IMG/VR virus record: IMGVR_UViG_3300042469_000933 | Coordinates: 1-64,000 of that record | DNA from: a virus | Reading direction: 5' to 3' (one strand) | DNA length: 64,000 bases | Program-made: the position numbers and the translations under genes | Shown: piece after piece, positions 1 to 64,000 of the stretch | Position numbering within the stretch: the first letter of the stretch is position 1 | Layout of the letters: the number at the start of each line of letters is the position of its first letter | The notes under the pieces: model-generated | Seen by the model: only the letters and a program-made list of their open reading frames with translations | Database searches by the model: none | Told to the model about the DNA's origin: nothing

Positions 1-26
1 CCTCTCCCCCATTTCATTTCAAGCAC

Positions 27-1034
27 ATGGGACTGAAAGAACAACTCGACGAGCTGGACCACTGGCCACTGATGGAACGCATCCTCGGTGCTGAGATCAA
101 GCAGCGAAAGATGTACCGGTCACCATTGCGCGAAGGAGACAAGAACCCTTCATTCGGTTTCTTCAGGAACAAAAGCGGCCAAGCCAGATGGAAGGACTTC
201 GCCATGGACAACGGGGACGTATATCATCTTGCGATGAACATGTACCGTTGCGACTTCAGAACGGCCTTGAAAAAGGTCGCACAGATAGCCGGCATTCTCC
301 CCGGAGAACCCGGAGCCATAAGGCCGATCAAGCTACGGCTCGTCAAGCTTTTCGAGGCGGAAAGAGCGGTATGCTCCTTCGAGGAACGTCCGTTCGCCAC
401 GGAAGACGAGCAATACTGGGGAAGGTATCTGCTCAGCGAAGACCAGCTCAAGCACTCTGGATTCATTGCAGCGGGCTCCTTCACCTTGACCAACGCAGAA
501 GGTAAGACCACGGTCTACCACCACCGGCCAGAGAACCCTATGTACGTCATCCGTATCGGGACCAAAGGTCACATGAAGATGTACCGACCGCTGCACACCA
601 GTAAGAAGTTCCGGTTCCTTGGCAACACGGACCGCAACGACATCTACGGGTATGACCGGGTACATTCGGACAAGCCGCTGCTGATCACAGGCGGACAGAA
701 GGATGCGGAGACCGAGTTTGTGCACCTGGGTGTTCCAGCGATCGCATTCAACTCAGAATCATCGGTACCGGACGAGGATGTCGTGTTCAAGTTGTTCATG
801 CTGGTCAGCCGCCCCATCTTTGTGCTCTACGACAACGACGACGCAGGGCGGGCGTACACCGAACGGGTCTGCAGCAAGTACAACATGCTCACGCCGATTT
901 ACCTCAGTCAGTACAGCCAGCAGAAGGATTTCTCTGCTGTTATCGAAAAGCGAGAGTTACACGTGATTGACCAACTACGCAGTTTCATCAACAAACACAC
1001 AGAGGCATGTTCGCAAACATTGCACCCTTGCTGA
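27..1034 (+). CDS. DNA primase, TOPRIM type (crAss-like)
   Basis: Predicted replicative primase of 335 residues that would lay RNA primers for phage DNA synthesis. The N-terminus (about residues 28-95) has the layout of a CHC2-type zinc-ribbon domain (YRSPLREGDKNPSF, then RWKDFAMDNGDVYHLAM), but the zinc-binding cysteines are missing. The C-terminal half is a TOPRIM fold: LLITGGQKDAETEF around residue 216, IAFNSES near 240, and the metal-binding LYDNDDAG near 270. The usual TOPRIM glutamate (EGxxD) is replaced by GGQKD. From memory, crAss-like primases use a similar GGEKD/GGQKD variant with an FNSE motif. It overlaps the next gene by 28 bases and heads the plus-strand operon. Family assignment is strong; the crAss-like affinity is inference from motifs. 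Confidence 0.82.
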   Translation: MGLKEQLDELDHWPLMERILGAEIKQRKMYRSPLREGDKNPSFGFFRNKSGQARWKDFAMDNGDVYHLAMNMYRCDFRTALKKVAQIAGILPGEPGAIRPIKLRLVKLFEAERAVCSFEERPFATEDEQYWGRYLLSEDQLKHSGFIAAGSFTLTNAEGKTTVYHHRPENPMYVIRIGTKGHMKMYRPLHTSKKFRFLGNTDRNDIYGYDRVHSDKPLLITGGQKDAETEFVHLGVPAIAFNSESSVPDEDVVFKLFMLVSRPIFVLYDNDDAGRAYTERVCSKYNMLTPIYLSQYSQQKDFSAVIEKRELHVIDQLRSFINKHTEACSQTLHPC

Positions 1035-1648
1035 AGTCCATCAAGGTCTCAGTAAGCCTGTCGCAGCGCGACAACGGAGAATACGTGGCCATCATCGTGC
1101 CACGACCACGGTTCCAGACCGGAAACAAGATCCTGAACAACATGGTGCCCCTCATCCGGGTCTACAATACCATTGAGGGAATGGAGCTGGCGTTGGCCAG
1201 TGAAGAGATCGCCAGCAACATCCGTTCATACCACCACGCCGTGGTGAACGATGAAATGTTTAAGAAGGCTCTGGCCAAGAAAGCTGAGCATGAAGATGAC
1301 GGAGAAGGCCCTGCAACGGAAAGCAAGGCTGCACCAGCCAAGCGTGTCCCTAAGGCCAAGGCGAAGGAAGAGCCTGCTCCGAAGGCGGAAGAAGCACCCA
1401 AGGTGAGCAAGGAAGAGAAGCTCATCATCGTGGGCATGAAGAAGCTGGAAGAGCTGATCAATGCCGCGGACAAGGAGAAGGCCAAGGCCAAGTTCAAGGA
1501 GATCGTCGGGGTGTACAACCTCGCGATCAGCGAAGAGGGCGGTTCGGTGGAGATCACGGAAGAAACCCTCACGCAGCTCATGGCCCTGAAGGAAAAGGTA
1601 AAGATCATGCCTGAGCAGAAGGCACTGTTCGACATGAACCTGGATTAA
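1007..1648 (+). CDS. PRTRC system protein E
   Basis: A 213-residue protein matching the layout of PRTRC protein E. An N-terminal beta domain (MFANIAPLLKSIKVSVSL, then AIIVPRPRF) is followed by a lysine/alanine/glutamate/proline-rich linker at about residues 100-145. A short helical C-terminal domain follows (KKLEELINAADKEKAKAKFK, then VYNLAI). Its biochemical role is not known; the family occurs next to the ubiquitin-like and E1/E2-like proteins of PRTRC cassettes. Here it lies directly upstream of the protein C gene (11-base gap) and overlaps the primase by 28 bases. Identification rests on the N-terminal pattern, the architecture and the neighbours. Confidence 0.72.
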   Translation: MFANIAPLLKSIKVSVSLSQRDNGEYVAIIVPRPRFQTGNKILNNMVPLIRVYNTIEGMELALASEEIASNIRSYHHAVVNDEMFKKALAKKAEHEDDGEGPATESKAAPAKRVPKAKAKEEPAPKAEEAPKVSKEEKLIIVGMKKLEELINAADKEKAKAKFKEIVGVYNLAISEEGGSVEITEETLTQLMALKEKVKIMPEQKALFDMNLD

Positions 1649-1659
1649 CACGAACAACC

Positions 1660-1872
1660 ATGGCAGTAGAGATCGAAGCAGCACGACGCAAGTTCAAGCA
1701 CGGTGACGAACTTCTGGAAGATCCAGGAGCGAACCTCTCACCGGAAGAGGTCATGGAGTTCTTCTCCGCACAGTACCCGGAGTTGACCAACGCTTCCATC
1801 GGTACGCCCGAGGTGGCCGATGATGAGACCGTTGTATATCCGTTCATCACCATCATCGGAAAGAAGGGATGA
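1660..1872 (+). CDS. PRTRC system protein C, ubiquitin-like
   Basis: A 70-residue ubiquitin-like protein (Prok_Ub type), the presumed modifier or sulfur-carrier-like partner of the E1/E2-like enzymes downstream. The conserved core is clear: REF-like RRKFKHG, the DPGANLSPEEVMEFF helix, and AQYPELTNASIGTPEV, which matches the YPELxxAxIxGPEV pattern of the family. The chain ends in GKKG, so the last residue is glycine, as expected if the C-terminus is activated, although a di-glycine is absent. The start follows aacaacc with no Shine-Dalgarno. The stop codon overlaps the next start as ATGA. This is one of the safest identifications in the cassette. Confidence 0.85.
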   Translation: MAVEIEAARRKFKHGDELLEDPGANLSPEEVMEFFSAQYPELTNASIGTPEVADDETVVYPFITIIGKKG

Positions 1873-3017
1873 AACGGGTCTTACGAAGAGCACTGAAAAG
1901 GGAAGGGGCGAAAGCCCCTTCTTCTTTTTCACTGACACGTGATTCGTTCTACCGTCAAGAGAATGCCGTAAAGAGCTGGATGAAAAGCAGTGCACGGCTC
2001 CGTGTAGAACCAGCAAGGCAGCGAGAGAACGAGATAGTGGAGCTTCCTAAGGAAGACGTGGAACTGTTCATGGTCAACAGGGTGATGGTCCCTCACGCGG
2101 GAGACATCATGGTGGACTACCTGGAGGAATATGCTGTTGCCTTGGAGCCGTTCTGGCTGTCTGACTACATCAATCGCTTCACCGACAGGGATGATATCTC
2201 AAACCTGATCTGGACAATGGTCGAGTGCCTTATATCTGACGAGAACGGGGCTCTCCACTTTGACCAGACTAACGGGCTGTTCATGTTCTCTGCGTCCGTG
2301 GGTGAGGAACACCAGCACGGAATAAGGATCAACACGTTCCACAAGACAAGATTCTTTCCGTTGGTCATGGCCATTTCGCGAGAAGCGATCAGACACGGAG
2401 TAATGATCAATTGCTGGAAGGACTATTCTGACATGGCGGAAGACACGCTCAGGATACAGGTAAATGAAAGTGAACCGGATGATGAGACATATCTGCGCGC
2501 GTCCCTGAAAGAAGACTGGGCTCAAAAGTGGTTCTCAAAGTTCATGCACAAGTGGTTTGACCTGGAGACAGAAAGCATTGTTTCGTGTGTCAGTAAACTG
2601 AGGATACCAACGCAAGTACTTGATCAAGTCAATTCACTTGCTGCCGCATTTGATGAGTATGGCAAAAAGGCAAAGGGCAACAAGCTCGTAGGAGCATACT
2701 GGCTGGACGAGAACTACAATGATGCAAGCCTCCATCCTGTGTATTGGGCCAGGAACAGCAATTACCTGATGGACCAAATGGATTCAATGATAGACTCCAT
2801 TCACAATGAGGGCTACGTCCATGAATACGGGATCACGCTTGGTGTTGAGAATGGCAAGGTCTACATAAACGAATCGGAAAGAGACCTGTACATCTCTCGT
2901 TACGAACTCAGAAAACAGATCACGGAATGCGTCGAGTCATTAACCCTTCTATTGACACCTGTGCAGAGATCAAGAAGCAACTTGCCTCCAGTCTCGCCAG
3001 AGCAAGAACAGCCCTAG
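1869..3017 (+). CDS. Probable PRTRC system protein F
   Basis: A 382-residue, mostly helical, acidic protein between the genes for PRTRC C and PRTRC B, where protein F usually sits. I recognise it mainly by position; internal motifs are weak (EDVELFMVNRVMVPHAGD near residue 63, FWLSDYINRFTDRDDISNLI near 97). The start at 1869 overlaps the stop of the preceding gene as ATGA. A terminator-like hairpin (1902-1930) falls inside the first 20 codons, so the ATG at 1980 (residue 38, MKSSARLRVEP) is an alternative start. The gene overlaps protein B by 91 bases. Its base composition is somewhat more A+T-rich than the genes upstream. Confidence 0.55.
   Translation: MKRVLRRALKREGAKAPSSFSLTRDSFYRQENAVKSWMKSSARLRVEPARQRENEIVELPKEDVELFMVNRVMVPHAGDIMVDYLEEYAVALEPFWLSDYINRFTDRDDISNLIWTMVECLISDENGALHFDQTNGLFMFSASVGEEHQHGIRINTFHKTRFFPLVMAISREAIRHGVMINCWKDYSDMAEDTLRIQVNESEPDDETYLRASLKEDWAQKWFSKFMHKWFDLETESIVSCVSKLRIPTQVLDQVNSLAAAFDEYGKKAKGNKLVGAYWLDENYNDASLHPVYWARNSNYLMDQMDSMIDSIHNEGYVHEYGITLGVENGKVYINESERDLYISRYELRKQITECVESLTLLLTPVQRSRSNLPPVSPEQEQP
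1902..1930 (+). terminator. Terminator-like hairpin at the PRTRC C/F junction
   Basis: A perfect 8-bp stem GAAGGGGC / GCCCCTTC (1902-1909 and 1914-1921) closed by a GAAA tetraloop and followed by TTCTTTTTC. It has the form of an intrinsic terminator on the plus strand but lies 30-60 bases inside the next reading frame. It could reduce transcription after the E and C genes or act as an attenuator or RNA-stability element. The hairpin is seen directly; its function is inference. Confidence 0.6.
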
Positions 3018-3697
3018 TTCTGTTCTCCAGCCTGTCAACGAAATCATGGACAGGACTGGAACTTTACGACATAGCCCAAGGAGGGCGCCTTACCAACGGA
3101 CGGCCCCTGAACGAAGAGCAACTGAAGTCGTTTGTTGAGGCCGCTTCAAAGACGATCAGAAAGAGGAAGAAGCGATCAGAGCAAACGATCTACGGCATAG
3201 TGGACGAGCGCACACTGTACGTGTCGGCAAAGTCACTGATGTTCGTTGTGCCGGCGGGGCAGAAGACCGTCTTTGTAGGGGACGAGAAGAACTTCAAATC
3301 CATCCCGGTGTTCTTGCCAGCCATGGTGTTCTATTACGGCCTTGATGGAAGCCTAATGGCCTTCTGGTCCAAGACGGACGAGCGAAGCAAGCTGCTTGCA
3401 GAAGAACGAGTGTTGCTGCCAGCGCCAATGCCGAACATTTCAAAGGATGGTGACGTGTGCGTTGGAACATCCATGAAAAAGAAGCACGGAGCGGACATCC
3501 GCGAGTTGCAGAAGTTCGTGACAGACTCCTTCATGGGCTCCGCGTTTAATGAGTGGAGGTCTGAAGAGATAGCAGGAGCAATGGGCTTTGCTGCCAATAC
3601 GAAGGCAACCACCGGAGAAGAGTTCTGGAAGTTGGCCAAGAAGGAGAAGTGGAACAAGTCCAAGAGTTACCGTTGCATTGCAGACATCATCACATGA
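2927..3697 (+). CDS. PRTRC system protein B, E2-like
   Basis: A 256-residue protein with the PRTRC protein B pattern, an E2/UBC-like fold (Prok-E2_D type) thought to receive the activated ubiquitin-like protein. Family landmarks: ALVLFSSL at about residues 29-36, IAQGGRLTNGRPLNEEQL at about 48-65, FLPAMVFYYGLDGSLMAFW near 130, and PAPMPNISKDGDVCVG, where Cys178 is at the position of the candidate catalytic cysteine. FVTDSFMGSAFNEW follows. The chosen start overlaps the upstream gene by 91 bases; no later ATG would keep the conserved N-terminus. The stop overlaps the ThiF start as ATGA, so the two are probably translationally coupled. Confidence 0.78.
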   Translation: MRRVINPSIDTCAEIKKQLASSLARARTALVLFSSLSTKSWTGLELYDIAQGGRLTNGRPLNEEQLKSFVEAASKTIRKRKKRSEQTIYGIVDERTLYVSAKSLMFVVPAGQKTVFVGDEKNFKSIPVFLPAMVFYYGLDGSLMAFWSKTDERSKLLAEERVLLPAPMPNISKDGDVCVGTSMKKKHGADIRELQKFVTDSFMGSAFNEWRSEEIAGAMGFAANTKATTGEEFWKLAKKEKWNKSKSYRCIADIIT

Positions 3698-4470
3698 AAA
3701 AGATCCATAAGACAGACCCGATCCTTCTTGGTGGTGCGCTACGGACAAGCATCGTTCTTGTTGGTTCCGGTGGCACTGGGACGCACATGCTGGAAGGCCT
3801 GGCCATGATGCACAAGTCGCTTGTAGACCTTGGCTACAACGGATTGACCGTATCCGTATACGACAACGACATTGTGGAAGAGCACAACATCGGAAGGCAG
3901 CAGTTCGGATGGGGTGATGTAGGCAGCAACAAGGCGAACAAAGCTGTGATGAGGGTCAACAGGCAGTACGGACTTGACTGGAGAGCTTCTCCACACAGCT
4001 ATGAGTTCAACAGCACTTCGTCACACAACGGCAACATTCTGATCACCGCAACAGACAGCGGACGGTCAAGGAACCTGGCTCAGCGAATGTTCAAGATGTG
4101 CATGGGCAGTAACGCGATAGACGACATTACCGAACACCGCGAGCACCACAACCTGATGCGTACGCTGTACTGGCTTGACCTTGGGAACAATGCCAAAAGC
4201 GGACAATTCGTGCTTGGTGCCCATGATTTACCGACCACCGTTGACCTGTTTGGTGAATACGACGAAACCGACGAAGGCCCATCCTGCTCTGCTGCAGAGA
4301 GCCTTCGTCGGCAAGACCTGTTCGTAAACAAGTCACTTGCAACAATGGCCTGTCACCTTCTCTGGACCTTGTTCAGAAAAGGATGCATCGACTACCATGG
4401 TGGCTTCATGAACCTGGAGACCATGAAGATGCGTCCCATCCTAATCCCTCAACCCAATGGCCCTGTATAA
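3694..4470 (+). CDS. PRTRC system ThiF-family, E1-like enzyme
   Basis: A 258-residue E1/ThiF/MoeB-type adenylating enzyme expected to activate the C-terminus of the ubiquitin-like protein with ATP. The Rossmann nucleotide loop is GSGGTGTH (residues 24-31). YDNDIVEEHNIGRQQF (56-71) carries the aspartate and the NxGRQ arginine that contact ATP. ITATDSGRSRN follows. The PRTRC-specific C-terminal part includes DEGPSCSAAESLRRQDLF with Cys198, the best candidate for the thioester cysteine, then a helix (ACHLLWTLFRKGCIDYHGGF). I chose ATG 3694 because it overlaps the previous stop as ATGA and places the nucleotide loop about 24 residues in. It overlaps the next gene by 14 bases. Confidence 0.88.
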   Translation: MKKIHKTDPILLGGALRTSIVLVGSGGTGTHMLEGLAMMHKSLVDLGYNGLTVSVYDNDIVEEHNIGRQQFGWGDVGSNKANKAVMRVNRQYGLDWRASPHSYEFNSTSSHNGNILITATDSGRSRNLAQRMFKMCMGSNAIDDITEHREHHNLMRTLYWLDLGNNAKSGQFVLGAHDLPTTVDLFGEYDETDEGPSCSAAESLRRQDLFVNKSLATMACHLLWTLFRKGCIDYHGGFMNLETMKMRPILIPQPNGPV

Positions 4471-5140
4471 GTTCGTTTGCGAAATGCACAAAGAGCATGG
4501 CGCGCTTGGATGGAGACAAAAGTCACAACCAGACTTTGATCCGTTAGGAGGAATGGCCGTTGCTCACGACATTCTTGAGCACCTGCCTAATGGGTCTGAA
4601 GCCCCACACGATGAGTTCATGGCTTTGGGGGCGGCTGTGCTGATACGAGGCATGCAAGGCTACTTCATGAACAACACACCAGCGGACAACCTATGTTCTG
4701 ACTTTCCCGACATCTTCAGCCATATCGTTTACCAGGACATAGGACTGTGTGATGCTCCGGTCACCAACCGCCTGCAGGACGAATGGGCGGAAACCATGAT
4801 CAGCGAAACCGTCAACAAAGGCAGGGCCTTGATGATAAGCGAATGGAACATGAGCCCCAAGTTCAACAACGAAGAACCGGGAATGTCGATCCATGAACTG
4901 GACGTATACCTGCACCATGTCAAGGGATGGATGCGCATTGGGTTCCGCAAAGCGCGTAAACGGTACAATGGCCGTGTTCGTGACTTTGAGTTCACTTACC
5001 TGTTCAAAGAGATCGAAAAGGAAGCGGACAAGGCCTTGAAGAATGCCGAAGAACAAGATGAGTTGCACGTGCGACTAGTACGCAATCGCGTTGATGTGAA
5101 GCACCTCTCTGCTTACGAACTCTACCCACGAGAAGACTAA
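4457..5140 (+). CDS. Unknown protein translationally linked to the PRTRC E1
   Basis: A 227-residue soluble protein that I cannot assign. It starts inside the end of the ThiF gene (14-base overlap), so it is probably co-translated with the PRTRC cassette. A conserved-looking N-terminal block reads DFDPLGGMAVAHDILEHLPN (residues 26-45), followed by ALGAAVLIRG near residue 57. This has His, Asp and Glu residues but no JAMM motif, so it is not the JAB peptidase (protein A) of standard cassettes. The C-terminal third is helical and charged (FRKARKRYNG, EIEKEADKALKNAEEQDEL). It could be an accessory or substrate of the modification system, or an unrelated early gene. Confidence 0.75.
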   Translation: MALYKFVCEMHKEHGALGWRQKSQPDFDPLGGMAVAHDILEHLPNGSEAPHDEFMALGAAVLIRGMQGYFMNNTPADNLCSDFPDIFSHIVYQDIGLCDAPVTNRLQDEWAETMISETVNKGRALMISEWNMSPKFNNEEPGMSIHELDVYLHHVKGWMRIGFRKARKRYNGRVRDFEFTYLFKEIEKEADKALKNAEEQDELHVRLVRNRVDVKHLSAYELYPRED

Positions 5141-5156
5141 CAATACTCCCAACACC

Positions 5157-5504
5157 ATGATCGACCAGATTGTAAAGGATGCAAGGTCTTTCCGCCTGAG
5201 CGGGAAGAATGCCGATGAGATCAATGTCTACGGCAACCAGGTGGAACTCTCTTTCAGGAACGTGGGCAAGTGGATCCACGACGAAGAAAGCGGACGTGAG
5301 CGAGAGGAAGAGGGTGACCCTGACTGGCGCGAGGATGATGACAACATGATCCTTGCGCCCGGAGAAATGAAGGCCATCTACACGGACGTGCTGAACTGGA
5401 GCAAGAGCAAAACCTGGTTCGACCACGTGACGTTCAGTGTAGAGCCCAGTGAGAAGTGCTGGCTGGTCATCGCAATACAGCTGGAAGATGCCACGCACCA
5501 TTGA
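5157..5504 (+). CDS. Small phage protein of unknown function
   Basis: A 115-residue acidic protein, not recognised. It combines beta-rich ends (VYGNQVELSFRNV and FDHVTFSVEP) with a charged middle, EESGREREEEGDPDW. No cysteine cluster, signal peptide or membrane segment is present except for a lone C-terminal cysteine. The start follows caacacc with no Shine-Dalgarno. It overlaps the next gene by 17 bases. Confidence 0.7.
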   Translation: MIDQIVKDARSFRLSGKNADEINVYGNQVELSFRNVGKWIHDEESGREREEEGDPDWREDDDNMILAPGEMKAIYTDVLNWSKSKTWFDHVTFSVEPSEKCWLVIAIQLEDATHH

Positions 5505-6153
5505 AACCGTCGTCTACAAGTTCGGCGAACTGAGCGACACAGCGAAAGAGAAAGCCTTGGATGAGTACCGCTATCGCAATCACTATCCATACGAACAGTG
5601 GTATGAACACGTGTGCGAAATGGTAGCCGAAGCTGCTGACATGATTGGCATTGACCTGCGTGGACGTAAGCGGAAGTTCATGAACGGCAAGGAGGACAAT
5701 GAAGGCATCGACATTCTGTTCAGCGGCTTTTCCAGCCAAGGCGACGGAGCTTGCTTTAATGGTTGGTATTACTACAACAAAGGCGCATTGGCCAAGGTAA
5801 AGAAAGAGTTTCCGGAGGATACGGAGCTTCATCGAATTGCCAGTGTGCTGCAGTCGGTACAACGCAAAGCCTTCTACCAGCTGTATGCAAAGGTGACACC
5901 AGGTCCGCTCAGCAATCACTACTCGCACTACAACACACGCACCATTGAGGTGTACGACAAGAAAGAGCTGGAGTATCCACAGGAAACATGGAACGAGTTC
6001 GAGGAAGGCATCGACGAAGCCTTGCGCGACTTCATGAAGTGGATTTATGTACAGCTGGAGAAGGAGTACGACTGGCTCATGTCCGATGGAGCTGTGCAGG
6101 ACAGCATTGAAGCCAACGAAACTGAATTCAACGAAGACGGAACACTTGCATAA
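5488..6153 (+). CDS. Conserved phage protein, WYR-family-like early protein
   Basis: A 221-residue protein resembling a widespread phage/prophage family of unknown role. The family is recognisable by the N-terminal FGELSDTAKEKALDEYRYRN block, by FSGFSSQGDGACFNGWY at about residues 73-89, and by DTELHRIASVLQSVQRKAFY. Some members have been labelled antitoxin-like in automated annotation, which I do not consider established. I use ATG 5488 (MPRTIETV) because the 39 bases upstream in frame lie in the previous gene and do not fit the family. It overlaps that gene by 17 bases. An acidic C-terminal tail (ANETEFNEDG) is present. Confidence 0.75.
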   Translation: MPRTIETVVYKFGELSDTAKEKALDEYRYRNHYPYEQWYEHVCEMVAEAADMIGIDLRGRKRKFMNGKEDNEGIDILFSGFSSQGDGACFNGWYYYNKGALAKVKKEFPEDTELHRIASVLQSVQRKAFYQLYAKVTPGPLSNHYSHYNTRTIEVYDKKELEYPQETWNEFEEGIDEALRDFMKWIYVQLEKEYDWLMSDGAVQDSIEANETEFNEDGTLA

Positions 6154-6155
6154 CC

Positions 6156-6419
6156 ATGGAAGACACCAGAACAATGAAAGATCTCTGCAAGGAAGTCCTT
6201 GCCCTGCAAGACGCGTCCAATTCTCTTGGCGTGGTCAGGAGCATGCGACTTGCCATGAAACGCATGATGAGCATGGGCATGGACACCGATGCTATCAACC
6301 AGCACCCCGTAACGTGCCTGTACATCGACAAGCTCTGCCATCTTGCACAACTGGCACAGCCCATCATGACCGCTTCATACGACAACGTGCATCGTATGGC
6401 CAACGCAGAACAGCCATGA
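6156..6419 (+). CDS. Small helical protein of unknown function
   Basis: An 87-residue, methionine-rich, probably all-helical protein (MKDLCKEVLALQDASNS, RSMRLAMKRMMSMGMD). There is no recognisable family. It starts two bases after the preceding stop (ataaccATG) and overlaps the frameshifted small frame that follows by 4 bases (ATGA). The tight packing supports a real gene. Confidence 0.65.
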   Translation: MEDTRTMKDLCKEVLALQDASNSLGVVRSMRLAMKRMMSMGMDTDAINQHPVTCLYIDKLCHLAQLAQPIMTASYDNVHRMANAEQP

Positions 6420-6507
6420 AAATCGAATACCGCGACAATGGCGAGGCGTAGAGCGCAAGGATTTCGAGACCAAGACACAGCTCAACAAATTCCTTGCAAA
6501 CCAATGA
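6416..6507 (+). pseudogene. Frameshifted micro-gene (about 30 residues)
   Basis: An ATG at 6416 overlaps the previous stop and opens MKIEYRDNGEA, ending at a TAG at 6449-6451. The plus-two frame immediately continues with VERKDFETKTQLNKFLANQ and a stop at 6505-6507, which overlaps the next start (6504) as ATGA. Joining the two gives one coherent basic 30-residue protein, so one base seems to be missing near gaggcgtagag. It may be a sequencing or assembly error, a decayed gene, or a shift during translation. The start and end junctions both match operon packing, which argues for an intact ancestral gene. Confidence 0.5.
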
Positions 6508-6989
6508 TCAAAGCCAAGAACATAGTGACCGGAACCACATTCTACACCTGGTTCGGCAAGATTACCAAGCTCAACGGCAAAGGTGATTGGTTGTTCCATG
6601 TGTTTGAGCTGGTAAGCCATACCGACACCAGTGGTCCCAGAAAGGAGCTACATGGAACAGTAAACTCTTACAAAGAAGCCATGCGCGTCCTTCGCCTGTC
6701 CGATCCAGCATGGCCACGAAACCAGCGCGGCAAAGTGACCAGATACGGTTGGGTACTGGCTTCTGTTCCAAACAGCGTGAACAAGCAACCAACCTGTCCG
6801 CGCTGTTTTCACGTAGGAGACGTAGAGCACAAAACGCTGCCTTACGGAGCAGGCACCGGCCCAATGGGCAGATATAGGCTTGGCGACAACTACCGACCGG
6901 CCGTACGCTGCACTGTATGCGGCCACATGGAAGCTGGCCAAGTGCACATCGTACAGCCCTTCAACAACCCACCAAGCTTTGAACTGTGA
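6504..6989 (+). CDS. Zinc-ribbon-containing small phage protein
   Basis: A 161-residue protein with an N-terminal beta domain (MIKAKNIVTGTTFYTWFGKI, then ELVSHTDTSG). A C-terminal zinc ribbon follows, with PTCPRCFHVG and, about 40 residues later, VRCTVCGH: two CxxC pairs that can bind one zinc. Such ribbons often contact nucleic acid, but no specific function can be named. I prefer ATG 6504 over 6438 because it overlaps a stop as ATGA, and the upstream 22 codons read through the coding part of the frameshifted micro-gene. Confidence 0.7.
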   Translation: MIKAKNIVTGTTFYTWFGKITKLNGKGDWLFHVFELVSHTDTSGPRKELHGTVNSYKEAMRVLRLSDPAWPRNQRGKVTRYGWVLASVPNSVNKQPTCPRCFHVGDVEHKTLPYGAGTGPMGRYRLGDNYRPAVRCTVCGHMEAGQVHIVQPFNNPPSFEL

Positions 6990-7348
6990 TGACAACCAAA
7001 GAACTGCGCAAGCAATACCGCCAGTGGGCGGGTACTGACGTCAGCAAGGATATCTGCGATTACGAAGGCTACATGCAAGGATGCTGGAAAGGCCGGTGGA
7101 CACAAGACACTCAGGTACGGCTGTTTGTATCCAAATACCTCAACAGAAAAGATGGGCTCTGCAGTGTTGCTGCAGAGGGGGAGTATTCTGCAAAGGAGCT
7201 TCATGCCTTCTATCTTGAGTTAAAGGACATAAGTGCATTCGAGCGCTTTGCCGGATTCACTGAGACACAGCCTGTACCCGACCATGTTCACACAATGCTT
7301 CATCTTGCAAGTTCATTGCAACTGTGGAATGGATTTCTCAACCGATAG
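6989..7348 (+). CDS. Small phage protein of unknown function
   Basis: A 119-residue protein starting at the ATG that overlaps the previous stop (TGATG). It is mostly helical and rich in aromatic residues (LRKQYRQWAGTDVS, DYEGYMQGCWKGRW, LHAFYLELKDISAFERFAGF). There is no recognised family and no membrane segment. The next start lies two bases downstream, as expected for a compact operon. Confidence 0.65.
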   Translation: MTTKELRKQYRQWAGTDVSKDICDYEGYMQGCWKGRWTQDTQVRLFVSKYLNRKDGLCSVAAEGEYSAKELHAFYLELKDISAFERFAGFTETQPVPDHVHTMLHLASSLQLWNGFLNR

Positions 7349-7350
7349 CC

Positions 7351-7728
7351 ATGGAAAACATCAAAGAAGGTACGTTGATCCGTGCCACACATCGACCGAT
7401 TGACTTGATACCAGCATTCCTTCGTGAAGCAAATCGTCGTGGCCTGAACTGGGAAAAGATCATCAATGACAGTCATGGCCAATTTGCCTATCACAATGGC
7501 ATTGGGTCAGCAATAGATCTTGACTTCAATCCCAATCCAGATGCAAACTACTGGGTTCACTCAGAAGGCATCAATGGATGGACAAGCGAACAAGACGCAG
7601 CTCACAACATTGGAGAGCTCATTGACCTTCTGAACGAAGACCTTCCTGAAGGCATGTACTTTGGCGCTCACCCAGGAGACGGAGCCGACTACGGCTACTG
7701 GATGAATCCTGAAGAAGACCTCGACTGA
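7351..7728 (+). CDS. Small acidic phage protein of unknown function
   Basis: A 125-residue acidic protein beginning MENIKEGTLIRATHRPIDLI. It contains IGSAIDLDFNPNPDANYWVH and ends with AHPGDGADYGYWMNPEEDLD. The composition suggests a compact alpha/beta fold, and I see no catalytic motif. I chose ATG 7351 because the upstream in-frame ATG at 7324 lies inside the preceding gene. The mix of acidic and aromatic residues could fit a nucleic-acid-mimic or inhibitor protein, but that is speculation. Confidence 0.65.
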   Translation: MENIKEGTLIRATHRPIDLIPAFLREANRRGLNWEKIINDSHGQFAYHNGIGSAIDLDFNPNPDANYWVHSEGINGWTSEQDAAHNIGELIDLLNEDLPEGMYFGAHPGDGADYGYWMNPEEDLD

Positions 7729-7729
7729 C

Positions 7730-7963
7730 ATGAACAACAAGACCCTGGACATGAACAAGCTCTTCACGATTACATGCACAAAGCTGGACTGGAAGCGAAA
7801 GTGGTGGCAAGTGTGGAAACCCAAAGTGTACTACACCACGCACTACATGGCTCATGTCAATCGAACAGGAGAGGCCTTCAAGTGCCCACCAGAGATACTT
7901 CCTGTTCTGCACACACTACTCGAAGCGATTGAAGCCGAAGTGCGGCACGAACTTTCTCATTGA
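7730..7963 (+). CDS. Small protein of unknown function
   Basis: A 77-residue basic and tryptophan-rich protein (KLDWKRKWWQVWKPKVYYTT near residue 18). A helical C-terminus follows (EILPVLHTLLEAIEAEVRHE). It starts two bases after the preceding stop and ends two bases before the PP-loop gene. No family is recognised. Confidence 0.6.
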   Translation: MNNKTLDMNKLFTITCTKLDWKRKWWQVWKPKVYYTTHYMAHVNRTGEAFKCPPEILPVLHTLLEAIEAEVRHELSH

Positions 7964-7964
7964 C

Positions 7965-8690
7965 ATGGAACTGATCATCAACTTTTCCGGCGGCAAAGAC
8001 AGCTCCCTTATGCTGGCTCTGCTATGCGAGCAGTATCCGGATGTTCCCAAGCGAGTAGTCATGGCAGACACTGGCTGGGAGCATCCGGACGCTGTAGAAT
8101 GGAGCCGTGATATCGTGTCGCTATTCGGACTGGAGCTGGAAGTGGTGCAAGCTGTTCGAGAAAGTGGCGAGGCCAACAGCTTTTTCAAGATGGTGGAACA
8201 CCGCGGCATGTTCCCCGGCATGCAGCAGCGCCAATGCACCAGCGACCTAAAGCGCGGACCCATCCAAAAGATGATACGCAACATCCCATCTACTGAGAAA
8301 CGCCCAGTGTACATCAACTGCATCGGCTACCGGAGCGAAGAAAGCCGGGACCGCGCCAAGAAGAAGTGCATCGTGCTGAACAATCTTTTGACCAACAGCA
8401 AGCGCATCGTATGGGACTATCACCCCATTCTTGCGTGGAAAAAGGCAGACGTGTTCCGCTACCTCAAAGAGCGGCTGATACCCGTGCATCCAGTGTACAA
8501 CCACTTGGGCCGGTTCAGCTGCAGAGTGTGCATCTACATGACTCCGCATGATCTGAACCAAGTCGCTAAGTTTGACCCTGAGGCAATCAGTATCATTGAG
8601 AAAACAGAGAAGGACATCGGCTTCACGATGTTCATGAACGGACCCATAGGAACTCTCATCAACACAGACCACAAAAAAACACCATCCTAA
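7965..8690 (+). CDS. PAPS-reductase-like PP-loop protein
   Basis: A 241-residue member of the adenine nucleotide alpha-hydrolase/PP-loop superfamily, closest in pattern to phosphoadenylylsulfate reductases and the DndC-type phage proteins. The PP-loop is FSGGKDSS (residues 7-14). VVMADTGWEHPDAVEW is the usual second block, and RQCTSDLKRGPIQ matches the substrate-binding CTxxLKxxP region. IGYRSEESRDRA and the C-terminal FSCRVCIYM supply further family features. In phages these proteins may act in sulfur metabolism or DNA/RNA modification, and the actual substrate cannot be read from the sequence. I use ATG 7965 because the upstream 37 codons overlap the previous gene and lack family similarity. 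Confidence 0.8.
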   Translation: MELIINFSGGKDSSLMLALLCEQYPDVPKRVVMADTGWEHPDAVEWSRDIVSLFGLELEVVQAVRESGEANSFFKMVEHRGMFPGMQQRQCTSDLKRGPIQKMIRNIPSTEKRPVYINCIGYRSEESRDRAKKKCIVLNNLLTNSKRIVWDYHPILAWKKADVFRYLKERLIPVHPVYNHLGRFSCRVCIYMTPHDLNQVAKFDPEAISIIEKTEKDIGFTMFMNGPIGTLINTDHKKTPS

Positions 8691-8691
8691 C

Positions 8692-9135
8692 ATGAAACAC
8701 TTTGCAATAGCAATTGTCATCTTGTTTGCGCAAACAGCAAACGGACAAGTCAAGGAGTTGCTTGAAAATTATCACGAAGCGACCACCACAGACGCACTGA
8801 ACGAAGATGCGTTCTTTCTTTCCTCTGGCCACGCTATTAAAATGTTCAAAACAAGCGTTGTCGGAACAGCAAACTGCCTTAATAGCTGGTCAACCTTACT
8901 GGTCATGCTCAAAAAAGACCACACTTATCTTGAGCGAAGCGTCAGCAAAGTAGTAATGCCAAAAAATGCTGCGCCAATGACAGATTATGAAGCAGTCTCT
9001 ATAATGCTGCGACTAGATCAAGCTTCAATAGAGGTTCAAGACAACTTTGTCTTCTTTGGTGACACAATAACACTCTGCTTGTCAATGCAGCAAAAAGGAA
9101 GCTCTGTTGCCGTGTTGAGCAAAGAATCATTTTAA
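8692..9135 (+). CDS. Exported small protein, possible moron
   Basis: A 147-residue protein with a clear signal peptide (MKHFAIAIVILFAQTANGQ, probable cleavage after NG). The mature part is about 128 residues with two cysteines (SVVGTANCLNSW and DTITLCLSM) that could pair. Codon use and composition are visibly more A+T-rich than the flanking genes, with many A/T third positions. That suggests recent acquisition. It lies between the PP-loop gene and the nuclease with tight spacing. It could act in the host periplasm, for instance in superinfection exclusion, but no family is recognised. Confidence 0.7.
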   Translation: MKHFAIAIVILFAQTANGQVKELLENYHEATTTDALNEDAFFLSSGHAIKMFKTSVVGTANCLNSWSTLLVMLKKDHTYLERSVSKVVMPKNAAPMTDYEAVSIMLRLDQASIEVQDNFVFFGDTITLCLSMQQKGSSVAVLSKESF

Positions 9136-9137
9136 CC

Positions 9138-9941
9138 ATGAGCAAGCAGCCCATAGTTCTCCGACAGTCGCTGATCAAAGCGTTGGATGAAGAAAAGAAA
9201 CCATGCCATGCCAAGGCGAAAGCCATCTACATCGACGGCATGCCATCACTGCCATCCAAGGCCATGCAACGAGGCTTGTTCTTCGAGACCTTGGTGTACG
9301 GCATGACCGACCAAGGCGAGGTCGTTGAAATGGACCGGAACGCCAATGGCGCCAAGTCGGAAGCACAGCAACGCGTGGAGTACCATGCATACCGGGTCAA
9401 GGGACCGCTTCGTCAGGAATTCCAGATGAATTACATCCGGCCGCGCGAGGTGATCGAAGTGCAGCTGAACAACCCTCGCTACACCTTCAGGGCTTCATTC
9501 GACATGGTATCATCCATGCGCATCCAGACCGGTGAGGTGGTGGACGAAGCCATCATCGACTGGAAGATCACGGAAAGCATCCTGTCCAACTTCGGAGACT
9601 TCGCCTGGGGCACTCCGCACACGATGGACCACATCCAAGCGCAAGCGTACAGCTGGGCCTACATCCAGAAGTACGGCAAGCAGGCTCCGTTCTTCTACTA
9701 CGTGATGGACCTGAGCCCGCAGAAGCTGTCCAAGTTCGTAGGTGGTTACGTGAGCAAGACGGACATGGCCGAGTTCAAGGAACGTCTTCGCCGAACCGTG
9801 GCTACGATCGAGCACAACGAAGCCCGGAACGAGTGGGAAATCAACCCCAGTCAGGACAACTGCCGCGGTTGCCCTCTGAAGTCCACGTGTGAAGGCTACA
9901 AGAATGGAGCGGATATTCAGATCATCTTCCACGGCATTTAA
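9138..9941 (+). CDS. PD-(D/E)XK nuclease, Cas4/RecB-like with Fe-S cysteines
   Basis: A 267-residue nuclease-fold protein. The PD-(D/E)XK core is visible as RASFDMVS, then IIDWKIT with Asp141 and Lys143, followed by a QAQAYSWAY motif (the RecB-type QxxxY). One N-terminal cysteine (Cys23 in KKPCHAK) and a C-terminal set (Cys242, Cys245, Cys251 in CRGCPLKSTC) match the arrangement that binds a 4Fe-4S cluster in Cas4/AddB-type nucleases. It probably acts as a DNA exonuclease in replication or recombination, or in host DNA breakdown. Catalytic and cluster residues are seen; the biological role is inference. Confidence 0.8.
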   Translation: MSKQPIVLRQSLIKALDEEKKPCHAKAKAIYIDGMPSLPSKAMQRGLFFETLVYGMTDQGEVVEMDRNANGAKSEAQQRVEYHAYRVKGPLRQEFQMNYIRPREVIEVQLNNPRYTFRASFDMVSSMRIQTGEVVDEAIIDWKITESILSNFGDFAWGTPHTMDHIQAQAYSWAYIQKYGKQAPFFYYVMDLSPQKLSKFVGGYVSKTDMAEFKERLRRTVATIEHNEARNEWEINPSQDNCRGCPLKSTCEGYKNGADIQIIFHGI

Positions 9942-9944
9942 GCC

Positions 9945-10187
9945 ATGAAGCGTACGCTCATAAGCAAACACGGAGAGCTCACCGACAACCTGGTGGCCGG
10001 TAAGTTGTACATCTGCAGAGTTTCGGGTCGCCCTGTTCTGTATGTGGGGAGTTTCGAGGGTCTTTCCACAGCAGGACTCGTGTACAACCCGGTCACCGGG
10101 ACGGTGATCCATGAAGAAGTTCATGATGACCAGTTGATGACGCTGGCGCAAGCTCAAGCCAATGCCCATGAAAATCCAAAAGGGTAG
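9945..10187 (+). CDS. Small beta-rich protein of unknown function
   Basis: An 80-residue protein with an SH3-like run of strands (AGKLYICRVSGRPVLYVGSF, then GTVIHEEVHDDQL) and a polar tail. It starts four bases after the nuclease gene and overlaps the next small gene by 26 bases. No family is recognised. Confidence 0.6.
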   Translation: MKRTLISKHGELTDNLVAGKLYICRVSGRPVLYVGSFEGLSTAGLVYNPVTGTVIHEEVHDDQLMTLAQAQANAHENPKG

Positions 10188-10377
10188 CACCGTATGGTTC
10201 CATGGCAAGTTCTACGGTCGGCGGTACACTTGCTTGCGCGGAACGGCACTGGAGGAAGGTGAGACCGGGGTGGCCCGTTCCATCAAAGTACTGATACCCG
10301 GAGCGTTCAAGCCGAACGTGCTTGTGGTGCCCGGGTGCAACATCTACATCGTCAAGGATGTTAACTTGCCGGCCTAA
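10162..10377 (+). CDS. Small beta-rich protein of unknown function
   Basis: A 71-residue basic protein, also beta-rich (KGSTVWFHGKFYGRRYTCLR, then NVLVVPGCNIYIVKDV). It resembles its upstream neighbour in size and predicted fold, though I see no clear sequence identity. ATG 10168 (MKIQKG) is an equally good start. Both overlap the preceding gene. Confidence 0.58.
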   Translation: MPMKIQKGSTVWFHGKFYGRRYTCLRGTALEEGETGVARSIKVLIPGAFKPNVLVVPGCNIYIVKDVNLPA

Positions 10378-10389
10378 ACCCAACAGACC

Positions 10390-11094
10390 ATGGCAAAGAA
10401 TCGTTCCATAGAGAAACTGGTGATTGTCCCCAATGTGGGCCTCATCATCACCCACTCCGGTGAGCGCGACAAAGGCGCGAAAGGAGTACGGTCCAAGACC
10501 AACGAGACCGTGTACGCAGAACCGTCCGACGAGTTCAAGACCGCCATCAAGCGGCTGACCGAGGGACTGATCGGTACCACTGCCCTGTCCGCTTTCGAAT
10601 CAGCGATGAACAGCGACAAGGTGACCAAGAACTTCGAAGGGAAAGAGTTGAATGCGACCCTGAAGGCTATCTTCAAGTTCATCGGTAGCAGCGTTTCCAT
10701 CCGTGGGGCTGTCATCCGTCGCAACGAAGGCACCTTGGTAGGCGTGAAGATTGCTGGCACCTACGTCAACCCCAAGGGGGAGGCCATGGCCATCAGCTCG
10801 CCCATGATCCAACTGGACCAGAACGTCTACGGTTGGGAAGCCAAGCTGATCGAAGCCGTGGAGGCTGTCGAAGCTGAAGCGCTGAACTTCCTGAACGGAG
10901 AGTACCAGAAGATCGAAGTGATCGAGAAGGATCCCAAGGCCAAAAAGGAGGAAGAGCCTGCCGAAGAGCCCAAAAAAGCCAAGGCAGTTCTCAAGCAAGC
11001 GAAGCTGGACCTGGATGACTTGGATGAAGCTCCGGCGCCCAAGAAGAAGACGATCGGCTCCGTGATGCGGGCCGTGGCCAAGGAGGCTGCATAG
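10390..11094 (+). CDS. Abundant-type early protein with acidic tail, unknown
   Basis: A 234-residue protein that I do not recognise. Residues 1-165 look like a globular alpha/beta domain (LVIVPNVGLIITHSGERD, then SIRGAVIRRNEGTLVGVKIA). A low-complexity Lys/Glu/Ala/Pro stretch follows (about 178-225), containing an acidic patch LDLDDLDEAP. A globular domain with an acidic flexible tail is reminiscent of single-stranded DNA-binding proteins. That is only an analogy, and the C-terminus here (AVAKEAA) is not the acidic tip typical of SSB. It is the last gene before a strong terminator. Confidence 0.7.
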   Translation: MAKNRSIEKLVIVPNVGLIITHSGERDKGAKGVRSKTNETVYAEPSDEFKTAIKRLTEGLIGTTALSAFESAMNSDKVTKNFEGKELNATLKAIFKFIGSSVSIRGAVIRRNEGTLVGVKIAGTYVNPKGEAMAISSPMIQLDQNVYGWEAKLIEAVEAVEAEALNFLNGEYQKIEVIEKDPKAKKEEEPAEEPKKAKAVLKQAKLDLDDLDEAPAPKKKTIGSVMRAVAKEAA

Positions 11095-11121
11095 TGGTTT
11101 GTGCGGTGTTTGGAGCAAGAG

Positions 11122-11149
11122 AAGGGGTCGCCGCAAGGTGGCCCCTTTT
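11122..11149 (+). terminator. Intrinsic terminator of the early operon
   Basis: An 11-bp stem AAGGGGTCGCC / GGTGGCCCCTT (two G-T wobbles) with a GCAA tetraloop and a run of T at 11146-11149. It lies 27 bases after the stop of the gene ending at 11094. It ends the plus-strand early unit before the Ig-like gene pair. Confidence 0.85.
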
Positions 11150-11166
11150 CTGTTTGGGAGAAGCAT

Positions 11167-11174
11167 TACTTTTG
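11167..11174 (+). promoter_or_regulatory. Bacteroidota-type -7 box (TACTTTTG)
   Basis: TACTTTTG matches the TAnnTTTG -7 consensus of Bacteroidota sigma-ABfr promoters. It sits 18 bases after a terminator and 25 bases before the ATG at 11200, as expected for a promoter driving the Ig-like pair. I find no good TTTG -33 element at the usual distance, so the assignment is moderate. Confidence 0.5.
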
Positions 11175-11199
11175 GAGTCTAACTAACCCCAACAGAATC

Positions 11200-11541
11200 A
11201 TGTACCCAGTAATCAGTGACAACCTGAACAACATCCGTTTGACCTTGGATGTCCGCACCGCCGGAACCAGCACCAACCCTGAAGGTCTCCCTGCCGAGAT
11301 CGACGGTGATGTCCAGTACGAGGTACTGGAAGGTGACGTGGAAGTGGTCCCCACCGACGGTACCAACGGCAAAGAAGTGCTGCTCGTGAGCAACGCTCCC
11401 AACACCGTGAACCGCATTCGTGTGTTCGCCGACAAGCGCTTGGGCGAAGAAACGGTGCTGATCGAAGATGAGATCGTGTACACCGTGACCGCTGCAGAAG
11501 CTGCTGGCTTCGGCTTCAGCGGAGTGGCCGAAACCAAGTAA
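11200..11541 (+). CDS. Ig-like domain protein, possible capsid decoration
   Basis: A 113-residue protein that reads as one all-beta Ig-like sandwich. Examples are IRLTLDVRTAG, DVQYEVLEGDVEVVP, NRIRVFADKRLGEETVLIED and YTVTAAEAAGFGFSG. Such single Ig-like proteins often decorate phage capsids or tails. The pair with the next gene is isolated between terminators with its own -7 box, which suggests high, independent expression. I start at ATG 11200, since the in-frame ORF upstream runs through the terminator. The fold call is from pattern only. Confidence 0.65.
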   Translation: MYPVISDNLNNIRLTLDVRTAGTSTNPEGLPAEIDGDVQYEVLEGDVEVVPTDGTNGKEVLLVSNAPNTVNRIRVFADKRLGEETVLIEDEIVYTVTAAEAAGFGFSGVAETK

Positions 11542-11544
11542 GCC

Positions 11545-11871
11545 ATGAGGGTTGACGTCTTCTTCCCTGAGGTGGAGTTCGAGAACGCGCAAGTGTTCCG
11601 GCTCCAAGTGAACCGTACGTGCACGGTGAAGATTGTGGACGAAGCACGATCGGTCCGATGGTTTGCTGACAACGACCAAGTTCTTAGCATCACCACCGCT
11701 GAGGACGGCAAGTCCGCCGAGGTGAAGTCCCTTGCACCGGGAAAGTCCGAAATCTGGCTGTTCACCAAGGTCGGAGCGAACGATGTCATTGTGACCAAGC
11801 TGTTTATTGACGTGTTCGACCGCGAAGCAGCTTCTTTCAAGGTCACGTCACAGACGGAAGTGTCCAAGTAG
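11545..11871 (+). CDS. Bacterial Ig-like (BIG2-type) protein
   Basis: A 108-residue protein with a BIG2-like pattern. VRWFADNDQVLSI, then a DGKSAEVKSLAPGKSEIWLF segment, corresponds to the W..d..vatv...G.V.al.pG.a.i strands of that family. It starts three bases after its Ig-like partner, and the two were probably made as a pair. It is most likely a virion surface or decoration protein encoded away from the main virion arm. Confidence 0.68.
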   Translation: MRVDVFFPEVEFENAQVFRLQVNRTCTVKIVDEARSVRWFADNDQVLSITTAEDGKSAEVKSLAPGKSEIWLFTKVGANDVIVTKLFIDVFDREAASFKVTSQTEVSK

Positions 11872-11890
11872 ACCACCCAGCGTTCAACTG

Positions 11891-11919
11891 AAAGGGTCAC
11901 CGTAACTGGTGGCCCTTTT
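11891..11919 (+). terminator. Intrinsic terminator of the Ig-like pair
   Basis: An 11-bp stem AAAGGGTCACC / GGTGGCCCTTT with one G-T wobble, a GTAACT loop and TTTT on the plus strand. It is nearly the same sequence as the terminator at 11122-11149. On the minus strand the stem is followed by only a short T run. Confidence 0.85.
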
Positions 11920-11937
11920 ACATTGGTAGTAATGAAA

Positions 11938-11976
11938 GAGGGGCAGCACATCGCGCGCTGCCCCTCCCCCTTTTTT
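11938..11976. terminator. Second terminator at the convergent junction
   Basis: A 10-bp perfect stem GAGGGGCAGC / GCTGCCCCTC (11938-11947, 11957-11966) followed by CCCC and TTTTTT on the plus strand. On the minus strand it is followed by TTTCATT. It lies just beyond the stop (11987) of the last minus-strand gene, so it can serve both converging transcripts. Confidence 0.8.
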
Positions 11977-11986
11977 CAGTGTGCTC

Positions 11987-14900
11987 CTACGACCGTATGT
12001 AGACCGGACAGCTTGCGAAGTTGTACACTGTGTAAAACGAGACCAAAAGCGTTGGTATCACCACGATGATGGGTGTGACCAACTGCTGCTCAGTACCCGT
12101 CCAGACGTATTGCTGACCAGTGAATATGGCCACAGGCCTGTCCGTGAGCACGTTGTTCAGCTGGATCTCCGGAATGTGCGCCTCGTACGTGTTGCCAGCA
12201 ATGGGTGTCAACACGATCGGAGGGAACAACAGCTCAGGACCTGGCTGCATGATCCAGAACGTTGTGCTGTTGACCAGGATCGTCTCTGGCGCAATGGGCG
12301 TGTATGCTATCTGATAGTCCGTGAGCAGGTTACTCCACACCACGATGGACCCGACCGGAAGCGTACCAACAGACCCCGTATCGCTCACGATGAAGTAGCG
12401 TGTTGCCGGCGGGTTGCTTCCGGGGTACGGAAGTTCAGCCAGGTCAATTGCGAACCGTACATCATACTGCTTAGGTGGAAGACAGGTCGGGTTGGTCTCA
12501 AACTCAGACGTGTAGATGATTGCCGCCGCATGCACCGGGCACGCGATGTAATTATAGCTCCAACGAGCCTGTGTCCATGGATTCGTGAAAGTGACCAATA
12601 CCCAGTCCACCACATCACTCTCAACGCCCGTCCATGCTGTTTGCCAGACGCCTCCAACGAGAAACTGAAGACGCACCGGACGGTCTTGGAAGAACGTCTC
12701 CGGCGGAGGTGGTTGGTACCCGCGCAGGTAGTATTCGCCAACGCCAGCACCGGCCTGTATCCAAAGCGAAGCTGGAGCGTAGTAGGAAACCGCGGTACTG
12801 CCACTACTTGTGACCACATAAAACTCAGGCAGCAGCTGGTTTTGGATCACTGTTCCTGGAGGAAGCAGGAACGGCACCCATGGGATGACCGGACCACCTC
12901 CATTGTAGTTCGTGACCATGGTAAACGGAGGGAATGTGCCAAGACCATCGTTATCGCTGATGATGAGGAACACAGCTTCCGAATAGGCCGGATCATCGTA
13001 CGCTGGCAAGTCCGACAGGTCTATCACACCATCCAGCTTGAATCCGCCGGTTGGCAGACACGGATCTACCGGGTCCGGACAACTGTCATTGTCCGTAAAA
13101 AAGCCAGCAATGAAATTCGACAGTGGATTGGTCTCGTGCAGAGCTTCAATGAACACGATGGAACCGAGCGGGAATGGCCCAAGAACCGCGATGTCGAACT
13201 CATTCAACGGAACAGTGTTTGTTGGCGCACCACCATTCACCGAGTATCGTACCACGACCTGTGTGCTTGGGTTATCGCCGGCAAACAAGATCTCCACGTC
13301 AATGCTGAACTCGTCATTGGGACAGTCATCTGTAACAACTACTGAAACACTAGGAGACGTGTTCGGTTGTGAACATCCGACCTGAAACAGCCATTCGGTC
13401 TGAGTTCCGTCCATCACGCTGTCGGACGAATCAGTATCCACCTCCATGTACAACTGCGTGCCCGCTGTTGTTGCAGTCAGACCGGACAGGCTGTCAACTG
13501 TACTTACAGCCAGCAAGATCCCGGAGTTATCGACACCATCATAGATCCGAATGATGTCATCCGAAGACTGGATGGTGCCAGAAATGAACGTGATAGTAAT
13601 GGTCTGTCCGGGCAACGTGTTGAACAGCCAAGACTGATTGAAGTTCCCATACTGGTACTCCAGCAACAGGTTCGTCACACAATCCAGCTCAACGGTAAAA
13701 TCCTCGGGCTCAAAGCGGGTGCTGACCGCTTGTGGGCACTGGTCGAAGTACGTAGCACGTACACCGTACGGCATGAACCCGGGCCATGGAACATCAACAC
13801 CTATGGCCAGATCGTTTTCAACCCCTATCCACAGCGAGGACCATTCAGCATCTTCGTTCTGAACTTCAACGTACACGGTACGGTACCGCCCGACCGTGGA
13901 AGGTGGGTTCGTGGAGATCAACTGCCAGATGCCTCCCAACGCCATAGTCTGCACCAGCATGATAGGCGGATAAGCCTGTATGGCCGTTCCGCCACCCACT
14001 TGCCAAAGACCCGAAGCTCCGGAAGGAGAGTCCATCTGGAGCACGGTGCCGTCCGCAGGTGTGGTAAACACCGCATTCGTCACCGTCTGCCCCTCACGGC
14101 CCGTCCAGCCGTTCACAGCCCCCGTCAGGTTGCTCACAATGAGATAAGTCACCCCAGGCAGGGCAGAGGGCTCAAAAGCAACGTCAACAGCCCTATCGGC
14201 CGTTTCTGTGGCCGAATAGACCAAAGGCGTCGTAAAGGAGCCCAGGAACAGGTTGCACTCCGCATCAGCCAGGTTGGTGATGGTAAGCTGAACTGTGTCG
14301 CCATGCTGGTATGGGCCGACCAGGATAGCATCGATGCCGGTCATCAGGATGCCGGGTTGCTCGATGCCGTTAATGAGCTGGACCAGAAGGCCGACCGGGA
14401 AGCCGGTGATCGACACAATGTTCACGTCGATCGACCAGGAGTTGTTGGAGCAATCCAGCACAGGGTTCGTAGTGGCCACCAGCGTTCCGCAACCACCAAT
14501 AGGCGGGACCACCTGAACGGGGGGCGCTGGCCACGTGCAGCCAAGGGCGCTGTACGTAGCTTCCACAGACTCTACATCCGCCGGCAAGTTTACCAGCACC
14601 GGATACCCGATGTCGTTCTCCGGACCGTTGTACACGATCACCGGCAAACCGTCCACAATGGCACGGACAGTGACCATGCGACCGGAGTACCACGCAATCT
14701 GTGGATACGTGGACTGCAGGGCATAAATGTTCGGTGCATTGAGCACCATGGTGACCGGCGGATAGAGCTGGCCAGGGCTGTTGAGTCCGAGCATTGTCCA
14801 GAGCACACCCCCTTGATCACGGAATACATCACCAAGGTTGAATGGAACCACTTCAAAAAAACCGTTCCATCGGATAAGCGTTCCGGGCACGAAGCTGGTG

Positions 14901-15496
14901 CCGATCGTATCAGTGGCCACGAGATACGTGTCTCCTACCAACGGAGGCCCTGCAATGATGGCTGCAAGGTCATCAGTATCCACCGCGGCAACGATGTCAG
15001 CCGTGATCACCGGATCACAGTTTGGAGAACCGGATGGTGGAGGGTCTCCACAGGGTACCAAATAGGGCAGGGGAAGGTTCTGGACCACTGTGTCCGCCTG
15101 GTAGAACCCGGCCTTGATGAGCAGCGTCCGAATGTCGTACTTGTGCACGGTGGAGAAATACGTGACCCAGCAGTTCATCTGGAACAGGCCCCAGTAATGC
15201 GCTTGGCCAAGGTCGATACCCGTACGCGCAATGTCCGAGACCCGAAGGTTGAACGCCTGCAACGCAAGGTCAGCCACCAAGCGCAGGTCTTCAATGAGCC
15301 GCAGGCTGTTGTCGCAGGGCGTCGTGAAACCGAAGTATCCGGAGTTGTCGATCGTGTCGAAGGCCTCACGAATAGCTGGAGCAATTGCTTCGTTCAGGCA
15401 GGCCTCCACACAGTCAGGGTACAGCCAGGTGTACGGCGTCTCGCAGCAGGATATCTCCTGCAAGCGAGGTGTGGCACATTTTAGCAGGTAGCGCAT
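11987..15496 (-). CDS. Modular tail/adhesion protein with CUB-like domain
   Basis: A 1169-residue protein at the end of the virion arm. A cysteine-containing helical N-terminus (residues 1-150; CCETPYTWLYPDCVEACLN) may anchor it. Four diverged modules follow, at about 155-320, 430-590, 819-990 and 1010-1169. Each opens with a DLxxLP....YLIVSDT...GTLIxW block and closes with a V...V(W)xGxExD...YN..(A)CPV block. Between modules 2 and 3, residues 604-710 resemble a CUB domain (LPGQTITITFISG, DDIIRIYDG, GTQLYMEVDTDSSDS). It is probably a receptor-binding or tail appendage protein. It overlaps the upstream gene by 16 bases. Confidence 0.75.
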   Translation of the reverse strand: MRYLLKCATPRLQEISCCETPYTWLYPDCVEACLNEAIAPAIREAFDTIDNSGYFGFTTPCDNSLRLIEDLRLVADLALQAFNLRVSDIARTGIDLGQAHYWGLFQMNCWVTYFSTVHKYDIRTLLIKAGFYQADTVVQNLPLPYLVPCGDPPPSGSPNCDPVITADIVAAVDTDDLAAIIAGPPLVGDTYLVATDTIGTSFVPGTLIRWNGFFEVVPFNLGDVFRDQGGVLWTMLGLNSPGQLYPPVTMVLNAPNIYALQSTYPQIAWYSGRMVTVRAIVDGLPVIVYNGPENDIGYPVLVNLPADVESVEATYSALGCTWPAPPVQVVPPIGGCGTLVATTNPVLDCSNNSWSIDVNIVSITGFPVGLLVQLINGIEQPGILMTGIDAILVGPYQHGDTVQLTITNLADAECNLFLGSFTTPLVYSATETADRAVDVAFEPSALPGVTYLIVSNLTGAVNGWTGREGQTVTNAVFTTPADGTVLQMDSPSGASGLWQVGGGTAIQAYPPIMLVQTMALGGIWQLISTNPPSTVGRYRTVYVEVQNEDAEWSSLWIGVENDLAIGVDVPWPGFMPYGVRATYFDQCPQAVSTRFEPEDFTVELDCVTNLLLEYQYGNFNQSWLFNTLPGQTITITFISGTIQSSDDIIRIYDGVDNSGILLAVSTVDSLSGLTATTAGTQLYMEVDTDSSDSVMDGTQTEWLFQVGCSQPNTSPSVSVVVTDDCPNDEFSIDVEILFAGDNPSTQVVVRYSVNGGAPTNTVPLNEFDIAVLGPFPLGSIVFIEALHETNPLSNFIAGFFTDNDSCPDPVDPCLPTGGFKLDGVIDLSDLPAYDDPAYSEAVFLIISDNDGLGTFPPFTMVTNYNGGGPVIPWVPFLLPPGTVIQNQLLPEFYVVTSSGSTAVSYYAPASLWIQAGAGVGEYYLRGYQPPPPETFFQDRPVRLQFLVGGVWQTAWTGVESDVVDWVLVTFTNPWTQARWSYNYIACPVHAAAIIYTSEFETNPTCLPPKQYDVRFAIDLAELPYPGSNPPATRYFIVSDTGSVGTLPVGSIVVWSNLLTDYQIAYTPIAPETILVNSTTFWIMQPGPELLFPPIVLTPIAGNTYEAHIPEIQLNNVLTDRPVAIFTGQQYVWTGTEQQLVTPIIVVIPTLLVSFYTVYNFASCPVYIRS

Positions 15497-18336
15497 GGTG
15501 CAGCAGTTGTTGAGGTCGGAGCGCAGTCAGCGCAACGCTTGGACGATACCCGGAGTGTGGTGATCATGCGGGCCAGCATTTCAAGGTCCTGCAGCTGAGC
15601 TGGTCCGTAATCAGGAATGCCGGTCCAACGGTAGCGCAGGGAGAACACCGCGGCTTCGATTTCGCGGCTGACGATCGACATCCGGGTCAGCTCGTCCCGG
15701 TTGTAGTCAGCGATCTGGGAACCAGCCGGCGTTGCACACAAGTCACTGTTGCAGAAAATGGCGTTGGCCAGACGGAGCTTGCAGTTCTCCATGTCGCACA
15801 AGTCAATGACCTCGGTCTTCCACACCTGTCCGCCAGGAGCCGTCACAGTGATCAAGTATACCGTGTCATCGTCGTTCACGAACTGGAACGGGAAGTTGCT
15901 GTCCGCGATCGACTGGTTGAGCAGAACCGTGTTGTCGGACAGGTCCTTGATCTCTACTTGGTAGAGTTGGCCCGTGTTCAGTGCATTGGCCGGACGGTCC
16001 AAGCTGATCACGTAGGTGTGGCAGTCCGTCTTCGTCACCTTGAAGCCATTGCACACGTCCAGCGTGTACTGGCAGGTCTTGGCGCCACCGCAATCTTGAG
16101 CTTCGATGGTCACTTGATAGCGACCATATTGCTCGATAAGAACGCTGAAGTCCGTTTCAACCAGACCATCCACACAAGCAACGGTGCTGTCGTAGACCGT
16201 CACCGGAAGTCCGGTCGTGGCATCGATGCGTTGAACCAGCGTGCGCACGGTGCAAGGGCATTCCGTGAACACGGTCACTTCAAGCAATTCACCAGTCTCT
16301 GCAAAGTTTTCTTCGGTGGTGACCGTTGTCAGGTCCGAACCGGAATCATAGACCACGGTGGCCACGGTGTACAGTCCGCTGTCATCACTGAACACGGTGA
16401 TCACTGAGCCGATGGGAAACAGCGTGGTGCGGTCGCCTGTAAAAGTCAGGGTCAGCGGGCATCCGGTGCCTGGCTCTGTTTTTTCTTCCAATGGAGTGAG
16501 CGCCTCTTCCATGTGAAAGGGGAATTGCGCCTGAATGGAGAAATCCAGCGAATTGCCAGCGCTCACGCATCCGGAACAGGTTGTACCAAGCACAACGCCG
16601 TTCACACGAAGCTGAGTGGAACAGTCCATGCAGATGCGATGCGTCTCCTGTGGCAAGCAATCGTAGCACGTGTTGTGCGAAGACACCAAAGTCAACGCTT
16701 GGGACACTAAGCAGTTGCCCTGGCCGCACACGCGGAAGCATTGGTCCGGATACTCCGCAACACGGACGATCGCACCCGGATAGATGTTGCTGAGATCTGT
16801 CGTGGTCACGCCGAGCAGGCCAATACTGATGGCCGAACAAGTAACGCTTACATCAGCAGGATCAGCAGATTCCAAGTAGAAGGCACCAGCATTGCCCGGA
16901 ACAACCGGGTTATCCAGTGGCGGGATCCGACTAGCACGATATGACGTGGTGGAGTTGATGAAGTAGACCAGTCCGCCAATGAATTCCTCCAGTCGCTCAC
17001 TGGGCAACAACGAAGTGCTGATCATTGCACCGTAATTCACTGAAAGCACGCCGTCAATGGTGATACCAATGACCTGGCTGGCCACAGCTGGGTCCAGCAT
17101 CTGAACAGAGATCAATGAACGAGGCCCGTGACAGGCCAACCGCTTGAATCCTGGCGAGGCAGTATGAATGATGTCATTGGTCAGACAGTTGACCAATTGC
17201 ACGGCATCAATGCACGTACCGTTGTCTGTATTAAAGCTCTCGTCGTAATTGCAGGAAGTCGGGTCAGTACATCCAGCTACAGAAACGTCTGCAATAGAAG
17301 AGTGGTGAAGCAACCGTTCTGTTCTGGCAAAAAGCTGGAAGGTTGTAGTGCTTATTCCACCATCCACCGAACTGTTCAAGCCTGGGCGATATGGGAATAA
17401 GGAAGTACTCAGCTGCGAGGATCCAGCAAAGACCGCAAAGGCATTGAGAGCCGAATGCGTGTAGTAGTCCACAAGGCTCGGAGAGGCTGTGGCAAGCGAT
17501 GGGTTCGTGAGGTACATCGTTATCGCACTACCCAACGGAGCACTTTGTCCATGAGCACGAAGAGCATTGTATCCACCCACCAGAACACGATTGCTTCTCC
17601 ACACGATATCATCGAAGCGATTGTTCGCATCAGATCCACCGCCGTATCCTGTCGCCGGATATCCAGGAAACGCCGTGGCTATGGCCGCATTATGGTCCCA
17701 AACAGCAGTAGTTGTGAAGTACGGAAGCAGGGCGTCGATGTTCAGCAGATATCTCAGTCGATGAGACGTGAGAAAAATCAGTTCCGAGATCGGCCCACCC
17801 TGATTCGCCACACGGCGCGGAGCCTCTGCTGGAAGAAGCATAGAGCTCAGGTCGGTCGTTACCCACGTCAGGCCACCATCATCGGTGCGATGCAAGAATC
17901 CACCGACAAGCGAACCGCTCAACAAGATGACACCTTGGTCCGTACCCTTCCAGACCATATCCATCAACGGCCCGGCACCAACGGTCGCCGGAAGCGAAAT
18001 GCCGACGAACGTTGCTCCGCTGTTGCTACTGAACATGAGCGCTGAAGAAGTCAGCACATACAGTTCGTTCTCTGTAGTCCACTGGACCTGACGGATGGTA
18101 CCGGCAGCGCCCAGGGCAGCAGAAGTCCAGTTATCACCACCATCCACGCTGATAGCGACCTTGTTGTCACCTACAACGGCCATCTTCAGCGGGTCCTCCG
18201 CATTGATAGCAGTGCGCTCATAATCGTGCAGTTCGTTGTAGACGGAGGTAAGTCCGTTCGGAACTGCGTCTAGTCCGGTGTAGAAGTTCGATGTGCCGAG
18301 ACCGTCCTTGGTCAAGGCGAGAATTCGTGTTGCCAT
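15481..18336 (-). CDS. Tail adhesin with Asp-box propeller and Cys-rich region
   Basis: A 951-residue protein. Residues 1-340 contain several Asp-box repeats (SVDGGDNWT near 65, SSNSGATF near 105, TDDGGLTWV near 150), pointing to a sialidase-type beta-propeller. GCTDPTSCNYDESF follows near residue 355, a motif frequent in secreted flavobacterial proteins. The rest is rich in paired cysteines (CVSAGNSL, CPCTVRTLVQRI, ECPC) and all-beta segments. The C-terminus is TSTTAAPCATC. It probably forms part of the distal tail and contacts surface glycans or proteins; this is inferred from architecture and position. It starts five bases after the giant gene ends. Confidence 0.75.
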   Translation of the reverse strand: MATRILALTKDGLGTSNFYTGLDAVPNGLTSVYNELHDYERTAINAEDPLKMAVVGDNKVAISVDGGDNWTSAALGAAGTIRQVQWTTENELYVLTSSALMFSSNSGATFVGISLPATVGAGPLMDMVWKGTDQGVILLSGSLVGGFLHRTDDGGLTWVTTDLSSMLLPAEAPRRVANQGGPISELIFLTSHRLRYLLNIDALLPYFTTTAVWDHNAAIATAFPGYPATGYGGGSDANNRFDDIVWRSNRVLVGGYNALRAHGQSAPLGSAITMYLTNPSLATASPSLVDYYTHSALNAFAVFAGSSQLSTSLFPYRPGLNSSVDGGISTTTFQLFARTERLLHHSSIADVSVAGCTDPTSCNYDESFNTDNGTCIDAVQLVNCLTNDIIHTASPGFKRLACHGPRSLISVQMLDPAVASQVIGITIDGVLSVNYGAMISTSLLPSERLEEFIGGLVYFINSTTSYRASRIPPLDNPVVPGNAGAFYLESADPADVSVTCSAISIGLLGVTTTDLSNIYPGAIVRVAEYPDQCFRVCGQGNCLVSQALTLVSSHNTCYDCLPQETHRICMDCSTQLRVNGVVLGTTCSGCVSAGNSLDFSIQAQFPFHMEEALTPLEEKTEPGTGCPLTLTFTGDRTTLFPIGSVITVFSDDSGLYTVATVVYDSGSDLTTVTTEENFAETGELLEVTVFTECPCTVRTLVQRIDATTGLPVTVYDSTVACVDGLVETDFSVLIEQYGRYQVTIEAQDCGGAKTCQYTLDVCNGFKVTKTDCHTYVISLDRPANALNTGQLYQVEIKDLSDNTVLLNQSIADSNFPFQFVNDDDTVYLITVTAPGGQVWKTEVIDLCDMENCKLRLANAIFCNSDLCATPAGSQIADYNRDELTRMSIVSREIEAAVFSLRYRWTGIPDYGPAQLQDLEMLARMITTLRVSSKRCADCAPTSTTAAPCATC

Positions 18337-18341
18337 TGGGG

Positions 18342-21300
18342 TTAGTCGTTAAGTGGTTTGCGGATGGTCTTGTCAGAAACGAGGTCGTAAATGTCAGCGA
18401 ACGTGGCACCGCCCGGTGCAAAGTACAGGGCTTTCTCTGGATGCAGAGGTACGTTCATCAAGCGCCAGGCGTTGTTCAGCACGGGTATTGCACTGCCTCC
18501 ACCACTGCCGGCCATGGTATAGACCAAACCGGGTGCGGAACCAGCAGCACCGTCCCATGCGATCTGCTTGAGCATGTCGAACATCTTGCGTTCGTACGTG
18601 TAAGCGGACTGCTTGTTGGGAGCAGTGATGAAGCTGTCCTCGTCATCATCGTCCTTCAGACCGTTGTAGATGAGGTAGCACAGAATGCACAGGATCGCGT
18701 CGTAGCTCAACTTGGCCAGCGCTCGCTTGTCAGCAGGGCGCATGTTCTTGAAGTCGGTCGTGCCCATTTCCCGGGCATCGGACAGCATCTTGAACATGTT
18801 GCCAAGAGCGGTCACGTAGCTGGTAATCTCTCGGCGCTCCCACACGGCCATCTTCTTACCGGACGCATCGGTCTTCATAACCAGACGGCCACCGGCATCC
18901 GAGTTGATGTCCCGGCCATGCCAGTTGTAGATGCGGTCCATCATGTAGGTCTTGAACGTGGTGAACATCCGACCGTACCATGCGCTGGAAAGGTTCGCCT
19001 TCTGCGAGGCATCCATACCACCGATGATGTACTTGTCAGCGATCCACTTGAACGTGCGGCCCATTTCAAGGTCGTAGCCCAGACGCAAGGGCTCGTTCTC
19101 TTTCTGATCCACCACACCTTGCTCGATGAGACGACGCTTCACCTCTTTGATAAGCACGCCACCGTCCTCGGTCAGCTTGCCATCGGCGCCGTACCAGCGA
19201 CGGTCCTTCTTTTCGTCGTACACCACTTCGCCTTTTGGGGTCAGTGAGTACGCATCCCAGGAGCCGTCCTTCAGCATCTGTGCCATCATCACCATGCCAC
19301 GCGTGTTGTTGTCGGTCCAGAAGTTACCGATGTTCATTGCGTGTCCGGAGAACAGCAGCTTGCGCGTATGGCTCTTGTTGAACGAATCAGCCAAGTCCTG
19401 TTGCTGCCACTCATTGATGAAGTGCTTCTCCATCAGTGCAGCCATCTTGTCCCGCTCCTTCTTGCTGGCCATGCGCTTGACTGCTTCGGCAAAGTGCTTC
19501 GCACTGAACAGACCATCATCTGCAATGGACGATGCTATGGAGAACCCAAGCATCTGCAGGTTGTTCATCACGCCGCTAGCCAGTGCAACTTTCCAGTTCC
19601 ACGCCACACCGATGAACGATGACGCACTGATCGCCATGTTCATGATCGGAGCAGGGTTCACGCCCATGACGTTGAACGTGTCCTTGATGGGCTCGTTGTA
19701 GATCATGCGCATGGCGTAATCCTCAAGGCTCTTCAGGTTGAACCGTTGGTCAACGCTCTCTTCCAAATTCTTGGCCAGCAACAGTGCGCGGGCTCCGTTA
19801 TACACAGGGACCGTTTCCTCTTCGTGAATGATCTGGCGGTCGGTGGCCAGTCGCACGTAGTTCAAAATGATCTCCAGGTTCATGGTCGAAGCCATGTTCC
19901 GTTCATCCGCTTCCGAGATCAGCTTGCCGTCCACGATCTCCAGACCCATCCGGCGAAGACGCGTAGAGCCGCCGATCTTGGAGAGCGGTTCGTGTATCTC
20001 CAACTCAGAGCCATAGGTGTTAGACACCCGGCCCTTCTCACGCTCTCCGCTGTTCTCTCCGCTCACGCGATCAGCATCCTGTGCGTAGATAGCATCCATG
20101 TTCGCACTGGCACCGAGCGACGTACTGAACGCTTCCTTGAACTTCAGGTTGAACACCGCCTCACTGGCCGGCCGGCGAACCACAGGAACCCATCCGCGTG
20201 GATAGTGCTTGGTCACGAACGCTTCAGCTTCTTTGCGAGCAAGCGCTTCGTCGAAGATGCCGGTCACCGGATCCCAATGGCGCATGTCCATCTTGTAGTC
20301 ATGAACGGTCTTGTCCACCATGGCCTTGTGGATCTCATCCAACGCGTAGTTGGCAAAGTCCAGTTCGGCCTGGGTGAGCTTTCCGGCCTTCAATTTGGCC
20401 GCGGTAGCTGGGTCGTTCTTGTTCCAGTGGAGCGTGTTGGTGTGCGCGCCGATGAGCTCTGTGCCATCCTTGCGGTACACCTTGTCCACACCTTCCTCGC
20501 CGCTGAGCTTCCACATGGCCTCAAAGCGTTTCCAGCCACGGTCGGCCAGCTCTACGCCACCCGGAACCTTCATGAAACTGGACTTCTCTTCCAAGGCCTT
20601 GATGCGAGCCGTCATTTCAGCGCGGAACACACCGTTTTTCGCAGCCAGTTTCATTACCGCTTGTTCGGTCTTGCGTACCACGGTCTGCACCACATCGCTC
20701 TGGATGTTGTGCGTGTTCTTCAGCAGGTGACCCACCATGCTCGTATCACGGATGGAGTTCGGGTTGGTCCGCCCATGCTGGTTCATGTCTTCAACCAAGT
20801 GAGCGAGCATGATGTATTCCGGGTCTGTGACCAGGTAAGCCTGTTTGTAGTCTTTCTGCATCATGCGCTGACGGTAACGAATGGCATCCAGCAGATTGGC
20901 ATTGCTGCCCTCTTCGCTGAACATTGCCTTTTCAGCAGCGGTACGCAAACGGTCACGGGCTGCAGTCTCCGTGAACGAACCACCTTCACCGGACGTACGC
21001 AGGAACTCGATGTACTGCTGCAGGAACGGCTGGTTGTACGCGTCCATGTCGAACAGGGTCTCATCGTTCAACACCGCCTTGATGTTGTCCGGTATCTCGT
21101 TCATGAACGCAGGGATGTTTTTCAGTAACCGCACCTCGTGGATGAAGTCGGACATCCATACACCTCCGTCCTTCCCGTCCTTCAGGCTCAACGCCTTGAT
21201 CCGGTGAAACGAAATGTTGGGGTTGGCCTGCTTCATGGCCATTGCCGTGAGCCCCATCAGGAATGTCCGGGCGCCGGAGCTGCTGTTGTGTGTGCGCAAC

Positions 21301-24300
21301 TTCTTCAGTGCTGACTGGAAAGGGCCGTGCATGTACACGGAGAGCAGGTAAGGACCAGCTCCAGTGTCACCACCGGGATTACCACGGGTTGTGGGGTCAA
21401 GCAGTGACACCGACTTCTTGCCGTTGCCATCCACGTACACCTGAACGATCGGGTTGAACCCATCGAAGCCAGGCACATACTTGATGCCCAGCTCGCTCAC
21501 CGGGATCTTGCGACCGTCCGATGTGGTGATGATGGTGTTCGGGTCCTTCAGGTCCGTATACTGAAGATAGATAGCGCCGGTCCGGTGCCCAGATGCTTCC
21601 TTGAACCACTTGGCGGTCTCTTTGGTCGTCATCGGGTTGCCGTCCGCGAAGACCATCTTGGTGTTCCAGTTCTGCTCAAGGTCGCCGGCCATGTTCATCA
21701 CGTCCATGACCTTTAACTTGGTCTGTGCGTCGCTGGTGGACACCTTGGGCATCACGTTCTTCCGGAGGTACTCCCGGATCTGCGTATCCGTCATTCCGTC
21801 GATGGAGAAACGAATGCCATCTAGCTCCTGTGCAATGCGTGAACGGTCCAGCCTGTTGAACAGACGCTCGACGTACTGCGAAGCCTGACGTTCTTCGTGC
21901 GTGATGAACGCCTTGGGGTCCGTCTGGAATCGGTCAACCAGGTCACGGATGTCCGTCACTGGCTTGAACTGTGGAGAAAGACCATGCTGTGCCGCGTTGG
22001 ACATGCGGAACGCCTCACCCATCGGCATGCGGTCGATACCGCTCCGTGAGGAACGCTTGATGTAGTCGTAGGACAAGCTGGTGATGCGGTTCACGTAATC
22101 GTTGCGTACGTACCCTGGAAACAGCGAGCGGATCGCATTGATGATGCGCCAGAAGATGTTCTGCTTGCTGCCAGGAGCCAACGAGCGAAGGTGCTGCTGA
22201 AAATCTGGGTTGCTCAGGGTCTCAGCCAGGAACTCGTGCACGTCTTTCATGCCGTAGTGATCCGAATTTGGATCCAGGGCCTTCACCTCGTTGAAGATGG
22301 TCTCCACTTTCTTGCGGAACTCAGCTTCCCATGCATTCAGCGAAGCCTCCGGAGCGTTCATCACACCCATGAGGAACCGGTGCAGCGCTTCGTGCAACAA
22401 TGTGTGTTCAGCATCTAGCTGCGTAATACCGTCCGACAGCATGATGTCGCCAGTGCTTGTAATGCGGCCAGCTACTCTGCCGCGAGCTCGCATATTGGCC
22501 ACATACGAATCACGGTCGTGTATCTGCAACTGCTCACCAAGGAACTCAGCAAGCTGACGGTACATCGGATGTTCCGTCTTCGACTGCAGCACCTTCAGCG
22601 CTTCCTTCAGCTGCTTTCCTTTCAGCTCCATGTGGCCGGGACCATAGGCAGACTTCTCCGACTTGGCAAAGCCCTTGCTGTCCACCTTCAGGATGTTGTT
22701 GGCCAGCGCTGGGTCTTCGTTGTTGCGAAGCTTGTGCGAGCCTGTGAGCGTACTGGCATCGAGTGTAATGGTATCTCCGGACTTCGTGAACTTGATGGAC
22801 TGTCCGGTCGGCAGGGCCACCTCGTTGCGCTCCATGATCCAGCCGGTCGTGGCTGCAATGGGAATCACCACATCCATACCGCGCAACAGTGCATCGTAAT
22901 CGCTCTTGCTCCAACGCTTGTGGACGTTCAATGCAGGACGTGACGAAGGAGCAAGGTCGATGACCGTACCAAGCTGGCTCCATGGAGAGTTTACCAGCTC
23001 GCCGGTATTCACATCGAACACCGAGTAGGTCCGCATCGAGCCGACCGTTTCTTTCTCAGCATAGTAACGAGCGCCGCGCATCTTGGCCGACTTGGCAGAC
23101 CAAGGGAGCATGCGCGGATGACCCACTACGAACTGACGCTTGGCAATGTCCAGCATCTTGTTGATGTTGATCTGACTGCCATCGTTCAGCGGCACCTGGT
23201 GAAGCTTTCCGTACTGCACTACACCAGCATGCAAGCTGTTCACGAAACTATCGTAGCGCAGGTACTCTTGAATGGGAACGAAACGAGCGATGGAAGCACT
23301 GCCCACAGCGAACTTGTCTTTCATCATGCTGTACAGCGTGACCATCTGCGACATGGGAACGTTCAGACCGTTTGCCACATCGCCGGTGAAGATCTCGTCA
23401 AGGCGCTCAGCCGCACGACGCACAGCTTCCGATTCACGCACGTCATTCATAATTTTCCGTGCCTTGGGCACCTCCAGTCGTGGTGTGCCCTTGTCCACGA
23501 TACGCAGCGAGTTCAGAAACTCGTTCTGCTTCATCAGGATCTTGCGTGGGTCACTGTTCTTTAGACGCTCCACACGAGCCATCATGGCTTTTAGGAAGCC
23601 CGGGAACTCCATGACGTAACGGTAGTGGCCACCCGGACCGCTAAGCGAAATGGGCTCCATGCCCCTGGTCAACCGGAACTGGCTATTGCCATGTGCTGTG
23701 TTCAGGTAACCCACGATCAAGGCCTGTTCAACCAAGTTCTCCCAATCGCGTCCAGCTTCGTTCGGCATGAACTCCATGCCAAGATCCTGGATCAGATCAG
23801 TGCGCGCATTGTCAACCAGGTGGTGCGCAAGCAGAATAGAATCAGAGAGCGTTTGACGCCCCCACTCAGCGACACCGTAGAAGCCGATCATGCTCGGTAT
23901 CTGCTCCATGATGCCACGAGCATCAATCACATCGTTGTACTCACCCACTCCACTACCCACCGCATTGTTGGCAAGGCCAGCCCATGCAACACCCAGTGTC
24001 TTCTGCGTGTCATTCTTGAACTCCTTCATTGCTTCAAGCGAATGCGGGATGCCCTTGGTGTTGATGGAGAACACACGGGAAAGGGCAGAAGATGCTTCCC
24101 CAATCGTAGCGTTCAGCTCCAGCCTCTTCAGGCCACGGATACGCTGAAGCCCATTCGGGTTCTCGGCCAACCATTGATTCATCTGCTCCGTGTCGGGCTC
24201 TTGAATAGCTACTCCATTGACGACACCTCCAGTGCGCTTCCACTCAGCGTGGTCTTTCATTGCCTTGACAACGTGTTCAGGCGGCATTGCTTCGCCCAGT

Positions 24301-27300
24301 TTCGCAGCAATGGCGTTTTGAAGCGTCTTCTTCCGAACACCGGAATCGCTCATGCTGTAGCTGTCAGCAAGCTGGTTAGTGCGCACAGCATCCTGAATGA
24401 TGGGGTCTTTCAACATCAGGAACGCCTCCTTCATGGAAGCGCCGTTGATGATAGCGCCCATCAGCAGATTCACGTTGTACGAGTTCACCCCCAGCTGACC
24501 CATCACCATCAGCTTGGTATTGTCCAGCATACCGTTGAGCAACTGATTGATGTTGGCCATGACCGGACGGCCGGTGCTGTCCTTGGCTTGTGGCATCCAC
24601 CCATCGAATAAAGGACTGTTGCCCTTCTCGTCCATGGTCTTCAGCGCAGCCTCCATCATGTAGCCATAGGCCTTCATGTGCTGTGCACCGATACCGATCA
24701 GCTGTGCGCCGTCCGAAGCCATCTTTCTGGCCAACGAGTTGTGCGAAGGCGTGAACAGTTCCATGCGCATGGCGTCTGCACCGTACACTTCAGGAAACTC
24801 AGCCATCAGCTCTTCCGCCACGGCCACAAGATCTTTGGTACCGGTGGAAGCCATGATCATTTCAGCGTTGGCAGGGTCCTGATAGAACTGCCACAACGCA
24901 TTCATGATGTTAGCCTGATTGACCGTCAGCGGGTCGTCACTGTCCAACGGCTCAATGGTCTCAAGCTTGGACCCATCGTCTTCGTCCACCTGAGCCTTCA
25001 CGTTGCGGAAGTACACCGACAATTGATCACCATCAAAGTCACCACCAGTTGGTACGTTCATTCCTGCAGGCGTGTAGATGCTGTTGCCGGAATCATTGAT
25101 GAACCCGACGATCTTCATCCACTGGCCAGAGCCAAGACCGGACGAAGGTGTACGGGTTACAAACACGTTTAGGTACCGCTCAAATGCAGCCAGACCAGCC
25201 TCACCTTGGTCACGAAAGATCTGCTCCTTCATGGCGTCAATGGGCATGGATGGGTCGGTGATGCCAAACGTAGCAGCATGCACGAACTTGATCATAATCT
25301 CGCCCGGCATGTACTGGCCATTTTCAATGCGCGGAGGCAGAAGCTCACGCATGCTTTCAGTCTTCACTATCTGTGAAGCAGGAGCAGGATTCTGTGCTTC
25401 CCACTCATTCATTGCAGCGGTCTGGTCCTCCAACTCTGCGCTTTGCTGAGCGGCAACATCTCGTTGCACTGAGTAGTTGGCCAGCTCTTCTTCGCTAGGG
25501 TCAACAACTTGCTCTGTCACCTCAGGCGTAAGCAGTCCATAGGCGCTGACCTGGGTAAACATTTGTCCGTGCATCTTTGGATTGATGCCATTGCGGGACA
25601 GTTCGTTCGCCAAGAATTCCACCAACTTCGGACGAAGAATAGGGTTGTTGATGTCGCTATTCGGGTTCGTGAGCATGTCCACAAACTGACCAGTACGGCC
25701 ATCGGCACTCATCTTGCGCAACCCAATGCCGCGCATCCATTCTTGGACCTTCTCAGTGCGCGTCGTACCAGACTGCCCCTGGATCATCACAGCCAGCTTG
25801 TTCAGGTAGTTCTCGGAGATTTTCTGTTCGATCTCGCGAATGACCTGCAGCTGAGCCCGACTTGCTTCCGATTCCGATACGCCAAACAGAGAGCTGAGCT
25901 GCGTGAAATACGGAGCCTCCATTTCGTCCGGATCCGTTGTGCGCTCCAGTACCGTCTGCAGACGCCAGAAGCGTGAGTCCACAGCCAAAGAAACCAACGG
26001 CGTATCGATGGCCAGTTGGTTCACGCCACGAAGACCCATCTTCACGTTGCTCTCCGAGGTGAGTAGGTGCACTAGCTGGTCACTTACACCCAGCTCCTGT
26101 GCTTTCTCCATGACCGCATCCGTGGCCTTGGCAAACGCTTCAGGATTCGCATCACCAATCGCATTGTTCCAAGCATCGAGCAATGGCGTTCCGGGTATCA
26201 CAGAGCCGTCAATGCCGGTCAACTCAGCCATAAGTGAGCGCTGCGTGATCTGTTGCAACCACAGGTTCTTTCCGTACAGTTCCGGCGAGATCACAGCCTC
26301 GCTGTACTTCACCTTGATGGAGTTGGTGCTGATGATGCGCTTGTTGACCGAAGCCTTGACCAGACCCTCCTGTCCACCGAATGCACGGCGAGCAATGGCC
26401 CACCCCCATGGCGTGGTGTAGCCCTGGCCATCCAGATGACTGACGCTGTTGCCGTTTTCGTCAATTGTCGTCATTTCAGAGAACACCGCAATGCGCGGCT
26501 CCAGCGGCATTCCGAACTGGCCACCGATCAATGGCTCGTGACCAGGAGAGAATGCAGTCACGCTCCGCTTGATGTAGTCCTGTGCGTTCTTGTAGTTGTG
26601 GGAGCCGCCGTCGATGACCGTACCCACCCAGTTGTTCACCAGGTGGCTCATCACGAAGTAGCCATACATCATGTTGCGACGACCGTTCGCATCAATGTTC
26701 ACAGCAGGATGTTGCCAGCCGATACCTGGCGTGGTTACCGTCTCGCTCTTTACCACCTCAACACCGTTCTCCATCACCTTCGTTTCCACGGTCTCGGTCT
26801 TACCGTTGACCATTTCTTCGAATGCCTTGAAGTAGGGCTCCATGATCTCGTCCATCACAGCTACTGCACCCTTGTCGGACTTCAGCATCTTGTCCCGGTT
26901 CGCACGGCTGTAGATGCTGGAATCCGTCATCATGATCGCATGCCCGAACGACACCTTGTCGCCGTCGATCATGTAGTCAGAATTCATGGCCAGCAACGGC
27001 GATGCTTTCACCAGGTATTTGAAGCCCGGACCTTGTGCGGCATTCAGTTTGGCCAGCACTTCCGATGCCTTTGCACTGGAGGGTAGACCAAAGAACGCAG
27101 CCCATGACCGAACCGAGTTGCCAGCAACCTGGTCCCGGTACGTGAACATATCCCTCAACCAAGCAGCCATTGGCTCCTTATTCACCGTGATGGAGCCATT
27201 GGTCTTGTTGAACAAGCGCTGGTTTCGGTCACCGGTAGGAATGTCGAGCTGATACAGCAGAATGGCATCACGGTCACCGAAGGGTGTGCCAGCGATACTC

Positions 27301-30300
27301 AACCGCTCTTCCTTGCGTGAGGACATGATATCCCGAACGAACAGATCATAGCCGATGCTAAACGCGTCACCTTGCGACAACTTGTTCGCATTCTTACCGG
27401 TCTCCTTTGTACGGGACGAGACCCCGGAGCCCAGGAACACGTTGCTGATACGCGCTGTGCTGTTGGATGGGTCAAGCAATGGAATGAGCGGAACCCCTTC
27501 TTTGCTGAGCAGAGCAGGGTCACGCTTGGCCAAATCCCTGGCCAGCATTTCCATGGCCTTGGATGAATGACTGTCCTGTGAAGCGCCTGGCAGCAGTTTG
27601 GAGAACGCTGTACCGAGGTTCGTAGCGTAGATGGTCTTTCCTGTGGCACCGACCATACGCTGCATGTAGGACGCTCCTTTGGAACGGTTCTCCACTGTGG
27701 CCAGAGCGCGGTTCAGCGCGAAGAACATCGAAGGCATCGGGTACTCATCAACGCCGAAACCGTCTGAACGACGGTCTGCAATGTCACCTACGGTCTCTTC
27801 CCCAACACCTCCGTACGAATCATTGAAGGAAGCAATCGTTTTGTTGGAGAACAGCGAGCTGTCCTTCTTGCCGGTCTCCACACGATGAATACCCGCATGA
27901 ATGGAGTAAGCCCACATACCAACGATGGAAGGCAACAAGGTCTTCTCTGCCCCTTCATTCGCTTTCAGCAAGTGGTCGATAGTGCGCGCGCTTACCGGGT
28001 AGCCGATCGCCTCAAAGAACTCTGCGAAGGCTTCCGGCTGCGTCTTGAACTCAGCACTGATCGAGAAGTTCAAACCCTTGCGGCGAACCAGCATGTTGCC
28101 GGCACCGTCCAGGACACCTTCCTCCGTGACCTTGAACTGTGGCGTCGCCTTATCCTTGGCAGAGCCCACGGCCCACTTGGAACGGAAGTCGTTGTCAAGA
28201 CTGATCGAAGAAGGTCCGTTCGCAAAGAACGGGTCTCGCAACGATGTCTTCATGGTACTCAGCACTTCACTGATCGCATCGAAGGTCAGGCGTTTGTGGT
28301 TGAACTTCGGCTGCGGCGCTTCACCGAACTGGTCAGTGCCTTCACCTTGGTAATGCTCCACCAGCCAACGGTTGCTTGCGGAGAGCTCTGCCAGCATACG
28401 CACCACGTTACCCAGCACACGCTCAGCTGCATCAATGCGAGCATCAATGTTCTCGAACTCCTTGGTGTTGGGTGTGTACTGGCTGAGCAGCCAACCGGCA
28501 TTCGCCGTCATGTACGCGTAACTGCGAAGCTGGTTACCCTCTTGGTCCAGATAGAACCCATCGGGATCCAGGTAACGCTTGTAGAACGTGTTGAGGTACA
28601 TCGCCTCCTTGCTCTCCGGGTCCACAGCCATTGCCTTGCGAACAGATTCCGCCAAGGATTCAATGGTGGACACTTCCTGCGTGGGAATGGAGAACTGAGC
28701 AGCCTGTTGAACGAGGAACGTCATCAGCTCCAGGTCCACATCATACGGGTCACCAATGACACGGTTCTGGCCACCCGGCATGCGCTGGATCAGCGACATG
28801 GACTGCAGAGATAACCGGGACAGGTCGCTTTGACGCTTGAACGGATTCAGGTTCTCGTTCGTGTCGTGTGCGTTTGCCGTAGAGTTCTCAATGGCCTCCA
28901 CGTCGATCTCCATGTTGGCTTCGTACTCTACCGCATCAGCAAGCTCTACTTGCGTGATGTCAGCATTAGGCAGAGCCACACGGGTGATCATTTTGAACAC
29001 CTGTGGGTCTCCTTTGTACCATGCCACGTAGTCGGACCACTGTGCATCGGTCATGGCCAGCACATCCTGCTTAGTGGCATTGTCGAAGGACTTGACATTG
29101 CCTTCAGCGTCCGTCAGGGAGGCCACTACCCGTTGCCGGCGAGCAGCGAAGCCTTGGAGCACTTTAGTAGCTGCTTGTGACAGCGTAGGAAGACTACGAC
29201 CAAATTCCGAATCAACCGGTGGAGCATAAAGCGATTCACCGATGATCTCGCGCACTGTGTCGTCCACCACAGCCACCGCGGTCGCGTGTGAGCCGAAGAT
29301 GTTGGACAGTACGTTCATGTCCTCATTCACCGAACGCTTTTTGCCGGTTGCATCTGGACGACGAGCTGGAGCAGGAGTTGATGGGTCGAAGCTGGCTGGC
29401 AACTCACCATCCTCACGAACAGAGTTGCGCACTACGGTCCGGCCACCCAAGTCATGGTCCTGTGCGCCACGGAACTCACCGTTCTCAATGCGGTACAGCA
29501 GCTCACCGATACGGTTGCTGTACATGCCCCAGCGTCCAAGCATGGCACGGAACCATTGCATGAACCGACCGAAGAACGTAGACGTGTCGTATGAAGGTGA
29601 TTCGTACTGCTCAGCGATGAACTCGTTGGCTTGTTCGTCCGTAACCTGCCAGTACGGAATGTTGTACTTCTCAGCGTAAGCCCGTGAAGCCTCGTTAATG
29701 ATGGACATCCGGCTCTGGTCGTCCAGCAACGTGTCCAGCACCCGGTGAACAGCTTCGTGTCGAGCCACACCCATCAGCACACGGCCCTTGGCATCCAAGT
29801 TCAGGGTGATGTACCCGTTCTCCATGACACCGTGGAGCGCGGTTCCGTCAACAGCCTGAAGGTTGGAACGGAAGTCCAGCTGATTGTCCACGAACCGATC
29901 ACCGAACACCTTGCGATAGTAGTTCTGTGCGGCCTCTTGTGATTCGGTACGCGACGTGTCACCAGCAGATGCAGCACGACGACGAACTGGAGCACGATAC
30001 GGAGCTGAACTTACTCCAGTGCCAATGACACCTGACGAGTTCGCGCCAATGGCAAACTCTGGAAGGTTCACACGGTCCGTTGACGGTATCAGGTCCCAGG
30101 TGTTGTCGATGATGCTCATGCCACCAGCGGAGCGGTTGCCGATCATCGCAGCCTTGGTAAGCATGATCTCGCTATCACGTACCAGTTCTACGGCTTTGCG
30201 AAGGTCATTGGCCCACTTGAGCGGGGTCATGCCTTGTGCACGGGTGCCGCGAAGCATCTGCGGCTTTCCCTTCTCGTTGATGGTCAAGAACTCATTCAGG

Positions 30301-33300
30301 CCTTCAACGACAAATTGCCCATCCTTGATGAGCACACTGCGGTTCCACTGGATAAATCCGAATGCTTTCGTCTTCTCGATGTTGTCACGGTCAAATGACG
30401 GTACTGCAGCGATCTCATCCGTGACGTTATCCAGCTCACGAATCAGGTCCTGGTAATACTTGGAATCAGCTTCCTTGGTCCGCATGAACACCTTCGTAGC
30501 AGGTGCTCCGTCCCAAGCAGAAACCTCCACAACAATTGCCGGCATCGACACCAGGTCTGTTCCCTCTTTGCGAGTCCATCCAGCGCCCTGTGGACTTCCG
30601 GCATGCGCCATCACAGGGTCGGTGACGAACAAGCCACGTCGCTCTACCAACTGAATGAAGGCTTCGTAATCGCCAACAGCTTCAGCCTCCACATTGTTAC
30701 GAACGCCTTCGTACAGCTCACCGACTGGAATGTTGGAATACTTGGCGATTGTCTTACCCTCTTCCCATTCATTGGCGAATAGCTCTTCGGCAAAACGATC
30801 CATTTCCAGTTTGAATGGACTGTCCTGAGCCAAGGTGTTCATGAACAATGAACCCACCATGGTGTACCCAGCGGCTTCAAGTTCTGCCTGGGTCATCTGG
30901 GGCATCTTGTTCTCCTTCAAGATCCTGTTGACCATGGCTGCACCGTTGGCTACATGAACCTCGACACCAGGAACCTTGGCAGCTCCATTGTCTCCGGTCC
31001 ATTCACCCTCTACACGCTTGACTAACTTCATTGTGAAGCTTCCTGGATCTGACCAGATAGCCTTCATTACGCCCATACGGATGACGAAGGCCTTGTTCGT
31101 GATAGAGAGCGCGGTTTCGTTGTTCGGGAACTTAGGCGTCCAGCGGAACGAAGCAGAAGAACTGATGAACGCTGTTCCGGCGCTGTCGCTGCGTTTGGAT
31201 ACACGGGTTGGAACTCCTGCAGGAGCATCTTCAGGAATGGGGTTTTCACCTTCCTTGTCATCCACTGGCTCTTCCTCGTTGTCGGTAGTAGGCTCTGCAT
31301 CATTGGGGTCAGCCGTAGGAACCGGAGTGCCCTTGGCGTTCTTCAGGAAGCTGTTCTTGATACGCAGCTCGTCACCGTTCTGACGACGAACCTTGGTCAC
31401 CTTGCCATCATCCTCCACCACGGTCAGATACTCACCGTAAAGATCCTGCATAGCCCGGCCTTGCTTGCTTTTCTTGAACTTGGAGTTCACCTGAACCATT
31501 GCACCTGGTGCGCGGCCTTTCTGTACGACCGGTGCATTCGGATCCGTTGGTGCCGTAGTGGGCGGGGCAGGCGCCGTTGGAGCGGTCGGCACAACGTCAG
31601 CTGGTACACGTGGTGCCAGGTCACGATGCACGGCAGACAGGTACCCGCGTACCCGTGACGAAATCTCGTTGAGGCTTTGACCGTCCGAAGGGATGGGCAT
31701 GATCTTGTCCACCTCAGAGGACTGACCATTCGGAAGCAGTGCAACAGCACCGTTCTTACCACGGCTGATCGCTGTGTATAGGAAGCGTCCGAAAGCATTG
31801 TCGAAGCCAGCAGGGTCCAGCGCCACGAACGCTACGTTGGCTTCGAGACCAAGCACGCTGTGCTCGCCTCCGTCCATGGTCAGGATACGCGCTTCGTGTC
31901 CAGGTGTGAATGCGGAGATCTTGGCCATTGCCAGGATCGCTTCCTGACGCTGTGCCTCGTCCTTCACAATGAGAATGGCGTCACCGCTGAACTCACTGTT
32001 GTTCACGCTCTCGGACAAGTGCGCTCCGAACGCATTGTAGATGGAAGAGATACCACCTCCGGACATGTACCGTACACCGTGGTTGTTCTTGGTGTAGTGC
32101 GATGCCGGCAGGACGATAGAGTTCTGGGTGCCGCTGGCGATGTACGAACGCAGTGCATCAATGGAACGCAACACCTCGGCGTTGTTGTGCCGGAAACTCA
32201 CTTGAAGCGGCGCCGTACGCATGGATGCGCGCTGCACAGGGAACGTGTAAGACATGTTCCGGAGCGAAGGCACCTGAGCAGGGTCACCAAGCATCAAAGC
32301 CCCCGTCTCCGGGAGCTTCTCCATCATGCCCTTCATCTGAAGGACCGCATTGCCATCCATGACGTGCGCTTCGTCGTAGATGATGAGATCCAGGTCTTTG
32401 GGCGGATTGCTCATGTCCGTGATGTGTACAGGCTCGTGCGTGTACTCCTTGGTGGACATCACGATAGCACTGGAGAGCTCCGTTACGTTCTTCGTACCGG
32501 GCGCTATGATACCCACACGAAGCTTCCGGCCCTTGATGTTGGCTACCGTGTTCACGATAGCAGGGATCAGCATCTTCGTCTTGCCCACACCTGGCATGCC
32601 CGGGATAGTGATCGCACGAGGAATGATGATCGCTCCTTGAGCCAACGGAGCAACGATAGTCGTGAGCTTGTGGGTCAGGTCATGGTCCGGATTGCTCAGG
32701 AACGAACTGGCCTCGATCACACGCTGCTGCTGTTCTTCGTTTGGAGCGTAGCCCACAGTGGATGCTGCGGTACCGACGAACCGTGCGTAAGCGTCCAACA
32801 CGGTCGCGTGACGGTTCCGGGACAAGCGGCTCACCCAGCCCACCATGTACTGAAACCCAGCCATAGCCTTCACGATGGAAGGCTTCTGTCCATCATCCAG
32901 AAACAGCTCTTCATTGAACCTTGCCGGAAACGAAGCATTGTCGATGGACTTCGTTTCGTAGTAGTTGGAGGCTGACTTCAGCTGACCGTTCAACAGGTCA
33001 CCGTAGGTCTCCTTGATCAGCGCAATACCCGTCTCATCACCGGTGACTAAAAGCTCGCTCACCATGTCCTCCGCACGGTTCACCAGCACCTCATAGTTGT
33101 CGTTTGGAATGGCGCCTGGAGTTGAAGCAAAAGCATCGAGCTCAGCTTGCATCAGCTTCACCGTTTCAATGAACTCCGGCTTGGTGGAGAGCTTGCCTGC
33201 CGTTCCAGCCAACTTCAGCAGCAGCGAACCACGGAGCATCAAGTCAACACGGCGGATCTGGTCCAGCTGCTCTTTCCGCTTGTTCACCATGCCTTCCATG

Positions 33301-36300
33301 CGCTCAAGCTGGCGCTCAAGATCGGCGATGATGTCAGTAAGCTCCTGATTAAACTGGTTCGCATCGATGGTAGCAGCAGGGTCATACACTTGTGACTTCT
33401 CCTGCTTGAACTGTGCAAATGCCGGTGGAACAGCATTGCCGGACTGTGCAGACCCGGCCTTCATCAGCTTCTCGTCACCGAAGAACTTCTCGGCCACCTG
33501 GTGCATGGTGGTGGAATAGTGCTTGAAGACCTCTTTGTTGGACTTGGCCAAGTTGATCAGCGAGGCCAGGGTCTGGATGTCAGCGATACTCGGCGTCTCG
33601 GTGAGCTTGAAGCGCTCAATAGCGCCACGGAATAAAGCGACCGAAGCGTTATCTCCGGTCGGGTGCGACTTCAAGAACTCAGCGAGCAGGTCTGCCTGAC
33701 TACGCTTCCCTTCGAGTTCCGCTGCCGGCATGTACTGTTGAGCCACAGCATCACGTTCTGCCGGAGTCTTGCCGAACATGCTCATCTGGTCATTGAGGAT
33801 CTGCAACTCACGGAACGCGATGCTCCGTTCGTCACTCTCAGGAAGAGCGTTGATACGCTGCGGGTTCAGGCCGGATGTGATCCACTGCTCAAACTCCAGC
33901 GCGCCGGAAGGGTCTTCTGCTGCATGTGCCTCATCAAACGAAGTATTGGGGCTCGTGTCGCTCAACGCCTCCATCTTGGCCAGGTCTGCGATGAGCGCCT
34001 GCTTGGCATTGGCCAACGCAGTGTATCCCTCCTGAACTTCCTCACGGGTCATGGCGGCATTTCCAGGCTGTGCATTGAGCACCTTGTTTGTGACCTGACG
34101 ATAGCCAATGATCGCATCCAGGATCTTGCTTGTCTTTGCCGTGGAGAGGTTGTCAATAGCATCGCTCAGCTCCGTGCCAATGCTCTGACGGAACAGATTT
34201 ACTTCCTCGATACGCGCCTCACGTGCGGCTGTCCAGTCGGTGAATCGCTTGGTGATGACATCGACCTGCTCTGAATTGGCAAAGCCTTCATCCTTTGCGT
34301 CAATGGAGTTTATCAGCATGGCCCGCTGCTTGAACCGATTCAGCAGCTCGGTGCCATCCAGAATCTTGGCAACAGCCTGTTTGTTGACCTCAAGACTTTT
34401 CTCCAACTCCGCTTTCTCAGCTTCACGCTGCTCTGCCGTCTGACCTTCAGCGAGCGGCTGCTCATTCAAGTCAGCAAGCTGCTTGTTGATGCCCTCCATT
34501 TCCATCCGACGCTGAGCGTACTCCGTCACCATGTCCTGTTCTTGCAGGAGCAGGTTCAGAGTCTTGGGGTCAGCAACATTGAATTCGCGCATGATGCTTT
34601 CAGAGAGCCGAACATCTTGCGTCAGAACGTTCACATCGTCCTCGGTAAGTGTCCCGGCCTGCTGCATGGTTGCAGCCCTGTCCAGGATCTCCTTGCCCTT
34701 GCCTTCTGCAACGGCGCCGGCAACACCCTTATCGTAAGGATTGGGACGGCTACGGCCGTTGTTCAGCATGGCCATTGGCATGGTGCCCACAAAGCCACCT
34801 ACAGCACTTTCCAGCACACGTGCGCTGAAAGAGTAGTCCTCCGGCCGGCTTTTCTCAAATCGGTTCTCGTTGGTCATCCAGTCGGTCGCCCACTCAAGCA
34901 AAGCATACCCGCCCTCTTCAAAGCCCTCCTGCTTGCCTTCAGTGTACATGGCCTCCAGACTGTTCTTTGCCCAGCCACCGAAACGACCTGCTGGCTCCTT
35001 GGCCCACCACTTAGCGAGATTTGAGTTAATCATCAGCGCCTTGTTCAAGGGGCTCATACGCTCTGGGATCTTCCGGCTCAACCACTCACTGATCTTGTCA
35101 CGGGTCACGTTGGCACCACCCTTGTCCATGTAGGACCGGATCATCCATTGACGACCGATCGCCATTTCAGCAATACCCATGATGGGCAGCGCCACAATGG
35201 CCTGGACCTTCGCCTGGTCGTGGCTGTATCCGACATCGCGTGCGGACTGATACACGATCTGACCCATCGTGAGCGACGGAATGGAAGCAGAGCCAACGGC
35301 AACCGTGCGCTGGCCAAGCGAACTCAGCTGAGGCGTCATGCCATTGATAATACCACGAGTCACCAAGGACTTGGCACCGGTCTTCAAGAGCGCCTGAGCA
35401 AGCAGGGTAGCGCCGGCCTTTTGCGGAAGCAGGAATCCGGTCATGTCGCCGAACAACGTTCCAAGACCTTCTGCACTTCCGAACATGCCATGAGCCTCTA
35501 CGTTCTCACTGGGATTGAACGTGCTGGCATCCTGATAGATCTTGAACCGGTCTGCGTAACGCTCAAGGAATCCACGACCTGTGTTGCCTTGATGAGCATT
35601 GTACATTTCAAGGGCCAGACGGGACTTCACGTCACCTTGCTTTGCGGCCGCCTTGTAGCCCTCCAAATTGTTGTGCACATCCTGCACCATTGCATTGATG
35701 CGCTCCTGAGTAGGGCCAGGACCGCGTGCACCAAGGGTGATTGCTCCACGCTCAAGATCCGGAACGGCTCCATCGGTCCAGTCACCACCAAGGTGACGCT
35801 CAACGTCAGCAGCAGTAGAAAGTCCGGTGTTTTCCAAATTGTGGTAAGCCTTGGCCCAAAAAGCCACATCGCTGGTTTGTTTCTCACCCAGTGCGGCCTT
35901 GGCGGCATTAGCCCAGAACACCACTCCGTTGTAGGTCGCATACAGAGCAGCCTGAGCTGCGTTGCGGTTCAATGGCTGCGGACCGTTACCGCCCAGCATT
36001 TCCATCCCGTAGCCGGGACTGTTACGTGGTATGGCCTGAAGGCCGGGCACTTCAAGCAGGTCACCATCTGGACCGGTGGTCGTGACCGGAACGACAGCAA
36101 AGCGCCTGGTGTTGTGGAAGAAGCTTGGAATGTGCTCAGACTTCAGCGGTTGGCGTTTGCCAAACTCATCAATGAAGAACGGCATAGAAGCGGCCATTTC
36201 CTGGCGCGACTTCCCGTCAGCGGCCATGCGCTCACCGTCAATAGACTTGTACTCGTAAGGGTTGATGACCCCCTTGGTCCTCGTGGTCTCCGTAGCCGGC

Positions 36301-36650
36301 CAAACGCCGTTCTGCTGGGACCTGTTTTGCGGGGCTCGGTAGTATTGGGCCAGCTTCTGTGAACTAGGCACCATCTGCATGAGCGCTCCGGTGATGTCGA
36401 TCTCTTCCTGCAGCTCTACCGGCGTTCCGTCCGGGAGCCTCTCAGACTTGGCGTATTTGGGGTCGTCCCGGTACTTCTCCTTGATCTTCGCCGTATCGAA
36501 CTCAATGTCGAAATCGCCCGCGTTCGCACGCTGACCGACTCGGTACACGTATTGTCCTGGGTTGAAGTTTGGATCTGTTGTTGCGCCGCCTTTGATTGCT
36601 TCAAAAAAGTCCAACTTTCCCTTCGGTGGACCTTGTTGCTGTTGGGCCAT
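18342..36650 (-). CDS. Giant polyvalent virion protein: helicase, RNA polymerase-like, two metallopeptidases
   Basis: A single uninterrupted 6102-residue frame. Domains in order: residues 1-560, charged and helical with a hydrophobic stretch; about 1340-1650, an SF1 helicase (GMPGVGKTK near 1349, YDEAHV near 1424, GDPAQVPS, and TAISRGK); near 2298, HEAVHR with a downstream NEFIAEQYE, a zinc metallopeptidase; about 3390-4000, an RNA polymerase-like double-psi barrel region (LDGQGYTTPWGWAI and later GGDFDGDQLSVYF near 3871, the metal-binding DFDGD of RNAP beta-prime); near 4753, HEALHRFL with HEFLAETLSNP, a second metallopeptidase; and a helical C-terminus with one membrane-like segment near 5987. 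crAss-like phages carry giant virion polymerases that are injected with DNA. This chain probably does the same, adding helicase and peptidase functions. The domain calls are from motifs. Confidence 0.85.
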   Translation of the reverse strand: MAQQQQGPPKGKLDFFEAIKGGATTDPNFNPGQYVYRVGQRANAGDFDIEFDTAKIKEKYRDDPKYAKSERLPDGTPVELQEEIDITGALMQMVPSSQKLAQYYRAPQNRSQQNGVWPATETTRTKGVINPYEYKSIDGERMAADGKSRQEMAASMPFFIDEFGKRQPLKSEHIPSFFHNTRRFAVVPVTTTGPDGDLLEVPGLQAIPRNSPGYGMEMLGGNGPQPLNRNAAQAALYATYNGVVFWANAAKAALGEKQTSDVAFWAKAYHNLENTGLSTAADVERHLGGDWTDGAVPDLERGAITLGARGPGPTQERINAMVQDVHNNLEGYKAAAKQGDVKSRLALEMYNAHQGNTGRGFLERYADRFKIYQDASTFNPSENVEAHGMFGSAEGLGTLFGDMTGFLLPQKAGATLLAQALLKTGAKSLVTRGIINGMTPQLSSLGQRTVAVGSASIPSLTMGQIVYQSARDVGYSHDQAKVQAIVALPIMGIAEMAIGRQWMIRSYMDKGGANVTRDKISEWLSRKIPERMSPLNKALMINSNLAKWWAKEPAGRFGGWAKNSLEAMYTEGKQEGFEEGGYALLEWATDWMTNENRFEKSRPEDYSFSARVLESAVGGFVGTMPMAMLNNGRSRPNPYDKGVAGAVAEGKGKEILDRAATMQQAGTLTEDDVNVLTQDVRLSESIMREFNVADPKTLNLLLQEQDMVTEYAQRRMEMEGINKQLADLNEQPLAEGQTAEQREAEKAELEKSLEVNKQAVAKILDGTELLNRFKQRAMLINSIDAKDEGFANSEQVDVITKRFTDWTAAREARIEEVNLFRQSIGTELSDAIDNLSTAKTSKILDAIIGYRQVTNKVLNAQPGNAAMTREEVQEGYTALANAKQALIADLAKMEALSDTSPNTSFDEAHAAEDPSGALEFEQWITSGLNPQRINALPESDERSIAFRELQILNDQMSMFGKTPAERDAVAQQYMPAAELEGKRSQADLLAEFLKSHPTGDNASVALFRGAIERFKLTETPSIADIQTLASLINLAKSNKEVFKHYSTTMHQVAEKFFGDEKLMKAGSAQSGNAVPPAFAQFKQEKSQVYDPAATIDANQFNQELTDIIADLERQLERMEGMVNKRKEQLDQIRRVDLMLRGSLLLKLAGTAGKLSTKPEFIETVKLMQAELDAFASTPGAIPNDNYEVLVNRAEDMVSELLVTGDETGIALIKETYGDLLNGQLKSASNYYETKSIDNASFPARFNEELFLDDGQKPSIVKAMAGFQYMVGWVSRLSRNRHATVLDAYARFVGTAASTVGYAPNEEQQQRVIEASSFLSNPDHDLTHKLTTIVAPLAQGAIIIPRAITIPGMPGVGKTKMLIPAIVNTVANIKGRKLRVGIIAPGTKNVTELSSAIVMSTKEYTHEPVHITDMSNPPKDLDLIIYDEAHVMDGNAVLQMKGMMEKLPETGALMLGDPAQVPSLRNMSYTFPVQRASMRTAPLQVSFRHNNAEVLRSIDALRSYIASGTQNSIVLPASHYTKNNHGVRYMSGGGISSIYNAFGAHLSESVNNSEFSGDAILIVKDEAQRQEAILAMAKISAFTPGHEARILTMDGGEHSVLGLEANVAFVALDPAGFDNAFGRFLYTAISRGKNGAVALLPNGQSSEVDKIMPIPSDGQSLNEISSRVRGYLSAVHRDLAPRVPADVVPTAPTAPAPPTTAPTDPNAPVVQKGRAPGAMVQVNSKFKKSKQGRAMQDLYGEYLTVVEDDGKVTKVRRQNGDELRIKNSFLKNAKGTPVPTADPNDAEPTTDNEEEPVDDKEGENPIPEDAPAGVPTRVSKRSDSAGTAFISSSASFRWTPKFPNNETALSITNKAFVIRMGVMKAIWSDPGSFTMKLVKRVEGEWTGDNGAAKVPGVEVHVANGAAMVNRILKENKMPQMTQAELEAAGYTMVGSLFMNTLAQDSPFKLEMDRFAEELFANEWEEGKTIAKYSNIPVGELYEGVRNNVEAEAVGDYEAFIQLVERRGLFVTDPVMAHAGSPQGAGWTRKEGTDLVSMPAIVVEVSAWDGAPATKVFMRTKEADSKYYQDLIRELDNVTDEIAAVPSFDRDNIEKTKAFGFIQWNRSVLIKDGQFVVEGLNEFLTINEKGKPQMLRGTRAQGMTPLKWANDLRKAVELVRDSEIMLTKAAMIGNRSAGGMSIIDNTWDLIPSTDRVNLPEFAIGANSSGVIGTGVSSAPYRAPVRRRAASAGDTSRTESQEAAQNYYRKVFGDRFVDNQLDFRSNLQAVDGTALHGVMENGYITLNLDAKGRVLMGVARHEAVHRVLDTLLDDQSRMSIINEASRAYAEKYNIPYWQVTDEQANEFIAEQYESPSYDTSTFFGRFMQWFRAMLGRWGMYSNRIGELLYRIENGEFRGAQDHDLGGRTVVRNSVREDGELPASFDPSTPAPARRPDATGKKRSVNEDMNVLSNIFGSHATAVAVVDDTVREIIGESLYAPPVDSEFGRSLPTLSQAATKVLQGFAARRQRVVASLTDAEGNVKSFDNATKQDVLAMTDAQWSDYVAWYKGDPQVFKMITRVALPNADITQVELADAVEYEANMEIDVEAIENSTANAHDTNENLNPFKRQSDLSRLSLQSMSLIQRMPGGQNRVIGDPYDVDLELMTFLVQQAAQFSIPTQEVSTIESLAESVRKAMAVDPESKEAMYLNTFYKRYLDPDGFYLDQEGNQLRSYAYMTANAGWLLSQYTPNTKEFENIDARIDAAERVLGNVVRMLAELSASNRWLVEHYQGEGTDQFGEAPQPKFNHKRLTFDAISEVLSTMKTSLRDPFFANGPSSISLDNDFRSKWAVGSAKDKATPQFKVTEEGVLDGAGNMLVRRKGLNFSISAEFKTQPEAFAEFFEAIGYPVSARTIDHLLKANEGAEKTLLPSIVGMWAYSIHAGIHRVETGKKDSSLFSNKTIASFNDSYGGVGEETVGDIADRRSDGFGVDEYPMPSMFFALNRALATVENRSKGASYMQRMVGATGKTIYATNLGTAFSKLLPGASQDSHSSKAMEMLARDLAKRDPALLSKEGVPLIPLLDPSNSTARISNVFLGSGVSSRTKETGKNANKLSQGDAFSIGYDLFVRDIMSSRKEERLSIAGTPFGDRDAILLYQLDIPTGDRNQRLFNKTNGSITVNKEPMAAWLRDMFTYRDQVAGNSVRSWAAFFGLPSSAKASEVLAKLNAAQGPGFKYLVKASPLLAMNSDYMIDGDKVSFGHAIMMTDSSIYSRANRDKMLKSDKGAVAVMDEIMEPYFKAFEEMVNGKTETVETKVMENGVEVVKSETVTTPGIGWQHPAVNIDANGRRNMMYGYFVMSHLVNNWVGTVIDGGSHNYKNAQDYIKRSVTAFSPGHEPLIGGQFGMPLEPRIAVFSEMTTIDENGNSVSHLDGQGYTTPWGWAIARRAFGGQEGLVKASVNKRIISTNSIKVKYSEAVISPELYGKNLWLQQITQRSLMAELTGIDGSVIPGTPLLDAWNNAIGDANPEAFAKATDAVMEKAQELGVSDQLVHLLTSESNVKMGLRGVNQLAIDTPLVSLAVDSRFWRLQTVLERTTDPDEMEAPYFTQLSSLFGVSESEASRAQLQVIREIEQKISENYLNKLAVMIQGQSGTTRTEKVQEWMRGIGLRKMSADGRTGQFVDMLTNPNSDINNPILRPKLVEFLANELSRNGINPKMHGQMFTQVSAYGLLTPEVTEQVVDPSEEELANYSVQRDVAAQQSAELEDQTAAMNEWEAQNPAPASQIVKTESMRELLPPRIENGQYMPGEIMIKFVHAATFGITDPSMPIDAMKEQIFRDQGEAGLAAFERYLNVFVTRTPSSGLGSGQWMKIVGFINDSGNSIYTPAGMNVPTGGDFDGDQLSVYFRNVKAQVDEDDGSKLETIEPLDSDDPLTVNQANIMNALWQFYQDPANAEMIMASTGTKDLVAVAEELMAEFPEVYGADAMRMELFTPSHNSLARKMASDGAQLIGIGAQHMKAYGYMMEAALKTMDEKGNSPLFDGWMPQAKDSTGRPVMANINQLLNGMLDNTKLMVMGQLGVNSYNVNLLMGAIINGASMKEAFLMLKDPIIQDAVRTNQLADSYSMSDSGVRKKTLQNAIAAKLGEAMPPEHVVKAMKDHAEWKRTGGVVNGVAIQEPDTEQMNQWLAENPNGLQRIRGLKRLELNATIGEASSALSRVFSINTKGIPHSLEAMKEFKNDTQKTLGVAWAGLANNAVGSGVGEYNDVIDARGIMEQIPSMIGFYGVAEWGRQTLSDSILLAHHLVDNARTDLIQDLGMEFMPNEAGRDWENLVEQALIVGYLNTAHGNSQFRLTRGMEPISLSGPGGHYRYVMEFPGFLKAMMARVERLKNSDPRKILMKQNEFLNSLRIVDKGTPRLEVPKARKIMNDVRESEAVRRAAERLDEIFTGDVANGLNVPMSQMVTLYSMMKDKFAVGSASIARFVPIQEYLRYDSFVNSLHAGVVQYGKLHQVPLNDGSQININKMLDIAKRQFVVGHPRMLPWSAKSAKMRGARYYAEKETVGSMRTYSVFDVNTGELVNSPWSQLGTVIDLAPSSRPALNVHKRWSKSDYDALLRGMDVVIPIAATTGWIMERNEVALPTGQSIKFTKSGDTITLDASTLTGSHKLRNNEDPALANNILKVDSKGFAKSEKSAYGPGHMELKGKQLKEALKVLQSKTEHPMYRQLAEFLGEQLQIHDRDSYVANMRARGRVAGRITSTGDIMLSDGITQLDAEHTLLHEALHRFLMGVMNAPEASLNAWEAEFRKKVETIFNEVKALDPNSDHYGMKDVHEFLAETLSNPDFQQHLRSLAPGSKQNIFWRIINAIRSLFPGYVRNDYVNRITSLSYDYIKRSSRSGIDRMPMGEAFRMSNAAQHGLSPQFKPVTDIRDLVDRFQTDPKAFITHEERQASQYVERLFNRLDRSRIAQELDGIRFSIDGMTDTQIREYLRKNVMPKVSTSDAQTKLKVMDVMNMAGDLEQNWNTKMVFADGNPMTTKETAKWFKEASGHRTGAIYLQYTDLKDPNTIITTSDGRKIPVSELGIKYVPGFDGFNPIVQVYVDGNGKKSVSLLDPTTRGNPGGDTGAGPYLLSVYMHGPFQSALKKLRTHNSSSGARTFLMGLTAMAMKQANPNISFHRIKALSLKDGKDGGVWMSDFIHEVRLLKNIPAFMNEIPDNIKAVLNDETLFDMDAYNQPFLQQYIEFLRTSGEGGSFTETAARDRLRTAAEKAMFSEEGSNANLLDAIRYRQRMMQKDYKQAYLVTDPEYIMLAHLVEDMNQHGRTNPNSIRDTSMVGHLLKNTHNIQSDVVQTVVRKTEQAVMKLAAKNGVFRAEMTARIKALEEKSSFMKVPGGVELADRGWKRFEAMWKLSGEEGVDKVYRKDGTELIGAHTNTLHWNKNDPATAAKLKAGKLTQAELDFANYALDEIHKAMVDKTVHDYKMDMRHWDPVTGIFDEALARKEAEAFVTKHYPRGWVPVVRRPASEAVFNLKFKEAFSTSLGASANMDAIYAQDADRVSGENSGEREKGRVSNTYGSELEIHEPLSKIGGSTRLRRMGLEIVDGKLISEADERNMASTMNLEIILNYVRLATDRQIIHEEETVPVYNGARALLLAKNLEESVDQRFNLKSLEDYAMRMIYNEPIKDTFNVMGVNPAPIMNMAISASSFIGVAWNWKVALASGVMNNLQMLGFSIASSIADDGLFSAKHFAEAVKRMASKKERDKMAALMEKHFINEWQQQDLADSFNKSHTRKLLFSGHAMNIGNFWTDNNTRGMVMMAQMLKDGSWDAYSLTPKGEVVYDEKKDRRWYGADGKLTEDGGVLIKEVKRRLIEQGVVDQKENEPLRLGYDLEMGRTFKWIADKYIIGGMDASQKANLSSAWYGRMFTTFKTYMMDRIYNWHGRDINSDAGGRLVMKTDASGKKMAVWERREITSYVTALGNMFKMLSDAREMGTTDFKNMRPADKRALAKLSYDAILCILCYLIYNGLKDDDDEDSFITAPNKQSAYTYERKMFDMLKQIAWDGAAGSAPGLVYTMAGSGGGSAIPVLNNAWRLMNVPLHPEKALYFAPGGATFADIYDLVSDKTIRKPLND

Positions 36651-36655
36651 GATAT

Positions 36656-36693
36656 GTGAGATTAGGCCTCTAATCTAAGAAGCCTAATCTCAC
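36656..36693. repeat. Perfect 12-bp inverted repeat upstream of the giant gene
   Basis: GTGAGATTAGGC (36656-36667) is repeated inverted as GCCTAATCTCAC (36682-36693) across a 14-base spacer. The spacer itself holds another TAATCT copy, so alternative pairings are possible. It fills most of the gap between the cargo-like gene and the giant gene and overlaps the giant gene's leader (its ATG is at 36648-36650). There is no T run, so it is not a plain terminator; it may be an operator, an RNA processing site or a translational control hairpin. Confidence 0.75.
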
Positions 36694-36714
36694 ACGGTTT
36701 AATGGTGCGTCCGC

Positions 36715-38880
36715 CTAAGGCTGCGGAGCCATGATGTACTGGTTCAGCACGGCGTCCGGACTTGTGTGGGAAGCTTGCCCAGGCATTGTAGCCGGTCCGA
36801 ACTGCTTGTAGATCTCCTCGTTGACATCAGAGCCCTGCATCATCGCCCAGGCCCGGTCTGCACGCATGTAGACGTACCCTTCGGAGTCAGTGATGCCGGG
36901 GTCCCAACTGCCAACAGTGTATCCACTACCCTTTCTTCGGGCTGCTGCGCCTTCAATGCTCTGAGGACTCAAGCGAGATTGCTTTTCACCAGTAGCTGCA
37001 GCTACGACATTGCCAACAACAGACCCACCGGGGCTGGTTCTTGAGCCCATTCCGGCTGAACCAAGTGGACCATGGCCAAAAGAAGAGTAGTTCCCGTGGT
37101 TCACTGTGTTCCCGAGCGATTCAAATTGCTGTGGGAAGTAGTCCTTTGGCCGGAACTCTTCCCCGAACGCCAGATCATCATCATCGAAGCGCACCTTGAT
37201 CTTCAAGAACGGCCAGTAATCGCTTGAGGCACCGCTGTCACTGTTGAGCCTTGGCTTGCCATCGTTGCCGTACTGGAAGCCATACGCTTCAGCAACATCG
37301 GGCTGCGTATCCGCTCCTGTTCCAACAGACCTGTGCATGTAGTACACTTTGGGCTCAACACCGACCACATTTAGGTGATCAAGCTCGTCTTTGTCGAACC
37401 TACGACCACCCTGTCCAACGACCGTTTGATTGCCAGCAACAGAGCCAAGTTTCAGCGGCTGTTCTTCGCTGAACTTCGGAGTGTTGTTCTTGTCGTACAG
37501 GCCAAGCGCTTGCAGTGACTTTGGCCATACTGAGAAGTCCGGATTGCGCGCATATACGTTGGTTTGAACACCTTGGGTGTACAGGTCACCAGCCCTTGTT
37601 CCGGGTATCGTTCCGTCTTCATAAGCAGCAACCGGGACCGTCATCGTAGTCACTGGTTTCAGTGGTATCTCGTTGCCGTTCGCGTCGAACTCCTTGGGAA
37701 TGCCGTTGATCATATGCGCCCAGTAAGGAGTGAGCTTTGGCCGTGGACCACCGCCGCCGTTACCGTCCATGCCACCCTGCTTGAACAAGCGCGCTTCCGT
37801 GAACTGTTCTTGTATCAAGAACTGGCCCACTTGTTCAGCAAGGAGCTTTTCAAGTAGCGTGACCGGCTCTTTTGACCCATCGATCTGGAACGAAGCATCG
37901 TTAGTGGCCAAGTTGTACAACTTCACAGGGTCGAATTTGCCGTCCTTGTCGCGAAGGTCCTTGTACGGGTCTTTGCGGTACTCCGGCAACACAGCTCCGT
38001 TCTTATCACGACGAACAAAGACCTCCGACTCCAGATACATCTGCTGAACCGAAGCCCACTGCTGCTTGGTCATGGACGACTGGATCTTCTTGACTGCATG
38101 ACCGAGGTTCTTGGAGTTGGTCTTCCAGCCTTGGTTGACGATCATTTCAGCGGCCACCTGAGAGTATGGATCGGTCGCTGCCTCGCGCAACTGATTCCAA
38201 GCGTCGGCGTTGTTCGACAGATTATTCCGGTTCTGAATGAGCCCGGTGCCTTGCATGCTTTTGAAAATTTCATCCATAAAGCCTTTGGGGTCCGGAACAA
38301 TGGCGCTGTTCAGGTCTATGTTGCGACCGCTGAAAAGGTTGTAGGACTCCATGTCCTCCCGGCGATCAGCAAACTCTCCTGCCGTGATGGGAGCGCTTGG
38401 ATTGTCGGGGTCCTGATAGGCCATCCCATCCGGACCGAACAGCATGCTTCCTTGTGCATCACGTTCGGTGACGCGTTTCACCAATCCAGCATGCGCCTCT
38501 TTCTCTTGCGTGAGCGATGCTTGAAGTTGTGGAGACGTTGCCTGCGCATACAGCTGTTGAGCCGCGAGGAACTTCGGATCATTCTTTGCTGCCCAATGGG
38601 GATTGGAGTTCTCCTGAAGACTTTCCATCATGGCCGTTCTTGCGGCCAAAGCCCGATTGTATGGAGTACCAAGGTCAGAAGCCAGGCCAGTGAACTCGGG
38701 CATTTTCAAGTCGGACACATGCCCCTTAAGCGCGTCCAAGTCTTTCTGCTTCTGCATCCGGATGTTCGCCCTCAGCTCAGCCGTTTCTTTCACTGGTGAG
38801 AAGTCCAGCTTGAACGGAGTGTATCCGATGAACAACGGGGCATTACTCATGCCGCTCGCTTCGTTGAAATTGTACTCCAT
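36715..38880 (-). CDS. Cargo-like virion protein
   Basis: A 721-residue, mostly polar protein lying between the giant virion protein and a second cargo-like protein, the place where crAss-like phages encode packaged cargo proteins. The first half is helical (ETAELRANIRMQKQKDLDAL, HVSDLKMPEF). The middle has a glycine-rich linker (GGMDGNGGGGPRP near 375). The C-terminal part is low in hydrophobic residues. No enzymatic motif is visible. The function is inferred from position. It follows the next upstream gene with a three-base gap. Confidence 0.65.
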   Translation of the reverse strand: MEYNFNEASGMSNAPLFIGYTPFKLDFSPVKETAELRANIRMQKQKDLDALKGHVSDLKMPEFTGLASDLGTPYNRALAARTAMMESLQENSNPHWAAKNDPKFLAAQQLYAQATSPQLQASLTQEKEAHAGLVKRVTERDAQGSMLFGPDGMAYQDPDNPSAPITAGEFADRREDMESYNLFSGRNIDLNSAIVPDPKGFMDEIFKSMQGTGLIQNRNNLSNNADAWNQLREAATDPYSQVAAEMIVNQGWKTNSKNLGHAVKKIQSSMTKQQWASVQQMYLESEVFVRRDKNGAVLPEYRKDPYKDLRDKDGKFDPVKLYNLATNDASFQIDGSKEPVTLLEKLLAEQVGQFLIQEQFTEARLFKQGGMDGNGGGGPRPKLTPYWAHMINGIPKEFDANGNEIPLKPVTTMTVPVAAYEDGTIPGTRAGDLYTQGVQTNVYARNPDFSVWPKSLQALGLYDKNNTPKFSEEQPLKLGSVAGNQTVVGQGGRRFDKDELDHLNVVGVEPKVYYMHRSVGTGADTQPDVAEAYGFQYGNDGKPRLNSDSGASSDYWPFLKIKVRFDDDDLAFGEEFRPKDYFPQQFESLGNTVNHGNYSSFGHGPLGSAGMGSRTSPGGSVVGNVVAAATGEKQSRLSPQSIEGAAARRKGSGYTVGSWDPGITDSEGYVYMRADRAWAMMQGSDVNEEIYKQFGPATMPGQASHTSPDAVLNQYIMAPQP

Positions 38881-38883
38881 GGC

Positions 38884-41859
38884 TTATGCGTTGGCTGCTT
38901 TGCGTTCGTTGCGGCGCTGCTTGCGGTATCCGCGGATATCGTACACGTAATTGTCATCGGACATTACGTCGTTGCTCTCTCCAGAGCGGAAGGCTTCGTA
39001 TGAGTCCCACAGACGAGCCTGCTTGCCCATCTGGGAGAGCTGGATCTGGCCGTCCACATAGCTGCCGTAGCTTTGGCCCATGGCAGACAAGTTGTTCGTC
39101 AGCATCTGGCCCTTCATTGCGCGGAACTGGTTGTTTGCGGCCACTTCGTTCTGTGCGAATTGGTTGAACGCATCGTTGTTGTACTGACGCACCCGGTTCT
39201 CATTGGCGTTGTTGTACTGGCGCTCCGTGTTCTGCACCTGTTCGACCTGCATGGCGTTGGTCATTTTCTGGTTGGCGCCGGCTGCAATGATACCCAACTC
39301 CGCACCAAGGTTCTGCCGGCCGCGGAAACTGTACTGCGCCGTCTTCATGTTGCTCTTGGTTTCATTGGCAAGCATGTTCTTCAGCGCATTCGTATCCAGA
39401 TCCAAAGGCTTGTGCTCCAGCTTGCGTGGCGCCATACCGGGCGTGCGCTTGGACAGAAGGTTGTACACGAAGCTTCCGGCCGATCCAGCCAGGTTGATGT
39501 TCCGGCTGGTCCGGTTCAACCGATTCAGCCAGAGCTCTTCCTGATTCATATCCGTATTCGTCTTCGTCTCGTCATTCAGCTTGTCCTTTACGGATTGCGT
39601 GACCGATTTTGCTGCATCCTTCGCTGCCTTTCCGTTTGGACTCGCTGGATTGCCTACTGAAGCAGGAACTAGCGGAGTAGGGTCTTGCCTCATGAGTTCC
39701 ATATATGCGGAAGCACTTTTGTTTGGGAGAGGCGGCGCCGTTGCGTTTAGGTCAATAGGAACTTCCTCTTGCCACGTAGGAGCCATCGGTGATTGCTCAC
39801 GATACAGCGAACCTTGCGAAGCAGGAGCTTGTGGGTTGAGAAGGTCGTATGCGCTTGGCGTTACTCCGCTCACTTCGCCTGGCAATGGAATCGCCGTAGG
39901 TGCAAATGGGCTCTGCTCACGCAGCAGTGGATTAACCGGCCCGCCTGGCCCACCAGGTCCGCCACGAGAGTAACGACGAAGCTGGCCAGGGTAAGTGGGT
40001 TTGGGGAAGTTCTCGTACTGAAACAAGTGACCATCACCTGTTGGAATAGAAGGAACTGAGTTGGTCAATGCCGGCCACTTGTCATTGGCCATGCGGAGGC
40101 GCTGCTCGGCCGCTTTGTAGTCCTCACTCATTCTTGCTTTCCCAAGGTACCGCTCCGCGCTTTGACCGTCGAACGAACTATCACTATTGGCGAAGCGATA
40201 AGCTGCGTTTGCAGCCCTAACGTAGTCATGCATAACAAGCGAGTCCTGATACATCTGGATCGCATGAGGAGTTGGCGCAATTGTCCTTCTCATGGCTTGC
40301 GGCCTCTGCTCAAGCGTTCTTGTTATTCTCTGTGCCGGCATTGGTTCGATGGTCCTTGTCATCCCGCCTGAGGGCATTAAATTACCAGTCAGGTCTCCTC
40401 TCCAAAGCTCTCTGGTCGGAAACGGCATTGGCTGAATTGCCCCGATCTGACCAAGAGGGTTTCCGGGAGAGGGGGGTGGGCCTTGTTCGCTGGGTCCTCC
40501 ACGAGCGTACTGGCGTACATTGCCGCCTTCAGCATCCGGCCACAATGAGCGCTGGTATTCTGCAAAGCCAATGCCCATGCTCTTGGCTACCTTGTTCAGC
40601 ACGTCGTCATGCTCAGCTCCTTCGCCGGATGATACAGCGATAGGGCCGTTCGGCGTCATCATGCGCTGGTTGTCCTCCGTAGGACCGCCTTGGCCACCGA
40701 TGACCGTTGGCATGACACCAGCCCTTTGAAACTGCTCTCCTGCACGCTGCATGGAGTTGTTCGGAATGATGTTGTTTCCGCCTTGTGCGTAAGCGCGCAT
40801 GGTGTTACCGCCACGCTTGAACTGAATCACGTCCTGGTTGTAACCACCTTCCTGTGCGTACACGGAGTTGGCCTCCCTTTGGTCCTGTAGTACCGCGCCG
40901 TTGTCAATGATGGCTTGCTTTTCCTTTCTGCGCTGAATGCCACCAGCAACAAGATCGTAGGTAAGACCAGCAGCCATGCCAATGCCGCCAACGATTGGGT
41001 TGACAGCCAGTAGCGCACTTGCGGCCTTGGTCATCTGGAAGTTGTTGGTTCCGTCCACACCTGGCGGAAGCATGTTTACGGCTGCTCCGGCAACTGCCGC
41101 ACCGGCACCAGCGCCTCCTTGCCCCTTCATTGAGTTGTCGAATGGCTTCGGTGTGTTCACCAAGCCACCGTTTGAATACTTTCTGAGTCGCATGGTATCA
41201 GGTGTTGAGTTGGTTGGACCGCCGTTAAAGTAGGCTTTTACGCCTTCTGCCTTGTCGCGATACTTCAGTTGGTCTTGCGTGAGAAGCTCAAGATCTGCTA
41301 CGTCTTGCCGTGCCGCTGCAGCTACCCTTGGGTCTACAAAACCACCTCTGAAACGGTAATTGGGTTCGGGTACATTTTGAACCGGAACGCTTACCGGGGT
41401 TCGTACTCCATTTTCTTGCGGAAGACGAGGCTCCATGCGGTCGAGTTGAATCCTCTTGACTGGTGGAAGTATTTTTTGCTTAGGGGCTGCCCACCTTGGC
41501 TGATTTAGAAAAAAATCACCTTCTTCCCCAAGACGAATTGTTACGTTGTTCCCAGACACATTGGAAGTTGTTTTTGTTCCAGGGTTGTAAATATTTCCGG
41601 GCTCGGTAGATCCCCGACGCTCCGCACTAGGAATGCCAAGTCGCCACGATGCGTCACGAAATCGCATAAACTTTTCTGCGTTTATGTTGAAACCAAACTC
41701 ATTCCATTCTGGCTCATGACTTTGATTATGCAGCTCAAGGCTGTCATTATACATCTGTATACGATGGTCGTAATCAGCCTTATTCTTGGCACGATACGGT
41801 CCAGTGTATGACTTGGCTGGGCCTGTCGGGCCACCAACTGCGTACTTCCTGAGGTTCAT
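38884..41859 (-). CDS. Cargo-like virion protein with repeated RxYxxGG motifs
   Basis: A 991-residue, proline- and glycine-rich, largely disordered-looking protein. Short motifs of the form (R/K)xY(A/S/F)xGG recur: LRKYAVGG (3-10), VKAYFNGG (about 206), LRKYSNGG (about 224), MRAYAQGG (about 353), VRQYARGG (about 447) and LRRYSRGG (about 625), plus QFKRGG near 345. A hydrophobic helical stretch lies near 255-310 (AGAAVAGAAVNMLPPG, GGIGMAAGLTYDLVAGG). The C-terminus is helical and Asn/Gln-rich. It fits a packaged, partly unfolded cargo or ejection protein. The motifs may be docking or cleavage sites. Confidence 0.65.
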   Translation of the reverse strand: MNLRKYAVGGPTGPAKSYTGPYRAKNKADYDHRIQMYNDSLELHNQSHEPEWNEFGFNINAEKFMRFRDASWRLGIPSAERRGSTEPGNIYNPGTKTTSNVSGNNVTIRLGEEGDFFLNQPRWAAPKQKILPPVKRIQLDRMEPRLPQENGVRTPVSVPVQNVPEPNYRFRGGFVDPRVAAAARQDVADLELLTQDQLKYRDKAEGVKAYFNGGPTNSTPDTMRLRKYSNGGLVNTPKPFDNSMKGQGGAGAGAAVAGAAVNMLPPGVDGTNNFQMTKAASALLAVNPIVGGIGMAAGLTYDLVAGGIQRRKEKQAIIDNGAVLQDQREANSVYAQEGGYNQDVIQFKRGGNTMRAYAQGGNNIIPNNSMQRAGEQFQRAGVMPTVIGGQGGPTEDNQRMMTPNGPIAVSSGEGAEHDDVLNKVAKSMGIGFAEYQRSLWPDAEGGNVRQYARGGPSEQGPPPSPGNPLGQIGAIQPMPFPTRELWRGDLTGNLMPSGGMTRTIEPMPAQRITRTLEQRPQAMRRTIAPTPHAIQMYQDSLVMHDYVRAANAAYRFANSDSSFDGQSAERYLGKARMSEDYKAAEQRLRMANDKWPALTNSVPSIPTGDGHLFQYENFPKPTYPGQLRRYSRGGPGGPGGPVNPLLREQSPFAPTAIPLPGEVSGVTPSAYDLLNPQAPASQGSLYREQSPMAPTWQEEVPIDLNATAPPLPNKSASAYMELMRQDPTPLVPASVGNPASPNGKAAKDAAKSVTQSVKDKLNDETKTNTDMNQEELWLNRLNRTSRNINLAGSAGSFVYNLLSKRTPGMAPRKLEHKPLDLDTNALKNMLANETKSNMKTAQYSFRGRQNLGAELGIIAAGANQKMTNAMQVEQVQNTERQYNNANENRVRQYNNDAFNQFAQNEVAANNQFRAMKGQMLTNNLSAMGQSYGSYVDGQIQLSQMGKQARLWDSYEAFRSGESNDVMSDDNYVYDIRGYRKQRRNERKAANA

Positions 41860-41864
41860 GTTGG

Positions 41865-44800
41865 TCAGGTGTTTGATAGGCTAAAAGTAGTGACGGCCGA
41901 TTGAGCCCAGATTTCTTCACCGGAATCCCAATGGTACTCCAGCGTAAGCCATGAACCACGAAGCGGAGAGCCAACGCCGTAGTCGGTACCGGCGATCACC
42001 GATGCTGCGCGTGGGAGCGGGTGCCTCCAAGCGTTTTCCTTGTACGTTGGACGGAAGGTCGGTGGAGCGCTCGGCAATGGAACGAAGGGTACCAACGAAC
42101 CCAGCTGTGAACCACTGGAGCAGAACAGGGCGCTAGGGGCCGGCACGGTCCCGAACAGGTGTGAAGAAGCGTAGACCTTGGTCCTGTCCGGGCTGGGAGC
42201 CGAGACGAATCCAAGGAAGGACTGTGGGTCACGACCGTAGAACGAGGTCCGTAGAGCCGTTGCAGAGTCGTGACGGTAAAAACGGCCACGGGGAGTGGTT
42301 GGGTTCCTCCAGGGCAAGAAGGCGGGGTCTGCGGAGTACAGATCGGATCCGATGGTCGTGTACACTCCGGAATCATGGCTTCGCTCATGGAGGTACTGGT
42401 CCAGCGTCTCCGAGAACACCAGGCTCCGGGTCGTGATTGGAGAGCTGGCCACGATGAACGTCCACCCCACTTCCTTGTACCGGGGAGAGACCCAAGCCGC
42501 AACGCCACCGACACAGGCTGGAGCGTCATTGCTCGGATGCGCGATGTCACCATGGTCCGTGAGCAGCTCAGCGATGTCGAACACATCCGAAGCGAACTTC
42601 TTAATGCTCGAAAGCCGTTGCATGCCCTGACCGGCCGAGAAGCGCCAAATGGTCCGCTGCCGATGGTCGTAACCGTACCATCCCAGGGCGCCCCTGACAA
42701 TGCTCCATTGATTCTGTGAGCCAAGTTCAAGGCCAACGGTCTGAAAGCGAGAGGAAAGGACTTCCCCTTCTCCGATGATGAGGCTTCCGCCCTGGCCATC
42801 ACCGGCCACTCCGCGCTCAGCTGTGGCATGAACAATGGTGTTGAACTCCTGCACACTGAACAGCCGGCCACCATCGGTGATCAGCTTCACGATCTCTCCA
42901 TGCGCCGGGTCAAAGTCCTTGAATGCGGCCAGGTCCCAGCGACGGTAGCCGTCAATGATCTCTCCGGTCGCTTTCTTGCCGCTGTAACGCACTCGAACCG
43001 GGAACTTGGATGATGCGCTCGGAGACTGAGCGTCATAGCCCTGACGACCGTAATCGCCAAGAATGCGATTGTAGCCAGCGTTGTAGGAATTGCTTTCCAG
43101 GTTGTCTCCGAACTGGAACGAGAAGAACCCGGGATCTCCAGACTGCACGGCTGGGTAGTAGGTTACGTTTACGTTCTCTCTCATTCGCATAGCCGGGTTC
43201 ATGGCACACTCCTGTACAGCGCCGATCATGTTGCCATACTTGTAGTAACGGCCATTGGACGCATATTCGGAGTCCTGGTATCCGTCGTCAGACGTCTGAC
43301 GGTGATAGGTGCGCTGTACAAAGCAGTCACCACGGTAGAAGCTCTGTGCACCAATAGCAGCAATTCCCGCTAGAGGCAGGAAAGAGCTGATCCGATGGTA
43401 GATCTCTGTTACCGGGTTGTACAGCGTGGCGATGTTCAGCGTCACAGGGTCGCTCTGGTAGATGTTGATCACCACAGCATCATTGGCTCCGGGCAACAGG
43501 CTCGTGTTAAAGTTGGCCGTGTTCGGAGCTTCGGTCATCACTCCGATGTACCCTCGCTGCTGAATGCCACGGTTGCCCCATTCGCGCTTACAGCCGGTTA
43601 CTATGTTGTATGCATAGAGCATGTACGGCTCCCCTAATGCTTGTGCCGATTCACCAGCTTCTGCGAACTTGGACACGAACCCACCTTCAGCCGGTGAGAG
43701 TTCCCTAGGCGCCACGTTGATAAGCTTCGCTGTTCCGTAGTTTGGCGTTGCTCCGGCATCGGTAAGAACCGGTGATCCAGGTGCAAATGCACGCTGTTCC
43801 CAAAGCTCGTCCGGAAGGCGGCTGTTCGCACTTGTACCGGTGTAACCGCTGGACATGCCGTAGCGGTTCAGTGTGCTGCGGCCTTGAATGACCATCTTGT
43901 ACGTCCCATCAGCCAGTGACCTGGTGAAAAAGTGGTCCGTGGAGAAGATGCCAAACCGGTTCGCTACACGAGAGCCCGGGATATCATACTGACGGAAATA
44001 AATGTCTCCGGGATCGCAGCCTTCCTTGCTTCGAATAGCCACCCTGAACACGCTGGAATTACCGTAACCCTGACTGAACTCCGCAATGATGTTCGCAGAG
44101 CTGTCACCAGCGTCCGGACCGCCGATCTGAACGCCGGCGTCCGCATACCAAGTTCCACCTGGTGGAGCAGAGAAGCCATTGGCTACATGTCCTTGGTAAA
44201 GGAGCTGGTTCTTGCGTTCGGCGCGCATGAAGTAATACCCGCACACGTTGTCCTGCATCCACTGCGGAAGCACCAAGGCCGAGGTATCAAAGCGCACACC
44301 CAGCACGTAGATGCGGTCGCCGGCACCACGGTTCTGATAGAAGGCATAATCCGTGTTCATGTTGGACGGCATGCGCAGGGTTCCGTTGGCGTTGGTCGTG
44401 ACCGCTCCGGGGTCGTTCCACGCATCGTAACCGCGTACCGGGAACGCCTGGCTCTCCTTTCCATCCTTAAACACCCACACCACAGCGAACGCGTAGGGCT
44501 CGCCCCGGAAGTAGCCTACGTGTGAGAACGTGTCCTGGTAGTCTTTGTAACCAAAACGCGTGGAAGTGTTCGTACGGAAATCGCCATCGCTTTCCTCAAG
44601 CAGATCTGCTGAAGGTGTTGGCACGGCCAGTATCTGCTGAGCGGCCGCATACAGCAAGTCATTGCGGGTGAAGCGTTCCTTCCAGTTTCCACCCCAGAGG
44701 TACCCTTCGTGCTGAGCGATCGTCCGGGGAGAGTCGTTTACGGTCTTGCGCTGAATGATTTCGTCCAGCGTAAGGTCGATCACGTCTTCCTGTCCGGTGA

Positions 44801-45758
44801 TGGTGATCACCAGCGTGCTCGATCCTGGATCAATGGGGTACAACTGGTTCAGCAAGCCTACTTCCGTGGTCTGGTCGCTGCGGTAGGAAAACCCTACCTC
44901 CACGAACTTGAATGCTGTGTCGATGTCGTCAATGGTGAGAACGACCTGCTTTCCGGAGTTGAAGTTGGCCGGGTCTCCGTCCGTGGCCACGCCGGATGTC
45001 ACAAAATCGGACGACACTTGCACCGGAGCTGATTCGCACAGAAAGCTGGTCTTCTCCAGATTGGAATCGACCAGGCGGATGTAGAACAGCGTGATGCCGG
45101 ACGGCCACTGGCCACCAGGTCCAACAGAAGCAGTTGTGACGGTCGGGTGCGGACAGGTTTCAAAGATGGAAGAGATTGCATTCTGCAACGAGCCCTGCCA
45201 GTAAAAACGCTGGTTGTAGATGCCTGTGGTATGTTCAAAACCAGTGTTGATACAGCGCAATGGGTTCGCCCAGTCAGTCCAGTGAATATCCAAGCTGCCA
45301 TCGTAGCTCAGCGCTATCTCGATTTCCATTTGCCGGCCACACTGAAAGTTGAACAGCGTTGACCGAAGACTGGAACGAAACGCATCAGGATTTGACACAC
45401 TGGCCGGGTTGGTGGCTCCTGTCCAGTTCCGCAACGGGCGGTACACGTGCTCGTACGTGCCAAGACCAGAGGCCAAGGGAGAAGGGTAGGTGCCGATTTC
45501 TCCAAATCCAGTCGCCGGGTTGGTAGAGAAGATGAACAGAACTCCTCCGTATTCCCTCACACCAATAGGCACGTACCCATTGGTCACCTCAAAGGCGAAT
45601 TCATTGCCTTCAATGTTCGTCAGGTTGAACCGACCATTACTGATGCTATCAATGCGAAAATTCTGCAGGCTACGCAGAAAGTCCGGAGGTACACTGTGCG
45701 GAGCATCGTCCCGGTTGACGCCCTGCAGAAACCTGTTAGTGAATTCCTGTTGCGACAT
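41865..45758 (-). CDS. Muzzle / tail stabilisation-like protein
   Basis: A 1297-residue all-beta virion protein. Its N-terminus (FTNRFLQGVNRDDAPHSVPP, then LTNIEGNEFAF, then GYVPIGVREYGGVLFIFSTN) follows the pattern of the crAss-like stabilisation or muzzle protein that closes the tail tube, where YVP.G..EYGG is a typical signature. The remainder is strand-rich with many tyrosines and NPATG-like turns, ending near the cargo genes. It is placed directly between the ring-like proteins and the cargo proteins, as in crAss-like tails. It probably forms the tail nozzle through which DNA and cargo leave. Confidence 0.8.
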   Translation of the reverse strand: MSQQEFTNRFLQGVNRDDAPHSVPPDFLRSLQNFRIDSISNGRFNLTNIEGNEFAFEVTNGYVPIGVREYGGVLFIFSTNPATGFGEIGTYPSPLASGLGTYEHVYRPLRNWTGATNPASVSNPDAFRSSLRSTLFNFQCGRQMEIEIALSYDGSLDIHWTDWANPLRCINTGFEHTTGIYNQRFYWQGSLQNAISSIFETCPHPTVTTASVGPGGQWPSGITLFYIRLVDSNLEKTSFLCESAPVQVSSDFVTSGVATDGDPANFNSGKQVVLTIDDIDTAFKFVEVGFSYRSDQTTEVGLLNQLYPIDPGSSTLVITITGQEDVIDLTLDEIIQRKTVNDSPRTIAQHEGYLWGGNWKERFTRNDLLYAAAQQILAVPTPSADLLEESDGDFRTNTSTRFGYKDYQDTFSHVGYFRGEPYAFAVVWVFKDGKESQAFPVRGYDAWNDPGAVTTNANGTLRMPSNMNTDYAFYQNRGAGDRIYVLGVRFDTSALVLPQWMQDNVCGYYFMRAERKNQLLYQGHVANGFSAPPGGTWYADAGVQIGGPDAGDSSANIIAEFSQGYGNSSVFRVAIRSKEGCDPGDIYFRQYDIPGSRVANRFGIFSTDHFFTRSLADGTYKMVIQGRSTLNRYGMSSGYTGTSANSRLPDELWEQRAFAPGSPVLTDAGATPNYGTAKLINVAPRELSPAEGGFVSKFAEAGESAQALGEPYMLYAYNIVTGCKREWGNRGIQQRGYIGVMTEAPNTANFNTSLLPGANDAVVINIYQSDPVTLNIATLYNPVTEIYHRISSFLPLAGIAAIGAQSFYRGDCFVQRTYHRQTSDDGYQDSEYASNGRYYKYGNMIGAVQECAMNPAMRMRENVNVTYYPAVQSGDPGFFSFQFGDNLESNSYNAGYNRILGDYGRQGYDAQSPSASSKFPVRVRYSGKKATGEIIDGYRRWDLAAFKDFDPAHGEIVKLITDGGRLFSVQEFNTIVHATAERGVAGDGQGGSLIIGEGEVLSSRFQTVGLELGSQNQWSIVRGALGWYGYDHRQRTIWRFSAGQGMQRLSSIKKFASDVFDIAELLTDHGDIAHPSNDAPACVGGVAAWVSPRYKEVGWTFIVASSPITTRSLVFSETLDQYLHERSHDSGVYTTIGSDLYSADPAFLPWRNPTTPRGRFYRHDSATALRTSFYGRDPQSFLGFVSAPSPDRTKVYASSHLFGTVPAPSALFCSSGSQLGSLVPFVPLPSAPPTFRPTYKENAWRHPLPRAASVIAGTDYGVGSPLRGSWLTLEYHWDSGEEIWAQSAVTTFSLSNT

Positions 45759-45761
45759 GGC

Positions 45762-46337
45762 TTACCGGGTTGGACGTGTGACAACAACACCAGTGCGGAC
45801 CATACGGAGCATACGGTCCATCTGGTCACGGGTAACATTCCGGAAGGAGCCACGGGACTTGGCACTGGCCAGAGCGTAGTTGTTCTTGGCCTCTTGGTAC
45901 ACTTCACCACGGATCTCGCCACGACTCCATGGGTCGGTGATCAGGTTCCGGATGCAGTACCAATACGCAGCCTCTTCGAACACGTCATCGATGTACGGCT
46001 CGTAGTTCTCGTCCACCCGGAACACCAGAAGGTCCACCCAGATCTTAGTGAACGATTCACCGACCTGAATGCATGATTGCTTGATGGTGTACTCGCTTGG
46101 CTGGCACAGCCGCGTGGATGTTCGGATGCTCAGCACCCGAAACGCATTCACCGGAAGCTTTGCTGTGCCCCCGGTGACTGATAGTTCCATGTTATTCACC
46201 TCTTCGAAATGGTCAAAGGAGCCAGCATCGGCCAGCGCCTCGAAGACCCATTCAATGATGTCGGCCCTGTCAATGACCAGGTTCCTGTACACCCGGTTCA
46301 TTCGGTTGATCAGCTGATCGATGGTGACGTTGTTCAT
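45762..46337 (-). CDS. Ring/adaptor-like tail protein
   Basis: A 191-residue protein with an N-terminal helical segment (IDQLINRMNRVYRNLVIDRADIIEWVFEAL is one long predicted helix pair) and a beta region. An EPYIDDVFEEAAYWYC helix and a C-terminal DQMDRMLRMVRTGVVV helix follow. This layout is that of podovirus head-to-tail adaptor or ring proteins, and it sits just before the muzzle gene. The assignment to a particular ring is not possible. Confidence 0.65.
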   Translation of the reverse strand: MNNVTIDQLINRMNRVYRNLVIDRADIIEWVFEALADAGSFDHFEEVNNMELSVTGGTAKLPVNAFRVLSIRTSTRLCQPSEYTIKQSCIQVGESFTKIWVDLLVFRVDENYEPYIDDVFEEAAYWYCIRNLITDPWSRGEIRGEVYQEAKNNYALASAKSRGSFRNVTRDQMDRMLRMVRTGVVVTRPTR

Positions 46338-46807
46338 ATCCAGCGGTGTCCTTTGGACGTTAGGTCCCTGAGCTTCTCCAGCCAGGGACGGGTGAGTTTG
46401 AAGAGGTACATCTTGCCTCCGATGGAGCGCTGTATGCTACGGTGCAGAACGACCACACCCCCAAAGTGAATGTTTTCCGTGTCGATGTTGAACGGCCGGT
46501 GAGAAGTATCCATGCGATGGTTCATGGAGGCGATGCGCATGAAACCGAAATCCTTTTCCGGAAGAACGAACGTGTCCTGATTGGTAAGCATGTCATTGGC
46601 CATCAGCTCGAACATCCGACGCACCAAGCCCTTGGCCTTCTGATGCCCTTCCTTTTGGCTAAATGACCCGAACAGTTTTCTCCAGGATACGATGCGAGAG
46701 CCGGTGATGCTATCGCCGAACCGCTCCATGTCCAGTAGATCGTCCAGCGTGTTGCGCTTGACCCAGGCATTGTACCCCGGAGAGCTGAACAGAATGCTTT
46801 TAGCCAT
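46334..46807 (-). CDS. Ring/adaptor-like virion protein of unknown family
   Basis: A 157-residue protein starting at the ATG that overlaps the preceding stop (MAKSILFSSPGYNAWVKRN). A longer upstream in-frame stretch exists but lies inside the previous gene. It has a helical first half (EGHQKAKGLVRRMFELMAND) and a beta/aromatic second half (HFGGVVVLHRSIQ, KMYLFKLTRPWLEKLRD). The position among adaptor genes suggests a virion role. It overlaps the next gene by 4 bases. Confidence 0.65.
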   Translation of the reverse strand: MAKSILFSSPGYNAWVKRNTLDDLLDMERFGDSITGSRIVSWRKLFGSFSQKEGHQKAKGLVRRMFELMANDMLTNQDTFVLPEKDFGFMRIASMNHRMDTSHRPFNIDTENIHFGGVVVLHRSIQRSIGGKMYLFKLTRPWLEKLRDLTSKGHRWI

Positions 46808-47195
46808 TGCGACGCAGGTCGAAGGTGGCCATCTTCTTGAACGCTTGCATGTTGCGCTCATCATTGCGCTGTTCCTCCCATTCCGGTTGGCCGGGCATCG
46901 GGTCGGACATCTGCGCAATGCGTTCGCTGATATTGGTGACCGGGATGTCCTCGGCGCCACCTTCGCAGTCCGCCGCCCGGACGAACTCACCATCGAGCAG
47001 GTAGGTGCGGCCATCACAGATCACTTCAAAGTACAGGTGCTCTACCCACTTGGGAGGACTGCATCCGCACTTCACATTACGGGTGACCGTCCGCTCGTAG
47101 CAGTATTTCTCATGCATGCGGAAGGTGCGGGACATAACCATGTCCTCACTACGGACCAATAGGGTCTGGTTGATGATCAGGCAAGTTGGCATCAT
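46800..47195 (-). CDS. Virion-arm protein of unknown function
   Basis: A 131-residue protein containing several cysteines (KYCYERTVTRNVKCGCSPPKW around residues 31-50, then VICDGRTYLLDGEF). That looks like a metal- or disulfide-stabilised beta domain, followed by a charged helical tail (EWEEQRNDERNMQAFKKMA). It overlaps its neighbours by 4 and 8 bases. No family is recognised. Confidence 0.6.
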   Translation of the reverse strand: MMPTCLIINQTLLVRSEDMVMSRTFRMHEKYCYERTVTRNVKCGCSPPKWVEHLYFEVICDGRTYLLDGEFVRAADCEGGAEDIPVTNISERIAQMSDPMPGQPEWEEQRNDERNMQAFKKMATFDLRRNG

Positions 47196-47860
47196 TCGAT
47201 GTTTTTGGCGGTTGCACGTTCTGTGTTTGCGGGAAAATCGGAACCATCGTTGATGGTATCCCCTTGAATCGGATTAGTGGAGAGCAGTTGCTTCAGGCAA
47301 AGCACCTCCAGCTGGTGTATCTTGTCATTCGGGATCGGATAGTCCGTCTTGTCAAAGTCCAAAATACACCTGTTCTCTGCTGGGTTCTCCAAGATCGCTA
47401 TCATGCGAAGCACTTTCAGGTTATCCGGGATGAACTTCAAGTAAGCCTTACCATCCAGCATGGTGAATGAAGGCCGTGTCCTGCACATTCGGCCACCTGT
47501 AGCCATTAGGAACGAGGACAAGCCGAGCTCTTGAAACGGTTCTGTACCATTGACCAAGCCCAGATAAGCCACAGCGCCCCGTATGGACTCCGTTTGTGGC
47601 ACTTCCACCACTTGGTACTCAATACCGGATTCCCGGCCGTCACAAACGATCTTGGCGGTTTCCACCTTTAGGCACGACATGTCCTGATAGTATGCGGCGG
47701 AAACACCAAGACCAGGCTTGGCCTGGTCCCGGATAAGTACCGATCGCTTAGACCGGATGATGTAGTCGATAAAAGGCTCTTCAAGCCTTGTGTCGTCAGT
47801 CAATTTGTGCCCCGTCAACTGGCGGCGCAGACTTGCTCGTATTTCTTCCAGTGCTGGCAT
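47192..47860 (-). CDS. Ring/adaptor-like virion protein
   Basis: A 222-residue protein in the head-to-tail region. The N-terminus is helical (EEIRASLRRQLTGHKLTDDT, then EPFIDYIIRSKRSVLIR), resembling the start of podovirus-type adaptor proteins. A beta-rich middle follows (AKIVCDGRESGIEYQVVEVP, KAYLKFIPDNLKVLRMIAIL). It then has a helical segment (DKIHQLEVLCLKQLL). It overlaps the membrane protein gene by 65 bases. Confidence 0.6.
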   Translation of the reverse strand: MPALEEIRASLRRQLTGHKLTDDTRLEEPFIDYIIRSKRSVLIRDQAKPGLGVSAAYYQDMSCLKVETAKIVCDGRESGIEYQVVEVPQTESIRGAVAYLGLVNGTEPFQELGLSSFLMATGGRMCRTRPSFTMLDGKAYLKFIPDNLKVLRMIAILENPAENRCILDFDKTDYPIPNDKIHQLEVLCLKQLLSTNPIQGDTINDGSDFPANTERATAKNIE

Positions 47861-48221
47861 CGGCGCTTTGCTTTAGTGCTTGCAAAGTAACGATAGCGGT
47901 GGATACCAATTCATTAAGTGCCGCCACGCACAGGATGTAGGGGATAACGCACAACGCCCTTTCAAAGAGGTTGGCATTCCAGAGCACCAGTCCCGCCGTG
48001 CAGTACGTGAACAAGCCCCACAGGGAGGCCATGCACGTGGTACACAGAAGGATGGGTTTTGCTAGCCAGATGGACATCAATCCGCGACGTACCATCCGGT
48101 CCAGCCATTTGTACAGCCAGTGGAGAGCATTTCCCTCAACGCTTGCAGCCGCCAGTCCCAGGCAAACCCCGGAACCAACGGCTACAAGCAGTAGGAAGCT
48201 CAAAGCATTGAGCTCGTTCAT
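47796..48221 (-). CDS. Small membrane protein, CTTCMAS type
   Basis: A 141-residue protein with three predicted membrane segments: about residues 8-27, 57-83 (containing LLCTTCMASLWGLFTY) and 90-112. A hydrophilic C-terminal tail follows. A CxxCMAS motif at the start of a membrane helix recurs in small phage membrane proteins of unknown role. It is unusual within a virion cluster and might assist assembly at the membrane or lysis, but no evidence decides this. Confidence 0.6.
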   Translation of the reverse strand: MNELNALSFLLLVAVGSGVCLGLAAASVEGNALHWLYKWLDRMVRRGLMSIWLAKPILLCTTCMASLWGLFTYCTAGLVLWNANLFERALCVIPYILCVAALNELVSTAIVTLQALKQSADASTGRNTSKSAPPVDGAQID

Positions 48222-48225
48222 GACC

Positions 48226-49017
48226 TTAGTCGAGACAGGTCACAGCAGCCAACAGGGGCGTATCCCAGTTAGCTGCGAAGGTGGCGAGCGTGTTGTCCAC
48301 GTAGATCTCCACGTCGAGGTAGCGATCAGTCAGCGCGTCAGCCAGGTGCGGGTCGTTGACCTGACGGATCGGATTGATCCGGAAGCCATACACGCAGTAG
48401 CTGGCACCACGAGCCAGTTGCGGATCGCTGAACATCGAGCCAGGCAGGATCGGGAACTCGCGAGCCAACTGTGAACGGTTCAAGATTGGCGCCTGATGAG
48501 CCGTGATCTCGCTGAACGTGCCCGAGTTGACGAAATACTCGAACCCGCACGTAGCCAGGTCACTGTCACAATCCTTCTCCGTGAGCTCGAAGGCCGTGTA
48601 GGAGCCCGGAGCACCCACACCAACAGCGGTGACGATCGAATCATCGTTGCCGTTGATCTGAGCAAGCATGCTGGTCACGATCGCGTTCACGGTCAACGGC
48701 GCTCCATTGGGGTCACCGAAGTTGTACTCCGTGGAGCTTTCGAAGGTCTCCTGCACACGATAGGTCGTGGTGCAGGGCTTTTTCACGATCGTCAGCGTCC
48801 AGAGCCAGGGGCACTCACAGGTTGCGCTTGGGATCGTGGGCGTGATGGTCACCGTCTGCCAAGTACAGACCTGGGTGCATTGCTTGTAGCAATTGCTGGT
48901 ACTGGTAGCCAGGAAGGGAGGCAATCCCTGAATGGTTACCACACCACTTGCCACGTTCACCGAGTCTGCGGTGAGCGTGTTGAAAAGAAGGCGCTTAGGG
49001 CCTGTTTGAATGGACAT
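48226..49017 (-). CDS. Cysteine-rich virion protein of unknown function
   Basis: A 263-residue, mostly beta protein. It has a cluster of cysteines in the first third (SNCYKQCTQVCTW, ATCECPWLWTL, KPCTTTY) and more near 150-160 (EKDCDSDLATCGFEYF). Its composition is Thr/Ser-rich and it lacks a signal peptide. It follows the adaptor-like gene at 49029 by 11 bases and is probably structural. The cysteines recall the flavobacterial-style region of the tail adhesin at 15481-18336, but I see no direct repeat between them. Confidence 0.62.
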   Translation of the reverse strand: MSIQTGPKRLLFNTLTADSVNVASGVVTIQGLPPFLATSTSNCYKQCTQVCTWQTVTITPTIPSATCECPWLWTLTIVKKPCTTTYRVQETFESSTEYNFGDPNGAPLTVNAIVTSMLAQINGNDDSIVTAVGVGAPGSYTAFELTEKDCDSDLATCGFEYFVNSGTFSEITAHQAPILNRSQLAREFPILPGSMFSDPQLARGASYCVYGFRINPIRQVNDPHLADALTDRYLDVEIYVDNTLATFAANWDTPLLAAVTCLD

Positions 49018-49028
49018 CGTTTGGGGAA

Positions 49029-49718
49029 TTAAGAGTTGATCTTGCGTTCGTTCAGGTGCGTTTGGTACCTGCGGCTCTCGATCGTTTCGAGCTGCCTACG
49101 AACGGCAAACTCTGCGATCTCTTGGTTGACCGTGGCAGGAAGGTCCGGGTTGATGGTGCTTACCACAGAGACCTTGACCGGATACTTGATGTACTCGATC
49201 CTGGCCTCGTTGGCGAAGTTGCCGACGCCGCAAAGGGCCTTCATCGTCCTGCCAGTTAAGTAATACATGGGTCGCTCCGGTGAAGGCCGCGAGAACGGGT
49301 CCCGCTCGACATCGTACCGTTGGTCACGGCGAAAAATACGAGCGGGAGCCCATCCATCGTTGCGCTTGCACACTGCAGGGGTGCTGGGGCCGGTGAAGAC
49401 CCTAAAGCCCACGCTGAGCATGGAGAGATAGCCGTGGCTCTGCCCGGGTGCCGGGTTTTCCACGTATGGTAGCGGGAATGACTCCTGCTCAGATGATGCT
49501 ACTCCGGCGTTTGGAATAACCAACAAAGGGGGAACCAGTTCGCGAAGTGTGTCCAGGACACGTTGGTTGGTTTCAGCCACCCTTGCCATTTGCCGGATGT
49601 AGTCGATCACCGCCGCATTGTAGAGCACATCAAATTCCTCAGGCGTTACGGTGCCTGAATTGTGTTTCCACACTCCCTGAAGGAAGTATTCGTAGATCTC
49701 TGCAATGGTCGTGAGCAT
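49029..49718 (-). CDS. Ring/adaptor-like virion protein
   Basis: A 229-residue protein. The N-terminus (TTIAEIYEYFLQGVWKHNSG, then TPEEFDVLYNAAVIDYIRQM) has the helical start seen in many head-to-tail connector proteins of crAss-like and related phages, followed by LPxxxLxLLSV-like segments (GYLSMLSVGFRVF) and a C-terminal helix (NQEIAEFAVRRQLETIES). Its position shortly after the capsid gene supports a connector or ring role. Confidence 0.62.
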   Translation of the reverse strand: MLTTIAEIYEYFLQGVWKHNSGTVTPEEFDVLYNAAVIDYIRQMARVAETNQRVLDTLRELVPPLLVIPNAGVASSEQESFPLPYVENPAPGQSHGYLSMLSVGFRVFTGPSTPAVCKRNDGWAPARIFRRDQRYDVERDPFSRPSPERPMYYLTGRTMKALCGVGNFANEARIEYIKYPVKVSVVSTINPDLPATVNQEIAEFAVRRQLETIESRRYQTHLNERKINS

Positions 49719-49731
49719 GAGTTCCTAGGTG

Positions 49732-50526
49732 TTATTCGGCCACTTGCGCGCCGATACCGGTTTCTTTTGCCTGAGCGTTCTTGACACCCTCGTTGATCGC
49801 CTTGGCGGTCGCCTCGTTCGCAGCATCCATGATGTAATGGACAGCAGCATCCTCGGTGACACCAATGACGTTCTCGCCGAGCTTGTAAACGCCCGAATCC
49901 ACTTTGAGCACATTGTACACCACGGCTCGCTTCAACAGCGCCCGATACTTCCAGCTTGCGTTGGCGGTGCTCTCCAACAGTCTGGCTGGGTTCTTCAGGG
50001 CCGTATCTGTGACGAATGCCTGAACCTGTGCAGGGCTCATGCTGATTACCGGCTGTCCCATAAGGAAACAGAAGTTTCGCATGTCCTTGACCGTCCAAGT
50101 ATCGACGTGAGCGAATGCCTGACGGATGCGGTCCGCTTTTTTCAGGGTCACGTTGGCTTCTTCCTCTTCATCCTTCAGGTAGAACACGTGCGTATCCCCC
50201 GGATTGATGGATTCAAGGTTGTTGGCCAGAATGCCCTGGTGCTTCGCCATGCCGATGATCAGAGCGTCCTTCGGATCGTTCAGGTCATACGTGTTCTCAT
50301 GACGCAGCTCGAACTGCATGCTGTCTGTCAGGCGCATTGGCGCATCTGCTCCGGTAGTCCATTTGAACTCATCGGTCGGGACGCGCGGTTGTTCTGCTTT
50401 GAAGGTTTCGTCGCCCACGACGAAGACCTGGCGGGCTTCATCGAAGTGTGGGCAGACAAAAACCCCGGTGACGCGATAGTTGGTACTAATCGCGAAGATC
50501 TGAACTCTCTTTTCGTTGGTTGCCAT
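49732..50526 (-). CDS. Virion protein downstream of the capsid gene
   Basis: A 264-residue protein with a beta-rich N-terminus (RVQIFAISTNYRVTGVFVC, then RQVFVVGDETFK). Helical and charged regions follow (DEEEEANVTLKKADRIRQAF, ATAKAINEGVKNAQAKE). It occupies the slot immediately after the major capsid gene, where auxiliary head proteins are often encoded. No enzymatic motif is present and the family is not recognised. Confidence 0.62.
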   Translation of the reverse strand: MATNEKRVQIFAISTNYRVTGVFVCPHFDEARQVFVVGDETFKAEQPRVPTDEFKWTTGADAPMRLTDSMQFELRHENTYDLNDPKDALIIGMAKHQGILANNLESINPGDTHVFYLKDEEEEANVTLKKADRIRQAFAHVDTWTVKDMRNFCFLMGQPVISMSPAQVQAFVTDTALKNPARLLESTANASWKYRALLKRAVVYNVLKVDSGVYKLGENVIGVTEDAAVHYIMDAANEATAKAINEGVKNAQAKETGIGAQVAE

Positions 50527-50551
50527 GGTGTATGGTCTCTATGCGTGGATA

Positions 50552-52003
50552 TTACTGACGGGACTTGATGAGCTGTGCGAAGCCCATCGGGTTGCGCATG
50601 ATCACGCCGCTCTCGCTGAGGATGTGGACCTGCTTGCCGTCAACAGGCGAGCTGGCCATCATCATCTTGCCTCCGCTGCCTTCGCCAGCGCCCACAACAG
50701 GACCGTCGCCGGTCATGCCGTTGATGACGCGCTGGACGAAACGACGATCGGTATCGCCATTGCCCAGGGTCAGCAGTTGCACGTTGGGGTTTCCGCCCAC
50801 CGTGTTGCCGAGGTTCACGAAGAACGCGCGCTCGCTCATGTAGTTGTTGCCGTACGAGTCACGGTCCGATGGACGGAACGGAGCATCGAAGGCAGGACAA
50901 CGCATGAAGTGCAGGCGGACGTTGCCCAGCGTGTAGTAGCTGAACGAGGTCTTGATGCCCATGCCGTCAGCGGTCTGCTCGACCAGGGGAACGGGGTTCT
51001 CCTTCAGCACGTCACGCAGGAGGCGCTGCAGGTTGTTGTAGAAGCGCTGACCGCCGCATACGGCCACTTCCAACATGCCGTCAGAGGTCTGCTGCAACTG
51101 CATCTGCTCCAGCACGTTCTCGATCTGACGGATCGTGAGCGTATTGTAGTGGAAGCGCAGGGACGAATCGCCCTGTGCGATGATACCGTTGCCCATGATC
51201 AGGTCACGGCCGTCATCGTCCTGCACATACACGCGATCGTTCGCGTCCACGGTAGCGCGTCCGAACAGCAACTGGTGCTCCAGTGCCATGGCCCAACGCT
51301 CGTACATGTCCAGGTTTTGCTGGTACTCCCAGGTACGAACACCGTTGTGCTCCAACCACACTTTCGTCGCGGCAGCGGAACCGGAGATCGTGTGCTTCAT
51401 GCGCTGAATACCGATGAACTCGGTGTGCCACTCATGGTAGGTGCTCTTTTCTCCGGCGTCCTCCGACAGTTCGGGGAACATGGTGTGACCGAAGCCGATC
51501 TCCTTACCAGCTGCGATAATCGCAGGGTTGCAGTACGCGTTCTCCCGGTTGTGCACCAGCTTCACGCGGTAGGTCCATGCACCGGAGCCGGCCTGGGTCT
51601 TGCCCAGCACATGCAACAGCGTCTGACGATCCACCAGTTCCAAGTTGTCGTTCTTGGAGAAGTAGTTCGTGTTCAGCGTAACGGTGAACTCAGCACCATT
51701 GAGACCCGGGGTCGAACCGCCCGTGTTGCTCAAGATGATGCCTTTGCGGATGGGGTAGCCCTTGAGGGGCCACATCACCTTCCGGTTGCCGACCACGCGG
51801 AAGTTCTCCGTGTCCATGCCCGCGTACAGGCCCTGGCTGGTGAGTCCGCGCCGTCCGAGGAAGGAGCTGAAGGTTGAATAGCTGCTCTCATACAGCGAGA
51901 GCACGTTGGTCATGATCTCCGGCTTGCTCAGAGCAGCGCGGAGCAGCATGTTGGTAGTTGTGGTCTTATCCGCGTCGTGCGTGACCGTTCCGAGAATTCG
52001 CAT
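50552..52003 (-). CDS. Major capsid protein, HK97 fold, crAss-like
   Basis: A 483-residue protein with the crAss-like capsid pattern. It has a helical N-terminus (LLRAALSKPEIMTNVLSLYE), then SSFLGRRGLTSQGLYAG, a long central region with a W...E (HNGVRTWEYQQNLDMYERWA) helix, GMGIKTSFSYYTLGNVRLH, and the C-terminal KQVHILSESGVIMRNPMGFA. That end resembles the SESG.I..NP..FG end of this family. A preceding scaffold-like gene and the portal upstream complete the head module. It would form the icosahedral shell. Confidence 0.85.
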   Translation of the reverse strand: MRILGTVTHDADKTTTTNMLLRAALSKPEIMTNVLSLYESSYSTFSSFLGRRGLTSQGLYAGMDTENFRVVGNRKVMWPLKGYPIRKGIILSNTGGSTPGLNGAEFTVTLNTNYFSKNDNLELVDRQTLLHVLGKTQAGSGAWTYRVKLVHNRENAYCNPAIIAAGKEIGFGHTMFPELSEDAGEKSTYHEWHTEFIGIQRMKHTISGSAAATKVWLEHNGVRTWEYQQNLDMYERWAMALEHQLLFGRATVDANDRVYVQDDDGRDLIMGNGIIAQGDSSLRFHYNTLTIRQIENVLEQMQLQQTSDGMLEVAVCGGQRFYNNLQRLLRDVLKENPVPLVEQTADGMGIKTSFSYYTLGNVRLHFMRCPAFDAPFRPSDRDSYGNNYMSERAFFVNLGNTVGGNPNVQLLTLGNGDTDRRFVQRVINGMTGDGPVVGAGEGSGGKMMMASSPVDGKQVHILSESGVIMRNPMGFAQLIKSRQ

Positions 52004-52036
52004 ACTGGGTTGAAATTGGTTGCGTTAAGGACCTGC

Positions 52037-53059
52037 TCAGCTTTTGAGCGTGGCTGGGGCACCGAGACGGTTGAGGTCAATGCCACCTTCTTTGGCGCCA
52101 CCGGCGCTCTCTGTTGGAGGGGCTTTGTCCAGGAGTTCAGCGAACATCCGGACAACACCATCCTTTTGGTCCTTAAGAACCTTGCCGAAGTGACCTTGCT
52201 CTGCAAACTCCAACAGAAGGGCCATCCTCGCATATCCGTCGTTCTTCTGAAGACGGGCTTCGGTGATGGAGATCCCTGTTTTGGGGTCAGGCGTGAGTAG
52301 TGCTTCGACTCGTGCGGCAATCTTCTCTGCCGTCATTTCGTTTCCCAGCGGCAACCCGTAGAGGTTACCTTCTTTAGCCAGGTCTGTAACGCTTGTCTTC
52401 ACGGCTGCTTTGAACGCCTTAACGACTTCAGGGTCGTTGGGGTTGTAAGCAGCTTCTTGTTGTTGGGGAACGTAGGCTTTGAGTGCATCTGCGTTCTTTT
52501 GCTTTTCTGCACGGAGACCGTCGCGAATCTCCTCGGCCATCAAAGGTAGATCTGCTTTCTTTCCCTCGACAACGGCCTTCACTTTTTCAGCATCCCATCC
52601 GGTCGGACGGGCATCGCTCTTCCCGTACTTCCGTGTGAGCGCTTCGGTGACCAAACTCTCGTCATCCAAGTTGATGAGACGATCGGGTTCGGTACGCTCC
52701 TGGTAATACTGCTCCAGCGTCATGCCGGAATCCAGTGCAGCTTGCATCATCGCTGCTTCAGGATGAAGGGCCACAGGCCTCTGCTTTACAGCAGCGACCT
52801 TTCCTACAATGGCGTCCACATCATCTGCGTCACCGATCTCGAAACCCTGTTCTTTCAGCTTGGTCAGCAGGCCAGCCTTGAAATCGGTCGCATCTACAAC
52901 AGGAGCCTTGTCTTCGACCACCGGAGCAGGAGTGTCCTGCTTCACGATGGGCTGGCTGCGCTGACTTGGTGCAGCCTCTCCGGGCGCACCCTGCAATTTG
53001 GCTGGACCCGAAAGGGCGTCCAGGTCAATTGCGTCCAATGGGCTTGCTACCTGCGTCAT
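52037..53059 (-). CDS. Scaffold-like head assembly protein
   Basis: A 340-residue, charged protein immediately before the capsid gene. The N-terminal 60 residues are Ala/Pro/Gln-rich and disordered-looking. The central and C-terminal parts are helical (DFKAGLLTKLKEQGFEIGDA, EEIRDGLRAEKQKNADALKA, MLDKAPP-type tail). Location and composition are those of phage scaffolding proteins. No protease motif is seen, so it is not a fused scaffold-protease. It overlaps the preceding gene by 4 bases (ATGA). Confidence 0.7.
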   Translation of the reverse strand: MTQVASPLDAIDLDALSGPAKLQGAPGEAAPSQRSQPIVKQDTPAPVVEDKAPVVDATDFKAGLLTKLKEQGFEIGDADDVDAIVGKVAAVKQRPVALHPEAAMMQAALDSGMTLEQYYQERTEPDRLINLDDESLVTEALTRKYGKSDARPTGWDAEKVKAVVEGKKADLPLMAEEIRDGLRAEKQKNADALKAYVPQQQEAAYNPNDPEVVKAFKAAVKTSVTDLAKEGNLYGLPLGNEMTAEKIAARVEALLTPDPKTGISITEARLQKNDGYARMALLLEFAEQGHFGKVLKDQKDGVVRMFAELLDKAPPTESAGGAKEGGIDLNRLGAPATLKS

Positions 53060-53442
53060 GCCCAGTAAGCGTGATCGGCAGAGTAACAGCCGCGGGTGAG
53101 GTTCTCAGCGGCCCAGCGAGGTTGTTGCGCGAACAGCCTGCACGCCACCTTGTCGGTGAGGTTGTCGGCCGTGATGATCTCACCATTGTACTCGGTGGTC
53201 ATCGCCGGGTCCTTGAACTGGTAGCCGTTCTTCAGGCCACCGTCCGCCACCTGTGGGTGACGAAGTTCGTTCTTCAGGTTATTGGCTAGGCCTTGCGAAA
53301 CCACTGTTTCACTGGCCACAGGATTGGCGATCGGCTCTTTCACTTCGCTGGCCACCACCACGTCGCCGGGTACGCCCGCGACATTTCCAAAGAGGTCCTT
53401 TCCGGCCTCCAGGTCTTTTTGCACTTGCTCTCGATTCTCCAT
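53056..53442 (-). CDS. Small head-module protein of unknown function
   Basis: A 128-residue protein between portal and scaffold. It has an acidic helical start (MENREQVQKDLEAGKDLFGN), a valine-rich spacer, and a C-terminal part (NGEIITADNLTDKVACRLFA, then PRWAAENLTRGCYS). The C-terminal helix-and-aromatic block recurs in small proteins encoded next to crAss-like portals as far as I recall, but I cannot assign a function. Confidence 0.62.
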   Translation of the reverse strand: MENREQVQKDLEAGKDLFGNVAGVPGDVVVASEVKEPIANPVASETVVSQGLANNLKNELRHPQVADGGLKNGYQFKDPAMTTEYNGEIITADNLTDKVACRLFAQQPRWAAENLTRGCYSADHAYWA

Positions 53443-53459
53443 CTGAATTGGGTTATTGG

Positions 53460-55883
53460 TTAACGATCACTTGGTTCGTTCTTCGGACGCCCCGAAGATA
53501 AAGGCTTTCCACTACCGCCTTTTATGGCGACCTCCAGTGCTCGAATGCGAGCATCCAGGTCAGTGCCTCGCGCTTGTTCCTGCAGGAATGCCATTTCCAC
53601 TTGTGCATTCTGACTGGCCACCTGAAGCTTGGTCTGGTTCTGACTATCAGCAATGCTCGTCTTCACGCCGGCTTCCTGCTGAATGCGCTGCTGCTCCAAT
53701 TGCAGTTCAGCCTGCTTGATCTGACCCATCAGCGCCTCACCGTCCGTGAGCTGCTTCTTGAACATTAGGTCGATGTCGCTTTGCATTTTCAGCTTCTCCT
53801 GCTCACCACGTTGCTGCTGCTCCATGTTCTGCTGCTGCAGGGTGTTCATCACCTCTTCGTAGTAGCTCACTTTGTCCTGCAGCTCATCCAGGTTCTTGGC
53901 TCGGAACGCATCCACAAGCTGGCTCATGGTCACGGTGCCTCCGGTAAATCCGGCGCCCATCAACTGAGTGATGCGGTCCATGTCCGCCTGTGTCTTGTCT
54001 TCGTCGTCGAAGAAGCATTCGAACTTGGCGCCCTTTAATTCTTCCTTGGACAGCTTGAAGATGACCTGACGGCGGTCCCCGGCGATGTACTGGCCGCGCT
54101 TGCCTTCCGCCCACACGTGCGGGATGATGCTCAGCACACGGTCCACGACACGCGAGACAATGCGCTGGTGCTTGTTGAACAGAACTTTGGTTGTGAGGTT
54201 GGATTGGACGATCGCTTGCTTCTGCGTACCCACCTGATCGTTCCCGGATACTTCACCAAGGCGTTGCGGAGGGATTCCGATGACCCGGCCGGCGAGACGC
54301 TCAAGGCTTTCGAGGATGAACGCGAGCTGCTGGATGCTTTGACCGAACGAAAGGTCGTAGGTCATCCACTGGTTGTAGTTGGATGGACGACCCGTGCCGC
54401 CTGGCTGCGTGGGGTCGATCCAGCCGAGACCCATCTTGAACTGGTACATCCATTCCTCCATGGACATATCCTTCGGTTTCTGAGTCTTGTCCATGATGAC
54501 CCCCTTGATACCGCCCAGGGCGATCAGGAGCTCCATTTGGTAGTAGACCAGGTTGTAGAGAATCTGTACGTCCTTCACTGCCCAGACGCGGCTGTATGGC
54601 CTACGATCAAGGCCGTTGTAGTTGAAACCCACATAGCGACCGTATGCGCGACCGATGCGGTCAATGTCGCGGAACTGGAACGGAAGCTTTCCGCAGCGAA
54701 CGAAGATGTCCGAGCTGATACGGATACCGCCCCACCATTCCGTGGCGTAACGGCGCTGATACTTCTTCTCCGGGTCGTGCGCTTCCTCGTCGCGAACAAG
54801 GCGCATTTCATCATCCTCCTGCACGAACTTGATCTCCTTCACGGACTTCCATTCGCAGACCGAGACTTCAACCAGGTCGGTGCCGTAGATCGCGGAGCCG
54901 GAGTACACGTCTGGACTGCAAGCGTCTCCGGAGCCAGTGGCGTTGGAGTTGTACCAGCCGTAACTGGCCATACCGTTGCCAAAGGAGTACGTGGCGTTGT
55001 AGCGCGTCTCCATCATGGAACGCTCTTCCTCTCCCATCATGTGGCCATACTCGTCCATGATCTGAGCAGGGGTCATCCAGCGCTTCTCCACAATGCCTGG
55101 ACACTCGTCCGTGTAAAATGCATCGTTGCTGGAGAGGTAGTAGAAGTTCAGCGGGTTCACCTTCCGGATGGAAGGGTCTTTGCCGAGGTACACGTCCTCA
55201 ATGCAATAGACCTCTTGGTCCACCACCATGAGGTCTTGAAAGCCTTCGTCGAAAATGTCCTTCCACCGGTACTTCCGGATCAGGTACTCCAGACCATCGG
55301 TCATAGCCACTTCCTTCCGAGTCTTTCCGCGCATCCGATACTCGCGCTCCAGGATCGATACCTGTTGATTGATTAGGCTCTCTCCGCGACTGACCTCTTG
55401 CTGAACCTTGGCCAGTTCCATTTCGGCCATCCGGTACTGTCCGGGATTTGCCTGAGCTTGCTGTTTCTGCTCTTCCAGGCTCAGCTTCAGCATGTACACC
55501 CGCTCCTGCGCATCGTTGGTAGCGCTCATCACGGAGTCCACGATTTTCCTGGCCACGTTGTCCGTCTTGTCCTGCAGGGAATCGGAATCCGTGGAGTAGA
55601 CCCGTGGCTCCAGCGGTCGGCTTTCCTGCGTGGACTTCAGCAGGTCGAAAAAGGGCCGGATGATGGGCATGAACCTGACCCTTGCCGGCATCTTGTGCTG
55701 GTCAGTTCCGGTGAGGTAATCGAAATCGGACTCGTCCTGTGAGCCGTAGTAAAGCTTGTAGCACAGGGCGTCTTTTGAATGAGCATCGCCCGATGAGCCC
55801 ACCATTCGGCAGAGCCGGTTCACGTTGTTCTTGCACCATTCGAGAGTTTTCCCGTCAGGTGGCAGTAGCTGTGTTGGTAGCAT
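53460..55883 (-). CDS. Portal protein, crAss-like
   Basis: An 807-residue portal. The N-terminus (HKMPARVRFMPIIRPFFDLL near residue 62) and the CEWKSVKEIKFV, FVRCGKLPFQFRDI, GRYVGFNYNGLDRRPYSRVW and RVIGIPPQRLGEVSGNDQVG segments give the clip and wing pattern typical of portals (I.PQ..GE..g....t is widespread). A Gln/Glu-rich coiled C-terminus (residues 680-780) forms the crown or barrel. It lies 17 bases after TerL. It would form the dodecameric DNA entry ring. Confidence 0.85.
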   Translation of the reverse strand: MLPTQLLPPDGKTLEWCKNNVNRLCRMVGSSGDAHSKDALCYKLYYGSQDESDFDYLTGTDQHKMPARVRFMPIIRPFFDLLKSTQESRPLEPRVYSTDSDSLQDKTDNVARKIVDSVMSATNDAQERVYMLKLSLEEQKQQAQANPGQYRMAEMELAKVQQEVSRGESLINQQVSILEREYRMRGKTRKEVAMTDGLEYLIRKYRWKDIFDEGFQDLMVVDQEVYCIEDVYLGKDPSIRKVNPLNFYYLSSNDAFYTDECPGIVEKRWMTPAQIMDEYGHMMGEEERSMMETRYNATYSFGNGMASYGWYNSNATGSGDACSPDVYSGSAIYGTDLVEVSVCEWKSVKEIKFVQEDDEMRLVRDEEAHDPEKKYQRRYATEWWGGIRISSDIFVRCGKLPFQFRDIDRIGRAYGRYVGFNYNGLDRRPYSRVWAVKDVQILYNLVYYQMELLIALGGIKGVIMDKTQKPKDMSMEEWMYQFKMGLGWIDPTQPGGTGRPSNYNQWMTYDLSFGQSIQQLAFILESLERLAGRVIGIPPQRLGEVSGNDQVGTQKQAIVQSNLTTKVLFNKHQRIVSRVVDRVLSIIPHVWAEGKRGQYIAGDRRQVIFKLSKEELKGAKFECFFDDEDKTQADMDRITQLMGAGFTGGTVTMSQLVDAFRAKNLDELQDKVSYYEEVMNTLQQQNMEQQQRGEQEKLKMQSDIDLMFKKQLTDGEALMGQIKQAELQLEQQRIQQEAGVKTSIADSQNQTKLQVASQNAQVEMAFLQEQARGTDLDARIRALEVAIKGGSGKPLSSGRPKNEPSDR

Positions 55884-55900
55884 GGGTTCGTAGCTGTGAG

Positions 55901-57787
55901 CTACAAACGTACCATTTTACCGTTCTTCACTGCGTAACGACGCAGCGTGAAGGGTTCCTCCTGGACCACTTCCCTCACGTTGCTGATGACATCGTTCTTG
56001 GCTAGAATGCACAGCATGTAGGAGATCGTTTCGTCGCAGTTCACGTCCGAACGATACTTGATCAGCTTGTCCACCAGTTCTATGTCAAGAAGGCGCTCTG
56101 CACCGCCGTTCTTCAGGTCGTCAGCGGTCATCTGCTCCCAGACATACTTCGTGTTCGGGTCGATACCATCGCGGTTCTGCACATTGCTGCTGGCCATATT
56201 GGCGTAAGCAATGCGCGGACGGCTTTTGATAATGCCTCCGAACCCGTGCGTCCGAAGCCAGTCGAAGATGAGGATGTTCGAATACTCGATCATGGCCCCG
56301 GCGTAACCGTAGAGCACACACATCTTCGCCACGTTCTCGTAGAACTCCTTAGACGTTTCCGGGCGTTGGATCAGTTTGCAGACCGGAGTGTTGTCAATGG
56401 GATCGCTGACCTGGTTGAACATCTTGTACACCGTGCACGCTCCGAAGGATGCGCGCTCCGGGTCAGCGGCTGTGTCTTTGTCGTAGGAGTCCACACCAGC
56501 CAAGTACAAGCCAATGGGCACTTTCCCGTTCGGCTCTTTGAAGGGTGGCTCAGCCATCCGGAACGGACCATTTAGCTCGTCGTCCACCCACTCAGCGCCC
56601 AGCACGTTGCCATGGCTGTCCTTTACCCAGTCAATGCGCACGGAGCGAATGCGGTCCCGGTGCTCTGCGTACTTCAGCAGCTCTGAACGGCGCTTCAGCA
56701 ACAGGCCGACCGGGAACACATTGCCGTTGGGCACCATCAACGCTTCCTCCGGGGTCAGAGGGAACTGCGTGATCTCCTTCAGCAAGTTCTCCTTGTCGTT
56801 CTCCAGCTTGGCCCGACGCTCCAGCAATACCTCACGGGCCTTTTCGCGATGACTGTTCCCTTCATCATCCGTGACCTTGGTGAAGTAATCGCCTGGCACG
56901 AAGTAGGCAATACGGTTCAGCTTGCGCGTAGGCGCATCATCCAGTATCTGATCTTCAAATGTATTCTCGTAGGACATGAACCCGTAACGCTCCGGATTGT
57001 AGAACATCTGGCCCACCTCGTCAATAGACGTGTTGCTCTCACCACCCGTACCGATCAACAGGGACAAGCCGGTCTTCTTTCCCATTTCCTCCATGGCCGG
57101 ATCCAGGTAGGCCTTGACCGCTTTGATGTCCTTGAACTTTCCAACTTCTTCGTACAACGCAAGCGAAGGCGAAAGACCGACCAAAGCCTGCTCACTGGAT
57201 GCGGTCCGGCGCTCGATCGTGGACAGCATGCCCATGATGTGCTCGATGCCGTTCTCATCGGTCTCTTTGTAGGACGCACGGAAGAAGTCATTGCTGTCCG
57301 GAGAGCGGTTCTTGTAGAACTCCGTACCGGCCGCATAATCCAGCCCAGCCTCTACGAAGCGCATGGTGTTCACGCTGTACTTCTCTTCCCCTGAAGTGAC
57401 CAGACTATTGCTGTCCGGAACGAAAGAGAACTCATAGCCAACGACCTGGCTGCTCTTATAGGAGAAACCAGCCTGACGACGCTTCAGGACCAGCATGTCC
57501 TTGCCTTCTTTGAAGCATCGCTCCAACTCCCAGTAGAACTCAAAGTCCATGTCCAGAAACCGCGGCGCCGTGATGCGCTTACCCTTGCCCTTTACGTTGG
57601 CCCTGATAGGCCAGAAGTTCAGATAGTGGTAGTGCCGTCCGGTGATTTTTACGCCACCAACTTCGTAGCCGTTCAGGCAACGGTCGTTCTGAGTATCCCA
57701 GTATTCATGCCACTCATAGGAGTTCTTTGGGGCCTGCGTAAGCCCCTCCATGATAACCGGCGAGAAGTACCGGGTGTTAACGAACAT
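55901..57787 (-). CDS. Terminase large subunit (TerL)
   Basis: A 628-residue packaging ATPase-nuclease. Walker A-like KRRQAGFSYKSS is at residues 102-113 and Walker B SLALYEEVG at about 208-216. The coupling motif is IGTGGES near 247. The RNase H-like nuclease starts with LAGVDSYD near 430 (first catalytic Asp) and has further acidic residues toward the C-terminus (VDKLIKYRSDVNCDETISYM). The order TerL, portal, head genes is canonical. It overlaps the upstream gene by 11 bases. Confidence 0.92.
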   Translation of the reverse strand: MFVNTRYFSPVIMEGLTQAPKNSYEWHEYWDTQNDRCLNGYEVGGVKITGRHYHYLNFWPIRANVKGKGKRITAPRFLDMDFEFYWELERCFKEGKDMLVLKRRQAGFSYKSSQVVGYEFSFVPDSNSLVTSGEEKYSVNTMRFVEAGLDYAAGTEFYKNRSPDSNDFFRASYKETDENGIEHIMGMLSTIERRTASSEQALVGLSPSLALYEEVGKFKDIKAVKAYLDPAMEEMGKKTGLSLLIGTGGESNTSIDEVGQMFYNPERYGFMSYENTFEDQILDDAPTRKLNRIAYFVPGDYFTKVTDDEGNSHREKAREVLLERRAKLENDKENLLKEITQFPLTPEEALMVPNGNVFPVGLLLKRRSELLKYAEHRDRIRSVRIDWVKDSHGNVLGAEWVDDELNGPFRMAEPPFKEPNGKVPIGLYLAGVDSYDKDTAADPERASFGACTVYKMFNQVSDPIDNTPVCKLIQRPETSKEFYENVAKMCVLYGYAGAMIEYSNILIFDWLRTHGFGGIIKSRPRIAYANMASSNVQNRDGIDPNTKYVWEQMTADDLKNGGAERLLDIELVDKLIKYRSDVNCDETISYMLCILAKNDVISNVREVVQEEPFTLRRYAVKNGKMVRL

Positions 57788-58181
57788 AGCTGGCCTTGAG
57801 CTTGTCGAGATCCAGATCGAATTCCTTGGTCAGCACGGTCAGTGCTTTGGAGAAGGTCACCGCGACTTCATCCCCGGCGAGCAGTTTGACGTGCCGGATG
57901 GTGCCAATAGCTGAGTGTGGCCAGAACACACCATCAATGCACCAGCCGCCTTCCACCTTGTGGCGGTCGCTGCCCAGGCCGGCCTTGATGCAGTCGAAAC
58001 ATGGTGCTGTGGGTAGCGGATCGACGGCAGCTTCAGCCGCCTTGGGAATGTAGACCGGAGCCGGAGGCAGTATTGCTGGAGGTCGTACCACCAGCTCTTT
58101 CCCCTTTTTGGTCTTTAGTTCCAACCCGCGCTCCCGAGCGATCTGCAATTGTCGCTCTTGTGACGGTCCTTTTGCTCTCAT
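57777..58181 (-). CDS. Possible small terminase subunit
   Basis: A 134-residue protein encoded immediately upstream of TerL (11-base overlap). The start is basic and helical (SQERQLQIARERGLELKTKK), followed by a Pro/Ala linker. The C-terminal half has CFDCIKAGLGSD, AVTFSKALTVLTKEFDLDLD and a helical end. The position suits a terminase small subunit, but no helix-turn-helix is obvious, so this is a positional guess. Confidence 0.5.
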   Translation of the reverse strand: MRAKGPSQERQLQIARERGLELKTKKGKELVVRPPAILPPAPVYIPKAAEAAVDPLPTAPCFDCIKAGLGSDRHKVEGGWCIDGVFWPHSAIGTIRHVKLLAGDEVAVTFSKALTVLTKEFDLDLDKLKASYVR

Positions 58182-58603
58182 AGTTGAATTGGACTTGTTG
58201 CCCTGCCCACAAAGAAACCACCTATTGCGTAAAGTACACGCTCGGTGATGCGCCAGACCTTCCCGGGCTTCTTCTCCAGCTTGGCGATGCGCTTCTCGTA
58301 CTTCTGAATCTTCTCGTCCAGCGTAGCAATCAACGCATCTTTTCGCAAGGCCTGCCGCTTCATGGTGGCAATGAGCGTATCGCGCTTGGTCACCTCTTCC
58401 TCGTACACAACGACCATGGTGGTGAGAACGCGCACCTGTCGTGCACTAGCTTGTCCGTAAAGGGCGCTGTCCGCTGCCTGCAGGGCTTCTGCCTTGGTCA
58501 AGCAGATCCAGCACTCCTTCGTTTGCTGCGCAAGCCCGTTACTTGGTATCAGGCACAACAGGGCGAGGATTACGCCACAGAATGATGTCTTTGACGCGCG
58601 CAT
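58178..58603 (-). CDS. Spanin-like coiled-coil protein
   Basis: A 141-residue protein with an N-terminal signal peptide (VILALLCLIPSNGLAQ), a coiled coil (about residues 60-115; KRQALRKDALIATLDEKIQK) and a hydrophobic C-terminus (VLYAIGGFFVGRAT). It overlaps the neighbouring small membrane gene by 65 bases, as Rz/Rz1 genes do. It lacks a clear lipobox, so whether it is an outer-membrane spanin part or a single-chain spanin is open. Confidence 0.55.
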   Translation of the reverse strand: MRASKTSFCGVILALLCLIPSNGLAQQTKECWICLTKAEALQAADSALYGQASARQVRVLTTMVVVYEEEVTKRDTLIATMKRQALRKDALIATLDEKIQKYEKRIAKLEKKPGKVWRITERVLYAIGGFFVGRATSPIQL

Positions 58604-58904
58604 GGTTGTTGGTGGTGTTGTAAACGCCGAGACGTTTCAGCTCTGCAATGTATAGGGAGTCCATGAACTTCAGTGTAGCCGTTGCCCTTTCCATCATTTC
58701 CTCAGAATCCCGAAGGTCTTCAGCCTGCGCCTCAATAAGCAGTGAGTCCATGGAAATCAACAGGCGAAGACTGTCCTCCGTCTTCGTGAGCTTGGTGATC
58801 TCAGCGTTGAAGCGCTCGTTCTCGCGCCGTTCGAAGAATAGTTTGTCACTCATGATGAACAGCGCAAGCACCGCAACGATGACCCAGGGTATCCAGTTCT
58901 TCAT
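58539..58904 (-). CDS. Inner-membrane spanin-like (Rz-like) protein
   Basis: A 121-residue protein with one N-terminal membrane helix (WIPWVIVAVLALFIMSDKLF). A long heptad-like periplasmic helix follows (NERFNAEITKLTKTEDSLRL and on to about residue 80). Its C-terminus is proline-containing (ILWRNPRPVVPD). This is the topology of an Rz-type i-spanin. It sits next to the exported peptidase and overlaps the following coiled-coil gene. Confidence 0.6.
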   Translation of the reverse strand: MKNWIPWVIVAVLALFIMSDKLFFERRENERFNAEITKLTKTEDSLRLLISMDSLLIEAQAEDLRDSEEMMERATATLKFMDSLYIAELKRLGVYNTTNNHARVKDIILWRNPRPVVPDTK

Positions 58905-58914
58905 GTCCTTCGTG

Positions 58915-59448
58915 TTACCACCAACGGCTGATCACGTAGATGCTGTCAATGCGCCGACGCTGCTTGTGAACCCCCGAACCGTCCCGTGAGCCCATGCCGT
59001 TCGTATTGCCCTCAATGGTGACCAGCCAGCGGCCTTCAATGGCCACGATGGTCCCTACGTGTCCAATGCGCTTGATCTTAGGATAGTACAGGCCAATCTG
59101 GTCACCGACATGGACCACGCTTTCAACCAGGTCTCCCCGGCGCCACACGACCTTGCTGCTGTGGAACCAGGTCGGGCTCCATGCGTAACGAGCGGGGTTC
59201 CCGGGCATGTAGATGCCAGCGGCCTTGTGAACAACTAGCGAGAACGCTCCGCACCACGGTTGTCCCGGCTTCTGGTCAGCAGCAGCAAGAATGGCTTCGA
59301 CCGCAGGACCGCGGTTGTTCCCACCCACCTCCCGGACCCCCAGAAAGTCAGACGCCCGATCTGCGACTTGCTGACCGGGCGTCTGAGTGAAAGCGGCGAT
59401 CGCTATGCAAGCGAAGAGAGCGAGAAGGCTACCATGAATACGGCCCAT
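58915..59448 (-). CDS. Exported CHAP/NlpC-type endolysin
   Basis: A 177-residue peptidoglycan peptidase. A signal peptide or signal-anchor occupies residues 1-20 (LLALFACIAIAAF). The catalytic cysteine is Cys66 in QPWCGAFS, the histidine is His130 in RIGHVGTI, and TIEGNTN (about 145-151) supplies the polar third residue. FLGVREVGGNNRG near 35 is typical of the family. Export through Sec would make it less dependent on a holin. It overlaps the holin-like gene by 46 bases. Confidence 0.82.
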   Translation of the reverse strand: MGRIHGSLLALFACIAIAAFTQTPGQQVADRASDFLGVREVGGNNRGPAVEAILAAADQKPGQPWCGAFSLVVHKAAGIYMPGNPARYAWSPTWFHSSKVVWRRGDLVESVVHVGDQIGLYYPKIKRIGHVGTIVAIEGRWLVTIEGNTNGMGSRDGSGVHKQRRRIDSIYVISRWW

Positions 59449-59717
59449 GTTTTCCAGGTGTATTGGTCGTCGTCGATATCACGCGTCGTGACGAAAGTAA
59501 GCAACAGGCTCAACCCGTTGAATACCGACACTTTCAGCAGCGCGTAAAACAAGAAGACCATGGACGAGGGGGCCATTGGAGACTCTTCGCCCATCACGTA
59601 TACCCAGAACAGCCAGAAGCCGGTGATCAGCACGATCGAAATGAGGATGGAAGCAAGCTCCCAACCCCACTTCTTCATGAACGGCTGTGGGTTCTGCTTA
59701 GAACCAGTGCTTGCCAT
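59403..59717 (-). CDS. Holin-like membrane protein
   Basis: A 104-residue protein with two strong membrane helices (ELASILISIVLITGFWLFWV, then SSMVFLFYALLKVSVFNGLS) and a third at the C-terminus (WAVFMVAFSLSSL). It is short, membrane-embedded and adjacent to the endolysin gene, which suggests a holin, although holins vary too much in sequence for proof. Confidence 0.6.
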   Translation of the reverse strand: MASTGSKQNPQPFMKKWGWELASILISIVLITGFWLFWVYVMGEESPMAPSSMVFLFYALLKVSVFNGLSLLLTFVTTRDIDDDQYTWKTWAVFMVAFSLSSLA

Positions 59718-59922
59718 CGAAGAAGGTGGTTGTTCCAGCGCGGAAGATGTGACCCATCGGAGCGAACATCGGCTGTGCCGGATCGCAGTTGCAGGGCTCA
59801 GAGCCAGTTGGGACGCAGCAGCTTCCTTCTTGACTGATGTTGGAAGAAGAGACTACGCGTTGACCGAACAGGCCGTCGCTTTGGTTGGTGAACAGTTGGG
59901 CTTTGTTTCCGAAGAAGCTCAT
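59698..59922 (-). CDS. Small cysteine-containing protein of unknown function
   Basis: A 74-residue protein with a compact cysteine set in the middle (GSCCVPTGSEPCNCDPAQ at about residues 33-50) and a beta-hairpin-like C-terminus (FRAGTTTFFDGKHWF). It overlaps both neighbours (20 and 4 bases). No family is recognised. The cysteines could bind metal or pair. Confidence 0.6.
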   Translation of the reverse strand: MSFFGNKAQLFTNQSDGLFGQRVVSSSNISQEGSCCVPTGSEPCNCDPAQPMFAPMGHIFRAGTTTFFDGKHWF

Positions 59923-60419
59923 TGTTGTAGTTCAGGTTCGTGTTCCGACGCTTCTTCAGCAGCTTCGGTTGGCTGTTTGTCCTCTTCTGTGATCAGCATT
60001 GGAGAGATCGCTTCCAGCGCGGCGGGACGGACAGATGCCATGTCCATGATGGAAGCTTCGCCGATAGTATACACCTCGACCTCGTAGACCGTCTCTCGGA
60101 ACTCGGCCATGACAGCGTTGTTGAACGCTTCCTCCATGCCTTCAAGCAGGCTTATCTGCAACGTGGGCTTCCCATTCTCGTCCAGACGATGCTGGAGTTC
60201 GCCCTTTTCATCACGTTCGGCGTAGCGGTCCAGAATGGCCATACGCGCTTTGTCGAACTTGGTCTCGACCTTGCGGGCAAGACGAAGGTTCTTGTACACG
60301 ACGAACGCGAGCTTTCCGGGATACGGAGCGGATGCTACTTCGCTCAGGCCTGGGAGATATTGTTCGATGACGTACTGAGCCGTCATTTTGACCTTGATAG
60401 GTTCTGTGTGCTGTGCCAT
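59919..60419 (-). CDS. Helical phage protein, DUF1617-like
   Basis: A 166-residue helical protein. The basic central helix (NLRLARKVETKFDKARMAIL) and the LQISLLEGMEEAFNNAVMAE block recall the DUF1617 layout of some tailed phages (small virion-region protein), and a polar acidic tail closes it (EEASEHEPELQQ). The resemblance is weak. A TACCTTTG box lies 21 bases upstream of its start. Confidence 0.6.
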   Translation of the reverse strand: MAQHTEPIKVKMTAQYVIEQYLPGLSEVASAPYPGKLAFVVYKNLRLARKVETKFDKARMAILDRYAERDEKGELQHRLDENGKPTLQISLLEGMEEAFNNAVMAEFRETVYEVEVYTIGEASIMDMASVRPAALEAISPMLITEEDKQPTEAAEEASEHEPELQQ

Positions 60420-60439
60420 TGAGATCTGTGGTTAGATCC

Positions 60440-60447
60440 CAAAGGTA
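60440..60447 (-). promoter_or_regulatory. Bacteroidota-type -7 box (TACCTTTG, minus strand)
   Basis: On the minus strand TACCTTTG matches the TAnnTTTG consensus and lies about 20 bases before the ATG at 60419, in one of the few real gaps (60420-60499) of the virion arm. No convincing TTTG -33 element is seen. It could drive the lysis and head genes from 60419 onwards. Confidence 0.45.
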
Positions 60448-60499
60448 ACAGTAACACGTTCTTTGTTATCCCTTCTTGCGATAGTAGCCCTTCACGGCA

Positions 60500-62344
60500 T
60501 TATTTGATGCGCCTGATGCGCCCGATTACGTTGGTGATGTTGACGTTGTTTCCGGCAGCCTCTGAAGCGTATCGAAGCCGAACAACTCCCGAAGAAGTTG
60601 CGATCATACGTACTTGAACAATGCCCAAGCAATTCGACCCAAGGGATGACGATGATGTCCTGCCACCGTTGTACGCAACAAACTGACTTACGCCCCTGTC
60701 GCTGGGTTGAGTGTCATACTGAACAACACCGGCGATGTAACTGGTTGTCGCGGTTCCGTTAATCGAAAGCCAAATGCCAACGGCTGTTGCTGCCGTCCCA
60801 TACGTTACAGCATACTCTATTTCATACTCGCCAGCAGCTGGAATGACAACATCCGTTCCGCTAACGTCAACAAGGGTTACCAAGTTGGTATTCTGAAATC
60901 CACCGCTGTAGCTGAGGAGGGCTGAACCAAAGGCATCCCCTTGCCTACCAATGGTGTTGGCAACCACACGTCCGCGGAGCAGCGTTATGCTCCCGCTCGT
61001 TGCGTGGTTGGTAACGAACAGGGCCACCTCATCGTTGGGCGCAAGGCTTATCATCCAATTGGTGACCAACTTGGCAAAGGTTGCGCTTGTTCCTGTTGAG
61101 GCGCGGCACTCGCTTTCGTCAATAGGCACACCATTTTTCGCAAGTTTGATGCCCAGCACTTTGTTGTTGCCCGCATCAATGTCTGTGCTTCCGTATACTT
61201 CCACAAGAATCGTTTCCGCCGATGTGTTCTTCAACGCAAATGTGTCCGTAGTTCCAAGGCCAAAACCGAAAGCGTTAGAGTCAAACGTAGCCGACAGCCC
61301 TGTGCTTTGATAGGTTCCCGCAACCGCAATGTTGATTGTCCCGTTTGATTGCCTTGAACATTGCCCGTAGTAGGCGGTACCGAATCCATCCGCGCCATCA
61401 GCGCCGTCGGCCCCGTCAGCGCCGTTGGCCCCAGGCGCTCCGTCAGCGCCGTCCGCCCCATCGGTGCCGTCTGCTCCATCGGCGCCTTTCTGCGCGAGCA
61501 GCGTCCAATACGGACTGACAGCCGAAGGCGTATCCCCGACATTGCCGCCATGCGCATCCGTGCGGTACCAGGTCTCGCCGCCATAGGTGGCGACATCGCC
61601 GATGGCGTAGGAATCACCGGCGCCATAAGCGCCACGGAAATTCCAGAGCGCGTCAGCACCCGGAGGGCCAACAAGTGTTCCAACCAGTGATGTTCTGACG
61701 AATGGGTCTGTGGCCGTATCAAGGATGAGGCTCGCATCGTCAGCGTCCACGTCTTGCGGGACGCCCACTCCCGAACCGATCGCCCTGCCCTTGACGCAAC
61801 CCTCTGGCATTACAGCCATTTTCGCATTGCCAACAGCACCTGGATTGATAGTGATGGCAGTGCCTGTACCACTCACCGTGACATCACCGTAGTTCGCATC
61901 CACAAGCGATGCCCCGCTTCCTGATACCGGAACGTAGCGAAGCAGGTGCGCAATGTCATTAAGGGCATTGGTAGCCCCATCGACCGGATCTTGCCAAGAG
62001 GGTTGGTTCGCAACCAGCAGCAAGGCGATCTCGTAGGTATCCCGGCCCAGCGCTTCCCTTGCTTCTCCGGAAAGGAATAGCGTGAGCACGAACCCTAATG
62101 GTGGGGCTATGACATCAGTAGGGTTGAGGGGAGCTGTCCCAGCCTCTGCCTTGATGATGTCGTTGCCGTTGAAGGCAATCATCATTCCAGCTGCGGAAAT
62201 GGAGATCCGCGATGAGCTGACGGCAACCGTGATGGATTCAAATGGTTCGACCGCCGTATCAGTAGAAGGGGTTGGTTGCTCTGGAGCCTGCTGCTCGGTC
62301 AGCCGGCCAAAGAGGTACCGGTTCGATCGGTCGAAGTAGTTCAT
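60500..62344 (-). CDS. Collagen/C1q-like fibre protein
   Basis: A 614-residue trimeric-fibre candidate. A carbohydrate-binding-like WNFRGAYGAGDSYAIGDVAT segment near residue 235, with ETWYRTDAHG after it, precedes a collagen-like run of GAD/GTD/GAP/GAN triplets (about residues 286-320). Two jelly-roll-like beta domains follow (about 335-470 and 478-614; the last contains VVIPAAGEYEIEYAVTYG and ends NVIGRIRRIK). The Gly-X-Y stem plus C1q/TNF-like head is a known fibre design. It overlaps the next gene by 4 bases. It may be a head fibre or a side tail fibre. Confidence 0.75.
   Translation of the reverse strand: MNYFDRSNRYLFGRLTEQQAPEQPTPSTDTAVEPFESITVAVSSSRISISAAGMMIAFNGNDIIKAEAGTAPLNPTDVIAPPLGFVLTLFLSGEAREALGRDTYEIALLLVANQPSWQDPVDGATNALNDIAHLLRYVPVSGSGASLVDANYGDVTVSGTGTAITINPGAVGNAKMAVMPEGCVKGRAIGSGVGVPQDVDADDASLILDTATDPFVRTSLVGTLVGPPGADALWNFRGAYGAGDSYAIGDVATYGGETWYRTDAHGGNVGDTPSAVSPYWTLLAQKGADGADGTDGADGADGAPGANGADGADGADGADGFGTAYYGQCSRQSNGTINIAVAGTYQSTGLSATFDSNAFGFGLGTTDTFALKNTSAETILVEVYGSTDIDAGNNKVLGIKLAKNGVPIDESECRASTGTSATFAKLVTNWMISLAPNDEVALFVTNHATSGSITLLRGRVVANTIGRQGDAFGSALLSYSGGFQNTNLVTLVDVSGTDVVIPAAGEYEIEYAVTYGTAATAVGIWLSINGTATTSYIAGVVQYDTQPSDRGVSQFVAYNGGRTSSSSLGSNCLGIVQVRMIATSSGVVRLRYASEAAGNNVNITNVIGRIRRIK
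61384..61489 (-). repeat. Collagen-like Gly-X-Y repeat tract
   Basis: About a dozen tandem Gly-Ala-Asp-type triplets encoded by an imperfect 9-base-scale DNA repeat (gcc-ccg-tca type on the plus strand). It lies inside the fibre gene and predicts a trimeric triple-helix stem. Such tracts change length by slippage. Confidence 0.85.
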
Positions 62345-62907
62345 GATCGTATGGGGCTTTCGAATTTCCGTGGGCTGTAGTTCTTACCGACCTTCCGAAG
62401 CTTCTCGTCGTTGATCATGGTGTTGATTTCCTTCTCTGCAGCGTAGAGCTTCTTGCCACGCTCAATGGCTTGGAACGGATCAGCCTGGTCAGCACCGAAG
62501 CCGGTCTCTGAAAGTTCGTCCTTCAGACGCTCCACGGTTTCGATCAAGCCGATGTACATCCGCTCTCCGGGTGTAAGCACCAGGCGAACGTACTTGTCGC
62601 GAAGACGTTCGAACCGGGCATCCTTGCTGGCGTGAGAGAGCCAGTTCTTCTCCAGGATTCGGGGGTCCTTCATTGTCATTTTGATGCGCTCAGCTTCTGG
62701 TAGCTTCCGGTAGATGCTACGTGGCGAGTACATCATGTGGAGATACAGACCTGTGTCCAGCGCTCGCTGTCGCTGCCCTTCAAACATTGGGACCATGGCC
62801 AGAAAGTCCGGATCCTGTTTGAATTGGTCGTGGAAGTACACACGACTGTTCTGGTACATGATGGGTTCGTCAGTGACGACGACCACCGGTTTCAGCTCTT
62901 CTGACAT
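62341..62907 (-). CDS. Virion-arm protein of unknown function
   Basis: A 188-residue helical protein. The segments SRVYFHDQFKQDPDFLAMVP, RDKYVRLVLTPGERMYIGLI and RGKKLYAAEKEINTMINDEK are distinctive but not recognised. It lies between the fibre and small genes and overlaps both neighbours (4 and 16 bases). A head-tail or packaging role is possible only by position. Confidence 0.65.
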   Translation of the reverse strand: MSEELKPVVVVTDEPIMYQNSRVYFHDQFKQDPDFLAMVPMFEGQRQRALDTGLYLHMMYSPRSIYRKLPEAERIKMTMKDPRILEKNWLSHASKDARFERLRDKYVRLVLTPGERMYIGLIETVERLKDELSETGFGADQADPFQAIERGKKLYAAEKEINTMINDEKLRKVGKNYSPRKFESPIRS

Positions 62908-63152
62908 GGACGCAGTTCTTTGGTGTGGAACAGCTTGCGCTGGGGCTTACCATCGGCGTCCACCCACCGGCAGCGTACACCGAGCGTACGGACCATGAGC
63001 TTGCCGGTCTTCTTGTCGATCTTGGTCTTGTGCCGCTTGCGCTCGATCCGGTCCACGAACATCTGAAGCCCGGACGCGATGTGCTCAACGGTCATGGCGG
63101 GCTTGATCCAGTATTTGCCCAAGCCGCCTTCTTTGGGTGATGTCGTTTCCAT
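62892..63152 (-). CDS. Small basic protein of unknown function
   Basis: An 86-residue, strongly basic protein (DRIERKRHKTKIDKKTGKLM, then GVRCRWVDADGKPQRKLFHT). Basic surface and small size fit nucleic-acid binding, but no fold is recognised. It ends with a 16-base overlap with the following gene. Confidence 0.6.
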   Translation of the reverse strand: METTSPKEGGLGKYWIKPAMTVEHIASGLQMFVDRIERKRHKTKIDKKTGKLMVRTLGVRCRWVDADGKPQRKLFHTKELRPCQKS

Positions 63153-63175
63153 GCGGCCAAGGTAAAAAGAATGCC

Positions 63176-63748
63176 CTATGTGACCGGCGAGAGCACGAAC
63201 TTGATGTAGCGGTCAGCGAAGCTTGGCACCTCCACGAACTCCTTGGACTCTTTCACGACGTAGCGCACGGTGTCATTCTTCAGCAGACCGTACTCCTGAG
63301 CCGCATCCAGGAACATCTTCATCCAGATCCACTGGTTGTCAATGTCCCAATTCGGCTCGGTCACATCTTCTCCACCGGCGACCAGCAACCCCTTCTTCGT
63401 CTTGCGCATTCCGACGCTACCGTAGCCCACGTGCACGGCAAACACCATGCGCACGTACCAACGATGTGCCGAGGTATCAATGCCACAGGCGTCGGTGACG
63501 TGCTTCATGGCCTCAATGACCGGCTTGAGCTCTGCCCGAATGTTTTCGTTCACAATGCCAAGGGCAAAGCGCTGAAGGCCTCCATACACTACGCTGTTGC
63601 CACCGACTTTCACATACTTGTTTACCGCGAACTTGTTGTCCGTCTTGGCTACGTGTGTGGCGAACCGGGACCACTGTGCGCCGAACGCATGGGTTTCCGG
63701 GTTAGCCTTGGCAACGACCCGGTTCAGTTCGTCATGATACAGACTCAT
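63176..63748 (-). CDS. RusA-like Holliday-junction resolvase
   Basis: A 190-residue protein. The C-terminal half follows the RusA layout: EPNWDIDNQWIWMKMFLDAA (D-x-D-N with a following K) then YGLLKNDTVRYVVKESKEFV, where the aspartates are candidate metal ligands. The N-terminal part (KYVKVGGNSVVYGGL and on) differs from typical RusA. In phages these enzymes cut recombination or packaging intermediates. One aspartate of the usual DD pair is Asn here, so activity is less certain. Confidence 0.6.
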   Translation of the reverse strand: MSLYHDELNRVVAKANPETHAFGAQWSRFATHVAKTDNKFAVNKYVKVGGNSVVYGGLQRFALGIVNENIRAELKPVIEAMKHVTDACGIDTSAHRWYVRMVFAVHVGYGSVGMRKTKKGLLVAGGEDVTEPNWDIDNQWIWMKMFLDAAQEYGLLKNDTVRYVVKESKEFVEVPSFADRYIKFVLSPVT

Positions 63749-64000
63749 TGCAATTCAGCTTGAAAACGCCGAAATAGCCGGTCAATGCGTTGTTGGCATT
63801 GAGAAGCTTGTAGGCCCTGACGTGGACCTTGATTACCTCATTCGTGTCTGTTCGGAAAGAGAAGCATTCATCGAAGTCGCGGCCGTCAGAAATGGCCTGG
63901 TTCCATTCATGAAAGATCTCCTCACGTTCTTCGTCCTCGATCCAGGAGACCCAGGAGTTGCCACGCAGTTCATGTTCTGAACGGCGAAGGGACTTGCAGA
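63732..64000 (-). CDS. PAS-domain-like protein, partial (N-terminus outside window)
   Basis: The last 88 codons of a gene cut by the right edge. The sequence SWVSWIEDEEREEIFHEW, then AISDGRDFDECFSFRTDTNE, then KVHVRAY and ALTGYFGVF follows the PAS_3 pattern closely (W..(h.dD)re....w..ai..g..f...yr......w...r.....n..G..Gy.G). It ends 17 bases into the RusA-like gene. In phages PAS-like domains occur in structural or regulatory proteins. Its full size and partner domains cannot be seen. Confidence 0.65.
   Translation of the reverse strand, partial: CKSLRRSEHELRGNSWVSWIEDEEREEIFHEWNQAISDGRDFDECFSFRTDTNEVIKVHVRAYKLLNANNALTGYFGVFKLNCNESVS

What the first reader, a model, noticed from the sequence alone, without database searches (positions are those of the whole stretch)
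1007..4470. PRTRC ubiquitin-like cassette (E, C, F, B, ThiF) in a crAss-like phage genome
Five consecutive genes carry the components of the PRTRC system, better known from plasmids: an E1-like ThiF, an E2-like protein with a candidate catalytic Cys (Cys178), a ubiquitin-like protein ending in Gly, and proteins E and F. ATGA overlaps link C-F and B-ThiF. The JAB peptidase (protein A) and the ParB-like member are not seen here. A phage-borne conjugation system beside a primase could modify host defence, capsid or replication proteins, or shield replication. I am not aware of a function established for it in phages.
Basis: partly seen in the sequence, partly recalled or inferred. Interest (0 to 1): 0.85.

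Follow-up and report, generated by a model that had tools for sequence, protein, structure and literature searches.

The report
Ubiquitin-like tagging cassette in crAss-like phage
A relative of the most abundant human gut viruses carries, overlapping its DNA primase gene, a set of genes for attaching a small ubiquitin-like protein to other proteins, a set otherwise known mainly from bacterial plasmids, and better-known cousins of this virus keep a different ubiquitin-like tagging set in the same place.

Summary
The cassette is real. The window is a 64,465-bp crAss-like phage fragment (terminase, portal and capsid families). Right after a crAss-type primase it carries PRTRC proteins in the order E-C-F-B-ThiF. 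C, B and ThiF are placed by curated profiles and keep Gly70, Cys178 and Cys198. E is placed through relatives. F is placed by position only.

The missing JAB protein A and ParB are not a gap: 0 of 73 Bacteroidota loci have a JAB near ThiF.

Three further crAss-like records carry E-C-F-B-ThiF, and with a fourth fragment their ThiFs form one clade with the window (97/85, long branches). In two of these the next sizeable gene is DnaB helicase.

In phiCrAss001-type phages the slot after the primase instead holds a different cassette: X1 (ubiquitin fold in a model, invariant Ser-Gly), X2 (E2-like, suggestive), a JAB protein and an E1, in the same order in 23 of 29 IMG/VR loci.

Best reading: two different ubiquitin-like systems serve one job in the replication block, probably tagging a replication-fork or replication-interfering protein. 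Activity and target are untested. The window's B lacks the downstream active-site histidine that most PRTRC E2s have.

New variant of a known kind.

The parts
27..1034 (+). crAss-type DnaG-family primase (335 aa), immediately upstream, overlapping E by 28 bp
   Evidence: phrog_12622 DNA primase 2.5e-22; tblastn to crAss-like primases in 76 phage records
1007..1648 (+). PRTRC protein E homologue (213 aa), divergent
   Evidence: hhalign 7.5e-5 against 58 E N-termini; blastp 2.5e-4 to L046 E, which passes TIGR03741; no direct curated hit
1660..1872 (+). PRTRC protein C, ubiquitin-like modifier (70 aa) ending GKKG
   Evidence: TIGR03738 57.9 bits over cut-off, PF14454 1.6e-18; about 53% identical to Parabacteroides plasmid C
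1867..1869 (+). codon of C-terminal Gly70, the expected conjugation end
   Evidence: alignments
1869..3017 (+). gene in the place of PRTRC protein F (382 aa); identity by position only
   Evidence: order E-C-F-B-T; profile tests negative
2927..3697 (+). PRTRC protein B, E2-like (256 aa)
   Evidence: PF14460 Prok-E2_D 6.1e-11 over cut-off, TIGR03737 1.4e-14 below cut-off
3458..3460 (+). codon of candidate catalytic Cys178 of B
   Evidence: invariant and in the set
3694..4470 (+). PRTRC ThiF family protein, E1-like (258 aa)
   Evidence: TIGR03736 224 bits over cut-off, PF00899 over cut-off
3763..3780 (+). nucleotide loop GSGGTG (residues 24-29) of ThiF
   Evidence: invariant glycines
4285..4287 (+). 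codon of candidate E1 thioester Cys198 (PSCS motif) of ThiF
   Evidence: invariant
50552..52003 (-). crAss-type major head protein (evidence of phage identity)
   Evidence: phrog_11589 2.2e-27
53460..55883 (-). crAss-type portal protein (evidence of phage identity)
   Evidence: phrog_6547 9e-75
55901..57787 (-). crAss-type terminase large subunit (evidence of phage identity)
   Evidence: phrog_6681 3.1e-80; Crassvirales among the top hits, 26-30% identity

Best explanation
The five genes are a phage-lineage form of the PRTRC core, E-C-F-B-ThiF, used by the phage as a dedicated ubiquitin-like conjugation system in its replication block. Inferred mechanism: ThiF adenylates Gly70 of C and takes it as a thioester on Cys198; B receives it on Cys178 and passes it to an amino group of a target. 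C already ends in a free Gly, so no processing peptidase is needed, and with no JAB partner the tag is probably not removed by the phage. E and F act as target-recruiting or regulatory subunits. The most likely target is a protein at or acting on phage replication (primase, helicase, or a host factor or defence protein meeting the fork). Shown here: gene content, order, conserved residues, phage identity, recurrence in three more crAss-like records, adjacency to replication genes, and a different Ubl/E2-like/JAB/E1 cassette in the same slot in other crAss-like phages. Inferred: enzymatic activity, the roles of E and F, the target, and the benefit.
For: Profile hits and invariant catalytic residues. 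crAss-like identity. Three of 50 PRTRC-bearing virus records tested also have crAss-type terminase and portal, with PRTRC C over cut-off in all. ThiFs of the window, L038, L046, L086 and L044 form one clade, 97/85. The window cassette overlaps the primase gene; in L086 and L044 the next sizeable gene after ThiF is DnaB, and L044 also carries a Sak4-like protein nearby. In phiCrAss001-type phages the same slot holds X1 (ubiquitin fold in the model, residues 1-86, then invariant Ser-Gly), X2 (invariant HSH...C), JAB and E1, with primase-X1-X2-X3-E1 all found in order in 23 of 29 IMG/VR loci. None of the five PRTRC records has X2 or JAB, and none of the six E1-cassette records tested has PRTRC C.
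Against: No activity is shown. The window's B lacks the downstream histidine that Iyer et al. 2006 call absolutely conserved and place near the E2 active site; it is also missing in L046, L086 and L044. F is unproven. X2 as an E2 rests on motif and middling structural scores: Foldseek gave nothing at E<=0.001 and the best VIA Z is 5.7. X1 and C, and X2 and B, do not align by profile, so likeness of the two cassettes is of kind, not demonstrated descent. Co-location with replication genes could be plain operon drift, and L038 and L046 show no replication gene directly beside ThiF.
Confidence: 0.55

Rival explanations
1. Counter-defence: the cassette tags and disables host antiviral proteins, and its place next to replication genes only gives early expression.
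For: Primase-adjacent genes are likely early; Ubl conjugation is an established theme in phage-host conflict (CBASS, listed). The slot exchanges between different systems, as conflict genes do.
Against: The phiCrAss001-type cassette is kept in order across 23 of 29 loci, more like a core function than a variable anti-defence gene. No defence target is known.
Confidence: 0.25
2. Plasmid-like maintenance: the cassette came from Bacteroidota plasmids or ICEs and supports persistence of the phage as an extrachromosomal element.
For: PRTRC ThiF relatives occur in 385 plasmid records and Bacteroidota elements; PRTRC is linked to a ParB-family protein in other bacteria.
Against: No PRTRC ParB in any of the five phage records. 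The phage ThiFs form their own clade rather than nesting in the plasmid/ICE ones (long branches).
Confidence: 0.12
3. Sulfur carrier rather than protein tag: ThiF makes a C-terminal thiocarboxylate on C, used by the PP-loop (PAPS-reductase-like) enzyme at 7854-8690.
For: The window has a PAPS-reductase-like PP-loop gene 3.4 kb downstream; E1-like proteins with JAB and PAPS reductase occur together elsewhere (Iyer 2006, passage).
Against: A dedicated E2-like protein with an invariant Cys makes little sense for sulfur transfer. Homologues of the window's PP-loop protein lie within 6 kb of ThiF in only 2 of 166 PRTRC loci.
Confidence: 0.06
4. Decaying or inactive passenger: E2 chemistry is lost (no histidine, divergent E and F).
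For: Loss of the conserved histidine in the window, L046, L086 and L044; unrecognisable F.
Against: All catalytic ThiF residues, the B cysteine and the C glycine are intact in all five phage cassettes, which are only 33-41% identical to one another in ThiF, implying long-term purifying selection; no frameshifts.
Confidence: 0.07

Closest known systems
PRTRC cassette of Bacteroidota plasmids and genomes (e.g. Parabacteroides distasonis plasmid NZ_OY725769, L003)
   Same: Same five-gene order E-C-F-B-ThiF, no JAB protein A, no PRTRC ParB; C ends in KG; catalytic residues aligned
   Different: ThiF only 36-42% identical and in a separate phage clade; B lacks the downstream histidine; E and F strongly divergent; located in the replication block of a phage
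PRTRC cassette of Pseudomonadota plasmids and Burkholderia phage BgVeeders33 (L005, L007)
   Same: E, C, F, B and ThiF in the same order
   Different: These have a JAB protein A between B and ThiF, and the Aromatoleum plasmid has a ParB upstream; BgVeeders33 is a phage with Mu-type tail genes, not crAss-like
Primase-linked X1-X2-JAB-ThiF genes of phiCrAss001, cr126_1 and relatives (annotated 'metalloprotease domain' and 'thiamine biosynthesis ThiF')
   Same: Same slot after the primase; ubiquitin-fold protein, E2-like protein, E1-like protein; E1 aligns with PRTRC ThiF (hhalign 98%, 1.1e-13 over 109 columns)
   Different: X1 and X2 show no sequence relation to C and B; has a JAB peptidase and an X1 with a long tail after Ser-Gly, so probably needs processing
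Bil and type II CBASS Ubl-conjugation operons of bacterial defence (recalled; CBASS papers seen only as a search listing)
   Same: E1-E2-Ubl logic
   Different: No JAB, no CD-NTase or effector; encoded by the phage, not the host

Membership tests
PRTRC system | Protein C (ubiquitin-like) over TIGR03738 cut-off, ending in Gly | tested here: met
   57.9 against 45.95 bits; GKKG
PRTRC system | ThiF over TIGR03736 cut-off with nucleotide loop and Cys | tested here: met
   224 against 144.75 bits; residues aligned
PRTRC system | Protein B of the Prok-E2_D family with aligned Cys | tested here: met
   PF14460 42.8 against 25 bits; Cys178
PRTRC system | Protein B over the strict TIGR03737 equivalog cut-off | tested here: not met
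   54.1 against 131.45 bits; the Bs of L038, L046, L086 and L044 are also below it, so this is a cut-off, not a defining trait
PRTRC system | Histidine downstream of the E2 Cys (Iyer et al. 2006, type 6d operon, which I equate with PRTRC) | tested here: not met
   Asn in the window. Family-wide 137 of 146 Bs have F[STDN]H and two more have it by eye; seven lack it, including non-phage Bs L113 and L152
PRTRC system | Protein E upstream of C | tested here: met
   hhalign 7.5e-5 and blastp 2.5e-4 through L046; no direct TIGR03741 hit
PRTRC system | Protein F (alpha-helical) between C and B | tested here: inconclusive
   right size and place, no sequence match
PRTRC system | Gene order E-C-F-B-ThiF on one strand | tested here: met
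PRTRC system | JAB protein A and ParB-related protein | tested here: inconclusive
   absent from the 64.5-kb record and the other phage records, but all are fragments; also absent from the Bacteroidota members tested
Crassvirales-like phage | crAss-type terminase, portal and major head protein | tested here: met
   phrog_6681 3.1e-80, phrog_6547 9e-75, phrog_11589 2.2e-27
Crassvirales-like phage | Placement in a named family | not tested
   no phage tree was built; terminase 26-30% identical to many families alike
Bil / CBASS Ubl conjugation | JAB deubiquitinase or CD-NTase partner in the operon | tested here: not met
   no Prok-JAB in the record; no CD-NTase among the profile hits of the seven proteins scanned

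The most novel reading that the evidence does not exclude
crAss-like phages keep a dedicated slot in their replication block for ubiquitin-like protein conjugation, filled in different lineages by two systems with unrelated modifier and E2 components (PRTRC E-C-F-B-ThiF, or X1-X2-JAB-E1) exchanged in situ, as their DNA polymerases are. Tagging a protein at the phage replication fork would then be a core, so far unnoticed, step in the life of some of the most abundant human gut viruses.
Probability: 0.4. Interest if true: 0.9.

Novelty: new variant of a known kind. Interest (0 to 1): 0.72.

Why it matters
I know of no tested function for PRTRC, and I found no paper on it in phages (searches listed in the report). 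A recurrent, replication-linked form in crAss-like phages, plus a second Ubl/E2-like/JAB/E1 cassette in culturable phiCrAss001-type phages, makes the question 'what does a phage tag with a ubiquitin-like protein?' directly testable in Bacteroides laboratory strains. It would extend ubiquitin-like conjugation from bacterial defence and plasmids to the core genome of a dominant gut virus order.

Tried and rejected
Single-protein scans of viral contigs with the window ThiF and terminase found nothing; alignment queries worked. HMMs of E and F made by automatic MAFFT missed the window; trimmed E N-termini gave E=0.067. In one search the hhalign scores of F from L044 and L046 are not valid, since those sequences are in the target alignments, and the L038 score against the larger F set may be inflated in the same way; only the window F, the 333-aa L086 ORF, L038 against the Bacteroidota set, and the decoys count. 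X1 against C and X2 against B by profile: nothing. X1 and X2 profiles found no convincing solved structure by sequence; the B profile's top solved-structure hit was a ubiquitin-conjugating enzyme at only E=0.076. Foldseek of X2 gave no hit at E<=0.001. Window primase profile against L038, L046 and L086: none; their primase, if any, was not found.

Considered and rejected: a contig chimera of phage and plasmid (primase and E overlap by 28 bp, and the cassette recurs in three other crAss-like records); L085 as a fourth further crAss-like record (only a weak partial portal hit, no terminase hit).

Limits: 50 of the 79 IMG/VR PRTRC loci were tested for crAss terminase; the other 29, which I took to be like the Burkholderia-type prophages listed, were not. 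The ThiF tree used 60 rows after dropping rows over 0.75 alike; window, L086, L044, L085 and L155 are long branches, and the five-row clade was named after seeing the tree. The 4-row set without L044 is not rejected (p-AU 0.517). E ORFs were taken from the longest start, so some are overextended. Of the 29 cassette loci, six lack one or more members: L187, L189, L192 and L202 are cut by the locus end, and L206 and L208 gave no hit for X1 or for X1 and X2; L197 and L198 are the same sequence, and L200 has the contig length of phiCrAss001.
Full report
What is there. The window is positions 1-64000 of a 64,465-bp virus record classed as linear; its ends share no repeat. It is a crAss-like phage: terminase phrog_6681 (3.1e-80), portal phrog_6547 (9e-75) and major head protein phrog_11589 (2.2e-27), with terminase 26-30% identical to many Crassvirales alike. 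At its left end a DnaG-type primase (27-1034; phrog_12622 2.5e-22) is followed on the same strand by E (1007-1648), C (1660-1872), F (1869-3017), B (2927-3697) and ThiF (3694-4470). Primase and E overlap by 28 bp, C and F and also B and ThiF by ATGA, F and B by 91 bp.

Profile tests. C is PRTRC_C (TIGR03738, 57.9 bits, cut-off 45.95) and Prok_Ub; ThiF is PRTRC_ThiF (TIGR03736, 224 bits, cut-off 144.75); B is Prok-E2_D (PF14460, 42.8 bits, cut-off 25), with TIGR03737 at 54.1 bits under its strict cut-off of 131.45. C is about 53% identical to the C of a Parabacteroides plasmid. The C-terminal Gly70, the B cysteine Cys178 and the ThiF nucleotide loop and Cys198 align with plasmid members and with other phage members.

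E and F. Neither hits a curated profile. For E, a profile of 58 E N-termini ranks the window ORF first of 820 but at E=0.067; hhalign gives 7.5e-5 over 87 columns, against 0.0016 over 23 columns for the best of 10 decoys; and blastp to the E of L046 gives 2.5e-4 over 208 aa, that E itself passing TIGR03741. I accept E. For F, all tests are negative or at noise. A Bacteroidota plasmid F also fails TIGR03742, and Iyer et al. 2006 (PMC1779556, passages seen) call the alpha-helical protein of their type 6d operon rapidly diverging. I equate 6d with PRTRC from its content; the name PRTRC does not occur in that paper. So F rests on position alone.

The missing A and ParB. Of 166 loci with a PRTRC ThiF, 155 have C upstream on the same strand. 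JAB lies within 3 kb of ThiF in 0 of 73 Bacteroidota genome loci, 2 of 2 Pseudomonadota genome loci and 41 of 79 IMG/VR loci. Whole-record searches find no Prok-JAB and no PRTRC ParB in the window's record or in the records of L038, L046, L086 and L044, and no PRTRC ParB in two Bacteroidota plasmids, while it is found in two plasmids of other phyla. The window's set is therefore the Bacteroidota-type core, not a truncated cassette, although all these virus records may be fragments.

Not alone among phages. An alignment query found 84 relatives in IMG/VR, 79 distinct loci kept. Of 50 of these tested, 3 records (L038, L046, L086; 76-81 kb) also hold the crAss terminase and portal, two of them the head protein, and all carry PRTRC C over cut-off. 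The fragment L044 (18 kb, no terminase found) carries the same cassette. The ThiFs of the window and these four form one clade with support 97/85 outside the plasmid and ICE sequences, with the caveat of long branches. In L044 the next ORF after ThiF, and in L086 the next but one, is DnaB helicase; L044 also has a Sak4-like protein and a polymerase clamp. L038 has a helicase about 4 kb away, and L046 ends soon after the cassette. Among named phages, PRTRC C appears in 2 of 50,697 records: Burkholderia phage BgVeeders33, which holds E-C-F-B-A-ThiF without being annotated so, and an unverified gut contig.

The other cassette. In phiCrAss001, cr126_1, bajarodcaudo virus 1, Fpv3 and Dulem virus 41 the region after the primase holds X1, X2, X3 and a ThiF-family E1; in Fpv3 a uracil-DNA glycosylase gene lies between primase and X1. 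E1 relatives occur in 74 phage records. X3 has a weak Prok-JAB match. An IMG/VR scan gave 29 E1 loci; 23 of them contain primase, X1, X2, X3 and E1 in that order. X1 has invariant Ser89-Gly90 in 20 sequences; its model (mean pLDDT 77.7) matches ubiquitin-like folds over residues 1-86 (VIA Z up to 8.8, ubiquitin 7.8). X2 has invariant YxHSH and CxGxGP in 20 sequences; its model (pLDDT 81.8) has no Foldseek hit at E<=0.001, but the best VIA rows include an RWD domain (Z 4.4), many UFC1 E2 entries (Z 3.4-4.0) and a bacterial E1-E2-Ubl complex chain (Z 2.8), led by a BRISC subunit at 5.7. That is suggestive of an E2-like fold, not proof. The crAss E1 and PRTRC ThiF are related (hhalign 98%, 1.1e-13 over 109 columns), but X1-C and X2-B are not by sequence. 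The two cassettes did not co-occur: X2 in 0 of 5 PRTRC phage records, PRTRC C in 0 of 6 E1-cassette records and in 0 of 2 crAss-like records with neither.

Interpretation. Two ubiquitin-like systems with unrelated modifier and E2 components in one genomic slot, beside primase or DnaB, suggest a shared job tied to replication. Yutin et al. 2021 (PMC7886860, passages) describe in-situ swaps of DNA polymerase families in crAss-like phages, a precedent for such exchange; their text does not contain ThiF, ubiquitin or JAB. I propose that ThiF activates C, B carries it, E and F recruit the target, and the target is a replication protein or something that interferes with replication. C needs no processing (free Gly end) and the phage offers no JAB, so tagging may be one-way; the X1 cassette, with a tail after Ser-Gly and a JAB, would be processed and perhaps reversible. 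These steps are inference.

A result against. Iyer et al. 2006 state that this E2 family has an absolutely conserved downstream histidine placed near the classical active site. Of 146 Bs with the Cys motif, 137 match F[STDN]H and two more have it by eye; seven lack it, including L086, L044 and L046. The window, counted apart, has Asn. The phage E2s may use another residue, or may be impaired.

Literature. Searches: PRTRC (26 papers; none on phage function by title), crAss with ThiF (30 papers, 20 listed), crAss-like with ubiquitin (6), crAss001 with ThiF (0), bacteriophage, JAB and E2-like terms (3), crAss-like with primase and uracil-DNA glycosylase (2), ubiquitin-like with phage, BilA, CBASS or JAB (1,089, 12 listed), Crassvirales with ubiquitin (2), crAssphage with E1-like, ubiquitin-like or ThiF (826, 12 listed). 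By titles and listings none describes a Ubl cassette in crAss-like phages, but the library holds open-licence papers only and most listings were not opened.

Verdict. A genuine, divergent PRTRC core in a crAss-like phage lineage: new variant of a known kind. Interest 0.72.

Noticed in passing
L170 10160-15746 (cr108_1, Pipoluvirus): Soon after its primase this crAss-like phage has an ATP-grasp S6-glutaminyl-transferase-like gene, glutamine amidotransferases and a COOH-NH2 ligase, another peptide-bond-forming module in the slot that holds Ubl cassettes in its relatives.
   Followed up: no
L008 4284-5210 (cr126_1 gp31, X1): The ubiquitin-fold protein X1 of cr126_1 carries a ribosomal L7/L12 C-terminal domain in its tail (PF00542 5.1e-12).
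   Followed up: no
window 7854-8690 (+): PP-loop / PAPS-reductase-like gene with an SGGKDS motif downstream of the cassette; homologues lie within 6 kb of ThiF in 2 of 166 PRTRC loci.
   Followed up: partly
window 18342-36650 (-): A single 6102-aa open frame, the giant protein seen in crAss-like genomes (the comparison with crAss-like genomes is recalled).
   Followed up: no
window 4457-5140 (+): Gene right after ThiF, phrog_7111 of unknown function, with relatives in Synechococcus and Pseudomonas phages but no hit in named crAss-like phages.
   Followed up: partly
L007 (Burkholderia phage BgVeeders33, OK665841) 16258-20744: Complete E-C-F-B-A-ThiF PRTRC set in a phage with Mu-type tail genes, annotated only as hypothetical proteins and a 'dinucleotide-utilizing enzyme'.
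   Followed up: partly
window 1007-4470: No Shine-Dalgarno-like motif seen before the cassette genes, as expected for a Bacteroidota host (by eye).
   Followed up: no

What the first reader, a model, noticed from the sequence alone, without database searches (positions are those of the whole stretch)
18342..36650. 6102-residue polyvalent virion protein combining helicase, RNA polymerase-like and peptidase domains
One frame fills almost 29% of the window and stays open for 18.3 kb. It carries a complete SF1 helicase signature, the DFDGD motif of RNA polymerase beta-prime with a nearby candidate beta-like barrel, and two HExxH metallopeptidase motifs. Known crAss-like virion polymerases are often separate or smaller; here the transcription machine seems fused with an ejection motor-like helicase.
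Basis: partly seen in the sequence, partly recalled or inferred. Interest (0 to 1): 0.85.

Follow-up and report, generated by a model that had tools for sequence, protein, structure and literature searches.

The report
Phage RNA polymerase fused to helicase
A virus of the crAssphage kind makes one gigantic protein that joins the RNA polymerase such viruses carry inside their particles to a DNA-unwinding motor and two protein-cutting domains, and related viruses have coupled a motor to this polymerase at least twice, which suggests the two work together when the virus enters a cell.

Summary
The 18.3-kb frame (18342-36650, minus strand, 6102 aa) is real and intact. The phage is crAss-like: its TerL, portal and capsid proteins match, and the giant gene lies in the usual order after the tail genes. 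The protein is the whole crAss "transcription block" in one chain: N-terminal module, SF1 helicase, zincin 1, two-barrel RNA polymerase core, zincin 2, and a C-terminal part homologous to phi14:2 g065. A profile of known crAss polymerases built without it finds residues 3774-4105. The predicted fold's best PDB match is 6VR4, the phi14:2 virion polymerase (E 4e-13). The helicase has all the SF1 motifs and fold matches to RecD, RecD2 and Dda. A distant relative (G015) has a collinear 6381-aa frame, helicase included. New here: the helicase is absent from phi14:2, crAss001 and cr4_1. An N-terminal helicase marks one clade of RNAPs (8 of 8 rows). A different, Dda-like helicase is fused C-terminal to the RNAP in other lineages, including gut genomes cr118_1 and cr50_1, annotated only "DNA helicase". 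A helicase therefore joined this polymerase at least twice. Giant size alone is not new. Virion location is inferred from orthologues; helicase function is untested.

The parts
18342..36650 (-). 6102-aa giant ORF: fused crAss-like transcription block (polyvalent vRNAP protein)
   Evidence: collinear 6381-aa homologue in G015
36655..36694 (-). 18-bp hairpin in the 64-nt gap upstream of the giant ORF, ending 4 nt before its ATG; role unknown
   Evidence: MFE -32.7 kcal/mol, z -6.6; only perfect stem of 11 bp or more with a 3-15 nt loop in the window
34869..35648 (-). N-terminal conserved module, residues 335-594, related to cr4_1 gp26 236-516
   Evidence: hhalign probability 91
31701..32618 (-). 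SF1 helicase domain, residues 1345-1650 (RecD/Dda-like), all motifs present
   Evidence: Pfam AAA_30 7.7e-8; family profile 2.8e-7; PDB fold matches RecD, RecD2, Dda
32577..32600 (-). helicase motif I (Walker A) GMPGVGKT, residues 1351-1358
   Evidence: GK invariant in 9 relatives
32364..32375 (-). helicase motif II (Walker B) DEAH, residues 1426-1429
   Evidence: DE invariant
32274..32288 (-). helicase motif III GDPAQ, residues 1455-1459
   Evidence: G, D, Q invariant
31761..31778 (-). helicase motif VI YTAISR, residues 1625-1630
   Evidence: (Y and R invariant)
29427..29876 (-). zincin-like metallopeptidase 1 (HEAVH 2298-2302), residues 2259-2408
   Evidence: 30% identical to G015, E 1.6e-12; hhalign 93 to cr4_1 gp26 and 90 to crAss001 gp47
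25266..25583 (-). DPBB-B (beta-like barrel) region, residues about 3690-3795, invariant G3695, Q3700, G3705
   Evidence: alignment A3 with 10 crAss RNAPs; profile covers 6VR4 1112-1702
24996..25154 (-). DPBB-A (beta-prime-like barrel), residues 3833-3885
25026..25040 (-). catalytic metal-binding motif DFDGD, residues 3871-3875
   Evidence: three Asp invariant in 44 sequences
24381..24728 (-). bridge-helix and trigger-loop-like region, residues 3975-4090
   Evidence: second profile segment 3912-4105; D4043 invariant, K4046 nearly so
22140..22400 (-). zincin-like metallopeptidase 2 (HEALH 4753-4757), residues 4751-4837
   Evidence: 34% identical to phi14:2 g065, E 3e-10
18567..19232 (-). C-terminal module, residues 5807-6028, homologous to phi14:2 g065 1145-1341; hydrophobic segment then acidic DDDDED
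   Evidence: blastp 5e-4; hhalign 90
41865..45758 (-). 1297-aa tail (muzzle/tail-stabilization) protein, homologue of phi14:2 g071 and crAss001 gp44
53460..55883 (-). portal protein
   Evidence: phrog_6547 9e-75
55901..57787 (-). large terminase; crAss-like
   Evidence: phrog_6681 3e-80; 28-30% identical to Crassvirales TerL

Best explanation
The gene encodes the complete crAss-like virion transcription machine as one polyvalent chain. By analogy with phi14:2 and crAss001 it is packed in the capsid and injected ahead of, or with, the DNA. The two-barrel RNA polymerase core (residues about 3570-4130) then transcribes early genes. The zincin domains may cut the chain into pieces (N-terminal + helicase / polymerase / g065-like part) during packaging or after entry. 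The SF1 helicase (1345-1650) is a working partner of the polymerase: it opens or translocates the incoming double-stranded DNA, giving the polymerase single-stranded template and helping to draw the genome in. Shown here: the single frame; its homology to crAss RNAP, zincins and g065; intact SF1 motifs; conservation of the helicase in a clade; a separate RNAP-helicase fusion in other lineages. Inferred: virion location, peptidase processing, helicase activity and its coupling to transcription.
For: Crassvirales-type TerL, portal and capsid. Collinear with cr4_1 gp26+gp27 and G015. The RNAP profile without the window matches it at E 3e-11 to 3e-12; profile A3 hits 6VR4 at 6e-70. The RNAP model (blocks mostly at pLDDT 70-90 over 3770-4080) has 6VR4 as top fold match, then cellular beta-prime and phage RNAPs. 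Helicase evidence. The N-terminal helicase is present in all 8 rows of one RNAP clade (SH-aLRT 98-99, robust to leaving out either long branch). A C-terminal Dda-like helicase lies in the same ORF as RNAP in 13 IMG/VR contigs and in cr118_1 and cr50_1. Orthologues g065, g066 and g067 of phi14:2 are annotated as found by virion MS, and crAss001 gp47/49/50 likewise (PMC10172136). N4 vRNAP is active only on denatured or ssDNA template (PMC12633501), and the related QDE-1 works on ssDNA with RPA and the helicase QDE-3 (PMC2950127).
Against: No virion proteomics or biochemistry exists for this phage. The helicase is absent from well-studied relatives (phi14:2, crAss001, cr4_1), so it is not essential to crAss-type early transcription in general. 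The helicase structure model has low confidence (mean pLDDT 36). Half of the RNAP model is also poor (pTM 0.54). Helicase direction and substrate are unknown.
Confidence: 0.6

Rival explanations
1. The helicase is mainly a DNA-entry motor: anchored at the ejection channel, it pulls the genome into the cell by ATP-driven translocation, and its fusion to the polymerase serves only packaging and co-delivery.
For: vRNAP fusions to channel or tape proteins have been proposed to couple DNA entry with transcription (PMC10770324, P23-45); the C-terminus has a hydrophobic segment followed by an acidic one, with a hydrophobic peak at the same place in G015 and similar acidic tails in cr4_1 gp27 and ctcc615.
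Against: SF1B-type helicases such as RecD and Dda act on single strands, and no translocation on duplex DNA is shown; no membrane or channel domain was identified next to the helicase.
Confidence: 0.2
2. The helicase is a jump-start replication or recombination enzyme delivered with the polymerase and released by the zincins, not used in transcription.
For: The C-terminal type is closest to the stand-alone SF1 (Dda-like) helicases of crAss phage replication blocks (cr110_1).
Against: The N-terminal type has no match to any GenBank phage helicase; both types are placed with the polymerase rather than with the primase or DNA polymerase genes.
Confidence: 0.12
3. The helicase is a counter-defence module, as in the methylase-helicase proteins of phage P1 and plasmids, blocking RecBCD-type or restriction nucleases on the entering DNA.
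For: Polyvalent injected proteins often carry counter-defence domains (PMC5512222); the helicase has RecD-like fold matches.
Against: No methylase, nuclease-inhibitor or ParB-like domain detected beside it; those known helicases are SF2/SNF2 rather than SF1B.
Confidence: 0.06
4. The single frame is an assembly or annotation artefact joining separate genes.
For: Most crAss phages, including close-domain relatives L119, L120, L154 and L191, split the block into two or more genes.
Against: The frame is uninterrupted over 18.3 kb; a second contig (32 kb) reads the same from before the start codon to residue 4342; G015 is single-frame in more than one contig; L148 and L194 also fuse helicase and RNAP.
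Confidence: 0.02

Closest known systems
Cellulophaga phage phi14:2 g067-g066-g065 (g066 = virion RNAP, PDB 6VR4)
   Same: Same gene order after the tail genes; homologous two-barrel RNAP core; g065 is homologous to our zincin 2 and C-terminus; g065-g067 annotated from virion proteomics.
   Different: Three separate proteins (1797, 2180 and 1421 aa); no SF1 helicase; no HExxH in g066 or g067.
crAssphage cr4_1 gp26 + gp27 and crAss001 gp47/gp50/gp49
   Same: Collinear N-terminal module, zincin 1, RNAP, zincin 2 and acidic C-terminus (cr4_1); crAss001 gp47 shares zincin 1; the crAss001 proteins are in the virion (PMC10172136).
   Different: Split into two or three genes, on opposite strands in crAss001; no helicase domain detected.
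Giant 'DNA helicase' proteins of gut crAss phages cr118_1 (4946 aa) and cr50_1 (4774 aa)
   Same: Zincin 1 + crAss RNAP + SF1 helicase in one chain.
   Different: Helicase is C-terminal to the RNAP and of the Dda-like replication type; zincin 2 and g065-like part not in this chain; RNAP part not named in the annotation.
Thermus phage P23-45 gp96 (tape measure fused virion RNAP, PMC10770324)
   Same: Giant virion protein with a DFDGD two-barrel RNAP and a metallopeptidase domain.
   Different: Siphovirus tape measure protein, RNAP at the N-terminus, no helicase reported.
N4-type virion RNAP polyvalent proteins (PMC5512222)
   Same: Giant injected protein with RNAP and zincin domains.
   Different: T7-like single-subunit polymerase fold, not two-barrel; no helicase in N4 gp50.

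Membership tests
crAss-like (Crassvirales) virion two-barrel RNA polymerase | DxDxD motif in DPBB-A context (RIP/RTP..G..S....VGF...G..I..P....G.DFD.D) | tested here: met
crAss-like (Crassvirales) virion two-barrel RNA polymerase | second barrel (DPBB-B) upstream on the same chain, bridge helix and trigger region downstream | tested here: met
   sequence profile aligns with 6VR4 1112-1702; G/Q/G and D..K columns conserved; fold match to 6VR4 over 811 columns, but TM-score only 0.34 because half of the model is poor
crAss-like (Crassvirales) virion two-barrel RNA polymerase | RNA synthesis activity, rifampicin-resistant early transcription | not testable with these tools
   needs expressed protein
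crAss-like (Crassvirales) virion two-barrel RNA polymerase | packaged in the virion | not testable with these tools
   only orthologues known from MS (PMC10172136)
Crassvirales (phage) | crAss-type TerL, portal, MCP and tail proteins in conserved order | tested here: met
   a deep clade of its own, nearest TerL 42% (L016)
Crassvirales (phage) | IHF-like protein and gene 74/75 homologues | not tested
   small structural genes at 46334-49718 were not assigned
SF1 helicase | motifs I, II, III, V, VI in order in two RecA-like domains | tested here: met
   fold matches RecD, RecD2 and Dda from a low-confidence model
SF1 helicase | SF1B (5'-3') polarity | tested here: inconclusive
   best matches RecD, Dda and Pif1 suggest SF1B; activity unknown
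Polyvalent proteins (Iyer 2017) | injected multidomain protein combining disparate activities with zincin peptidase | tested here: inconclusive
   domain combination met; injection not testable

The most novel reading that the evidence does not exclude
crAss-like phages have at least twice, with different helicase families and at opposite sides of the polymerase, built a virion-delivered helicase-RNA polymerase that enters the cell as a single chain and opens, pulls in and transcribes the incoming genome without host enzymes. The 6102-aa protein is the all-in-one form.
Probability: 0.3. Interest if true: 0.8.

Novelty: new variant of a known kind. Interest (0 to 1): 0.62.

Why it matters
How crAss-type virion polymerases get single-stranded template from the incoming double-stranded genome, and what the huge extra regions of these proteins do, is open. 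A helicase repeatedly joined to the polymerase, intact in motifs and kept across 22%-identical homologues, gives a concrete, testable answer for one group. It also shows that gut phage proteins deposited only as "DNA helicase" (cr118_1, cr50_1) carry a crAss-type RNA polymerase core with a helicase attached.

Tried and rejected
Single-sequence searches (Pfam, PHROGs, phmmer on PDB, tblastn on GenBank phages) gave only weak RNAP signals; profiles were needed. The PHROG hit to "virion RNA polymerase" (phrog_2206) falls on zincin 2, not on the polymerase. HEPVH at 1405 was rejected as a peptidase motif (inside the helicase). I asked whether reference crAss proteins hide a degenerate helicase: hhalign of 1300-1720 against phi14:2, crAss001 and cr4_1 gave under 1%. 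TerL phylogeny does not group the N-terminal-helicase phages (5 changes) while the RNAP tree does, so the transcription block may move as a unit or be lost elsewhere; long branches make this uncertain. The hairpin upstream of the giant gene was not found as a strong fold upstream of the G015 giant, so no shared regulatory element is claimed. A helicase model with zincin 1 in one 1200-aa job was too shallow in alignment (9 rows) for a confident structure.

Full report
OBSERVATION. The minus-strand frame 18342-36650 is open for 6102 residues. It holds one Walker A (GMPGVGKT, 1351), DEAH (1426), GDPAQ (1455), YTAISR (1625), HEAVH (2298), DFDGD (3871) and HEALH (4753). A second contig (IMGVR_UViG_3300042482_000528, 32 kb) carries the same gene, identical over the part compared, from before its start codon to residue 4342. 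The window is 64,000 bases of a 64,465-base virus record without terminal repeats, so the genome is probably incomplete.

WHAT KIND OF PHAGE. Terminase, portal and capsid proteins match head-and-packaging PHROGs. TerL is 28-30% identical to Crassvirales TerL and sits in a deep clade with L016 (42% identical), L027, L030 and G015 (SH-aLRT 100). The 1297-aa gene is homologous to phi14:2 g071 and crAss001 gp44. The giant gene follows two cargo-size genes (721 and 991 aa), as in cr4_1 and phi14:2.

THE POLYMERASE. tblastn gave only weak hits, but nearly all were crAss or Thermus phage RNAPs at the motif. Aligned with ten crAss RNAPs, the region shows the DPBB-A block (R.P..G..S....VGF...G..I..P......G.DFD.D), an upstream G....Q....G block in the place of DPBB-B, and the downstream D..K and P blocks. 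A profile of nine known crAss RNAPs, built without the window and G015, finds the giant protein at 3774-4105 with E 3e-11. In a control with 200 shuffles the best shuffle reached E 2 against 3e-12 for the protein. The combined profile finds PDB 6VR4 at 6e-70. AlphaFold2 on 44 sequences gave blocks mostly at pLDDT 70-90 for residues about 3770-4080. Foldseek's only match below 0.001 is 6VR4 (3.8e-13), followed by cellular beta-prime and phage RNAPs. The TM-score is low (0.34) because half of the 1151-residue segment is poorly modelled. In G015 the motif reads DQDID; the three aspartates are invariant in all 44 sequences.

THE HELICASE. Pfam AAA_30 and AAA_19 exceed their curated cut-offs. A profile of seven helicases from other crAss-like contigs, built without the window, finds residues 1345-1650 at 2.8e-7; the only shuffle listed has E 8.6. 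Across nine relatives the invariant residues are the SF1 hallmark ones: GK, DE, GD..Q and the motif VI R. The profile's PDB hits include Dda, RecD and Pif1. The structure model is of low confidence (mean pLDDT 36, about 50-60 in the first RecA domain), yet its fold matches are SLFN11, RecD, RecD2, viral SF1 helicases and Dda. Reference crAss proteins (phi14:2, crAss001, cr4_1) show nothing at this place.

OTHER MODULES. Residues 335-594 resemble cr4_1 gp26 236-516. Zincin 1 resembles cr4_1 gp26 and crAss001 gp47. Zincin 2 and the C-terminus (5807-6028) resemble phi14:2 g065. The protein therefore equals the separate transcription-block proteins of known crAss phages joined end to end, plus a helicase. 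G015 (58.7 kb; three contigs of the same or a near species) has a 6381-aa single frame in the same order, 22% identical.

HOW WIDESPREAD IS THE LINK. Among 80 crAss-like RNAP loci fetched from IMG/VR, helicase profiles find two arrangements. Type A: helicase N-terminal of zincin 1 and RNAP, in the same frame (window, G015, L148, L194) or in an upstream gene (L119, L120, L126, L154, L191). Type B: a longer Dda-like helicase C-terminal to the RNAP in the same frame (13 contigs, several near-identical). In a tree of the RNAP core, type A is one group of 8 rows (SH-aLRT 99), and the window and G015 each join it when the other is left out (99 and 98). Type B lies elsewhere, in several subclades. 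Type B helicases are closest to crAss phages' own SF1 helicases. Two of those hits, cr118_1 (4946 aa) and cr50_1 (4774 aa), are deposited as "DNA helicase" but carry the crAss RNAP (profile E 2.5e-114 and 9.7e-101) in the same chain. cr110_1 has a stand-alone SF1 helicase in its replication genes. Two positions and two helicase types imply at least two separate joinings. Counts are not corrected for near-identical contigs, truncated flanks or the detection limit.

MECHANISM. Shown: homology, intact motifs and recurrent linkage. From the literature: phi14:2 RNAP makes rifampicin-resistant early transcripts (PMC10136315); crAss001 gp47/49/50 are virion cargo that must partly unfold to leave (PMC10172136); zincins in polyvalent proteins are proposed to process the chain (PMC5512222); N4 vRNAP works only on denatured or single-stranded template (PMC12633501); QDE-1, related in structure to crAss RNAP, works on ssDNA with RPA and the helicase QDE-3 (PMC2950127). 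Inference: the injected helicase opens or moves along the entering DNA for the polymerase. A pure entry-motor role, a replication role and counter-defence remain possible.

NOVELTY. Giant crAss RNAP genes of up to about 6000 aa are known (PMC10136315), and virion RNAPs fused to other giant proteins are known (PMC10770324, PMC5512222). I found no paper in the held library that reports an SF1 helicase fused to a crAss RNAP. Yutin 2021 (PMC7886860) lists SF1 helicases in a gene-content figure, but its Fig. 3 domain drawing could not be read and Drobysheva 2021 is not held, so prior notice cannot be excluded. I rate this a new variant of a known kind.

Noticed in passing
window 36655-36694: The only perfect hairpin stem of 11 bp or more with a 3-15 nt loop in the 64-kb window lies directly upstream of the giant gene's start codon (18-bp RNA stem, z -6.6); no comparably strong fold was found upstream of the G015 giant gene.
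   Followed up: partly
L209/L214 (G015 TerL, 52811-56062 of that contig): The terminase frame of G015 is 1084 aa because of an insert of about 400 aa between residues matching 432 and 433 of our TerL, as an intein would give.
   Followed up: no
L220 (cr118_1 16381-31221) and L222 (cr50_1 65825-80149): Deposited gut crAss proteins named only 'DNA helicase' are zincin + crAss RNA polymerase + C-terminal SF1 helicase fusions; annotation misses the polymerase.
   Followed up: yes
window 3649-4470 and 7854-8690: The phage encodes a ThiF-family adenylyltransferase and a PAPS-reductase-family protein (Pfam 6.8e-9 and 6.3e-20), beside a PD-(D/E)XK nuclease at 9138-9941.
   Followed up: no
window 11987-18336: Two large proteins (1169 and 951 aa) downstream of the giant gene have almost no family match; the second shows a weak similarity to a G015 frame in the same place and a weak PKD hit.
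   Followed up: no
TerL tree versus RNAP tree: Phages with the N-terminal helicase are scattered by terminase but grouped by RNA polymerase, hinting that the transcription block moves between crAss-like lineages as a unit.
   Followed up: partly
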